In this document: piece after piece, positions 1 to 64,000 of the stretch
Position numbering within the stretch: the first letter of the stretch is position 1
Layout of the letters: each line of letters opens with the position of its first letter
Source: Branchiostoma floridae
Lineage: Eukaryota; Chordata; Leptocardii; Amphioxiformes; Branchiostomatidae
NCBI RefSeq assembly: GCF_000003815.2
Contig: NC_049981.1
Coordinates: 28,446,379-28,510,378 of the forward strand
Direction: 5' to 3'
Length of the DNA: 64,000 bases
Translations under genes and position numbers: made by a program
The notes under the pieces: model-generated
What the model saw: the letters and a program-made list of their open reading frames with translations, nothing else
The model's database searches: none
Told to the model about the DNA's origin: nothing

Positions 1-4986
<4,986 letters not shown>

Positions 4987-6128
4987 AGATAACAAGTGAT
5001 CCTGATGTCGTATGGTCACAGATGGAGATCTTTTGCGGGTTCCACACTGGAATTATTAAATAAGGGTCCATGAGGTGTATATTTTCACTGTAGATCCAGG
5101 GACCTCATTATAAGAAATGATGATTTATTTAATTAAGCTCAGATACCAATATTTACATCTTATTTAATCCTACATTGGAATCAAAAGCACTGTGACATGC
5201 ATATCTTGTAACGAACATGGTAATACTATATGCCAAGTCTTTTTGCCACACTTTTGTCTTCTCACTGACCATGAATATGGTAAACTTGTATTGATTGTTA
5301 TCTACTTCCAAAGGAAGGATATTGCAATGTTACATTGTACATGTACCATGAAGTGTCATAAATATTCTTTTTCTTCCTAGTGGAGAATGCCAGCAAAAGA
5401 ATGTGAATTTACTTACTGTAGAACTGTATAGGCGAACATTAGGATCGTCTATGTATTTACTTTATTTCAATGTTTTTCATAGTATAATACTCTGCTGTAC
5501 TTTGAGAACATTTGTACCAATCTTGCTTTTTGGTATCATCAATTCTAGGAAAGTCAGGCTTGTGTAGAGGCCATTTTTTTAAAGCTTGGAAAACATTTTG
5601 ACATTGTGTATTTAAATTACTATTTGTTTTTGGTCAATCATGTTTCAAACTCTGCATCAAATAAATTCTACAAAGTCAGATACACTGAACATTGGTAAAA
5701 GCTTAATACAAGTATGTGTTCGGAATTTGTTCTGGAAGTCACACTTTGTTCCGTTTCATGCTCCTGCAAAACATTAACATACATGTAATGCTAGTAGACA
5801 TTTACAAGTATTGGACAGTTAACTTCAAATAAACAATTGAAATCATTATCTAATGTTGTTGGCAATTTATTTCCATGAACTGTGTATTGAAAAACTTCAT
5901 ACGATGTGGACAACTCCAAGTTTGAGAAGTTCAAATTCGAGTTGATTAGCAGGGAAGTTTACTTTTATTCCGCTAGGAGTCGCTTATGAGCGGTTGGCAG
6001 CAGCAGGCATAACAACCAAACGTGTCAGTAATTTTTATTTTCAATAACTGGCAGATGTAGCTCATTTTACATTTGAAACACCTTTATACTAGTAATTTTA
6101 AAAGTCAATTTATGGCTAAATTAATGTA
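4987..6128 (+). other. PARG 3' untranslated region and downstream intergenic DNA
   Basis: No coding exon is visible after the PARG stop. Canonical AATAAA polyadenylation signals lie at 5660-5665 and 5828-5833, so the 3' UTR is probably 0.7 to 0.9 kb. The sequence is AT-rich and I see no repeat in it. Confidence 0.5.
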
Positions 6129-6129
6129 C

Positions 6130-6292
6130 TGCTACGACATTTTCCACCAACTGTGCGGTGGCTCAGAGTGCTGTTGCGTTACGATGCGGTTCCGTGCGTC
6201 GTCTGCTTCATTAATTAATGCCTAATGGCTTGCCAGTAACCGGCCGGTTTTAACGTTTCCTGCCGTAAATTTGCAAGGAACACAGCTTTCCG
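6130..6292 (+). promoter_or_regulatory. Possible promoter and untranslated first exon of the hydrolase gene
   Basis: A short, locally CpG-richer stretch ends in a good donor (GTAAGG beginning at 6293). It lies upstream of the first coding exon of the hydrolase, which itself starts at a splice acceptor (7187-7188), so an upstream noncoding exon must exist. This is the best candidate by position and composition. No TATA box is obvious. A cap-analysis or RNA-seq junction joining 6292 to 7189 would confirm it. Confidence 0.3.
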
Positions 6293-6756
6293 GTAAGGCT
6301 GATTTTGTCAGCAATCTATATAAACGAAGTTTTCATAACAATAAGTAACTTAATCTCATTTTGCATGATGAAATATTGTATTGGCCGTATGCAGGTAAAA
6401 GTAGGTCATGGCTTATGTTCGACCTATAAGTTATAACGTTAACGTTACCTGTAAAAATGGTGCCGATCTTTCGCCCTTAGATCAAAGGTCACTCCATATA
6501 TCGTTAACATTTGGGAAATGACTCCAAGGGCAAATGTGATGCATTTCTTAAATGTCAAAACTGGGAACAATATATCTCTCTTCAGGAAGAAGTGGTTTAG
6601 GCTCCCTATATTATCAGCTTACTACTAGTTAATCTGATGAACTACAGAGCCAAGGACGAGTTTTTGACAGAATCTTTCAAGGAAGATATTATTGGGTAGC
6701 TTACAAGTAAACATCTAATAGTGAAAATGACATTGCAGCTGGGACATGGCCATGGA

Positions 6757-6838
6757 ATGAAAGGCAATGCTGGGATTCAAACCATGGACATTATTGTGCA
6801 GAATCAGGGTATCTAACCTACTAGACCAAAACTCAAAT
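6757..6838 (-). repeat. tRNA-derived SINE remnant
   Basis: On the minus strand TGGTCTAGTAGGTTAGAT resembles a tRNA A box region and GGTTTGAATCC a B box, with tRNA-like spacing. The stems are degenerate. Confidence 0.4.
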
Positions 6839-6839
6839 C

Positions 6840-7130
6840 ACTCTGGTAGGACCACTACCCAGCTTCTCATCCATGGTCAAAAGGAAGAAGCTACAGTGGT
6901 TCGGACATGTATCTAGGTGGCCAGGAACCTTGGCACACACAATCCTACAAGGAAAAGCAGAGGGAGTGCGGCCGAGGGGTCGCTCTCGCCGAGCATGGAG
7001 TAACAATGTTAAGGACTGGACAAAAAGGACGTCAGCCCAGCTGATTAGACTGGCCAAAGACCGCCAGATTTGGAAAGACCTTGTGAACAGTCTGACTGCC
7101 CCTAGGGCCACCGGCTACGGGACTGGCTGA
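6840..7130 (+). pseudogene. Non-LTR retrotransposon reverse-transcriptase C-terminal remnant
   Basis: An open frame encodes KRKKLQWFGHVSRWPG, then GRSRRAWSNNVKDW and a final TGA. This is the conserved tail found after the reverse-transcriptase domain of many LINE ORF2 proteins. No upstream polymerase core is present, so it is a 5'-truncated fragment. It sits just before the first coding exon of the hydrolase and is not part of it. Confidence 0.75.
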
Positions 7131-7220
7131 GTGAGAGTGAGACCAAAACGAATTGATAATGACAGTAGAATTTCTCCTTCATTCACAGGTATCTGCTGCT
7201 GCGCAACAAATACAGTAAGC

Positions 7221-10200
7221 ATGGCCCTAACTACAGGCTGGGGTCGTACAGTCCTCAACACCCTCATGGTAGCGACCGTCATCCCGTACGGGATCGCCAT
7301 ATTCCTGTACGCTAAGTTCGGCTGGCCCACCAACTACCAAGGCGGAAAGCTAGCTGGGCTACATCCGCAGAAAGTCTTCAAGCTGAACTATGCAGCCATG
7401 CAGTGGTTTGTAGTGGGGACTATACAGCACCTGCCTCTGTACTTCTCTGTAACCAGGGCATACAGAACAGCCAGACCAGAAAGCCTTGTTAAGGTACGAT
7501 ATTACACTCAAAACTGATCAAGAAGCCTGATCTTCAAACAGATTTTCTAGTGGCAGAATTGTCATAGAGGCAATGCATGAGCCATCCTGGGAAGATTTAC
7601 ATGGAGATCTACTCTGAGTAGTCAGAGACCACTCAAGGGACCATTAAAATTAAAATCTATATTCTGTGTGGACTAGGGCTGGGTATCGGTACAGCGTACC
7701 GGTACAAAACCGTTTTTTCTTACTGAACCGGTCCAGAAAAACCGGACCTGAATAAATTAGGTGGACCGGATGTTGGACCGATTAGAAAATTAACAGATTA
7801 TTTTATCAGGCATTCACACGTTTGCCGCTTGCAGGTGGAAGAAAATGACAAGAGTGAAGTAGAGTAGAGTTTATAGCTATTTCTACCAAGTTTTACAGTC
7901 AATCGTACAGGTGCAGTTAGCATTGTAGGATTTTAAAACGCCAGTATGAGTCTAATACTCCACCAAACAGATTTCTTTTTAGTGAAATGGACCATTGATA
8001 TGAGTCATACTGAATCAGGTCCAGGTTCAGGTCCGGACCTGGACCTGATCCTCTGGACCTGAACCGGACCTGAATTTTCTGTACCGGTACCCACCCCTAG
8101 TGTGGACTGTTTGGGCCACTATATAGGCCAGAGGTAGTCCTAATGTAGAGGTTGTCACTTACACGGGTTTAAGTGTTCCTTTTGCAAAGGGTCCCACTGG
8201 TCCAAGATGGGCACCTCAAGGTATTTTTTGTAATAAGCCAACTGTATGCACCCTTATACTTCCTATACTTTTATATATTGGCCCCTGGTCAGTTTATAGT
8301 GCTTGAGGTTGTCAAGCAGACAATTGTATGGGCTTCCTTATGTTGCAATGTATAAATCAATGAAGATTTTGTACTGGACCGGGTTAAGATACTTGATAAT
8401 CGCCCAGAATATGTCAGTGACCAATTGTTCTAATCAGTGCATTTGACTGTACTGTTTTCCTTTTGTTAAACCCAGAACATTCCATTTGGCCGGCACGGCT
8501 GTCTCCTAGACGTGTACGTGCCCCACCTTGTTCCAGGACGGACCCCTCCTCCCAAGATGCCCGTGTACATCTTCGTGTTCGGTGGCGCCTGGACCTCGGG
8601 TAGCAGAACACTTTACTGCATGCTAGCCAATCAGCTGGCAGACAAGTTACAGTCTGTGGTGGTGGTTCCAGATTACCCATTGTGGCCTGAAGTGAGTAAG
8701 CTAAACATCTTGACATTTCTCAACATTTTATCAAGTTTACAGTAACGTTAACTGCAATTTTCCTATGTGAATGTACCTTAGTTTATTGTACATGTATACT
8801 CTTACAAGCTAAATGCAGATCATGGTGATACATGTATTGCAGAAATAGAAATACAGTAGAATATTACAGTGGTATTTTACTACAGCTACAATGACAGGTC
8901 CAACCTCTTGCTTCTTAACACAGCAGACAGATGGAGCTTATACATACATTGTATTTCAGTACATGGTACCTTATTGTATATAAATAACACCATCATGGGA
9001 ACAGTGCAGTTGTTCCTGTCCATGGTGCTGAACACCATCACATGAACAGTGCAGTAGTCCCTGTCCATGGTGTTGAACACCATCACAAGAACAGTGCAGT
9101 AGTCCCTGTCCATGGTTCTGAACACCATCACATGAACACTGCAGTAGTCCCTGTCCATGGTTCTGAACACCATCACATGAACAGTGCAGTAGTCCCTGTC
9201 CATAGTTCTGAATATCATCACATGAACAGTGCAGTACTGCAGTAGTCCCTGTCCATGGTTACTAAGGAATATGCATTTATCTGACTATGCAGAAAACTTA
9301 TTCTGAATAATTGAATATTGTATGGTTTGGAAATCAGTTTTCACTTTTTTCTAGATTTTTAGTTCAAAGGAAGTTAGCAACATATTTCTTAGATTCAACC
9401 ATAAGAGTGTAGAATGTTGTCATATTTCCCAGTTTGATCTTTAAATTTTGGGGGATCATTTCTAGGAACAACACGTCCATGCCATGCAGACAGCCATCAT
9501 TGACAGTGTAGCCTGGACCTACAGCAACATTGAGAAGTACTCCGGAGACAAAGTTAGTGATGCCAACTTGTTTCCTACCATCCCTTTAGGCCACCAATCT
9601 TGACAATATCAATCTGGTAATTGTGTGCTCCAGGGCTTTAGCCAGCTCGAAATTTTTTTCCGTCAGCCAATTACAATCGTCGCAAAAACCGCGAAAATTA
9701 ATTAGAAGGACTGAACTGAGACCTTGAAAAACGGGTTTTAATGAGATTATCGTATGCGAAAGGGCGCCGACACACATTGTCAACTATCATAACAATAGCA
9801 AAACAAACAGTGTGTGGCTTTTACAGCTGTGGACGGCGTCCCCAAGCCGCCTGTAGCTTCCACCAAGGATTTTTGTCCGTCAAGATTGACGGATTGGTTT
9901 TAAAATTTTTCCGTCAGACGCAGCAAATTTTCGTCAATTGACGGAAAAACGGACGCTGGCTAGACCCCTGGTGTGTTCACAAAAATATGAATCACCCAAA
10001 AAGAATGTCACCTATTTGAAAGGACATTTGATAGCAACTGTCTTGTATGGAGTTTTTAACAGAAATGATGCACGCTTGTTTTTCAGATGAACATTCACCT
10101 GATGGGACACTCAGCAGGAGCACACCTGAGTGTGCTGGCACCAATGGCACTGGCACGAGGTAAACTTCAACTTCAGAACTTCAGGTTTTAAGACAATAAT

Positions 10201-11603
10201 GCAGTCCATCTGACACAGGTTGTTTGATGAAGTCGGTCTGACACCATCCATCCATCAGATGCAGTCCATCATCAGGAGAATACTGCCATTTCATTTTTAG
10301 ATTAATCCATGACAGGGTTGGACAAGATTTCTGAAATTCACTTGTCCTATCGGGCAAGTACAGATAAAAATTACTTACCCGAATCAACTTTTCATTTGCC
10401 CGAAATCTAAAATGACATTTTCCTATGTATTTCACTTCCAGCAATGTCATTCTTTGATTATTGCTCTAGATTTAGTGTTGACCAAAACTTGATGCCATGA
10501 CAGTGAAGAATAACTAGTGTATCAAAATGTCAACCTTACTTGTCCGATCGGGCAAGTAGGGATAGACATGCACTTGCCCGATCAACACTTGCCCAGGACA
10601 ATCGGGCTAGTGGACTTGTCCAACCCTGCCATGAGGCTTGTGTTGCATCATTGTTTATGGTACGGTCATATTTGCCATAGGTCATTTGATGACCCAGAAT
10701 GTCAGATACTATAGAATTTTTAATGTTAGCAATGTATCTCTCCTGCTAGGTGACTATTCTCCGTTGGATGAAGACACAACACCCAGTACCCTCCTCCCTG
10801 CGATCAGAAAGGTCCTGGGCTTCTCGGGTGTGTATGACATCACAGATCACTACAAGCACGAGGAGATGAGGGGTGTGGCAGACGTGTCACCCATGCACAG
10901 AGTCATGGGGGGACCTGAAAACTTCCATCTGTGGTCACCAAGTGCTCTGGTGCAGGTCCTAGCAGAAAAAGACTTGATCTCCAGGTAACATCTTCATTTG
11001 TCATCACTCAAACATTAACCTGTATATTCAAAGAAACATTGCATAGTTGCTGAAATATTAGACTGAAAGATAGGTAGACACTAAATGCACACAAACACAT
11101 ATTGTAACAATCATTACAGCATGTTGTACTGCCATTATATTGGCAATGTCGATTTGTTGAATGAATAAATTCCTAATCCTTTCTCTGAATACAAATATTG
11201 ATACAGTGACATAGATGAATATGTGCATGACTGCACTGTCTTATCTGTAATTTTGCAAATTTTCAGCCTTGCCAGAGAACTGGCAATCAGCTTACTGCAA
11301 ATTCATACTTCATGTTTCCCATCCAGACTCCCCCCGATGTACCTGTTCCATGGTACTGCAGACCACATCGTCCCTTACCAGTCCACCGTCAAGCTGGGCG
11401 ATCGCCTGGCTGAAGTCAACGGAAAGGCTGTCGTGAAAATCCTAGCCGACGTCGGACATTCTGAGCCTGTGACGGACGTCATGCTGCCGGACCGCCCCAC
11501 CTATGACCTCATCATGGGGTGTATCATGGAGACAGCTAAGGACCAAAGGAACCAAGGGGACCAAGACTCTGCTATCCTTCCTACCTTTGTCTCAGGGCAA
11601 TAA
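7221..11603 (+). CDS. Alpha/beta hydrolase, isoprenylcysteine methylesterase-like (BD-FAE/esterase family)
   Basis: Predicted membrane-associated serine hydrolase, probably a carboxylesterase; by similarity it may demethylate prenylcysteine methyl esters, but the substrate is inferred. Exons 7189-7493 (ATG at 7221), 8476-8691, 9466-9552, 10087-10159, 10750-10984 and 11327-11603 join to exactly 386 codons plus TAA. A hydrophobic segment lies near residues 10-32. Then come the oxyanion-hole-type FGGAW motif, the nucleophile elbow GHSAGAH (Ser about 201), the acid region HGTADHIVP (Asp about 307) and VGHSEP (His about 339), a complete triad in the right order. Upstream exons must be noncoding because the first coding exon begins at a splice acceptor. 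Neighbours suggest no pathway link. Kynurenine formamidase-like enzymes are the main alternative family. Confidence 0.85.
7674..8099. mobile_element. hAT-like MITE, TAGGGCTGGGTATCGG family, copy 1
   Basis: 426 bp in a hydrolase intron. The ends start TAGGGCTGGGTATCGGTACA, with a perfect 8-bp duplication GTGTGGAC (7666-7673 and 8100-8107). Confidence 0.88.
8986..9260. repeat. 45-bp minisatellite, six copies
   Basis: Units of 45 bp begin AACACCATCACATGAACAGT and include GTAGTCCCTGTCCATGG. The period is a multiple of three, so both strands look open and give repetitive peptides. It lies in a hydrolase intron. The last unit holds an extra ACTGCAGT piece. Confidence 0.9.
9631..9970. mobile_element. 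hAT-like MITE, CAGGGCTYTAGCCAGC family, copy 1 (340 bp)
   Basis: Inverted ends CAGGGCTTTAGCCAGC / GCTGGCTAGACCCCTG with a 7/8 duplication (GTGTGCTC, GTGTGTTC). Internal TTGACGGAAA repeats. It lies in a hydrolase intron. Confidence 0.8.
10313..10628. mobile_element. Inverted-repeat element, CAGGGTTGGACAAG family, copy 1
   Basis: 316 bp, ends CAGGGTTGGACAAG and CTTGTCCAACCCTG, rich in CGGGCAAGT units, flanked by CCATGA on both sides. The superfamily is uncertain. It lies in a hydrolase intron. Confidence 0.7.
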
Positions 11604-12172
11604 GTAACTCTTCATTATTACCTCTTTATTACTGTCATGATTGATTATGTCATTAGGAAAGGGTTATGAGGCATTGTAGTGTGTTTGTGTATAGAGATTA
11701 AGACTTTTGTGCAATTTTTGTGTGTGCTCCTAACTTTGTTATCTTTTCAATAATGTCTCTAAATGCTGTTCTTCTTCAATTATTCTCTATTCAATGTCAA
11801 TTCTATACCCACCAGTGCATTCTTTCATTTACAAATACTTTTGATAATAATTCAATATCACAGACTGAATACTATCATATCTAACAGTTCCAGTTTGATT
11901 GTTACGGTAATATTGTGAATTCTAAGTGTCTCCAATTTTATTCTATGGCCATTTTTGAGGCAATACTGTTTTAAGGGTGTTTTAAGTTGTTGCATTTACT
12001 CCATACTGTTTTTACTTGTGTTGACTTGATACTACCAATAATCAGAATATAGAATGGGTTAATAGGTTGTTAACATCTACATGATTGTTTATAAGAGTGC
12101 TTGAAGCTACTAAGGTCTTAGTGCTTGACCAAAATTATGTTTTGTTTGTTTCTGCATACTCGGCATACCACC
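11604..12172 (+). other. Hydrolase 3' untranslated region and downstream DNA
   Basis: AT-rich, with no exon or repeat recognised before the transposon at 12173. No perfect AATAAA was found close to the stop, so the 3' end is undetermined. Confidence 0.35.
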
Positions 12173-12496
12173 CAGGGTTGAACAAGTTTTCTAAAATTGA
12201 CTTGTCCTATCGGGCAAGTACTTAAAAAATTTACTTGCCTGAACCAACTTTTCACTTGCCCGAAATCTAAATGACATTTTTCTATGTATATTCATGGAAT
12301 TTTTATTATTGGCTCTATTTTCTGTGTTAATCAATGCTTGATGCCATGACTTTGAAAAGTAGCAAGTACATCAAAATCTCACTCAATGGAGAAAAGCTAA
12401 CTTGTCCGATCGGGCAAGTCGGGAAGGACATGCACTTGCCCGATTGGCATTTTCACTTGCCCGGGACTATAGGGCTAGTGGACTTGTTTATCCCTG
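12173..12496. mobile_element. Inverted-repeat element, CAGGGTTGGACAAG family, copy 2
   Basis: 324 bp, the same family as 10313. It has degenerate ends (CAGGGTTGAACAAG / CTTGTTTATCCCTG) and a short CCACC duplication on both sides. Confidence 0.65.
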
Positions 12497-12576
12497 CCAC
12501 CACACCAGATTTGTACTGAAGACTACAAGCTGTATAGCTGGACAGATTAATGTGTATAACAATATTACTATCTTTA

Positions 12577-12936
12577 GGCCACACCGATTTAGTTTCTTGG
12601 TTCACGGATTCGCTCGCTCCTATTTTTTGGGGAAAAAAATAAAAATAAAAATTACCACTCAGCAGATTTTCACCATTAATGAAACCATTCACCAACTTTC
12701 TGGTGTAGCAAATTGGCCTTTATATTATAAGCTCCTTAAAGTGTGGGTACCGCTGCTGTTACTGTACAAAAATAGTGTTTTTGTACTTTTTTCAAGCTGA
12801 AAACTTTTTTCTTTATGTTTTGGATTAGCCATTACCTTTATCCCAACCATTTCACGATTTTTATTTTTATTTCGCCCTCTCGCTCCATATTTTTTATGAA
12901 AAAATCCGTGAACCAAGAAATTAAATTGGTGTGGCC
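12577..12936. mobile_element. Harbinger-like MITE, copy 2 (360 bp)
   Basis: Same family as the element at 897, highly similar throughout, with matching inverted ends and a TTA duplication (12574-12576, 12937-12939). It lies downstream of the hydrolase gene. Confidence 0.85.
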
Positions 12937-13059
12937 TTATTGACCAAGAAAATACCTAATCTACGCTGGACCACAACATGCTACTAGTTCTACAGATAAG
13001 AGATGCAATAAGGTGACACGAGTTAAGAACATTAGTACAAGGAAACTGTAGCTAGAAAG

Positions 13060-14117
13060 TTTATTGCAAAGTATATTGGGTAAAATAAGTGTAAGTACAT
13101 TATATGGCCCAAGATTCCAATGGACTATTATTTCTCAATGTATGTCATCACCACTACATGTGCAATCAACTTAAAACCATTATAAGAATATAACCATATA
13201 TCAAGATGATATTGTACAGAGATTATACAATGTTTGTCAATGTTGATACCGCACCATAAACCAACAAGAACAAAGTAAATCACCATGAAAATAGTAAATG
13301 ATCTATGAGGAAAAGAAAATGACCATATCTTAGACAATTGTCTTCTCAAACTATTAAAATATTTCTTCATCACAAAATGAACTTGACATTGACTTATTCT
13401 ATTATCTTTGTTTCTTAATTTTGCCATTCCAATTCAAGTAGCAACTGCATTTCTATGGATAACTTGAGGCAGACTTCTACCCATATCCATAATTAAGCAA
13501 ACAGAGTCTCTCCATATACACATAAAAAGTACATTAGCAAGTAAAGCCTACTGTACATGTACTACATAATATCCATTCTGATTCATCTTCATATCTTCAT
13601 CAGGGTCATGAAAGCCAACAGGTAAAAGCTAGGAGATATAATAATACATAATTTACATTTCTACCAACCTCCCTTTAGAATCCACTATTTCATATGAAAA
13701 TTACAACACGGCAAAATAATTGAAAATGTGGAAGATCTGTGTGCATTGCAAAATTAATGCTTCCTTAAAGCTACATTGTATGTACTGTCCACCTGTTGGG
13801 AAAGGTCGCAGTCAAGTTTCTGGGACCACTGGTAATTTAACATCAGATTGAAAAATATATTAAATCTGACCAAACTTAACATGACTTATTCATTCTCTGC
13901 AAACAGACAACTGATTGTACATGCACAACACACGGTTTGAGACTTACCCTCTGTTCACGTCACATTCACTTAGGGACTAATGGTCCATGATTAACAACAA
14001 TGTTACAATGGCCAAGGTACATGTAGGTTGTACAAACAAAAGAACTGAAACAGACTGGTTTCCTATTGTATTGTGTCATTCCAATTTCACATGAAAAAGC
14101 TTCCAGGAAAGGCACAT
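13060..14117 (-). other. Probable 3' untranslated region of the UBAN gene
   Basis: No coding exon seen. On the minus strand an AATAAA signal is read at 13060-13065, giving a 3' UTR of about 1.2 kb including the duplicated zinc-finger copy. Confidence 0.45.
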
Positions 14118-14364
14118 AGATTCTCAACACCTAAAAAAAGGTGTTTAACCATCGATGCACTTCTGCACATGCTCTTCAAACTTGACCTGGTCGAAAAACT
14201 CCCTCTCACAGCGAGGGCACACCCTCCTGTCCTCCCCACAAAGATTCTCAACACCAAAAAAAAAGGTGTTTAACCATCGATGCACTTCTGCACATGCTCT
14301 TCAAACTTAACCTGGTCGAAAAACTCCCTCTCACAGCGAGGGCACACCCTCCTGTCCTCCCCGC
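14118..14364 (-). repeat. 125-bp tandem duplication covering the zinc-finger end of the UBAN gene
   Basis: Two nearly identical copies, about 14118-14241 and 14242-14364, each contain the zinc-finger codons, the TAA stop and adjacent 3' UTR. Differences are a few substitutions plus one extra A in a short A run. The upstream (functional) copy joins to the rest of the coding exon. The second copy lies after the stop and is noncoding as spliced here. Near identity indicates a recent duplication or an assembly artefact. Confidence 0.9.
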
Positions 14365-17300
14365 CAGAACCGCTCTCTGCAGAATCCTGCCTCCCTCCGT
14401 CTGCACTGTCCACTGCTACCATCTGTGGGAGGTGGGCCTGGTTCAGCCATGGACCAGCCTGGTTAGTGTAAGGGTTGGGGGTCGTGGGGCTGCCACGAGC
14501 CATCAGGCCAGGCTGAAGTCCCATCTGCTGTGAGACAACCATAAAACTTGTTATCACCAAGCACAGTAGGGGCATCTTCTCTGGATAGTTTTAAAGAACG
14601 CTTACAGATAGATGTGCAAAAGTTAGGTGTGACGGATCGTTCAGTGTAATATAACCAGCTGCTGCTGCACCGCGTGCCTGCGAAGCTGGTGTGTTACGCC
14701 GAAGGGCGGTTATACCGGCTATATAGATACAGATACAGATACAGAATATGATAATATGAAATTAGTTGTGAAGAATCCAACATTTGTATATGCTGCCTTA
14801 AGCTATATCACTTGCAAATATCATCCAACAAAGTGAGTGTACCATTACAGAGTCAGTAAGCTTTCTGAGTTCTTTACTCCAAGGGCGCCTCATACTGTTT
14901 GTATGAGAGTTAAGAAAGGCACACCCTGAGTTAAGACAAAATGCCAATCGAAAAGGATTGAAACTCCCTCTGGTAGTGTAAAAATTGGGATTAAAAACAC
15001 CTGTGGGTGGGCTGAGAATCAAACCCTTGACCTTGTGGTCATGGCAAGAGAAAACCATCAAACCACTTCACTGCACAAAGTAAAGCTTTGTAGTTAAGAG
15101 TCACTGTGGATACTCACAGGATTGGGGATGGCAACGTTGACCTGTCTGTTACATCCCATCCCAGGGATCCCATACAAGGCTGCAGCTGCAGGGCTCATCT
15201 GGAAAGCCTGAAACAGATTACAGTTGAGCATTTCTGTTGTCTCTCTTCAATACAAGAACTTTAAGGCATACATTTTACATCTGATATAAGAGGAAGAATC
15301 TGCACTTAAAAAAAGCTTGGAGGCGTTCTAACTTTGATATTAAAAAATATAGACGAGAGAATGCTTTAGTTAATACTTTTCTCAACTCAAATTGCTTCTT
15401 GACCTGATTTTATTCAAATAATTTTCCTTATGTCAGAACACAAAGAATCTGCAATATCAGAAGAAAAGCTGCTTGAAGGTGAGGACAGTTAGAAGTTTTT
15501 TGTCACCTCAATCTGCTGCTTGTATTGAGTCTTCTCATATCTCTCCCGTGACAGCATGCTGTTTAGGCTTTCACACTGAGGATGGGGAAAAGAAAGACAT
15601 CAACATGATAGTCATTAGTGCGAGTACACTTCTTCTGGTAAATACAGATTAATTTCTCACCTCGGTTTTAGATAATTGCCAACATACTTCATCAGACATT
15701 GCATACCTCAGTACTGAGTTTGTTGATGAACTCCTGCATCTGCTTGAGTTTTGCTTCGTAGTCAGTTTTCTGGTTGTTTCTCTCCTGCTGCTCTGCCTCA
15801 AAGTCCTCCTTATAGAAGGCAGACTGGGCACTGATGGCTGCGTTCTCATCTACAGCACGCTGAAGCTCACTCTTCAGCTCATCCACCTTCCTCTGAAGGG
15901 CCTGTATGTCTCCTTGTGAACTGCCAAACTGACCCTGGTTTTAAAAAAAGAAGTTAGACTTACAAGATGCTTTTAGTGTCAAAAGTGTATAAAATAACAA
16001 GGCATTACTTCACTTATCATATTCAGCCTTTTTCCCCACCTTTCTTGAAATCATTGATTTTATTGAATTCTGTAATACATTATGTATACAATGCACGTGA
16101 ACCATTTAGAAGTCCAAAATCATTCATATACATGTAGTATAGAATTGTAGTCCTTAAATCTCAACCTGATTCCTCAATAGCCCTTTATAACAATTACAAT
16201 GCAACTGAACTTTCCACAACATTTGTGTTCTTAACCCTAGCTTCTCCCTACTGCTTAACTCCATGACCAACACAATTGTGGTGTCAAGAGGCTACCTTTG
16301 CAAAGGAGAAAGTCAAACTACAATTTTTTAGGTGCTATGTGTAGCGAGACTGAAAGCTGCCAAGGAGGACGTGGATCAACTCACCTGTGTTGAGCTCCCT
16401 GCTGATCGTCTCAATTTTTGAGAAAGTTGGAAGATCTGTGCCTCATACTCCTGCTTCTGAAGTTGTAGGGTTCTTTCTAGTTCCTTGACTTGCTGGTGAA
16501 TATCCCTACTTCCCTGCATGGCAACAGCACAACCAAAAATGATTTCAAAGTATTATGATTTTAACAAAGATGGCTAATGAAAGATCCCAACCATTTGTGA
16601 AATACTTTGTGAAGTTCTTTGTTTTATAAACCGTCATGAATTTCTTTCTAATTCTGTCTAATGTGTATTTTCATGCCTTGCTGTGAGACTACATGTGGAC
16701 CTTGGCCAAGCCTGCAGTATCAACTTTGGAACAGAGCCAAACCAGCCTTTCTATCATGCAAGTCTCATATGTTACACCATTTTTCACCTCACATCCTGCC
16801 ACTACGCTATATTTAAATACACGTATCTGTGTACACACACAAGGACAATTAAATATATACAGACCAAAAACAATACCTCAGTTTTCATGGAGTTATTCAA
16901 ATTTTGCCAACAAAATGCTGATGTGAGCATGCTAGCAGCAATAAGATCAAGAGCCATACCCCTTGTAACCTCCCATCCACATGGTCAGCCTTCTCCTGCT
17001 GTAAGGAATGTTTCTCCTGCTTCAGCTCATCGCTCATGCTCAGAACATTGTTCTGTAGTCTCTCATTCTCCAACCTGAATAACTCCAGCCAGGTGGACTT
17101 GATCTGGTCTGACTTCTGAAGGGCATTAACCTGAAACAAAACAGCGACAAGGAAGTGAAATACAAGCTGGAAAAGTAACACTTGAAACCAAACCAATGTG
17201 TTCACTTAAGAAGCAATGCCATTTAGACACTTTTCTTACACTGTTACTGTTAGAATTCTGGTAGAGTTAAAGTGAAAGTTCAATCTAGTTTGTATAGAAC

Positions 17301-19910
17301 ATGCAACAAGTATTACCTACAGCATTGTCTCCAGTTTTCGTGTTCTACTAATTGTTTGTGAGCCAATGTTGGCAAGTTGTTATATCTATCATTTTGATAA
17401 AACAACAATACAATTTCATCAATTCCATGACAACAAGTTTAGATTTTTTCAACAGATGACATCAAATTTCGTTCTGTCCCAATAAGCAAATTTCTGTCTA
17501 GGGACGGAGGGACGAGTCCTGACTCTTGGAGTGAGCCCTGATTAGTAATAATATTATAAGACCACAATCTCTTTCTGTAACCTTTTATTACACATGCTGT
17601 GGAGTTCAATCATAAATGTATACAAAATGTGAAGACTCCCTGTTTGTACCTTTTCTAACAGTTGTTCAGCTTGCACCTTCCCATCACTGCTGCTGGCATC
17701 CCTGATGGCCTCCTTCATCATCTTTATCTCCTCATCTTTCTGTGCTAACTGTTCTCTCACTGACTTTAGTAAGTCATCACTGTTTTGGGCAGACTGAAAA
17801 AATGATGCTGGTGTTACATGTTATATGTTGCATGGTGTTGGTTCATGAAAGTTCATTCCAAATGTAACTGCCAGTTGGATTTGCTCAAACTACAACATGC
17901 AAGAATACATTAATATTTGATATGGTGTTGCATATATCTTGTGTGGGAATATCATTGTAGTTGACAAATCTTTTGCTTTCCAGATGTTATACCGGGTAAT
18001 GAACTTTTTCATCTTTTATTCATCCAAGGACCTTATGGCAAAGTGCATAACTACAAGAAATGAAATGTAAAGTCTGAAGATGTTTCATGAACACCTAAAT
18101 GGGATAGTTTTGAAAGGTTACATTACTATTACATTACAAAAGTAACCCATTACCTTTCTAAACAAATACACGTTCCTAATTAATTACAAGTACCTATCAT
18201 CCCATGATTGTCATCCATAACCAATTATGTGTGATTGAATCTGTGGTTTAACTAAACAGCAATTCTGTAATACACACAAAACAATTATAGCTTCCTTTGG
18301 CCAAAACTGACAAAATAATCTAATAAAACTTGACAATGTTTCCTTGAAAAGTCAATGAACTTTCAGCTGAACGTTGGCCACAGTAAAACACAATAGAAAG
18401 GGTGAGATCATACTATTTAAAGATATGCCTTGACAGGGGATGAAAGGGAACATGCACCCCCAGGGCCAATGGCGTGGTAATGAAGTACACTGGAAGTAAT
18501 GGTGACAACTAACAACATTCCTGTCTTCCATTACAGAAAGTTTAAACATTGCAGAAGTGCTAGTGTTTATTCCTGTGTTGATGCTATATCATCAGTATAT
18601 GTTAAAAATTATGAAACAACATTTTCGTGTTCAATCATTACATGTAATAGCTCTACAAAATTAGCTGAAAATTATACAACATGAAACAAAAGTTTGCAAA
18701 CATAATCAAAGTTTGGAAAAGATTACAATTTTCCCAACTCACCATGAAGTTTCTCATATCCTGTCCTCTGTCCTTCAAGACTTGGTCCAAGTGTCTTTTC
18801 AAGTGAGAGTTTTCCCTGACCAGATCATCAAACACTTCTTTAGACACGCCTGGTCCTGGTGTAATAAGACTCTCCAGCTTCTTCCCAGACATCTTACCGA
18901 ATCTGATGAGGGGACAGAAAGAGTTGCAAGTAACCATACATTAAAATTAGTTTTGAAGCTTTAGCAGTTGTTTTGAAGCTCACTGATATCAGGATGAAAT
19001 ATTTATAAGATGTTTCAACCAGAGGTGGGATTTTTTATTACCTGGAACTTCAAACTTGATACACCACCATTTACGTAATCAACCAATCAATCCAGCAATT
19101 GTTTCTAAAAAAAAGAGGATTCTGAAATTATGAAAGGTTGAGATATCTTCCTGATAAAGAAGCAGATTATATCTCCTAAATGGTTGTAAACAAGTATTTC
19201 TTGACTGTATGGAGAAGACCAACTATTAGGGCAAGCACCATACAAGCAAAATATCTAAGTGTACATGTTGTTATAATATTCATGTCTAACCTGTCCTGTG
19301 CCCTCTTCAGTAACAACTCATACTGGTTAGCTCTGGTTTTGTATCTCTTGGTCTCCTGTTGTTGTTCATGTAACAGAAGGACAAACTGTTCCAACTGAGA
19401 CTTGTCCAACTGAGACTTCTCCTTTTGCTGTTCCTTCAGCTGATTATTCTCATTCTGAAGGTGCTTGGCAAATATTATCAACTCCTGTAATAGACAAGGC
19501 AAATGCAAACAATTAATGGTTTGATGCTGTAACAACAGAGTTACAAACTGAAAAATAAAACATAGAGTATAATATAATCAAACATCAATAGCTTAATCAC
19601 ACCATTATAATAGTAAATAAGTAGATTATAAGTAGAAAACCAATTTTTCTATACAATATTACCTTTTGTGAGAGTGTGTCATATTACCTCTTTTCTACAT
19701 TGCTGCTTCTGGTACTTTTCTCAAATTATAGCATACAACTTATCATATATATTATATACATATATGACTTTTCCCTTTACTCTTCAAGTTTAAGTTTAAG
19801 TCTTTTACAATTCAAAGTTTTATAAATCCAAGTTTATTAAAATAATTTTTTTATGAAGGACATCTTACCTTGACTTTCTCTGGAGCGACGGTTGTTTGTG
19901 ATTCTGCCAT
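14270..19910 (-). CDS. UBAN-domain coiled-coil protein with C-terminal C2HC zinc finger (NEMO/optineurin/ABIN group)
   Basis: Likely a ubiquitin-binding scaffold in NF-kB or selective-autophagy signalling. Exons in transcript order: 19869-19910, 19291-19484, 18743-18902, 17650-17793, 16960-17130, 16385-16513, 15707-15934, 15507-15575, 15121-15207 and 14270-14527. They total 1482 nt, exactly 493 codons plus stop. The protein is almost all heptad-rich coiled coil. The UBAN-type core FYKEDFEAEQQER is at residues about 320-332; binding of linear or K63 ubiquitin follows from the family, not from data here. A Pro/Met-rich linker (residues about 380-465) precedes a C2HC finger (CPRC...H...C, residues 470-490), the arrangement seen in NEMO and optineurin and also in ABIN-2. 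I cannot decide between these paralogues. The start was chosen at the ATG in the first recognisable exon; an open frame continues upstream to 20036. The last coding segment is tandemly duplicated downstream. Confidence 0.8.
14586..14748. repeat. Possible LINE 3' tail with ATACAG repeats
   Basis: A GC-richer block (GCGAAGCTGGTGTGTTACGC and following) ends in a short (GATACA)n run at 14725-14745. LINEs of the CR1/L2 type often end in such microsatellites. It lies just beyond the last UBAN-gene exon boundary. Confidence 0.4.
14985..15060 (-). repeat. tRNA-derived SINE remnant
   Basis: On the minus strand, AGTGAAGTGGTTTGATGG and AGGGTTTGATTCTC are spaced like degenerate A and B boxes. It lies in a UBAN-gene intron, 60 bp from an exon. 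Confidence 0.35.
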
Positions 19911-20660
19911 GTTGTCCCTATCCCTTTGGCTTTTAACTTGAGATAGATGAACAACTTTAACAAGAACTTGTGAGGTCTTTGCCTGTCTTGAAGTCAGATA
20001 CAAATAGATTTGTCCTGACTTTTCTGTTGTCCACATAAGAGAAGGGACAAAAAATATGAAAAATTACTGATACAACATTATGGCTGGCTAATCTTAAATT
20101 TCTAGAAACTCAACGAGCACAAACTACTAATTAAAAGTAGTTTATAAACTGAAATAGATTTTGACAAATCAGCCACAACAATTATGATCTTAGGATGGGC
20201 TGAAAATATGATTGTCCTGACTAAGTTCAACTCTCAACTGTCAAAATTGTACTTTAAAACCACATTACATTAGACTCTATGATAAGTAATAATTATAAAA
20301 CACTACTGCTAGCTGCTCTAGCACAATTCTATTGAAAGCTTCTTGTCCTGATTTTAGTTTTATATAAATTTTGAATAGCTTCCCACAGCCACGTTTACAC
20401 AGCTGTATTGTGTCACGTTAATAATACAAATATTAACACATTTCACGACAACAAAGGAACTGATCAAAATTTCCATCGAATTTGCTTCCCAGTATAACAC
20501 AATCATCCGAATTACGTATTACGAGTGCTACAGTAACTAGTACTTTGCCACAAAATTACAAATCATGTCAAGATCTGGAGTTGAGTAGAGTCAAGTTGAA
20601 AATAGTCAAGTTCTTATATCCAAATTATTAACACAATGATACGAAACCTTTACAAACTCA

Positions 20661-20725
20661 CCTGAAACCAAGAATGTGGCGTTGTTGGAATAAAGTAGCG
20701 AGGAAATGACGATTGGTAAAAAAGA
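20661..20725 (-). other. Possible untranslated first exon of the UBAN gene
   Basis: On the minus strand a good donor (GTGAGT) follows position 20661. It would splice to an acceptor just upstream of the ATG exon (a pyrimidine-rich CTCAAG acceptor near 19935). It lies next to the CpG-rich promoter block. Only the donor side is well supported; the 5' limit is a guess. Confidence 0.35.
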
Positions 20726-20933
20726 TGGCTATTTTAAATGCAAGTGGTTTTTCAACTTTTTGTGAAAGACGGAACAAAACGCCACGCAATCTAAACCCCG
20801 AAGAAACGCCAAGTAGCGACCTCGTAAAAGCGAAATTTCGTCATCTAGAGGACCCCTAGTTCCTACAGAAACGGAAATAGGTACGTTCTATATTCAGAAA
20901 TCTTCTATAGACTGTCCAATCTCGATGTATTTC

Positions 20934-21002
20934 GGGACTTTCCATGGCCAACCCTCCGAAATCGTGACGAACCGGGATTTCCGGGTGTGTAGGGGAATCC
21001 CC
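20934..21002. promoter_or_regulatory. Cluster of three NF-kB-type binding sites
   Basis: Within 69 bp are GGGACTTTCC (classical kB site), GGGATTTCC (9-bp Rel-type site) and the fully palindromic GGGGAATCCCC. The first and third are exact matches to GGGRNWYYCC. Binding is not shown; the density and the downstream gene's likely NF-kB role make it credible. Confidence 0.5.
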
Positions 21003-21097
21003 TGACGTCAACAACTCATGCGTACTCTTCGTTCTCGTTCCCAAAATTGACACTACCAAACTTGGGAACGAGAAAGAACACGGTATCTGTGACGTCA
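21003..21097. promoter_or_regulatory. Paired CRE sites flanking a short inverted repeat
   Basis: TGACGTCAACA occurs twice, at 21003 and 21090. Between them lie two 13-nt inverted arms, TTCTCGTTCCCAA and its complement, 17 bases apart. CREB/ATF binding is inferred from consensus only. Confidence 0.45.
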
Positions 21098-21795
21098 ACA
21101 CAAATGTTTTCTTTCCCCCTGCCCGCCATAGCTGCCAGTTGAACGGACGAGGAACATTCTGGACAAAATGACATAACTGACCAGGAGTAACGTGACAAGC
21201 GACCAATTAAGCGCCACCGCATGCCTTAAAATCCTGCTTAAATCGGGAGAAGCCTTGGAAGTGGTGTGGTTGTGTTGGAAAGAGAGATTCTTGCGAAGTT
21301 TGACAGTGCACTGCATAGCATGACACTTTGACGAAACTCAACTGTTGGCTGAGATTTGGAAAGTTAATGCGCTACTATATGCCCTGTATGCATCATCAGG
21401 TGGTGATTGTGAGTTGGCAGAAGTTTCTGGAACATTCAGGACGAACACAGCCTGACAGAGTTGTCTCAGAGACCAGCTGCTGGGTAGATTATTTATAGTG
21501 AACTTAGAGTACTCTATCTATGCAGAGCATCTTGTTTGCACTGCATGAGCAGACGGCATTGCAATTGTTGTTAGTGTTAAAAGTTCAGTTCAAAGTCGAC
21601 TTGTGTTTTCAAGCAGCGTTTTTACAATCTAGGGGAGGTGTAGTACAAAACTTTCTATCTACGGATCTGTGGCAAGTTGTTTTGTAATACATTCACATCT
21701 TTAAATCCTTGTAAGAGCTTGTAACGGCCATGACCTCTCAGATGTTGCATCCTAAAATGCTTTACATTACGTTACATATGCGTAAGTAGTACTGC

Positions 21796-22371
21796 ATGGT
21801 ACGACCTAGTATTGCTGATGGCCGAAGTGTGTACAGGTTCCTATGTTTTCTATTCTCGTATGCCCTGTACACCTTCCTTGTGATTGCTGCCATAGTATGC
21901 ATGCTGGCGTATGATGTTCTGCGTCGCTATGTCGGCAGAGAGAACCTGTTGAGAGTGCTAGCTTCTGGTCTGAACGAAGATTTAGGAGACCAACAAACAG
22001 TTCGTCACAGCGGCGGGGAGGTTACCATCATACCCAGGCAACGAACGCCGCTGAACAGGGACAGATCTGAAGAAGACTCTACCACATCATCCAGCGCTGA
22101 TGCTAGAACTAGCTGTTCGAACGACGATTTAGCAAACGACGAGCAGAGAGTGACCAGAAGAAAAGGAGGTGGAAGGACGTCAGAGGAAGAAAGTTGTAAC
22201 ACAGACAGGGCAAGGTACAGCAAGGACATCAGATACCTTGAGATTGAAGTTGATACAGCAGATTATCACAGGTCTGTAGGTAAAGGTAGTTCAGAAGGTG
22301 ATCCTACAGAAGACTACTGTATTGGAGACATTGAAGTCACGGAGAACATGGCAGTAGCCACAAATGGCACC
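21796..22371 (+). CDS. HERC N-terminal extension with predicted transmembrane helix
   Basis: The first coding exon adds 192 residues before the point where HERC3/HERC4 proteins normally begin (Met193, MFCWGA). Residues about 15-39 form a 25-residue hydrophobic stretch without charge ([20 protein letters not shown] and onward), followed by basic RR, which suits a signal-anchor. Residues 60-190 are low-complexity and acidic/Ser-rich with several Asp/Glu clusters. A stop codon in frame 9 bp before the ATG argues that this ATG is the real upstream limit. Whether translation starts here or at Met193 cannot be settled from sequence. Confidence 0.7.
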
Positions 22372-25300
22372 ATGTTCTGCTGGGGTGCAGCCCGGAATGG
22401 GGAGCTCGGACTGGGAGGTATCGAGGAAGATGTCATCCTAGCACCGAAGGAGCAACCATTTGGGGCAACAAAGGCAATGAGGTAATAATTGTCAAATTAA
22501 GCTACTAGTAGAACTTTCAAGCTTGCCATCTATGCGAAAAGAAGATAGACCAAAACTGAAACTTCAAAATTAGAATCCACTTTCACTTTTGATTACCTAT
22601 AGACTGTTGACCTAACGTTATACAAAGACTTTGTTTCTACTACTTTTTATTAGATTGATTATTGGAAACTTTAATGTGACTTGATTGTCTTGCAGGTGAT
22701 GTGATTGTGTCGTAACTTAGGAATCGGTCTCTATATTATAACTTAATGGCCATACTGGAAAGATATTGGAATAAGCTATTTCATGATCAGTGCATACACA
22801 TGACTCAGTGTTTCGTACGTAGGTAACAGCTATTTGCTCTTTAGTACGTGTAGACATGCAATTCAGACATGGCACTTAAGGTTGTTGGAACCCTCTCCAG
22901 GGAAGTGAGCTGTGGACGGCAGCACACGGTGTTTGTACTGGCAGAAGGAACTGTCTACACTTGTGGCTCCAACGACTACGGACAACTGGGCCAGGACAAG
23001 GGGCACAAGAGGCCAAGTAAGAACCGCTGACCAGGGGGGAACGTTTAGCAGTTTACTTAGAGGTCAAGTGCACCACAAGACAGTATTTTTAGCAGATACT
23101 GAGGTTGACATTTAAGTCTAGATATTCTAGTCCAGAGCATTCTATTTTGTCAGCTGTGTTTGTCATGGCTTCTTGACATAGATACAGGATTACAAATGTA
23201 TCTCCAGCTCTCAAATATATCTGTACCCTCATTGTTAGGGGGGTATATCTATCTAGAACATGGCCACTACCCCTCAGCCAATCAGAGCCCTTCAATTACT
23301 GTATTTATATCCCCATGGTGCAGAAAAATATGGTACTATGAAAAAGTGTGGTACTATCAACTCATTTGCATTAACCGAACCACACGTTTTTGATAATAAG
23401 TACCACGCTTTTTTCAAAGTACAATACTTTTTCTGTTCCACTTGTCGGCTTATACACTGTGCTAATTGCCTACGGGATTAGAGAATTTAAAGGGATCAAT
23501 ACAAAGTATTATATATTTCTCTGTTATGATGTCAAGCCATATTGTTCTTGAACATGTGATTGTCAGTAATACCAGCATTTGAGCCCAACTTCTGTGCACA
23601 CATATGCAGCTGTAATCACAGCCCTGGATACGCAGAGCATACAGCAGGTGTCCTGCGGAGACTATCACAACCTGGTGGTCAACGACAAATACCAAGTCTT
23701 CTCCTGGGGGTATGATGACTGTGGACAGCTCGGACACACGCTTGAGGCAGGGGGCAATAACTCAAGAAGGCCCAGGTGGGTGTGCTAGCTATGGACTGTC
23801 TGGTTCCACTCACATGTCATTGGTGTAGTGAAACAAGGTCTATCTACCTTTCAAAAACCATGAACACATTACACAGCATGTCCATATCACAAGGGATCAA
23901 AATTTGAAGGTTAACTGCCATACCATAGCTGCTTGGAGACCCACTGTTGAAATTGACCTTCATTTTCCCATCCAACGCTACCCACTAACCAAATATCAGA
24001 AGGATCCATCCACAGCATTCACAGACACACACGTATGCACACTCACATGCACGTACGGCTACGCGCACACATATCCTTTTTCGTAAATACAATTTAAAGT
24101 CTGCTTTGAATATAATTCTGTACATTGGCTTAGAGTCCTTCCTCTGAGATGCTAGCTATGGCCTGAAATTGCTAGCTGTAGACTGAGGCCGAGTGTTGTA
24201 ACATATTCTATGTTGTTGTAAGCTGCTTTGTTTCTGATCACTATCTCTCCCTCTCTATGTATAGCCCTTTTTTTCAGCATTAACTCTTGATTAGAAGATT
24301 TGCAAAAAAATGCCTTGCTAACTAGCAGTGCATCTTTGTGCCTGAACTTTACACTGCCAATATTTTATGGTCTTATAAGTCCAAAATGACAAATAAGATC
24401 TTCCATATGGTTTCACCTGTGGTTGTGTTTAGGGGAGAAACTGATGATGACCCTGACCTAGAGGTCATTCATAATTCTGAACCCAGGTGAGGAGCATGAT
24501 GGGAATGGCATCCATCTAGTTCATGGCTTAGTTCATTATTGATAATCTTAGAAATGTGCTTATTGGTCTGCTTTTGGGGTTGTACTAATTTTTTTTACAA
24601 GATCATCTTCTTAGGCCAACTAGACTTGAGCTGAGGAGAAAAAATGTGCTTACAAAGACTACAAAGAGCATGTGATTTTGTGGTTTGTAGTAACCGCTTT
24701 TTTTAAAAGACGATTTTCTCAGACCAACTATATTATGCTTGAGCTGAGCAGTGGGATGTCTAAAAGAAAAAATGTTTTTATTCTTATTTTTTAAATATCT
24801 TTTGCACATTACATTGCCTATGCATTTCTGCTTTGGCTCTTGACTTCTGTCTTTTATTTCTTCTTCTTTTATCCTGCGGCACTGCCATTGACATACCATA
24901 TAAGTGATTGCATTAGACATTTACCGCTCTACTCTAATGTTCATGACTGTATTTTCCTTATACAACGTAGTGTAGTACATGCTTATGGTACACTCGTTTT
25001 ACTTCTTATAGATATCAATACATGAGTTTCTGATGAAGTTGTTTTCTCCCATGACAGGATGGTGAAAGAGTTGTCAAGCTTGCAGATAGTGCAGGTGGCC
25101 TGTGGAGGCAAACACTCCCTGGCTCTGTCCAATGGTAAGAATATTAACTTTTATGGTGTTGTTGTGTGAGTGCATACAGTGAATTTCATCTGTAGCTTTT
25201 TACACACTGTATCAGTATTAGATAATGATCTGGTCAAAGAACTGAAAGGTTGGTGTGCCAAATAACAATTTCTCAAGCAATTGGATATGATTTTGGAAAT

Positions 25301-28300
25301 GGTCAGACGTTTCAGGTAGCACCCAGTGCCTTTCTTCAGCAACACACTGCCTGTACGTGTGTCCTGGAACCAGTTTGGTGATCTGTTTGATACCTGTGTG
25401 TATTCACCACCTTCACAAATTCACACTGAGACACTCGATTTGATTTTGCAAAACCTGGGAGAAAATGGTGTTTGCAGCTGATTTAAGTTCACTGATAAAA
25501 CGGGGGTAGGTGGACAGAAGACAGAGCAAGCCTCTTCACGATGGTATTAAGTTTGTGGTAAAGAGGACATCAGGAAAGCTGAGAACATAAAACCACCACA
25601 TTAACATTTCAGTGTTTACAGTATTAAAGCTATTGCTGAGATTGTGGAGATATACATTTAATTGTTTTTCTGTGTGTTAAACAAAAGGTAAATTTGCCAC
25701 AACACTTCTGCAATTGTTTCTTCATACTAGATGGAAGGATATTTTCTTGGGGAAACAACTCCCATGGCCAGCTGGGCATAGGCTCCACCAAGAACCAGCC
25801 CAAACCCCAGGAGCTGACTAGCTTGACTGGCATCCCTTTCTGCCAGATTGTAGCAGGAGGCTCTCATAGCTTCGTCCTCTCCAAGTCTGGGGCTGTCTTT
25901 GGGTTTGGCAGGAACACGTAAGACGGATTAAATACTATACAAAGTTTTACTCCTTAGAAAAAGAGTCATATAACAAAAAGATGGCACTTTAGTAGTCAGG
26001 CATGGTGTTTGTTGTCTTGCTTTGTCAGAATGACACTTTGATGTATAAAGTTGACTTGTATTTTGTTTCATTGTGTTCTGAATGCAGTTTATTACCCAGT
26101 TGAAAATCTTGCTGTATCTTTTTTCATGCACAGATTCGGACAACTTGGTCTTGGGGACACAGGAGGTAAGAAATTGCTTTTTTGTCTCCTATGGAAAATT
26201 TTCTTGCTGTAATTTTACAAGCACCTTTCATTCGTTTGTATTGTTTATGTTGAGTACTAATTGAATGTACAAAAACCTGACAGGTTGTATACTCAATTTT
26301 TCTCTCCTCTAGATCGAAAGTACCCTACACACGTTAAATCCCTGCGGTCCCTGAAAGTGACCCACATATCGTGTGGGGAGGAACACACGGCAGTTTTGAC
26401 TCTAGATGGCGGTGTCCTGACATTTGGGGCAGGCAGCTATGGCCAGCTGGGCCACAATAGTAACAACCATGAAGCTCTACCCAGGAAAGTGTTTGAGCTG
26501 ATGGGGTTAGAGGTCACACAGCTTGCTTGTGGCAGGTAAGGAAATTAGGCTGGTAAGAACAAATAGAAGCCAAGCATTGCACTGAAGGCATTCTTCTGAT
26601 TTGGAATTAAGCTAATGAAGAATTGGCATTGTAAACTTATTCTAAGTTTTACCTTTTTCTGAGGCAGATCTTGATTTCTTGCTAAGCAATATCTGAAATA
26701 TAATATTTTGTGAAGGTATAGGGCAGTCAAATGTTTTGAGTTGCTAAGCATTTCAAGTATGATTCTATACACAGTAATAGCTTTTGTGAACTCCTAGTAC
26801 ATAGCTATCATAGTCTTCAAGAGTCTTGCTACGGATATGAATATTCTTTTTATGATTTCAGAATGCACACTATGGCATATGTGGAATCATCAGGGAGAAT
26901 CTATTCCTTTGGTCTTGGTGGGAATGGTCAGTTGGGTAGCAAAGGTACCACAAACTGTAACACTCCCATCACTGTGGACGGGCCATTCGTGCCCTTTGCA
27001 GGGGACAATAGCCTTGGTGAGTACCAGTAACAGACTAATGCAGGTTATTGACTTTTAGCATGGTTTTTATTGCAGACCAATTGTGCTTTCTTTGATATAC
27101 ATAAAATGTGTTTTTGTCCAACAGCTGACACATTCATATCCCTGTAGTGAGGGTGAAGATTTTATTAGCAAATGGACTTTGCTTGTCTTGAGAAGAACAG
27201 AATAAGATCAGATGACTTGCAATAGGAATAAGCACCATCAGGCCCCGGGTAAACCTGTCCTTGGTGCTGAAAATACCTTCAAGTGACATCTGCATGTTAC
27301 AACTGGCAGTAAGCAGGATTTTTGTGATTTCCAAGACAAGAAGAAGAGAAGAAGTACTTACCTACATTTTTGACTGCACATTCCTGTCTTTGTCAAGGTG
27401 TTTTTGTGGACTATTTGGCTATGTTGAATTTTAGTTGTGTAGGAAATCACAGTTCAATCCTGCTTTGCAATGAAATGTCAGTAGTACTTTTTCATATAAA
27501 CTTGTTTTTTTCTTCTTCCCCAAGAAGAGCAGTGTTATGTAGTGCAGGCCATCACTGCAGGAGGAGACCAGGCCTTTGCCTTAGCAAGCAAACTCCAGGT
27601 CAGTCATTGTAGCCTAAGAAATTCCCATTCCCATCAATGATTATTTATTGCACTTCTTTATAATAGACCTGTCATACATGTACATCACAAAATCATCAAC
27701 ACTGTATTTATGATATATATATGTTATGTTTGAGGACAAAATAGCAAACCTTGCTTATCAAGATTGTAGAAGTTGAAAAGAACAACATATTATGCCCATG
27801 TCAGTGTGTAAGGAATGAGTATTTGGGGCAGTGTAACTTTATCATGATATGCTTATACATGTAGTATGTTTTGTCTACTTCTTTGTTGCCAATTTATGCC
27901 AATTTTCAGTTATGATTTACCAATAGTATGTATTTTTTGTTAATCTTGTAGCCAACTAACGTGAGATTTATTTAAACACTCCAGGGTACCCCAAAACCAT
28001 TGGACTTCAGAGAAGCCCCCCGGCACAGACAGATCCTCTGCCTTAGTAATGAGATTATCGACACATGGTCCCAGGTTCCCTCTGGTGCCAAACTGTCTCC
28101 CGACATCTCCAGGGACATCCACAAGGTCTTCTCTTCTGCAGCTTGTCTCAATGGATCTTTCCTGCATAGGTGAAGAGTCTGTCATTGTAATTGTACCTCC
28201 CTTTTATCAACAGGGTTACTGTCTTTGTGTTTGCACATACCGCTGTTCGTTTGATGGAGTCGTACTAATTTTTGTATTGTCAGTAGTTATTGATGTTCTG

Positions 28301-31300
28301 GGACCCTACCAGTAGTATTTATTTAATGGAGCACATGTACTTACATTAGCATAATAGTACTGATCGTCCAACAGGATGACAAGGACAAGAAGAAGTAGAC
28401 AATACTAGCAATAGTGAATACACCTGAGTGTTTTGCAGACATTTTGCAGTGCATGCATGTTGTGCAGTATCCAAGCTGTATTTTGTTGTGTGTTACAAGA
28501 CAAGGAAATTGGGCTTAAAGTCTGATCATGCCTTCATAAGTTATTCAGCCACACAGAACAACTGTACCGTAAGTTTAATTAAGGCATAAGAAAAGCCTTC
28601 AAGTCCTACATTATGACACTTTTATAGTTTCAAATAAAAAAAAGTGTAAGATCGAGGCTTATGATTGGATTATTTGTTTGCATTTTTATTTAAGTGATAG
28701 TTGTAATAATTAATATGTAATTATTTTTTTCCTGCAGTAACCATTTCTACTGTAGCTCAAGGAATCCAGGGGTTGACATAGGTGAAGCAAGAGCAGCTTT
28801 CTACAGATTAGGGGAAACTGTAAACAAGGATGTACTACAGACGGTATGTGTATATCAATGTTAAGGAAAAAGATTTTTTTTAAATGTATCATTGCCATCT
28901 TTGGCATGTAGTAGATTTGACATTTAACACATCTCCATGACTAGGTACAATTACATCAAAACTGAATTTTCTTTAGGAGATGTTTAGCAGTGACATAGCA
29001 GTGGCAAAAAAATTGATATCAATGAAATAACCTCATTTGCACATCAAACATGTACATACTGTTATCTCGAAAGTTTGTACTGACAGAATACAGAGATGAT
29101 CATGTTTTTTGTTAGTTTTATCTAATAATAATTCCAAAAGTCTTCATATGTACATAAATTCTTGCTTTCCTTTTTTTCAGATATACAAAAGTATGACAGA
29201 AACGCTGCTAAAATCCTTACCACAGTCCCCTCCTGACATAGAAGCCCTAAGACTCTATCTCCTGCTGCCTTTGATGCATTTCTTTGACCAAGGCACCTGT
29301 GCACAGTACCTCCACGTACCAGGACATCTCGGCTGCCGCATGACAAAATTGGAGGGGGCTGCAGGGAAAATTATAGGTGAGGGATTTGAGTTTGTTTCTT
29401 AAGATTTTTGACTTACCAGATATGCTTCACCTTTGCTGGCTCTCATCTCAGCATGATGTACAATAAAACACTTTGTCCTCAAGCATACGAAATATGCAAG
29501 TATTAGTAAGAATAACAAAACCTTAAATGTGTCCTTAGTAATTAGGTAGTGAAATTAAGCATATTCTCTCCATAGCTGCATCGGATATTTCAAGTTGAAT
29601 ATATCACATAAGTTACAAATTCAGATTTGAGACTATGTTTATGTTTTGGTATATACATGTATTAGTGATATGCTATTGATTTTTTGTCAAAATATGATTA
29701 TTGGGAATTCATATATTAAAATGCATGAGAAATTCTCTTCTAACATAATAGCTGTGCTTAAATGCAGGTTTCTTAAAAATGTTGTGTTCATGTTGTAAAA
29801 GTTCATGTATTTTTCATTTCTTGTTAGAAATCTGGTTGAGTCATGAAGCTTTCCGTGATCTGTATCACCGCATGCTGCATACGTACAAGTACATTGCTGT
29901 GATGGTTATCACCAAACTAAGAACTGTGGATATTGTTGAGGTACGTATTTAGCAGTAGCAAATGTTATCATTATAGTATTGCAATTTAGCAGGGCTGTCC
30001 CTAGGACCTGTTCCTCCATTCTGTGACAGAAATTTACTTGTTGGGACTAGAAACATTTCACCCTACCTAACAATAAATCTGAACTTTGTGTTGACATAAA
30101 ACGGATGAAAATGTATTTTTTTACATCCAAACAATGAATTGGATGGAAAAATATAAAGCTGTAGACAGCCTATAGTGTAGTAAGGTAAACTATGTAGTAT
30201 TTCTTTGAAGGATTTCAAACAAGCCAAGGAGAGGAAATTTTTTTTTAAACTGGTCTGTTTTGGAAAAGAGGAAAAACAACAAATACATCTTGTAGCAGAG
30301 TAACTCTTTTAAAGAGCTATGAGTGCTTTAGATCTTTGTAGTGATATCAAATGTACTGAGTCTGAAGTATACTTTTACTGTACAGTCTTAAGTGTGATGT
30401 TCTATACAACAGGCTACCTCTCTCTCGGGTGACCTGAATTATTCTTTGAAGGTGTTGGAAAGGCTGAACAGGGTAAGGAAGATTATCATGTCTTAAGTTT
30501 GCTCTTTCTTTTTCCGATAAAGATGATTTCAAAATAGTCATGTTATACACTACAATTAATATAATACGTTATATTTGGGAGGGCTAATTGCCAGTACACA
30601 TGCATGTGATGTGGTCATAAATGTACAATAGACTTGATACATATGAAATTACAAGCTTGAAGGCATTAAGACTGAAGAGAAGAGTTCGCCCCATTTCCCA
30701 TACTGCTTTGTAACTCTAATCCAATCCCACAAACAAAAATGGCACAGCTGAACGTGTAAGGCATGGTTGTGTATTGAGAATTGCAGAAACACAAACTGAC
30801 AGACAGACAGACAGATACTATTAGACAGTGGGACAGACAAGCCAAGAAAGTCTACACTTCATCGGGGTTCAGTAAAAGTGGCAAACTATCTGAGACCAGT
30901 GTTTAACATGATTTCCACTTTTTTTTTATTGCCGATACCTCTGAAGGTAAACAGTCAGCATGAAATAGTACCTCACGAGCAGTTCTACATCAGTGAGATC
31001 AACGGCACAGTGGACATCAAACGGGACTATCTCATGTGGCTGCAGCAAAACCGAGGATACAACAATCTCCCGGCGGTGCGTGGACCGCATGTATGTGTCT
31101 GTTATCTGTTGTTTGTAAGGCTAGAGACTGCTATATGTCTACAGGGTAAGCACGTAAAAAAAATAAAGTTCATTTCACAGCCTACCCTTAATATGGTGTC
31201 TGCAGTTTTACCATTTATATATACCGGTAATGGATTTTTCCCACCCTGTTCTAACACAGTTTCCAAGTGAGAGATCCCTTGCTCATACAATGTAACATCA

Positions 31301-31951
31301 TTGGTATGGTCATCAACATCCAATTTCTCTGCTTGTAATGTTGTTATAGAGTAACAGCATTGATACAGAAACATCCCTATGTATGATGTTTTGGACACTT
31401 CAGCTTGACAGTCTTATATAGATTGGAACAATAAGGAACTACATGACATTGCATACGTGAGCCTCGGTGACCTAACTTGACCTTTCCTCCTCTAACAGGA
31501 TGCTGAAGGTCGACAAGAGGAGGTATGAATCTTGTCTCGACTGTGCTGCTTTGTTCTGTCCGACAAGTTGAATAGAGTTTGAACTGCATGTCACCTGCTG
31601 TTTATGATTAACAGTGGTTATATGTGTTGTATTGGTTGGAACGTTTGTTGTGGCGTTTGCATGTCACGAATGCAACAGTTACTGTTACAGTAATTTGCTC
31701 TGTTTCATTTCAGTTTGAAGAATTGCTGCCCATCAATTAGTCACTGTCGTTTCTTAATACTCTGTTGCACGTATCTTACCAGATGCCAATCTGATAATAG
31801 GTTGTGCCATTTCTAACTTGTATCACCCCGTAATGCATAATGTTGTGAACATGTGTTGTGCTGCAAGATATTTTCTCAAGTTCACTTTGGAATACCACCA
31901 ACATGTGTGTCATACACATTCTCATACATGTACATGTACATGTTGTTTTGC

Positions 31952-31983
<32 letters not shown>

Positions 31984-34900
31984 AGAATTGTTTGATTTCC
32001 TGTCCTTAAGTTTAAGTAACCATGAATTTGTTCTGTTTTTTTGCACCTCTGCAGGATATCTACTTCTGCAGTTTTCCCTTTGTGTTTGATGCTCAGGCTA
32101 AGACAGAGCTTCTCCAAACAGATGCCTTTCTACAGATGCAGGTAGTATGATGATGCATTTTACCGGCACTGACTCATTTCATTATCAATTTACTGGATGG
32201 ATAGGCAATATTATAACAATTGATTGAGTTGAAAACTAGTTTGATAACAGAAATTGACAGTAGTTATTGATTAGTAAGTAAATTGATATTACAAAAAAAG
32301 CCAATATGGATTTGTGGGATCTTCTTTGACTGTGCTTGATGACTATCCACCTGACCAAGATGGTGTTCTATACTTCCCTGAAAGAAAAATACTGTAAATG
32401 TTGAAATTTTCATGTGGTAACCTCTTGACAGGGAACTCAAACCACCGCAAAAAAGTTTTTTTTAACTCTGCTCACCCTTGTTTCAAACGCAAACTAGAAA
32501 CCATGGCCACTGCCAAAACTTCATTTTTTCCTACCGGGAAATTAACTCCCTGTGAACTTAAAGGCATTATGTTACAGTACCAGGTAACATGATCATGAAA
32601 TTATGAAGAAACTCAATGCTTTTTTTTTGCAGCTGGCAGTTGAGGAGGTGCAGGCTCGTAACTTCCAGAGCCTGTTCCTGCCCATCGACCCAGTCAACCC
32701 CTACCTGGTGCTGATCGTGTCCAGGGAGAACCTGGTACAGGACACACTGAACCAACTGATGAAACAGTCCAGCCCTGATCTCAAGAAACCACTGAAGGTG
32801 GGAGGACTCACCTAATAGCTTCATAGAATCTCCTGAATATTTTATTTGAACACCTGATACTAGGGGTGGGTACCGGTACAGAAACTGCAGGTCCAGGTCT
32901 GGTTCAGGTCCAGAGGATCAGGTCCAGGTCCGGACCTGGAAGTATTAGACTGACACCGGTGTTTTGAAATCCTACAACGCTAACTGCACCTGTACGATTG
33001 ACTGTCAAACTTGGTAGACATGGCTATAAACTATAATCTGCTTCGCTCTTGTTATTTTCTTCCACCTGCAAGCGCCAAAACGTGTGAATGCCTGAACAAA
33101 TAATCTTTTAATTTTCTAAAAGGTCCAACATCAGGTCCACCTACTTTTTTCAGGTCCGGTTTTTCTGGACCGGTCCAATAAGAAAAACCGGTTTTGTACC
33201 GGTACACTGTACCGATACCCAGCCCTACCTGATACTGTAAATGCATTTAAGTTCTCTGGGATTTAATTTCGCGGTAGCGGGAAAAAGGACTTTTCGCGGT
33301 GGATTTAAGTTCGCGGTAACACCATAGACTGCGGTCTAATACCTTAATAGTAAAATATTCGCGGTGGTTTTAAGTTCGTGGTGAAGTGGTCACCGCGAAA
33401 ACTGCGAACATTAATCCACCGCGAACATTTCTGCATTTACAGTAGTATAAACGTGTGATAGATACAATCATATAGTTCGACCAGTCTTGTACCTTTGACC
33501 ATTTAGCACCCTTTTGCAATAAGTGAGACACTGGAAGTTAAGTATATTGGTGCTACTGTAAGTTTCCTTCTAGCTTTCATGCTGTTGTATTACATTACGT
33601 ACATTCTTTAGAAGCATGGCAGAAGGGTCATGCTTTACTCTACACTTTATATCCAGGTGATCTTTATTGGAGAGGAGGCAATAGATGCAGGTGGTCTGAA
33701 AAAGGTATGAGTTATCACTTTTTGTAACAACCATAAGATTGCAGACAAACATACAAAAAAATATTCTCTTTTTAATTCATTTCCACTTGACTTGTTATTC
33801 TCTGAAACAGACCACTCAGTTCTATTATGAAACAGTACTTAGTACTTTTTTTTCTTGCTAGGAATTCTTCTTGTTGATCATCCGAGAGGTGATGGACCCC
33901 AAGTTTGGTATGTTCCGATACTACGAGGAGACCCAATCAGTGTGGTTCCATGACAGGGTAAGGGTCATCTCATACAAATACAATATGTCACCAGCTGTAA
34001 CTAAGCTCATGCAGTAACTGTTATTGTTTGAAGTTTGTAAGACTTGACACTGCACATTTGGTGTATGAATCGTAGTATTCCTATATTAAAGGTTCAGTTT
34101 GTTTGTTTGTTTATTCTTTATTTAACCAGGGTAAAGCATGTCGCCTGACGGCGTTTTTCAAAGCCCCCTGGGGGGAGAACCCCGAACATAAATCATACAT
34201 TAAGTTCAACAGAACCAAATCAACTTCAATAACATAATCATACATAACGTTCTATGAAACCAAATTACTTAGGTAACATAAACATAAAGATTGTACAAAG
34301 TCAGATTTAACTTTACTATCATAACCTCCCTACAATTTTGATGTCACATTTGTATTAGTCTTTCCAATGTAGACGGTGACCAAATATTTGAAAGGTTGCT
34401 CATGCAAACTCAAAGAGTGTTACAAAAATCATTTATGTAAGATGGATAAATATGTCGTGCAGACACCACATAAAGTGGACGTTTTTAAACATTTTGTACG
34501 TTCTGTTTTGTTTTAAATCATACTTTTATACCCGATGCACCTTATGTATGATATGATATTCGAATCCTAAAGTCAAGGTCAACACACATTTGGTTGGTCA
34601 TTGGTTGCTCAGGGATTGCCATATGGTGGAAAGAGAGCCTTATAGTCAGTTAAGAACAGGGCTCTAGCCAGCGTCCGTTTTTCCGTCAATTGACGGAAAT
34701 TTGCTGCGTGTGACGGAAAAGTTTTTAAACCAATCCGTCAACCTTGACGCACAAAAATCCTTGGTGGAAGGTACAGGCAGCTTGGGGACGCTGTCCACAG
34801 TCGGAAGCCACACACTGTTTGTTTTGCTATTGTTATGATTGTTGACTTTAGTGTGTCGGCGCCCTTTCGCATACGATAATCTCATTAAAAACCCGTTTTT

Positions 34901-37900
34901 CAAGGTGTCAGTTCCGTCTTTCTAACTTAATTTTCGCGGTTTTCGCGACAATGGCAATTGGCTGACGGAAAAAAAATTCGAGCTGGCTAGAGCCCTGGTT
35001 AAGAAGTAGGGAAAAATTAACAGAATAATTATCCCTTTGTGTCTTTTCTTTTCATCTAGTCATTTGAAGAGAGCTCCATGTTCTTCTTGATCGGCGTACT
35101 TTGTGGCCTTGCCATCTACAACTCCACCATCATAGACCTGCACTTCCCACTTGCACTGTACAAGAAACTGATGAAAAGGTACATATCATAAGCTCAAATC
35201 TATCAAATAGCTTAGAATTAGATTTAAAAGAGATATTATTTTTGGCATAAACTTGCAATAAAGTTATTATTATCAATGTTTCAGTACAAAGCACAGAAAC
35301 TATCCTACGCGATATATATTTACTTGATTCTGTATTGTATTACAATATACATGTCAATTTTTTATGGGGCATAAGTGGCAACTCTAAAGACATGCAGAAA
35401 AATCATTGTCAGTATATAATCAATTGTATGCCATAAACAAGAGAGCACATGTGTTATGATGCAAAAGGCACAGAATGACTAAGACAGTCACCATAAAATG
35501 CCATATGTCAATCATTTTACATGTAAATGATGTTAGACTCAGTGTACCAGAAAAATAAACAATCAAGCCAGACCTCTGTTCCATGTCGTGTTCTTTAGGA
35601 ACGTAACCTTGGATGACCTGAAACAGATCCAGCCAGATGTGGGCAGGGGTCTGGAACAGCTGCTGGGTTACAATGAGGATGACTTCGAGGATGTCTTCTG
35701 TTTGAATTTCACAGTAAGTTTCTCCTCATGGGATGTTCTATTGTATCATACAGGTGATTAGAGCTGCGTATCATTTGTAAAAGAACCAGCCTCTGCTACA
35801 TGAATACAATGCTTAAAGCTGACATGCATGCTGCACCAAAGGACAGCTGTATACAACTTGACCAACACAAATACAGAATCTGATGTGTTGGATCAGAATT
35901 CAGATGGAAAATCATTAGCAGGGTAGCTGAGATTATGATGGATTAATTTGGTGTCTTTAATTCATGAATCTTATTATTTTGTACATTATAAGCATTACTA
36001 TTTTTCCCAAATATTTGTACAAGTGGAAGTTACTGTTCCTACATTGTTCTTCCCCAGATTGCTTGTGAATACTATGGCAGCATTGAGACAGTGGAACTGG
36101 TAAAGGATGGCAACAACATTCCTGTCACCAAGGAAAACAGGTTTCTGTCAATTCTATCAGTTTTGTTACAGAGGAGCACATGATTTTGGAATTGACTTAC
36201 AAATATATGACTGTTCAAATATTGTACCCTTTTTAGTACTTTCCATACCAAGTAATAATTTGTGCTGAAGAATATAATGTACTTTCATTCATTCATTGAT
36301 TTTGAGGAATTTTTCAGAAAAGTGTAGAATTCATCATAGTATGAAAAGTATGAAGAACAGTCCTCACCTTGTATCTTCTTGTTTTCCAGGGAAGAGTATG
36401 TGAATGCCTACGTGGAACATGTACTGAACAAGTCAGTACAGAATCAGTTTGATGCCTTTGGGACTGGCTTCCACAAAGTGTGTGGAGGAAAAGTACTGGT
36501 AGGTCACTTTAAGAAACATAAAATGGTAGATTGAAACCTCCCAAATGAGAAGTGATAACTGTTCCTAAGATTTGAAAGTTTGTGCTCTGTAAGTTCCATT
36601 TATCTGGGTTGTTTGCTATTGTCTATTTTTGCCGGTGCTTAGCACCTGCTATGAGACGGGAGAAGCGGTTGACAATGTATGGATGCATGGATGCATGGAT
36701 GGATGGATGGATGCATGGATCGGTCACTTTAACCAAATAGCCCTTCTATACGTGCTATTGCGTAATCGAGCCAGCGTGGCCGAGCGGTCTACAGCACGGT
36801 ACCTATCTTCCGTAGATCGTAGGTTCGAACCCCACTTGCTAAATTTTTTTTTTCTTTGTTAGACAAAATCTCATGTAGTGTTTTTTTAATAGAAGAAAGA
36901 CCAATTCAGTAATTCGATGTTTAAAAACTCTTTTTTCGTGTGATTTTATTTAACATCCAGGCTTTGTCCAAAATACGCACCGGCCAGCTTTTTTCAGAAG
37001 CTTTCTTGTTTGAGTCTCAATATACATGTAGCATCAGTAGAAAATATAGACTGATGCACAGCACAGAAGAAAAGTGGATCAAGGATGAACTTTGCAACAG
37101 ACCTAAGTCAGCTGACAGATAAACTACATGAAGTATGCCATGTGGCAGAGGCTGCCATGGATAGGACTGATTTAGCCATAGCCTCAGCTGTAGGTCAATT
37201 AGCTATCTTATCTTTGTTGACCAAAGGTAATATTGATAATGTTTATATTGTCATAATTTTATAATAAGTGCTCGGGTTGCCTTGGCAACGTGTATTAGAC
37301 TGATAGTCACCCTGATATTTATGCTAATCATATTTCTGGTTGAGTTCATAGTCAATTGTGTAAGATTTGTATACCCTTACATGACATATGTTTTTTCTAG
37401 GAGTTATTTCACCCCAAAGAGCTGATGGCCATGGTGTGTGGGAATGAGAACTATGACTGGGATGAACTAGAGAAGAATGTGGAGTACAAGGGTGTGTACC
37501 ACAAGAACCACCCCACAATACTCATGTTCTGGGACATCTTCCACCAGATGACACTGGAAGAAAAAAAGAAATTCCTTTGTGAGTACACAAGCATTATTTG
37601 ATTGTTTTGTAATTTAGTATGAATGTCAGTGCTTCTGTACTGTAACTTTGTTAATTTGGAATCTACAGCTCAAGGGATTGATCTTTCATTTTAAGAAATA
37701 ACTGCAGAATATATTGTTTCAATTGCAAACTTAAAACACTGCAAAAACTTGCTCTGCTTCCTATGGTAAAATACCCAGGAAAATACTAGTAATTTACAAT
37801 ATTTGGAACATTTGATGACCTATAACAAATGTGACTGCATCCTAAGAGTAAAAAAGAATCAAAACATTCTTAATGTTTTTCCACTTCCCTTTAGTGTTCC

Positions 37901-38103
37901 TGACTGGATGTGATAAGATCCCTATCCTGGGTATGAAGGCTCTGAAGATCTACATCCAGCCCACCATGGGAGGGGACACCTTCCTCCCTGCTGCTCACAC
38001 CTGCTTCAACCTGCTGGACTTACCCATGTACAAGAGCAGGGAGGTACTCAGGGTCAAACTCATGCAGGCCATAGAGAACACATCAGGCTTTGGTCTGGTG
38101 TAG
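21796..38103 (+). CDS. HERC4: HECT-type E3 ubiquitin ligase with RCC1 repeats (HERC3/HERC4-like)
   Basis: E3 ligase: RCC1-like beta-propeller for partner binding plus a C-terminal HECT domain that forms a ubiquitin thioester. Exons end-to-end: 21796-22481, 22901-23016, 23610-23775, 24433-24486, 25058-25134, 25731-25917, 26134-26165, 26313-26535, 26862-27016, 27525-27598, 27985-28169, 28738-28843, 29181-29376, 29828-29940, 30413-30472, 30947-31075, 31499-31522, 32055-32141, 32633-32797, 33657-33704, 33862-33957, 35060-35178, 35599-35713, 36058-36140, 36390-36498, 37401-37578, 37895-38103. All phases agree, giving 1263 residues. Seven RCC1-type blocks (for example [22 protein letters not shown]) occupy residues about 193-560. 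The HECT domain is about 930-1263, with the catalytic Cys in AAHTCFN at 1231. From the internal Met193 (MFCWGA) the protein is 1071 aa, close to human HERC3/HERC4. An in-frame TAG at 21787 supports the upstream ATG. Confidence 0.92.
23331..23440. repeat. Imperfect inverted repeat in HERC intron
   Basis: Arms of about 28 nt (GAAAAAGTGTGGTACTAT and a related complement near 23398-23430) with several mismatches. Possibly an old foldback element. Confidence 0.35.
24433..24486 (+). CDS. Acidic 54-nt cassette exon of HERC gene
   Basis: Flanked by AG and GT and phase-neutral (54 nt), it encodes [18 protein letters not shown] between two RCC1 repeats. Being a multiple of three it could be skipped without frameshift. 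It is an insertion relative to the compact propeller loops of HERC3/4. Confidence 0.6.
31499..31522 (+). CDS. 24-nt microexon of HERC gene
   Basis: TAACAG acceptor and GTATGA donor bound eight codons (DAEGRQEE). The flanking exons are both phase 0, so inclusion or skipping keeps frame. It lies in the linker before the HECT domain. RNA support is needed. Confidence 0.45.
31953..31980. repeat. TA dinucleotide microsatellite
   Basis: About 14 consecutive TA units in a HERC intron, preceded by a short ACATGT palindrome-rich stretch. Confidence 0.9.
32861..33227. mobile_element. hAT-like MITE, TAGGGCTGGGTATCGG family, copy 2 (inverted)
   Basis: 367 bp in a HERC intron, opposite orientation to the other two copies, with a perfect 8-bp duplication CCTGATAC (32853-32860, 33228-33235). 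The right duplication overlaps the first base of another transposon. Confidence 0.88.
33235..33442. mobile_element. TA-flanked MITE with CTGTAAATGCA ends (208 bp)
   Basis: Inverted ends CTGTAAATGCA are flanked by TA (33233-33234, 33443-33444). The interior is full of GTTCGCGGTGG and CACCGCGAA units in both orientations. Confidence 0.7.
34096..34330 (-). repeat. Possible LINE 3' end in HERC intron
   Basis: Read on the minus strand, a conserved-looking block (TTCGGGGTTCTCCCCCCAGG) is followed by CCTGGTTAAATAAAG and an (AAAC)n tail. This arrangement is typical of CR1/L2-type 3' ends. The boundaries are approximate. Confidence 0.35.
34657..34997. mobile_element. hAT-like MITE, CAGGGCTYTAGCCAGC family, copy 2 (341 bp)
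   Basis: Inverted orientation relative to the 9631 copy, highly similar, with a perfect 8-bp duplication GTTAAGAA (34649-34656, 34998-35005). It lies in a HERC intron. Confidence 0.85.
36660..36722. repeat. ATGG/ATGC microsatellite
   Basis: An interrupted run of GGAT and GCAT tetramers in a HERC intron. Confidence 0.8.
36770..36841 (+). repeat. tRNA-like sequence (SINE head or tRNA pseudogene)
   Basis: 72 nt with an A-box-like TGGCCGAGCGG, an exact B box GGTTCGAACCC and a downstream T run. However, the acceptor stem pairs poorly and the anticodon loop is about 10 nt, so it is unlikely to be a working tRNA. It lies in a HERC intron, just after a (GGAT)n microsatellite. Confidence 0.55.
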
Positions 38104-39048
38104 ACAGGTGTTGTTTTTCTTCTTTTTGTTTTTTGTTCTCAAGTTTGTTCACTTATTGTTTGTCAAAGATTTAGTACCAGTAGCACCCATGACACATAGT
38201 TTGATATGCTTGGTAAAAAAAAGCAGAATGGGTACTACGCCCATTTACATCTGCATGTTATATACTGAGCAAGACCCCTCGAGGGACATTGCACTCACCT
38301 TTCTTTAAAATGATGCATACAATGTGAGTTAAAATAATATATCATGCCAACCTCTGCATAGAGTGCTTAGTTGTCAATATCCTAATGAGTAAGTGTGAGA
38401 AATCAACGCACTAAGCATCGGATCATTTTCTAGATGATCTATTTTCACCTTGTTCCCATCTTTAGAAGTAAGGGGACATACTAACTTGTTACTTCACATA
38501 TTGTGATTTGCACATTATCCAGAATTATAGAAAGAATATTATATGTTTTGTACTAGATTGTAGCAAAAAGGTTTTTGTTAAGATTTAGAATAGCAGCGGA
38601 GATGGTGTCATTTATTTGAAGGAGGAATGGTTTTGGTGCAATCCTTCAATTCTAAAAAATGGTGTGTCAAGAACTTTGAAGGCCTGACACTGGTGTATCA
38701 GATTCTGATCAGACAAAGCTGTTATTGCCATTGGCTTCATACTATGAGCTAGAATTCTGCATTAACTCTTACACATCTTTATTTAGATTTGTCACAATGG
38801 AAGTGGTGGAAGTCGTAATGAGCACAATATTAAGAAAGTGGTACTGTGTATTGTAAAGGAGCATGGTACTGGAATGCATTCACACTGGTAAGCACCTACA
38901 TGCACATGTAGTGCTTATATTACAAATGTATGAGACACAGAATGGTTTAGCACTTCCAGTTTCTGAACCAGGGTCTCTGAAAAATTAAGGTTGTGTTCGT
39001 AGACCAAAGAATGTTGGCGCCTTGTAATCTATTCTATATTCAAATAAA
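38104..39048 (+). other. HERC gene 3' untranslated region
   Basis: No exon or repeat recognised. A canonical AATAAA signal at 39043-39048 probably ends the transcript, about 0.4 kb before the polyadenylation region of the convergent cadherin gene. Confidence 0.5.
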
Positions 39049-39483
39049 GTTTGCAGGGGCAAGCACTTTTACAGACTGGCATTGTCGTGAGACATTTCTT
39101 TTCATTAAGGCTATAATGTCAATAGTCAGGGCATGCTAGCTGAGCAAATGGAAATTGCGTTTAACTTATTAGATATGAAGTACAAAATGTGCTATGATTA
39201 TACCTCATTAACTCGACCTTGTTCAGGGAGAGTACCATATGCAGTATTCCTGGGAATCGCTAGATGGTGCACACATACAAAGAAAAGAACAGCAAAGCAT
39301 GATGGGACCTCACGTGATGACGCCCCTACCCAACCATCATTTCCTTTTGTGCTTCGTATGAGGTATAATTCTGATTATACTTTAGATGGTAAGTACATCT
39401 TAGCATAACCTCCAATTGTACATTACTCCAGCCTTCACTTCACACAGTGAACAACACATATTGTATATCATTGAGGCAGGCAT

Positions 39484-41840
39484 TTTATTTCACCCAAAAG
39501 AAGTTTGGGAATACAGAGTCAGAATTTTATTTTTTTTAAAGTACCTATATTTTCTACAGGAATTTACACAACAACCATCACAAAACGTATAGTATATGTA
39601 TACTACAAGCCTTCTAAGCTTTTGATACAAGTCTACAATGCAGCAGTACCAAAAGTCTTCAATTAAGATATTCAATACAACTTATGGTCTACATAGCAAG
39701 TCCATACTATCAACTCAATATTAACAGCTTAAGAAAATGGCTGAAGCCAAGCCCTGCTCTGAAGTACCTATATTAGCTTCTTAATTGATGTAGATATAAG
39801 GAACAAAATCATGTGACAGAGTGTAGTATGATATGATGGCCAGCATCATAGATAAAAAATTCTTCAGATTATGAAACATGTACAATGTGCTTAATACATT
39901 CTGTAAGATTTATAACTTTTATACTTAGTCTAGTTTACCATCATGACTTTATGATAGATGGGAATAAACACCCACATGATAACTATAACTCCATTCATTC
40001 AAAAACTTATATTAAAAGTAATATAAAATAGTCTTCTTTACTTGACAAAAATATGGCCAGAGTGACCTTCATACCATTGTGTACATCGTTAGTAAATCAT
40101 TCTAAATTCATAATTCCTGAGGTGTACAAGGTATACTGAACTAAGAGATAATAGATTGTCTTTAACCCCTTTATGTTTACTATGGATACATTTGTTGGAT
40201 CAGAAAATTTTGAAATAATGGCAAGAGTGCACGTATTGCATCAGACATCTTGTCAATTTAAGTGATGTGCCTAAGGTAATTTGTATGAATGACAAGTAAC
40301 ACTAATATGACTGTTAGAAAGAATTTGATAAATAATACTTCTAGCGATATGTACAGGATACCTCTAACTTGGCATCTTCACTGCTTCACTTTTTTTTACA
40401 TTTTCTCTGTAAACGCAGACTCCATGACAGACACACATATAAACAGGTTGGAAATGTGTGCAGAATTTTGTGTCCCATCCTTCTCAAAGTGTAATAGAAA
40501 CCAGACTGCTATAAGATTTCATGTGGACCCCAACCCCATCACCCCAACAACATTCTTTGCAATTTTGATTTCCTAAAAACACAAGATTTGAACATGCTTT
40601 CTTTAGCCCTGATTTTGTGATATTATGAAAAGGTCATTAAGGCCAAGCTAATCTAGTTTCCTGGTTCTCAGGTATAAGAATATAGTGCTTAAAGAGGAAT
40701 TTCAACATGAAAACAGTCATAGGGACACACAGATTTAGGGAATTGAGCATAGTCAGTTTTTTTTTTTTTTTGGTCCTGGGTGTCTGTTTTCATCCTGTCC
40801 TCTTGAATTTGTGCTTAAGATATACTGAGAACCAAGAAAATGAATCAGTGTGACCTGAGATACTTGTAATTGTTTCAGCTTGTGGTTGACAGTTACAGCA
40901 CGGTGCTCTGTTCTTCCATCTCATCTCCATCCTGCAACACCGAACACAAAAAGCACAGCTGACTACAAAGGACGCACATACAGCAAGCACATTGATGCAA
41001 CATCTACACACGTGTGTCAGCATGAAAGATCAACATGATTCTAAATGTATAAATCCAACCTTTTTCTGACATGAAAAGCTCAAGTCATAAACATTTTTCA
41101 TTTTCACTGTGGCATAGACATTCACTGTGACAGACATGGGACTCGGGTCAGAGCAAGGACTTGTTGGTCAGAGGTGCTGTTACTGTATGCTTTGGAAAAA
41201 GAATGAATCTGTAGAGATACACCATGTACACACCGGTATGTAGACAGACTTGAGAAAACGCATCTTTGGAAGACAGTGAACTTTCTAAAAGGTAGGTTGA
41301 AGAGTGATAGAAGTTGTGTGTCCCAGTAACAAGTAAGGTATGAGAATGTTATCATATCAATAGTTGCGTTCAGATGCTGAAATTACAAGCAAAGTACAAA
41401 CAGTTCCTATTCTTCGTAGTACATGTATTATGAGACTAATGTGCTACATCTATAGTAAGTAAATCATTTTTAAAGCAGAACATCACTATATATGCATATC
41501 GATTTTCAGTTGTACACAAAACGTCTTAACCTTGTTATATACAGATGACATATATACACTGCATTAATAGTCATATTCATATTAATGTCATAAGGCACAA
41601 AATACATCAGATTCTGACATCCCAGATGTTGGAGAGACAGTGCAACTAGGTTGTCTTCAGACATTTCCCACTCTTTTCTTTTTACATGTTAAAAAGTGTT
41701 GAGAGTGTTAGTGGTAGATTAGAGCAACACCAGATGTCGTGATACAGAAGTCACACAGATACAAACTTGCCTCACAATCACTTTTCAACCAGTGAAATGG
41801 CAAGGTTAGCAGATAGGTTAGAAGTGATGATCAGGTCAGT
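39484..41840 (-). other. Cadherin gene 3' untranslated region (long-tail form)
   Basis: Downstream of the stop at 41841 no coding exon is seen. On the minus strand a polyadenylation hexamer (AATAAA) reads at 39484-39489. The interval includes a degenerate Harbinger-like element (40641-40855) and a T-run near 40757-40771. Confidence 0.4.
40641..40855. mobile_element. Divergent Harbinger-like MITE relative (about 215 bp)
   Basis: Inverted ends (GGCCAAGCTAATCTAGTTTC with its degenerate complement near 40820-40855) resemble the 897/12577 family. They share the TTCYTGGTTCTCAG core. The target duplication is not intact (TAA versus TGA). Confidence 0.5.
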
Positions 41841-42611
41841 CTACACCACACTCACAGCAATGTGTTGTACCTCATCATCCTCATCATCCCATATTAAAGC
41901 ATCAATGTCTGTTACCGGGACAGGGTCTTGGACCTGGCTTGCTGGAGAGGACATCAGTATGGTCTCCAGAGGTTCAGGCCTCCTCTGTTTTGTTAAGCTG
42001 AGGACTTGGGTGAATGGAGTGGGAACTGGTGAGAGATTGCCTGGAACGTTACTTGGCTTCTTCCTGGGGGTAGAGGTGTCCGTGATGGCACTTTCGAATG
42101 TTTCTCTTGTGAAGGGGTTGTCCTTTGGTACGTTGGAGTTGTGGTCTGTTGGCCGGACATTTGGCAAGAGGTCTGGTGGGTCTGAGAATGGGAGTGGTGG
42201 AGGGGGTGGAAAGTCTTCTGATGCATCCTCCTCTTCATCTTGGGGTTCAGGAGGCGGGCTTGGGAAGGGAGGGATGTCTGTCTGACTGGTCACCATCAGT
42301 GCAGCAGCAGTCGGAGAAGGCCCCATAACCGGGGAGAGGACAGGATCACTGGCAAAGGCACTTTTGGCATCAGCATCATCAGGAATGTCTACTGCATGAG
42401 CAGCCATCTTGTCTTGATCTGCAGAATCTGTTTCATTTTTCACATCGGAAGCCCATGTCACTCCTTTGGCCTTTGGTTTCTCTGAAGGTTTCCTGCCTTC
42501 AGCAGCTAAAACTGTTGCTAATACGAGATCATCTACTTGTGCGTTGCTTGGGTCATGAGTATCAGAGCCTGATGACCTTTGACCTCTGACAGGCCCATAG
42601 CCCTGCTGATC
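41841..42611 (-). CDS. Terminal exon, long Pro/acidic cadherin tail ending SVV
   Basis: 256 codons after a CTTGCAG acceptor. The tail is disordered and rich in Pro, Asp and Glu, with a proline run DFPPPPPLPFSDPP, a PPFPSPPPEP segment and an acidic ALIWDDEDDE patch near the end. The last residues, VSVV, fit a class I PDZ ligand. No known globular domain was recognised. Confidence 0.75.
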   Translation of the reverse strand, partial: DQQGYGPVRGQRSSGSDTHDPSNAQVDDLVLATVLAAEGRKPSEKPKAKGVTWASDVKNETDSADQDKMAAHAVDIPDDADAKSAFASDPVLSPVMGPSPTAAALMVTSQTDIPPFPSPPPEPQDEEEDASEDFPPPPPLPFSDPPDLLPNVRPTDHNSNVPKDNPFTRETFESAITDTSTPRKKPSNVPGNLSPVPTPFTQVLSLTKQRRPEPLETILMSSPASQVQDPVPVTDIDALIWDDEDDEVQHIAVSVV

Positions 42612-45600
42612 CTGCAAGATAAGAAAACAGGTTTTGTGGTATGCTTCAAACAAGGCTAGTACAATTTAATATACCTCACATTCTTTTTTTTTACAAGTAG
42701 AGAAGGCTTGAAGATAGATAAGTCAGCTATCCAGGCTGTGCAACAAATGCTACATGTGTTGCTCTCTCGTCAAGATTTGTTTCTTGGTAAAACCACATGC
42801 CAACAGGAAGAAGGTTAGATGGGAGAGGCATGATTGTAGACAGCAGGTTGCAAAGTAGAAAAAGGCATGCAGTGCAGCTTGGGTCTATAAGCACCTGTAT
42901 GAGAAAACTGTGCAAACTAAATGAATGATTAGCATGCTTGAAATGATCGCTTCATGCAACTGTCTGCTGATGGTGGAAGGGCTTGATATGACCGGGCCAC
43001 CTTGTTGGCACACAGTTCAATATATCCCATGCAATCTTTTTTTTGGGGGGGGGGTTTCTATGGATGTGCATGCAGCATTAGTTCCCAGTGCTATCTACAG
43101 TCTGTATTAAAATGAATTAGCTAAGTCTTCCATGGAAAGTGGTCATAGGACAAGTTTGCTTTAAACCTTAGGCCAGAGGTCAATTGTCAAAGGTCATAAT
43201 CTGGTGAGGGCCTCCTCCATTTCATCCTGCATATGAAGGCCTTCTGTGCTGATGTCCTGTAAAGACTGGAATACATTGGGACAAAGTTCAAAGGTGAGCA
43301 TATATGTGACATTGGCGCAATATAGGGGTTTGTGATACTTGGTAATTCTATACCAAGCAACCATGTTGCAAAAAAAGTACATTCAGAAGTGGCAAATGAT
43401 CTTGAAATTTGAGACATACATGTAGGCCATTGCAGCCCATCTGGAGTATGGCTGTCTTGTCCATACATCTACAACAATTTAGAGGAACGGGGTAGCTTTG
43501 GCATCACAAAACCGTCCATAGAAAAGTCACAAGCTGCAAGCTAGTGCAAGACAGGCAGAGAAGAAGCAGCTGTTTGCATGTCTAAAAATTAGAGTTTCTT
43601 TGAATAAATGTTGTTGACTAACTAGAAAACTTTTGCTTAACCTCTACGGTACTCTTGATTTTGTAGTGTTTAGATTTTTTGGCAAAGTTGATATATTTTT
43701 ATTTCTGTACAGCCCCTAGACTAGACCTAATCTTGAAGTGTTCACTGTACCTGTTGAATAAGTTGCTGTGTATCCCCATTCCCTTGCTGATTGGTGCCAG
43801 CTTTCTGTTGCAAGTCATTCATCGGGGCCACCCATGTCTCCTGCACATCATCACTGGTGTACAGACACAGAAAAAGATTTTATTAGTGTAATTATTCATA
43901 TAGTACACCTTATCTATTCTCTCAGACACACATGACAGCAAATTCAGCACCAAGGAGAGACTCCAGATAGACAATTTTTTACAAATTCTTTTTTTTACAA
44001 AGGAGGCTGCCCACTTTAACCATATCTTTCTATGATCAATTATTATCACATATTGAAGTCTTAACATGTCTGATATTGTTAGATTAGGTGTTCACTCAGT
44101 TGTTCCCTTACTTCTGTATGATTTGTATACTGGGTCCTTCCATGGTGGTGTCCACGTAGGTAGGGTTGGTGAGGACCAGGTTGTTCTCCTCACTCACACT
44201 GTACTTCTCAAACATACTGACCTCGTTCACATTCTCCATCATACGTCTGTGGGACAAACAGTGATCATGGTGGAATGAAAGTATGAATAAGGCCTCACAA
44301 AACTGGGAGAGTACATAACTGTCCAACTGTGACTTAGGTAACAATGATGAAATGCCAATCTTGAAACAATTATTTAAGGAAGATTTACTCTAGTACATAC
44401 AAGCAAATCTGCACTTGTCATTGATTTTTTTGTTACTATAATATTTACACAACAGAGCTATTTTTCCTGTATGAATTAGGAAATAGTATATAGTGCATCC
44501 AAATCAACCCAAGCTAGTTGACATAGTCTATAAGGTTTTGCTATACGCTTTGTTTCAGCACTTACTTTTTTCATGAGGCATGTACTGCATACACGGCAAT
44601 CAGACCTCCATTAAGATCACTCCTGCCACCGCAATGAGCGCACTTTCCAGAACACCAATGGTGGTGTCTGTTAATGTCTGAGGAACTGGTTGGGAGATGC
44701 GGTTACCAGAAAATCGATCCAAGAATTCCTCCCACTCTTCACGATTAGCAGCAATGACACTGTGGGACAGAAAATATGACATCAATTTAAACAAATTTTC
44801 TCTATATATAAATGCCTGTTGAATGTTTCTCTCTCTCTTAAGGTATAAGATATACTTTAAATTGGCAGTTTGCTTCCATAAACTACCAGTGAAAAAACAC
44901 TCACTTTTCCACATCTGTCTTTTCCACAATCTCATTTGTTTGGGGGTCCACAGCATAAAACCAGATTTCAGACCTATATAGACAGGAAAGTAACTGTTAG
45001 TTTCAACTTAAATATTAACTATGAAAATACAGTAGTACAAGTAACCTAGTACAAGTAACTTAAGGGCATATGGCATACGTGTATAATATAGAATTATTTC
45101 AGATGTTTCACCATACTGCTCTGAAGTACCAACATGCAGCCATGCAAGTTGAAAAGTCAAACAAAGTGTGACTAATAGATGTCAGTCTCTTGGTTCTGTT
45201 CTGCACTTTTGTCTATGGAGCACTAACACATCATATAAAGATACTTGGGTACAGCTTGGAAGTATTGGCACCACCTTTGTCTTCAATACAAATGCATAGG
45301 TGGAACTTGTACTGAGACAAGACTCACGCGCTGAAGTTAGTTTTTCCCGAGTCATCGCCAAGGGGAACGATCTTGTGCACGTTGATGTCATAGCCAGTGA
45401 TGTTGTGGAGGAAGTCCGCGATCTCCTCCTGGTTTTCAATGGCAACAGACGGTGCCAAACCCGCCTCCAGGATAACATGCTGGGTAAAGGTCAGGACAAA
45501 TACCTGCAGAGGGCAGGAGGGAGAAAAGGAAACAAGAACAGTTCCAAGATATTAATTACATGATAAACGCAAAAGTGAGGATGCCATGCAGGTTATGTCT

Positions 45601-48600
45601 TGCATCATTTGCATGTAATTCAAGTCATGTCACCACAGATAACACCTTTCTAACCAGGCCTGAAACTTAGCAAAATCTGCCTGATGTACAAATGTACATG
45701 CAAAACTTCATCATATACATGATGACTGTGAAGTTTAATCCTTTTATAAGATACAACCCCCCTAATCTCATCATAGTTTGATATTGCTTTGGCTGTTGGA
45801 AGCAATTCTTGTATAACTTTGTCTCCATCTTAACCTATGGTGTACCATTGTATAACAGCGAATATTAACATGAGCAGACTTACTGTGACTTCAGTGGAAT
45901 TAGTGTTACCATCCTGGTCTTCTGCCTGCACAGTAAACTTGAACTTGTCTCCACTACTTCCTGCAAACGAAATCGCAGTCAGCAGAGTTCCTGTGCTGCT
46001 CTCCACTTCCAACTGCTCAGGTTTGGTCCCCACAAACTGTATGTGAGCTCAGCATTGGAACCGGTGTCAGCATCTGAGGCCTGACGGTGAGAAGGATAAA
46101 CAAAGTAAAGAAATCATTAACATCTACCACCAAAACATGAGAAAAGCTGCAGCTTCAACTAAGTGTAGAATAGTGTGATCCAATCATGCACATTTTACTA
46201 GAAGAGGACGAACTAAAACATACCACATACTATGATGAAGGCACAGAGTTGATAAAATTTACAGAAGACTCTTCACAATGGGCATTGGATAATGAAATCC
46301 AGTCCTGATCAATAGATTAGGAATTCTACTGTTAATGATGGTGAATATGATATTTCCTTAAGTCTTCATCAGTTTTTACTTGTCTGTATGATCCAGTCTT
46401 ACCTGCAGCTGCATGACTGTGTACCCTATGGGAGCATCATCAGGGATACCCTTTACATAGCTGCTCTGAGAGAACACAGGAGGGTTGTCATTCTCATCCC
46501 CAACTTCCACTGTTATTACAATCTGGTTGGCTGGAATTGCTGCATGGTGGTAGAAAAATATGCATAAGATATTAGAATAGGATCATACTTTAGTTATATT
46601 TTTTCTAATATAGATGTTGTATCAAGGAATGGATGCATAGACTTCCTTAAAAGACAAAAGATTTCTCATTTTATGTTAAGTAAGTGACATTGGTATATAC
46701 TTTCCAGGAGCATGGTAGTTGGTTGAAGGAATCAAACTCTCAACCTTCTAGACCAACAACAGACCAGAGATTAAGCATGCTGAATACATGAGGGTATCAG
46801 TAATGTATATTGCCGTAGAGTGGTAAGAATACTGCTGACCTCTCTTCCTTCTCCTACTGTCACATCCTCCTGTACNNNNNNNNNNNNNNNNNNNNNNNNN
46901 NNNNNNNNNNNNNNNNNNNNNNNNNNNNNNNNNNNNNNNNNNNNNNNNNNNNNNNNNNNNNNNNNNNNNNNNNNNCAGAGTGTACACAGGCATCTCTTCA
47001 CGGTCCAGCTCTCTGGTGGTGTACAGTCTGCCTGTCTTGTTATTCAGGGCAAAGTTTCTTAAAAAAAAGGACATTACTGATTTTAGTATCAGATGCATAA
47101 ATTTCTCAACATCTCTGCTGTCCATGGTGCTGAAATGCTGGTGTTTATAAAACAGACTTTTCACAATAACTTTTTATGGCATTACAATTTGTTGGCTTGT
47201 TTAACTACATGTAATTGCAGCAGGAGACTGGCTCCTTTTTCAACACAAAAGACAGCGCCCTGTGGACAGGGTCAGGTGGGCAATTCAGAACACAATAAAC
47301 AAAGTACTGTAACTGCATGTGTCTTTGATAAAGACTTCATAGAAGAGTGTTCAAAACAAAAGCAATACCTAGCTCGTTGCCTGATCTGATACAGTAGAAG
47401 GTTATCTCTCCTGTAGGGTCGGTGTAGTGAGTGGCTGACAACTCAACTACTGTGGTGCCTGCTGCTTGGTTCTCAAGTGGAGAAACACTGCATGGAGAAA
47501 TCATATACAAATGTCAAATCAGTAAATTCTTGTGGTATTATGTGCCCGGTTTTTCAATCCCATCATAACTCCGTATGAAATCCAACTGTCATAGGATGGA
47601 ATAGATGTTTTGACAGTTCAGGCAAAAGTACAAAAGATACAACAATATTCTCGAGATGATGTGCATTTTGCAAATCAGATATCAAACAAAATAATGGCTT
47701 GTAAATAATACAAATGCATGAACGTGCACCTATAGTAGACCTTTATACAGTCTGGTATCTTGTAAAGTGATACGTACACAATCTGTTGTTCTGTGAAGAT
47801 GGGTTGGTTGAATGCTGTGTTCACCACAGTCACAGTCACATTAGTAGAAACAGACTCTCTAGGCTCTCCTCCATCGTATGCATCAACTTGGAGCTCAAAC
47901 ACTCTGACAGAATCGTTGAAGTTGAACTCTTGTCTGGTGGTGATGATCCCCTGGTTGGGGTCATCTAAGGTGAAGTATGAGCCGTAGCTGTCATCATTCT
48001 TGAGGAAGTACCAAATGTCACCATTGGCTCCCTGGAGAAATTGATTGATTGTGTGAGTGCAATTGCATGTTGTGCATAATACTCTCATCTTGACTATCTT
48101 CTTTTGACAAGACATAAAACACTTTAAAGTGTTGGATTTTCATTAGGTGTAATGATACTTTCCTTTGATCTTTCAGGAGCAGATAGCCATACATGATTCT
48201 CTGCAATGCTTCTGTATCTGTATTCATATTGCCAGAATAACAGTCCTTCAGCATAGCACACCAGATTTGAAAGAATGCAATGTGGCATCAGCTGTTAATA
48301 TTTTTACTGAACAACCTGCCTTACCTATTATAGCTTTTGCACATCAAGGTCTCATTGATGAGTTTCTTCTTCCCATAGACTTCTATGTTATAATTCGTGG
48401 TTTAAATGGGCGCGTTCATAATGAAGCTACGTAAAATTTCAGCAGATTTTTCATTCAATGTCGAGCACATTTACCCTATATCGTGGGAAAAAATTGCCAA
48501 CGTAAACTATACGTAGGAACTCTTTTTTATAGCAATTACAAACTACGATTAGTCAATCCCCACAAAAGGCACTTTTTCGCTCCTAGTGTACAACTGCACC

Positions 48601-51600
48601 ACTCAGAACCCACGATCTGTGTACATCCCACCTAGCGCGCCTGCAAAACTTTACCTGCTAATTTCTTCAGTTACAAACAAGCTTTCACCAATCTAACTTT
48701 TGAGATCAGTTCCGTTGGCTAAAAGGGATTTTCTCACAGCTAAAAGCACGCGTCCGTGCAGCCGTTTACTTTTTGGCTCGGATCTCTTTTAGGGTACCCA
48801 CTCGGAGTAATACATCAATGAGACATCAAGCTTCAAGTTGTTTCAAGCTATCTAGTGAAAATGTGCCTAAGTGGTAACAAGTTTGACTCTACAATATCTT
48901 TGTAAGGTTAAGACATCCAGCAATGACTAGCTCTCTCATACCCCTCACCTCATCAAGGTCACCTGCAAACACTTGAATGACCTCTGACCCAACAGGCGCA
49001 GTGAGGTCAATCTGTGCAGCGTAATCTGAGGAGTTGAATGTGGGACTGTTGTCATTCTGGTCCAGAACTGTAACTTCCACAACTGTTGAAGTGTTCAACT
49101 GTGGGTCAGCTCTGTGAAGGAACATATCAAAAGCTGTAAGAATGTGGAGTGATATTTGGCTTGCAGTTTTTATTTCTAGTACAATAACAGTTTAACTGTA
49201 CACAATCATTTCATGATAAGTTAGCCTCACTCTTAATGTGGCCCCATGCCTCAAAATCAAAATCAATTTCAAGAAATAGTTTGTATCTACTCTGCATGTC
49301 TGTCACTACCAGTAAATTATTAGCATGTATCTCCTTTTTCACCAGTGTCCACCTATTTTACTAGTCAAGATTGCCATTTACATGTACTTGGCAGGCAGAC
49401 AAAAGCTATGCTTTGTCTTGCATTCACCATCTTTCCCATATGACTTTCTCTAACACTTTCTTGGTTACACCTTTTTAATTTCAGAACAGCTGACCTGTAG
49501 TTAGTTGCAGTGATGATCAGACTGTAGCTACTGATGTTTTCTCGGTCTAGTTCCATTGTGGATACCAACAGTCCAGAGCTTGCATTGATGGAGAAGCTGG
49601 TGAAGTCATTTCCCCCTATGGACAGGGAATAAATGAAAATGATATTGCAACAATTCAACTCATCAGGTTTTCATTCACTGATCAGTTCTAGTGTTGTATT
49701 CAAATCAAGAATTAAAAAAAAATACTTCTTCTTGACATTTTGCATCAAGTTCGTTAAGGATGTTGTTTGTTAGTGTTGTGCCGTGTGTATATGAGCAATT
49801 GCAATGATGTCATGGTGACGCAGTGGTAGGCAAAAAGCAGGTATTTGGCAAAAGATTGAATTGCATATTGACCAGTAATTTGATCGGCTAATCTTTAATC
49901 TAGTCTGCTGATGTCCTTGTAGGCACTAGCCGTCTTATACCCCGAATATAAACAACAACAGCAATCGCTTGTATTGTTGTGGCAAAACAATGTTTACACT
50001 ATCTACAACAATCAAACATACTTTTAGCAAGGAACAGTATTCANNNNNNNNNNNNNNNNNNNNNNNNNNNNNNNNNNNNNNNNNNNNNNNNNNNNNNNNN
50101 NNNNNNNNNNNNNNNNNNNNNNNNNNNNNNNNNNNNNNNNNNNTGACTCTTAATTTGACCCCTTACCTCATACTGAACCGATCCGAAGTCCATCAGGTCT
50201 CCTGCTACAGTGAGGTTGCCTGTAGAGTTATCCAGTGCAAACTTGCCATCCCCTCCACTGTGGATGAAGTACAGTAGTTCTGCATTCCTGCCCTTGTCGG
50301 CATCGGTTGCTGTAAGCACCACTACTTCAGCACCGAGGGCAGCGTCCTGTCAGAAACGTTACCCATGAATTTTGTTTCAACTGTTACAACAACAACATGT
50401 TGGATCCCAAAAGGGCTGGCTATTTTGTTCCCATCATTTGGTCCACACCATTTGGAGTAAAAATTTCTAGGCTTCTTGTAGAACTTTGAAAGACTCTAGA
50501 TCTCTTTGGGCTATAACGTTATTAGGAGACATGTCTGTTTACATTGTTAAGGAGTCATAGCCTTGCCTCAACAACTGTATAATACTTTATACTGTATTTC
50601 TATCTAATATATAAGTAGATTCTTTCTGTCTTACAGAAAAAGAAATAACACTAACCTCCCTGACATCAGCGTCAATGTTTGTTGGGTCGAACACAGGAGC
50701 GTTGTCGTTCTGATCTACTACAGTGATGTTGACTGTAGTGGTGGCAGTGAGTGCCTGGGTGCCGTTTACTGCCACCATGATGGACAGGACAGCAGAGGCC
50801 TGTGGGATATCTCCCAGGCTCCTGTTGGTTGTGATTGACCCTGTCGTCTCATCTATTCTGAAATAACCTATAATAGGATAAAGATGGATGGTTAAAGAAT
50901 TGTACAGTATCATGGGCATACAGTAAAGTGGACATGCACAACTACACATATGCTAGATCATTTTCCTTTAAAAGTTGCACACAAACTGAGCTTTCTAAAC
51001 CTTGCATTGAAAATTTGATGTCCTTCAGGACCCTTGTACAAATTTTGATGTTGACTGTTGCCTTTTTACAACACAAGTCATAAAACTGAAAACTGTTGTA
51101 TAACTACCTAGTACATTTTATTTTTCTGTTGAAGAATATAGTAGATATCTGACTCTGATTTGACTCTTTGACTGCATGTTTGACTCTTACCTCCATCGTT
51201 GCCATTCATGATAGAATATCTCAGTGGGTAGCTGACGCTCTCCTCTGTCACATATACTGCTGTTGCCATGACAACAAAGGATTGTGGGGGCAGGCTCTCA
51301 GGAATTGTCACATCATACAAGTCTTTGGAGAACTGGGGCAGGGACACGTTGGCAGGCAGTACATAGATAGTCACCTGTGATAGAGGCAAGATGTTACATG
51401 TATGGTCATTCACTTTTGCAAACTGGTACAAAGTGTGACAAACATTTAATCTGAAGTCCTAAAAGCCAACTCACATCATTGCTATTGTTTGCTATGAAAT
51501 AATGGTTATAAGAATAGACTTTGTGACTATCACTTACAAAATGAAGAACACATTGAACACATGGGGATGAACAGTGACAGCTGAGACTCTGANNNNNNNN

Positions 51601-54600
51601 NNNNNNNNNNNNNNNNNNNNNNNNNNNNNNNNNNNNNNNNNNNNNNNNNNNNNNNNNNNNNNNNNNNNNNNNNNNNNNNNNNNNNNNNNNNNAGTTACAC
51701 ATGGTACATTCTACATGATGCTACTATGCCAATGACATCAAAACTTTTTCCTGTATCATACACTAACTAATTGTAATGATCAATTGATGCATTTACCTGT
51801 GATATTCAGGGTTATGTTATCACCATCAGGGTCAGTGGTCAAGATTTGCACCACTTCTGTTCCGACAGTTGCATTCTCTCTCAGGACCTTGAGATAGGGC
51901 TGCCTGCTGTATCGTGGTGCCCTGTTGACATGCACAGTGAGGGTGGCATTGCTGTCCAGCAGGCTACTGTCTGGTACAAAGGCTGGTGGGTTGTAGGCTT
52001 GCACACTCAGGGTGTAAGTGTCAATGCTTCCCAGCCTAGCAGCAGTTTTAATTGTGCCTAGTTGAGCTGTAAAACGTACAGAAAGAAGTATGTGTATGAG
52101 AATACTCTCCTTTATATGATGCCTGCTTCCAAAACAATTGATTTGTTTGCACTTGTAAATCATGTTGTTTCTTTAATTTGATACATCCTTCATTAGATCT
52201 CTTTCTGGAGGATGATTAACATAATATATGAATATATTAATGAGGTGTTATTGAATTTTTTATCAAAGAAGAGTGCTCATACTTACTTTCCACAAAGAAA
52301 GTATCATCATCATTGCCCCCATTGATGGCATAGTATACCAGGTTGTTCAATGGACCAGAGTCTGGGTCTGCGGCACTGAGTAGAAATATCTAGGAAAGGT
52401 GAAAGAAGTATAAAATGTTAGATTTTGCTTTGACAATTATTCACATGTACATGTATGACCTTGTAGTAGGCTTTTTCACTGACATGCTTTATGCAGCTTT
52501 ATTTCAAACGCACGTGAGGTTATAAACAAAATTCAGTCAAAGTCATCCGTAGCAACATGCCAGTAGTGTACTCTGAAGAAAAGACTAGCAGAGTGTGATT
52601 TAAACAAAGAAGGTTGCTGTGAAATATGGGACTTATTTTTTTCAATAACAGGTAGTCAATTCCAATTGCAACAGACAAGAAAAACATTGCCTTTATTGAG
52701 ATGGCTCTATGCCTATTCTCACTTACCGAGCTGCCAATCCTCACAGTCTCTCCAATGTACACTTCAAAGGTAGAGTTGGAGAACTTAGGAGGGCTGTCAT
52801 TAACATTTTCAACAGAGACAGTCACCATTGCTGTAGTGTTTCTTGGTGGGGAGCCCATGTCTGTAGCCTAAGAAGACCAAACAATCTCAATTCTTTATAC
52901 AACAGACCTGTACTATTGGTACAGTCAGTATAACCTTTGGCATTAATGTATCACACCAAATTTGCAGGCATTTTGTCACACCTTACCTTTCCATATCTAG
53001 CTGCAAGCAATGTTGTTGTTGTTAGATCATTGAGAAAAGAAAAAAATCTGATCTAGTAATGAGTTGCACCACATAGACATTGATGATGATTTAAGCACCA
53101 AAACTGAATTGTGCATATATAAATCTGTCCTTGGTGCTGAAGTACTGGAATTAAGGCAGCTGTGATGTACCTTTGTCCTTCTAAGCTGACAAAAACTGAT
53201 ATATAGTTGGTGTTGAACTGAAAGTTGGCTTTTATCCTCACAAACACTTCTAAGAATCCTAAAAAGCATACCTCGACTGTGATGTTGTATTCTGCTGTTG
53301 CCTCTCTATCCAGTTGGCCTACTGTTGTGATCTGCCCTGTTGTATTGTCAATGCTGAAGACATTGTCTGCAAAACAATATGAAATGTGTGTGAGCCTACA
53401 ATGCTGTGACATCAAACAAGTGGGTTACTTTTTTTTTTTTGTTCCACTTGGTGTTGGGCTTTAAAGAAACCTGTCTGCTTTTAATGTAACTTACCATTGT
53501 CAGCAGTTATGCTGTACAGGATCTCCCCATTCTTTCCAAGATCCATGTCTGTTGCAATTACACCACCAACTGCACTGCCTGGTGTGGCAGCTTCAGACAC
53601 TATGAAATGGTAGGGGGGACTCTGGAATGTTGGGTCCTGGTCATTGATGTCTGTTACTGTAACTGCCACCTGAAAACAGGGAAAATGTACAGTGTATTTA
53701 TGATATGATTAGAACATGTATATGACCATCTATAACACACCAAAAATGCCTGAGCACAATTTGCTGCTTCTTTTGTAAAATGTAATTGACATGTGGTAAA
53801 AACAACATGAGAAATGGCAACAACTAAAAGGCTTTATGTTATGAGTCTATAGCAAACGATTTTAAGCATATGCTGCATTGATAGCCTTACCGTTGTGTAT
53901 GCTGTGTGCTGAGGGATTTTGTCGTCTGTTGCTCTCACTAAAAGTTCATACGAGTCTTTTGTCTCCCTGTCCAGACTGCTCTTAACTTGTACTGCAGCCT
54001 AAAGGATAGAAGATGTCATAAAGTTTACATAAATTGTTTAATTTGAACCTGTAGAAGGCAATTCTTAGCAGTGGTGACATTGACAGCTCTCCTCTTCTTA
54101 CTGTCTGACAAATAATCAAATATCAACCACTGACTAATATTTGGAAAGACTTACCATATTGTCTCCCTGTTGTAGTTCAAATATTTCCACCCAGTTCAAC
54201 AGCTCAAAGCTGATGACAGTGTCTGGGTCCTCTGATGATGCAGATATGTTGAAGGCCAGGGGAGTTCCTAAACAACATACATAATGGACCAATTTTAGGC
54301 ATGTCTTGTGGTAGTAAGTATGCTTGTAGAGAGGCATCCCTTGAAAAAGGTGACAAAACAAGTGTACACAGGTCTGTCTACTGTATTCTTCTGACCTGAA
54401 GTTGTATCCTCTGCCACTCTGACATTGTATGTGGAGTTCCCAAACACAGGCGTAGCATCCTTCACATCTCCTACCGTAACAAACAGCTCAGCTGTACCAC
54501 TCAATGGAGGGGTCCCAGCATCTGTGGCTACCACACTGAACCTGTAAGAACAAAAAAAGAAGAATTCTACTTTTTTTCCTGTGCATGAGATTAAATTCAA

Positions 54601-57600
54601 GTGTAGCTGCTTTTGTATCAGATAATGTTACATAAGATGGGACAGTGCTACTGTATTGAAAACAAAATCCTACAAATCCAAATTTGTGTTGAAAATAAGA
54701 TGTCTGATGATATGCCATCCTATGCACACACATAATGTCTCAATGGTCTCTTTTAGGTAAAAAAAGGAACATCTTTTCACACTGCACACAAAAATATTGA
54801 TTAAATAGAGATTACACTTAAAGGGAACACAAAATATATGTCTAGAATGTTGACCCACCTGATGGTAGTACTGTTTGTTTCGTTAACCATCCCAGAGATG
54901 AGTCCCTCTTCAGTTAACTTCTCTACTGTTAGGATTTCCCTCATCCTCACCAGCCCTTTATCATCCACATCGAAGTACTTTGTACCGTTCCCTCTCAGAC
55001 TGTAGGTTAGTTCTGCATTGGTTCCCTCGTCAGCATCAGTCGCAGATGTCTCTGCCACAACCATGCCAATAGGAGACTGTTCCAGGATGCTCACATGGTA
55101 TGTAGAGGGGTTGAACTCTGGAGGGTTGTCGTTTTCATCAGTGACGGACACAGTCACGGTGGCAGTTGAGTTGAGGGAAGTTGGCATGCCGTTGTCCTGG
55201 GCAAAGACTGTGAATGTGAAGGATGCTGCATCCCCTTCTCTGTCCAGGACTTCAGTAGTTATGATCTCTCCTGTTTCCTTACTGATGTTGAAGGGCACTT
55301 CTTCACCTATACAAACAGGTAGAAAATAGTATTTCATATACAACCACACGTTTTATTCAATGTTTCACACTACAGGATGCAGTTTGAATTTCAGTTGGCA
55401 AATTTCATTGGTCTTTTGTTTCATAAAATTTAGACAAGACTGACCAACTAGCTGGAGGCAATTGCAAAGACGTTTAATCTGTGAAAAGTTGAAGTTATGT
55501 TTCAAGACATGGAACTTAATCTATTGATTCCAAGGTAAATGAAGTAACAATGGATATAATTGTATTCTCTCATATGTAAGCCTGAAGGAAGTGCTACTCA
55601 CCTGATGGGTCCAGGTAATAACTCACTTCTCCATTTCCACCCTCATCTGTATCTTCTGCAAAGACAGTGCCAACCAAAGTGCTCGCATTCATGTTCTCTG
55701 ACACTTGGAAGTTGTAGTGGGAGGTGTCAAACTCTGGTGCATTGTCATTAACATCAGTGACAGAGATGGTTACTGTGGATACTGCAGAATTAGGCACCTC
55801 TCCACCATCAGAAGCAGTGACTGTTAGCGTGATGTTTGGATCTTGCAGTGACTCATAGTCCAAGTTTGCAAGAACACTGATAATACCTGCCAGAAAAGGA
55901 CACAAAAATGTGCAAAACTTTAAGCAACATCAGAAGTCAGAATGGATGTGTCAAATGTATACATTTAAGGTCTGGGAGTTTCAGAATTTCAAAATTTTGA
56001 TACACTCAAATCACATCTTTTTGTGTTACAGACAAAAGAGCACCAGATATTTCTAATTACAAGCAATTATTACAATATCAAAAGAGAAATTGTTCACAAC
56101 TTACCAGATTCCCTGTCCACAGTAAATTTCCCATCAGCCCCTGAGCTAAGGTAGAAGGTGACTCTCCCATTGGCACCTTCATCAGTGTCGTTGGCAAAAA
56201 CTTGCCCCACAACAGTCCCAACAGCTACACTTTCCTCAACATTGAAATGAGAGACATTACTTGGGAAAAACTGAGGGGTGTTGTCATTTTGGTCCAAAAT
56301 GGTGACCTGAACTTGACAGAATTCTACATTTTCACCATCTGAGACAGAGATGTTTAGGCTGTATTGTGATGTTTCTTCTCTGTCGAGGGATTGGGTGGTG
56401 TTGAGCAGCCCTGTTGTGGAATCTACAGAAAAAGGACTTGTTGAGTTTGGTCCTTGCACAAGTCTATATTCCAGTACCTCAGCAGCATCTTCATGTGTGA
56501 CTTCAACCTACACAAAATCAACAAGGAATACTATTAGATAATGTCAGTATCTACATTGGTGGCAATAAAATAAATTTGAATTTTAAAATGATATCTAATC
56601 ATCCATAAAAGACTACTTTAATTTCTTTACAACAGGCAATTCAGGATAGAAATAAGATAATCAAAAATAAGATTTTAATGATTTTGGCAAAATTCATGGT
56701 TATATGTACAATATGACAGTAAGTTACGATCACATTGCCTATCAGCGTTCATGTAAGCCTAGATACTGAACTCACCTGTAGAAGTTGAACTGGGCTGGGC
56801 TGATTCTCCATCAGTGTCACCTGGAAAGGCTGCTCTTTACACTGGGGCGGAGACTCGTTCACACCAATGACAGAGATTGTTACATCTGCCACATCTGACC
56901 GAGGCGATTCTCCACCTACACATCAAGGAACAAAACTTAGTCTGATGTACATGTAACGTTATGGAGATCGTGTGTATCGGAGAAATGTTGTGCAACGTCT
57001 CACCCCGTCCACCAGGGACGACAGATGATGATGATGATGGAGCACAGCAACCGAAATGGACATGATAAGACAAATGCCCTGCAGTATCCATCATCTTCAC
57101 TTTTCACGAGCCCCTTGTAACAGAACACATCTTGGCTCTTACAGCTCTTTTCTGAGTACTTATAGGTTAAGTTACTACTTTGATCAAGGAATTCTTAACA
57201 TTTCACTCATTAATGTTCAATATCAGTAATTGCCAGTTACCCATCGTGTGCAGACGTAAATACTCACCATCCTGTGCCTTCACAGACAGCCGATACTCCG
57301 GGGTGGTCTCATAGTCTAAACTTTTGTTGGTCTGGAGAAAGATTTCCCCAGTTCTACTGTCGATGTAGAAAACTTCATCACTGTTTCCACTTCGTATTGA
57401 ATAAGTGATATTGCTGTTTGAACCCTCATCTTCATCAGTTGCTGTAACCTGTGACATGGAAAATAAGTAAAAAAAGGTGCAATTTTAAGTTAAAGATCTT
57501 GTTTGTTTTGATGTATCATGAAAGGAAGGCCCTAGACATATCAGCTGGAGTCTTTGATAGCTTTTCATCATAATGCTTGCCTCCAAAGAAGAAAAAAAAC

Positions 57601-60600
57601 AGAATTTGAAGGTAACATAGTAGACTTTCAAAAATATCTGCTTTGTTAACTGTACATCTTGACATTATAGATTGATATTACTANNNNNNNNNNNNNNNNN
57701 NNNNNNNNNNNNNNNNNNNNNNNNNNNNNNNNNNNNNNNNNNNNNNNNNNNNNNNNNNNNNNNNNNNNNNNNNNNNNNNNNNNNNNNNNNNNNNNNNNNN
57801 NNNNNNNNNNNNNNNNNNNNNNNNNNNNNNNNNNNNNNNNNNNNNNNNNNNNNNNNNNNNNNNNNNNNNNNNNNNNNNNNNNNNNNNNNNNNNNNNNNNN
57901 NNNNNNNNNNNNNNNNNNNNNNNNNNNNNNNNNNNNNNNNNNNNNNNNNNNNNNNNNNNNNNNNNNNNNNNNNNNNNNNNNNNNNNNNNNNNNNNNNNNN
58001 NNNNNNNNNNNNNNNNNNNNNNNNNNNNNNNNNNNNNNNNNNNNNNNNNNNNNNNNNNNNNNNNNNNNNNNNNNNNNNNNNNNNNNNNNNNNNNNNNNNN
58101 NNNNNNNNNNNNNNNNNNNNNNNNNNNNNNNNNNNNNNNNNNNNNNNNNNNNNNNNNNNNNNNNNNNNNNNNNNNNNNNNNNNNNNNNNNNNNNNNNNNN
58201 NNNNNNNNNNNNNNNNNNNNNNNNNNNNNNNNNNNNNNNNNNNNNNAATGAAGAATGATTTGGTGTTGTTCATCATGTTGTAATGATAGCATTTTTGTGC
58301 TTCATGCTTACCTGTAACTGAATCTCCTATAGTGTAAGACAGACTGTCGCCATCCAGGTCAGTGGCACGCACCATTCCTACAAAACTGCTTTTCCTTTCA
58401 TTCTGGATAGGAAGGGGAAGTATTGAAAGTAAAGAATTAATTGTGTTTCATGATGCCCAAGCTACTAGTATCACATGATTCCTCTCCTAGAAATACAGTG
58501 AGTGTCAATCCAAAAGATATTAGAATTTAGACTTTACCTCATAGACTTCAAAGTTGTATGTTGTGTTCTGGAAGACTGGTGCATTGTCATTCTCATTCAC
58601 AACAAGGATGTCAACAGTGGCATTGCTGAGGAATGAAAAACACGAATCAAGACCACATTTAAGCAATACTATTACCATAAGAATGCTGGTTCTGTTTTGT
58701 ATTTCTCACTTCACCATGCACGTTTATTTTACAAAATTGCTGGATAATATATTTCATTTAATGTGTGTAGGTTGTGATACTGTAATGTGTGAAATCTGTA
58801 TCTTGCAAAGCCTTCTCTTAGGGTAATGTATTAAGCACTTAACAAAATTTGATTCTTTATAGAATCCATTTTCAAAGATGCAAACATGCTTTAACAGAGG
58901 AAAGTAACAATGTAGGGAAAACTACAATGATAATATTGGATCACTGATAATTTCTTACCTGCTCCTGATGGGAGTGCCAGCATCCTTTGCCTCCACAACT
59001 AGCTGATAGGACCTGTTCCCCTGATCATGGTCTAGTGTTGTTTCCAAGGTGATTTCTCCAGAACCGCCGTCAATAGCAAACGTGTTCTGCTGCATGGAAA
59101 GAAGATGATTGTATTACTTAAGAAGAATATTTCTCGTAACCTTTATCTCAATACATGTATTATTGAATTACTGTGTCAAAAGTTTAAAGAAAGCAAGAAG
59201 AGATACTTCAATGTAGCCATTTAATAATGATGAAAAATATTCCTAGGCTGTGGTGTTATTAAATGCTATAATTGTTACATATAGATCAGAGAAAATATTG
59301 TCATCTGCCTCCTCCCATCTATCTTGGTTAGACAATGGGTTTGGCCATGGTAGGTCAGGCAACTTTTTCATGAATGATAAACCTACTGTAAATGTTTTTA
59401 AATTTGCATTGGTTTAGTTTTGTGGTAAGGAGCAACTGGAGTGTTCACTGTGGTTTTAATTTTGTGATGTCACTATAGTCACATACTGTAATAGAAATAC
59501 TGGCAGTCTTAAGTTCATGGTGAAGCAGAAAACATGTTACAGTAGAAGCCAGTTAATTGCACACCGGATTACGCACACTTCTGTTAACTGCACAGAATGC
59601 CCAAATCCCAAACCGGTGCGGTCCAGCTAGATAACTTGGCATTATTGCACCAGCCGGATAATTGCACGAAATTCACTGGCAAATAGGCCGTGCAATTAAG
59701 TGGCTTCTACTGTACAACAATGAAATTTAACAGTATTCTTGAGTGACAGTTCCTACCACATTTTTGTTCATTGACAAGTGAATGTGGTAGTGCATGCTGG
59801 TAGTAGAGGGGATAACTGGAACTAAAAAGTCCAAGAAGTGATGAATACTATGTTGAACTCACCTCATTCCCAGAGATAATAGTGTAGGTGATGTTCCCAT
59901 TGTCTCCACTGTCAATGTCTGTGGCCATTACCATGGCAACCGCAGTGCCATTAGTGGCTGTCTCATTGACCTCTACTTCATAAACATCTGCAAGCAAAGG
60001 GGAAGGAACCAATAAGAGTTGATAGCTTTATCAATTCTATGTTTGCTGAGAAAATATGAATTGGTAAGTATGCATGAGAATGGTGTACATTTTTGTACAT
60101 TTTGCATGTGATGTAAACAGGATGATCATGTTTTGTGCTGACCTGTCTGTTTCCCTTTTCTCCACACAAAAAGATATCTTTTGCCTACCAGGGAATGTGC
60201 TGTTTGGTGCAGGAGGAAGTATGATATGAATATGCTTTTACTAGTTGTTCCCTTCTGACAGCCTGCTCCAGGTACTGCTAACACCAGGTTGTATTCCTTG
60301 TAACATCAGTACAATTTTCTCAAATCAACCATTCAAATCATGCACATTATTTTGATAATTGGTATGTTGTTAAGCTGTATCATGTATCATTGAATGTTTT
60401 TCCAGGATCATTAGGATGCCTGCTTGTAAGCTACACATTGTACGTGTTGAAGAGGAAAAGAAAGGGACAGAAAGAATGCAAAAAAGGTCATGTATTACAG
60501 CTTTGATTAATACTGACTAGTGGTTGTATATATCATAATATCATGATAATTATTTTTACTCCAGATAATTGAAAACAATGTTTCCAACTAGACCTTGCTG

Positions 60601-63600
60601 GATACAAGATTGTGTTGCTTTTTAAGAGGAATAGATTTATCTGGCACAGGTAATTTGTCTAAAAAGTTTACAGAAATTTAGCCTTTTGTCTTAAGTATGG
60701 TATATTGAAGGGATACCTTTTGTGAACTCTGGTGCATTGTCGTTAACATCAGTCACAGTGATGTCCACCACTGCTGTTGAGTTATGAATTCCATCTGTGG
60801 CCAAAACCTGAAGAAAAACATGTGCAAGGACAGGAAGGTTCAGCCTTTTGCTGTAACTTCATACTACAGTAGCTCCTACTATAAAGGAATTGTTCTGTCA
60901 TAACTTTAATAGTGAAGTTATCATAATATGAGACACACTATAAGTGTCTTTACAGTGGAAAAAATGAATGTGACTGTGAAGTAGCTCAACATCATATTTA
61001 AGGATACACTCTGATATTACTATTTAACATTATATGAAACGCTGTATTCAAATTTCAGGGAAAGACAAAGTAATAATCATTTCACCTCAAGTTGAAATCC
61101 TGTGTTGTTGCTGGGTGGGTCATAGTCGACCTTTTTCATTACAGTGATCGTCCCTGACATTTGGTCAATACTGAAGACACCATTGTCATCTCCCGAAATG
61201 ATGCTGAAACGAATCTCCCTATTGGCTGGGTCTGTGTCGGCATCTGTTGCATTTACTGTTAATACAGTGCTTCCAGTTGTAATGTTTTCCAAGATGGTGG
61301 AAACGTATGGGTCAGAAGTGAAGACTGGTGGATTATCATTGATGTCCTGAAAAAATTATAATGAAGTCCATTTAAAACACACTATAGAAATTATATCATT
61401 GCACAGGTAATAGCTTCAGTATGATTTACAACATTACATTTTACTGGGTGAAGTGATTTGACATTTATTCACCCCTTTCACCCCCTATGCCAAAACAAAT
61501 GCTTAATAGTACTAAGTGCAATACCATACATTTTTACAATGTTCATTTCTGTTCCTTCTGAACTGTTGTAACCAAGATTGTTGTAACTAGGGCTGGGTAT
61601 CGGTACAGCGTACCGGTACAAAACCGGTTTTCCTCATTGGACCGGTCCAGAAAAACCGGACCTGAAAAAATTAGGTGGACCGGATGTTGGACCGATTAGA
61701 AAATTAACAGATTATTTTATCAGGCATTCACACGTTTTGGCGCTTGCAGTTGGAAGAAAATAACAAGAGTGAAGTAGTGTAGAGTTTATAGTAATTTCTA
61801 CCAAGTTTTACAGCCAATCGTACAGGTGCAGTTAGCGTTGTAGGATTTTAAAACCCCAGTGTAAGTCTAATACTCCACCAAACAGATTTCTTTGTAGTGA
61901 AATGGACCATTGGTATCAGTCATACTGCATCAGGTCCAGGTTCAGGTCCGGACCTGGACCTAATCCTCTGAACCTGAACCGGACCTGGACCTGAATTTTC
62001 TGTACCGGTACCCAGCCCTAGTTGTAACCCATAGAGAAAATCTCAGTTTCTCTTTTAACTCAATTGTCAAGTACATGAATGCTGAAATAACATAACATAA
62101 CAGAATAGCATGAAAGATTACATAACTAAACGGCAAGCAATTGCATAACAGACTGTTATTATAATTGATTCCCACCTGAACTGAAACAACGACAGTGGCT
62201 GTATCATTGTCCCCACTACCATTGTACAGCTCTGTGTTGTAAGCCATGACTGTGAGGCTGTAGTTGGCAGGCCCACCATCCCTGTCCAGTGGAGTCACAA
62301 GAGACAGCCTCCCTGTAGTTTGGTCAATGCTGAAGACAGATGTGTCACCCTCAGTAATGATGTAGTTGGTGTTGTTGTTGGGGTCTGAATCTGAATCTGT
62401 AGTCTAGAAAGAGAGAAGACAAAACATCTTCATGCATAAAGCTATCATTTTTTGCAGTACCCCAGGGGCCAACTTCAATTAGACATTATAGATGTTACAG
62501 TAGCTTTTCCCAGTCTCTCTATTCATGTATGTGATGAATTCCCTAGTCACTATGTGTGACTCTCTAGCAAATGGCTGGATTCAGAGACTGCTGTCACATT
62601 ATTTCTTGTTAATTTCTATACACTCTTTAAACCTTATGATTTTATAGTATAATCATAACATTCATGATAATATGCCTCACCTGTAGTGTTATGAGGTCAG
62701 ATTCTGTCATATTTTCATCAACTGTGACCATGTAAGATTGCTGTGAGAATGTGGGCAGGTTGTCATTGATGTCCAGTAGAATAACGGTCACTGTTGCTGT
62801 GGAACTCAGAGAGGGTCGGCCTTGGTCACTGGCAACAACCACAAACTGAACCTGTGTGGATGTTTCCCTGTCCAGTGGCCCAAGGGTTGTGATCTGACCA
62901 GTGCTTGGGTCAACTGAGAAGTCTGAGCTGCTGGGTTTTATGGAGTATAGAATGTCTCCATTGGAGCCAGTGTCATTGTCTGAAGCCTGAAAAACACAAG
63001 AGGAACTAACTATTTCGGGAAGTATCTTTCAATGAGACAGTGGTGAATTTGGAGTATCATGGTCTCAACAATCAACTTCAACAACCAAGTCAACCAATCA
63101 TGTTAACTTGGTGCTTATTGTAACTCTGAATAATACAAAGAAAGTACTAACATACATTTATATGATTTGCCTGAAGTATTAATCATCAGTAAAAAAAATT
63201 CAAATACTGAAAAATCTTCTAACTGAAAGTATCAACTCATGTAGTTCCATTGTATCTAAAAACAGGGTATTTAGGGACATCAAGTCAACAGATGGTGGTT
63301 TCAAACTAGATCATTGTGAAAATTAAAATTGCAAGTTGAAACCACCGTCTGTTGACTTGATATCCCTGAATGACCTGTTTTATGGATCACCCAATGGATA
63401 AACTTAAAGTAAACTGGTGTAAGTTTTCCACTCTCATTCTGTGTATCGTTTCTGGCGCTGTTTGGCCCAAATACAGTATTAACCTGTTGAAGTCATGTAC
63501 TCACTGAGATAGTGCCCACTACATATGAAGCAGATTCCTCTTCTGGGAAGGTAAAAGTGTAGCCTGTCTGGTTCATCACTGGGAAGTTGTCATTCACATC

Positions 63601-64000
63601 TTGTACAGTCACAATCAGCTGGGTAGTGGCATCCTGTACAAAACACATGAGGAACAAAATGTAAAGACTGAAAGAACTGAATCAGATTATCAAATGATCT
63701 AAATGACCTGTGAATGATCTGCTGCATTTTGTTTGTTATGGTATCATATGAATCGTTTGTTCTACCAGGTAGTTTGTTTTCTTCCGAATATATTGTATAT
63801 ACTGCATATTTCTTGTCTCAAAATTAATTTGCTGTTGGGGCAATCCCATGATATGTCATGTAAGACATTTTTAGGTCTAGTAGTAACCAAAACGAATTAG
63901 GATAGCTTACATGAAGCCAAACAGAAAAAAAAGTGTATCTGAAGGAAGTGAACTTACGAATGTTCCATCAGACACTTTCACAGTGATGTTGTAGCTGTCA
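41841..64000 (-). CDS. CDH23: Cadherin-23-like giant cadherin, C-terminal part (5' end outside window)
   Basis: Large calcium-dependent adhesion receptor. Ectodomain exons from the window end: 63958-64000, 63505-63633, 62681-62986, 62176-62403, 61086-61346, 60717-60807, 59863-59987, 58959-59089, 58538-58625, 58312-58402, 57268-57448, 56776-56915, 56105-56507, 55602-55886, 54859-55306, 54396-54541, 54155-54267, 53891-53998, 53495-53669, 53272-53366, 52727-52867, 52287-52389, 51797-52066, 51191-51374, 50656-50867, 50167-50346, 49495-49615, 48949-49111, 47778-48031, 47369-47487, ~46976-47057, 46403-46539, 45884-46080. About 18 cadherin repeats show DxNDN linkers, LDRE and DxD/DxGxN calcium motifs; some linkers are degenerate. 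They are followed by a membrane-adjacent domain, membrane segment and cytoplasmic tail. The membrane-adjacent domain points to the CDH23/PCDH15 type; CDH23 is favoured by repeat number and tail. N gaps hide exons. Confidence 0.82.
43194..43256 (-). CDS. Alternative terminal exon, short cadherin tail ending TRL
   Basis: A TTTACAG acceptor precedes 20 codons and TGA (DISTEGLHMQDEMEEALTRL). The final TRL fits a class I PDZ ligand (S/T-x-hydrophobic). A variant polyadenylation signal (ATTAAA on the minus strand) lies at 42665-42670. Its use is inferred from splice-site quality and phase only. Confidence 0.5.
   Translation of the reverse strand, partial: DISTEGLHMQDEMEEALTRL
43751..43853 (-). CDS. 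Cadherin cytoplasmic exon before the alternative ends
   Basis: It encodes a Gln-rich cytoplasmic stretch ending LIQQ and finishes in phase 0 at a GTAC donor. Two downstream acceptors (43256 and 42611) both begin in phase 0 with Asp, so either terminal exon can follow. Confidence 0.7.
44112..44246 (-). CDS. Cadherin cytoplasmic exon with NPTY motif
   Basis: The juxtamembrane exon encodes RMMENVNEVSMFEKY, then SEENNLVLTNPTYVDTTMEG. It fits an NPxY-type phosphotyrosine-binding or endocytic motif. The splice borders are clean: acceptor CACAG, donor GTAAGG. The phase matches the following exon 43751-43853 (VQETWVAPMNDLQQKAG). Confidence 0.75.
44606..44759 (-). CDS. Cadherin exon with membrane segment start; disrupted downstream
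   Basis: The exon encodes REEWEEFLDRFSG (end of the membrane-adjacent domain), then a hydrophobic run (VLESALIAVAGVILM). The frame meets TGA at once after the possible donor at 44605/44606. A strong donor (GTAAGT) lies further on at about 44565, but no single frame reaches it without a stop. A hydrophobic continuation (GGLIAVYAVHAS) exists in another frame. The membrane helix is therefore probably broken by sequence errors or true mutation. Confidence 0.5.
44905..45503 (-). CDS. Cadherin membrane-adjacent domain (MAD-like) exons
   Basis: Exons 45328-45503 and 44905-44973 encode a non-cadherin module (VFVLTFTQHVILEAGLAP onward, including NITGYDINVHKI, then SEIWFYAVDPQTNEIV). It sits between the last cadherin repeat and the membrane segment. 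Its position and pattern match the ferredoxin-like membrane-adjacent domain of CDH23 and PCDH15, which in those proteins lies just outside the membrane. The assignment is by pattern memory and should be checked by profile search. Confidence 0.6.
45884..46080 (-). CDS. Last cadherin-repeat exon with one-base frameshift
   Basis: Both flanking exons are in phase 0, so this exon should be a multiple of three, but it is 197 nt. The 5' half reads ASDADTGSNAELTYS in one frame. The 3' half reads VGTKPEQLEVESSTGTLL onward in another. One base is missing near 46033-46046. It may be a sequencing or assembly error or a real lesion. Confidence 0.75.
46876..46975. other. Assembly gap of 100 N
   Basis: A 100-N run truncates a cadherin exon (about 46976-47057) that reads NKTGRLYTTRELDREE up to the gap edge. 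The round length suggests unknown true size. Confidence 0.99.
48349..48824. mobile_element. Unclassified inverted-repeat element in cadherin intron (476 bp)
   Basis: Perfect 12-bp ends GTCTCATTGATG / CATCAATGAGAC flanked by ATCAAG direct repeats (48343-48348, 48825-48830). The interior is richer in G+C and CpG than the surrounding intron. There is no open frame of note. Confidence 0.55.
50044..50143. other. Assembly gap of 100 N, probably hiding a cadherin exon
   Basis: The exon before it (50167-50346) ends in phase 0, but the next visible exon (49495-49615) needs phase 1. At least one exon is missing in this interval. Confidence 0.97.
51593..51692. other. Assembly gap of 100 N, probably hiding a cadherin exon
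   Basis: Exon 51797-52066 ends in phase 1 while exon 51191-51374 starts in phase 0. A missing exon of phase 1 to 0 is therefore expected between them. Confidence 0.97.
57684..58246. other. Assembly gap of 563 N, probably hiding cadherin exon(s)
   Basis: Exon 58312-58402 ends in phase 1 and exon 57268-57448 starts in phase 0, mid-repeat. One or more exons must lie in the gap. The non-round length suggests a size estimate. Confidence 0.97.
59540..59712. mobile_element. pogo/Tigger-like MITE (173 bp)
   Basis: Ends CAGTAGAAGCCAGTTAATTG and its complement (about 20 bp), flanked by TA. CAGTAGAA-type ends with TA duplication are typical of pogo/Tigger elements. It lies in a cadherin intron. Confidence 0.7.
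61588..62020. mobile_element. hAT-like MITE, TAGGGCTGGGTATCGG family, copy 3
   Basis: 433 bp in a cadherin intron, with a perfect 8-bp duplication GTTGTAAC (61580-61587, 62021-62028). High similarity to copy 1 across the body. Confidence 0.88.
63258..63381. repeat. Foldback hairpin in cadherin intron (124 bp)
   Basis: Arms of about 45-50 nt around CATCAAGTCAACAGATGGTG pair with few mismatches across a short loop near 63310-63332. No target duplication was recognised. Either a foldback MITE or a hairpin RNA precursor. Confidence 0.6.

Follow-up and report, generated by a model that had tools for sequence, protein, structure and literature searches.

Does a chordate outside the vertebrates place the gene for a ubiquitin-reading regulator of NF-kB signalling under the direct control of NF-kB itself? 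UBAN proteins act upstream of IKK, where they read ubiquitin signals, and a stretch of 64 kb of amphioxus DNA, referred to here as the window, contains what appears to be a gene for such a protein. A first-pass annotation of this DNA described three kB sites and an abutting CRE in the promoter of a NEMO/optineurin/ABIN-type gene, and proposed that the gene, and perhaps a divergent HERC ligase gene along with it, is controlled through a negative feedback loop. The analysis reported here suggests that positions 20934-21097 are best explained as the regulatory core of a divergent promoter. It further suggests, at a probability of roughly 0.6, that this promoter receives direct Rel and CREB/ATF input for at least the UBAN-like gene.

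Direct reading of the DNA and a pattern scan recovered all of the originally described sites. Two are on the plus strand: kB site 1 (GGGACTTTCC, 20934-20943), and the 9-bp kB site 2 (GGGATTTCC, 20974-20982). The third, kB site 3 (GGGGAATCCCC, 20992-21002), is near-palindromic and reads GGGGATTCCCC on the other strand. Together the three occupy a total span of 69 bp, 20934-21002. A perfect CRE (TGACGTCA, CRE 1, 21003-21010) adjoins kB site 3 with a spacer of zero, the junction falling at 21002/21003, and the two thereby form a kB-CRE composite arrangement. A second perfect copy (CRE 2, TGACGTCA, 21090-21097) had been overlooked. These are the only two occurrences of this sequence in the window, and both continue into TGACGTCAACA. 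We take kB site 1 to be of the Ig-kappa/HIV type, a classical Rel site, and the other strand of kB site 3 to be the MHC class I enhancer A site.

The kB/CRE block sits between two head-to-head gene models, the minus-strand UBAN-like gene and a plus-strand HERC-type gene, within a region rich in CpG (20501-21300, by CpG o/e) that is the putative divergent promoter. The CpG o/e of 1.33 at 20701-21100 is the maximum among the 400-bp windows scanned, for which the median is 0.27. Further peaks occur at 33101-33500 (1.32), 6101-6500 (1.22), 9601-10000 (1.18), and 34701-35100 (1.10), so a CpG peak alone is no proof of a promoter. The peaks near 33.0-33.6, 9.6-10.0, and 34.7-35.1 kb coincide with interspersed repeats. 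One such repeat is present at 7672-8101, 32859-33227, and 61586-62022, its copies being about 90-93% identical, and the CpG peak at 33001-33600 partly overlaps it; further repeat pairs are found at 896-1258/12576-12937 and 9630-9970/34657-34998. The peak at 6001-6500 (CpG o/e 1.1-1.2) overlaps no repeat found, has no gene assigned to it, and could be another promoter. A repeat origin for the block 20660-21300 was considered and rejected: no other copy is present in the window at E values up to 1, and the sole further match in the window is the block's own inverted repeat.

Elsewhere, the window contains a minisatellite (8986-9236; 45-bp unit, 5.6 copies, 92% matches) and, across 44000-63700, minus-strand open frames that encode cadherin repeats. 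Five of the ten frames tested match PF00028, four of them above the cut-off (best match 1.4e-23, at 56097-56507), and FAT4-like models match the frames of this region too.

Divergent arrangements are common in amphioxus, in which 25% of neighbouring genes (3,950/15,884) are reported to lie in bidirectional promoters, with an enrichment for housekeeping functions (PMC6292497). YY1-like motifs flank the block on both sides and, together with this enrichment, fit constitutive use. One rival explanation builds on such use: the kB- and CRE-like words could have arisen by chance in a CpG-rich block that serves as an ordinary constitutive divergent promoter. The CREs indeed contain CpG and sit in the CpG peak, and at least two copies of the CRE palindrome were present in 30 of 300 dinucleotide shuffles of the window (863 Ns removed beforehand). 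Yet none of 20,000 composition-matched local shuffles, confined to 20660-21260, contained two.

For the kB sites, chance fares poorly in both kinds of shuffle. The strict consensus (GGGRNWYYCC or GGGRWTTCC, overlapping matches merged) identifies four sites in the window, three of them in the cluster. At least three strict sites within 80 bp were found in 0/300 window shuffles and 0/20,000 local shuffles; at least two were found in 4/300 and 22/20,000, respectively. With a looser consensus, at least three sites within 80 bp occurred in none of the window shuffles and in one of the local shuffles. The least favourable control for the cluster scanned the real window with 1,000 motif pairs whose columns had been permuted: at least three sites in 80 bp turned up for 8 pairs, and at least two for 46. 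Because eight pairs cluster as strongly somewhere in the window, the rate is put, cautiously, at about 1% for an arbitrary motif pair. The kB consensus forms, moreover, were picked post hoc, with the sites already seen, so the enrichment of the cluster over chance is clear but not astronomical.

The sites also are near-optimal, as judged by a scan of the window with approximate kB and CRE matrices. On this approximate scale, kB site 1 is the top 10-bp match of the window, scoring 15.6 bits out of a maximum of 16.0; both of the highest 9-bp matches lie within this block; kB site 3 is the top 11-bp match, at 19.8 of 19.8 bits, the next site scoring 13.3, about 6.5 bits lower; and the CRE matrix scores the two palindromes highest. 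In the 10-bp and 9-bp lists alike, fourth place goes to a site at 54259-54268. Matrix scan and shuffles alike bear out the cluster as first described, and its origin by chance appears unlikely.

Sites that are real could still serve other proteins. Schnurri/HIVEP zinc-finger proteins bind kB palindromes, and the window contains only two CCGGAAR cores, one of which (an ETS-type CCGGAAA, minus strand, 20978-20984) overlaps kB site 2. The kB-shaped sites might then be used by ETS or HIVEP proteins without any Rel control. ETS binding, however, would account for one site of three, and kB site 1 is presumably a Rel site of the classical kind, which together make this explanation improbable. Direct Rel input remains the preferred reading, and amphioxus Rel is reported to activate NF-kB luciferase reporters in HEK293T cells (PMC5719053).

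The block contains other elements. An inverted repeat lies between the CREs (21028-21078; arms 21028-21049 and 21057-21078, 86% complementary) and includes a perfect 13-bp core, TTGGGAACGAGAA, with one copy per arm in opposite orientation. Considered as single-stranded DNA, the segment 21020-21090 folds with a z of -5.75, and none of 200 shuffles is as stable. The pattern scan also found an ISRE/IRF-like sequence, GAAACGGAAA, on the plus strand at 20868-20877; matches to GAAANNGAAA number six in the window, and this one is suggestive only. Among the STAT, AP-1, CSL, and heat-shock consensus forms tried, none has a match starting in 20560-21300.

What would this promoter control? On the minus strand, a hand splice model places the UBAN-like/zinc-finger gene at 14270-20023, with exon 2 from 20023 and a product of 471 aa. 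The model comprises nine coding exons with matching phases and a frame that is open throughout: 19869-19910, 19291-19484, 18743-18902, 17650-17793, 16960-17130, 16385-16513, 15707-15934 (the UBAN-like exon), 15118-15207, and 14270-14527 (zinc finger and stop). Two of its donors are weak (GTACAA and GTATGG). A tandem duplication (14113-14362; 2.0 copies of 125 bp, 96% matches) covers the zinc-finger end of the last exon and the stop codon, and its second copy is downstream of that stop. Upstream of exon 2, a putative non-coding exon 1 (20662-20880, minus strand) would end at a consensus donor, CAG|GTGAGT, after base 20662. TATAGAA motifs on the minus strand at 20886-20892 and 20903-20909, two among 21 such motifs in the window, prompt the guess that the gene starts near 20880. 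As evidence for a start, consensus matches to TATA, Inr, and YY1 were dropped, being too common or too weak to place one.

The resemblance of the spliced protein to UBAN proteins is faint at full length and sharper in its UBAN-like exon. A Pfam scan of all 471 aa gave no match above the cut-off (best, YabA, E 0.042; CC2-LZ absent), and the best PDB matches were NEMO UBAN chains (E 0.017-0.069), which make up 5 of the 13 listed. When the UBAN-like exon alone was used as the query, a fragment picked after the full-length Pfam scan had given nothing, CC2-LZ (NEMO) topped 27 Pfam matches, with an E of 4.2e-5 and a score of 24.3 bits where the cut-off is 35.3. Generic coiled coils rank behind it, at E 5e-4 and worse; unrelated coiled-coil or short families, for example bacterial YlqD (E 5e-4) and YabA (E 8e-4), were set aside as generic. 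The aligned core (YKEDFEAEQQERNN here, YKADFQAERHAREK in NEMO) shares Y, K, D, F, A, E, and one R; at two further positions NEMO has R and E where this protein has Q and N. The stretch YKEDFEAE aligns with NEMO YKADFQAE, and both acidic residues, which we take to occupy the positions of OPTN D474 and E478, appear to be kept. In OPTN, D474 and E478 are reported to be required for linear ubiquitin recognition and for NF-kB suppression (PMC4999505).

The C-terminal finger, CPRCEREFFDQVKFEEHVQKC, has the C-x2-C-x12-H-x3-C spacing of a NEMO/OPTN-like finger. Its nearest PDB relative is TAX1BP1, with a chain E of 1e-5 when two fingers are counted and 0.069 for the best single stretch; NEMO finger chains are weaker (E 0.72 and 0.94), and all of its Pfam zinc-finger matches are below the cut-off.

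These comparisons bear on the sign of any loop. If Rel drives the gene and the protein is a NEMO orthologue, the loop would restore or amplify signalling rather than damp it. NEMO chains are the closest to the UBAN-like exon in PDB: they take the top five places among the 28 chains listed (E 0.0041-0.0092) and 11 places overall, and no optineurin or ABIN chain is among the 28. The spacing of the finger presumably fits NEMO as well. The N-terminal half of the protein, on the other hand, has no match in Pfam or PDB to the NEMO kinase-binding region (aa 44-111 in human), which is weak evidence at a divergence where UBAN itself is barely detectable. The combination, Rel control of a NEMO orthologue, is rated very unlikely. 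A fair description of the protein, going by its sequence, is NEMO/optineurin/ABIN-type, short of proven membership and not narrowed to one of the three.

On the plus strand, the gene models and Pfam support the divergent, head-to-head ligase gene that had been proposed. An open frame (21790-22481) with the putative first coding exon splices in phase to an RCC1-like segment at 22901; more RCC1-like segments follow downstream, with a HECT segment near 37.9-38.1 kb. Two separate later segments match RCC1 (E 1.4e-21) and HECT (E 2.6e-22), which identifies a HERC-type ligase; we take it to resemble HERC3/4. The part of the frame at 21790-22347 contributes 186 open codons upstream of the segment at which proteins of the HERC3/4 kind usually start. 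It includes a strongly hydrophobic 19-residue stretch and might represent a membrane-anchored extension.

The main target might then be the HERC-type gene, or both genes equally, with the link to the UBAN-like gene incidental. The orientation of kB and CRE sites usually makes no difference to their function, in line with this explanation. The divergent arrangement of the genes favours it too, as does the frequency of bidirectional promoters in amphioxus (PMC6292497). Distance points the other way: the HERC frame (open from 21790) is farther from the kB sites than the putative first exon of the UBAN-like gene (donor 20662), although both starts are themselves inferred. This explanation is rated as improbable as use by ETS or HIVEP proteins. 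Joint control of the HERC-type gene is a separate matter; it is a possibility, given how common divergent promoters are in amphioxus (PMC6292497).

The preferred reading has Rel and CREB/ATF acting directly on the UBAN-like gene at the least, and suggests the following model. The three kB sites would be occupied by Rel/NF-kB dimers, and the two CREs by a bZIP protein of the CREB/ATF type; where kB site 3 touches CRE 1, the bound factors could cooperate or else compete. Most likely, the chief effect would be increased transcription of the UBAN-like/zinc-finger gene, whose putative first exon is just downstream, and the HERC-type gene may use the same promoter. Such Rel-driven, presumably inducible, expression would close a loop on the NF-kB pathway, because UBAN proteins act as readers of ubiquitin upstream of IKK. 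The loop would be negative if the protein is ABIN- or optineurin-like, and replenishing or positive if it is NEMO-like. Of the feedback loop first envisaged, then, the kB sites at the UBAN-like gene stand; its negative sign is not established, since NEMO, optineurin, and ABIN are not separated. Negative feedback specifically is a tentative suggestion, well short of even odds.

Searches of the literature on amphioxus with NF-kappaB binding sites and Rel, or with optineurin, returned no title on this promoter; most subscription journals fall outside the coverage of these searches, and no claim of priority is made. It is rather doubtful, though conceivable, that the locus presents a non-vertebrate UBAN gene under direct Rel control from a divergent promoter with three kB sites, two CREs, an IRF-like site, and an inverted repeat whose perfect core measures 13 bp. 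If so, NF-kB feedback through UBAN proteins would predate the vertebrate genome duplications, and would be coupled to a HERC-type ubiquitin ligase gene. The locus would then provide a directly testable case for the age of transcriptional feedback via ubiquitin-reading NF-kB regulators, and an example, outside the vertebrates, of a divergent promoter through which one immune-responsive switch governs both an NF-kB regulator and a HERC-type ligase.

Parts of this arrangement are familiar. In the E-selectin, interferon-beta, and MHC class I promoters, kB sites lie close to an ATF/CREB-type site, as they do here, and GGGGATTCCCC presumably is common to this block and MHC class I enhancer A. The amphioxus block differs from these promoters in its zero-spacer kB-CRE junction and in its second CRE, beyond an inverted repeat. 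A20 and ABIN reportedly mediate inhibition of NF-kB in a basal chordate, to go by the title of a 2014 article in PNAS by Yuan et al. The expression of amphioxus A20 is described as LPS-regulated (PMC7644770). In mammals, the UBAN proteins ABIN-1 and ABIN-3 (TNIP1 and TNIP3) are said in a review to be up-regulated by NF-kB-activating stimuli and to be implicated in NF-kB inhibition, whereas ABIN-2 is stated not to be induced (PMC8286839).

Human OPTN offers a close vertebrate precedent. According to PMC2660438, its promoter depends, for basal as well as TNF-induced activity, on a kB site directly upstream of the start; the paper also lists putative CREB sites and proposes negative feedback. A review notes that this feedback role is without support from in vivo studies (PMC8286839). 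The likeness is threefold: a UBAN-family gene; one or more kB sites near the start, which in amphioxus is a putative one; and CREB-type sites. The differences are equally plain. The OPTN promoter has one kB site and several Sp1 sites, and its function has been assayed (PMC2660438); the amphioxus block, known from its sequence, has three kB sites and two perfect CREs, and the pattern scan found no GGGCGG between 20560 and 21300. A divergent HERC-type gene is present here, and the text available for PMC2660438 mentions none beside OPTN. Because the promoter of one human UBAN gene is already on record as containing a functional kB site (PMC2660438), the advance, should the amphioxus promoter work as proposed, would be evolutionary and not mechanistic.
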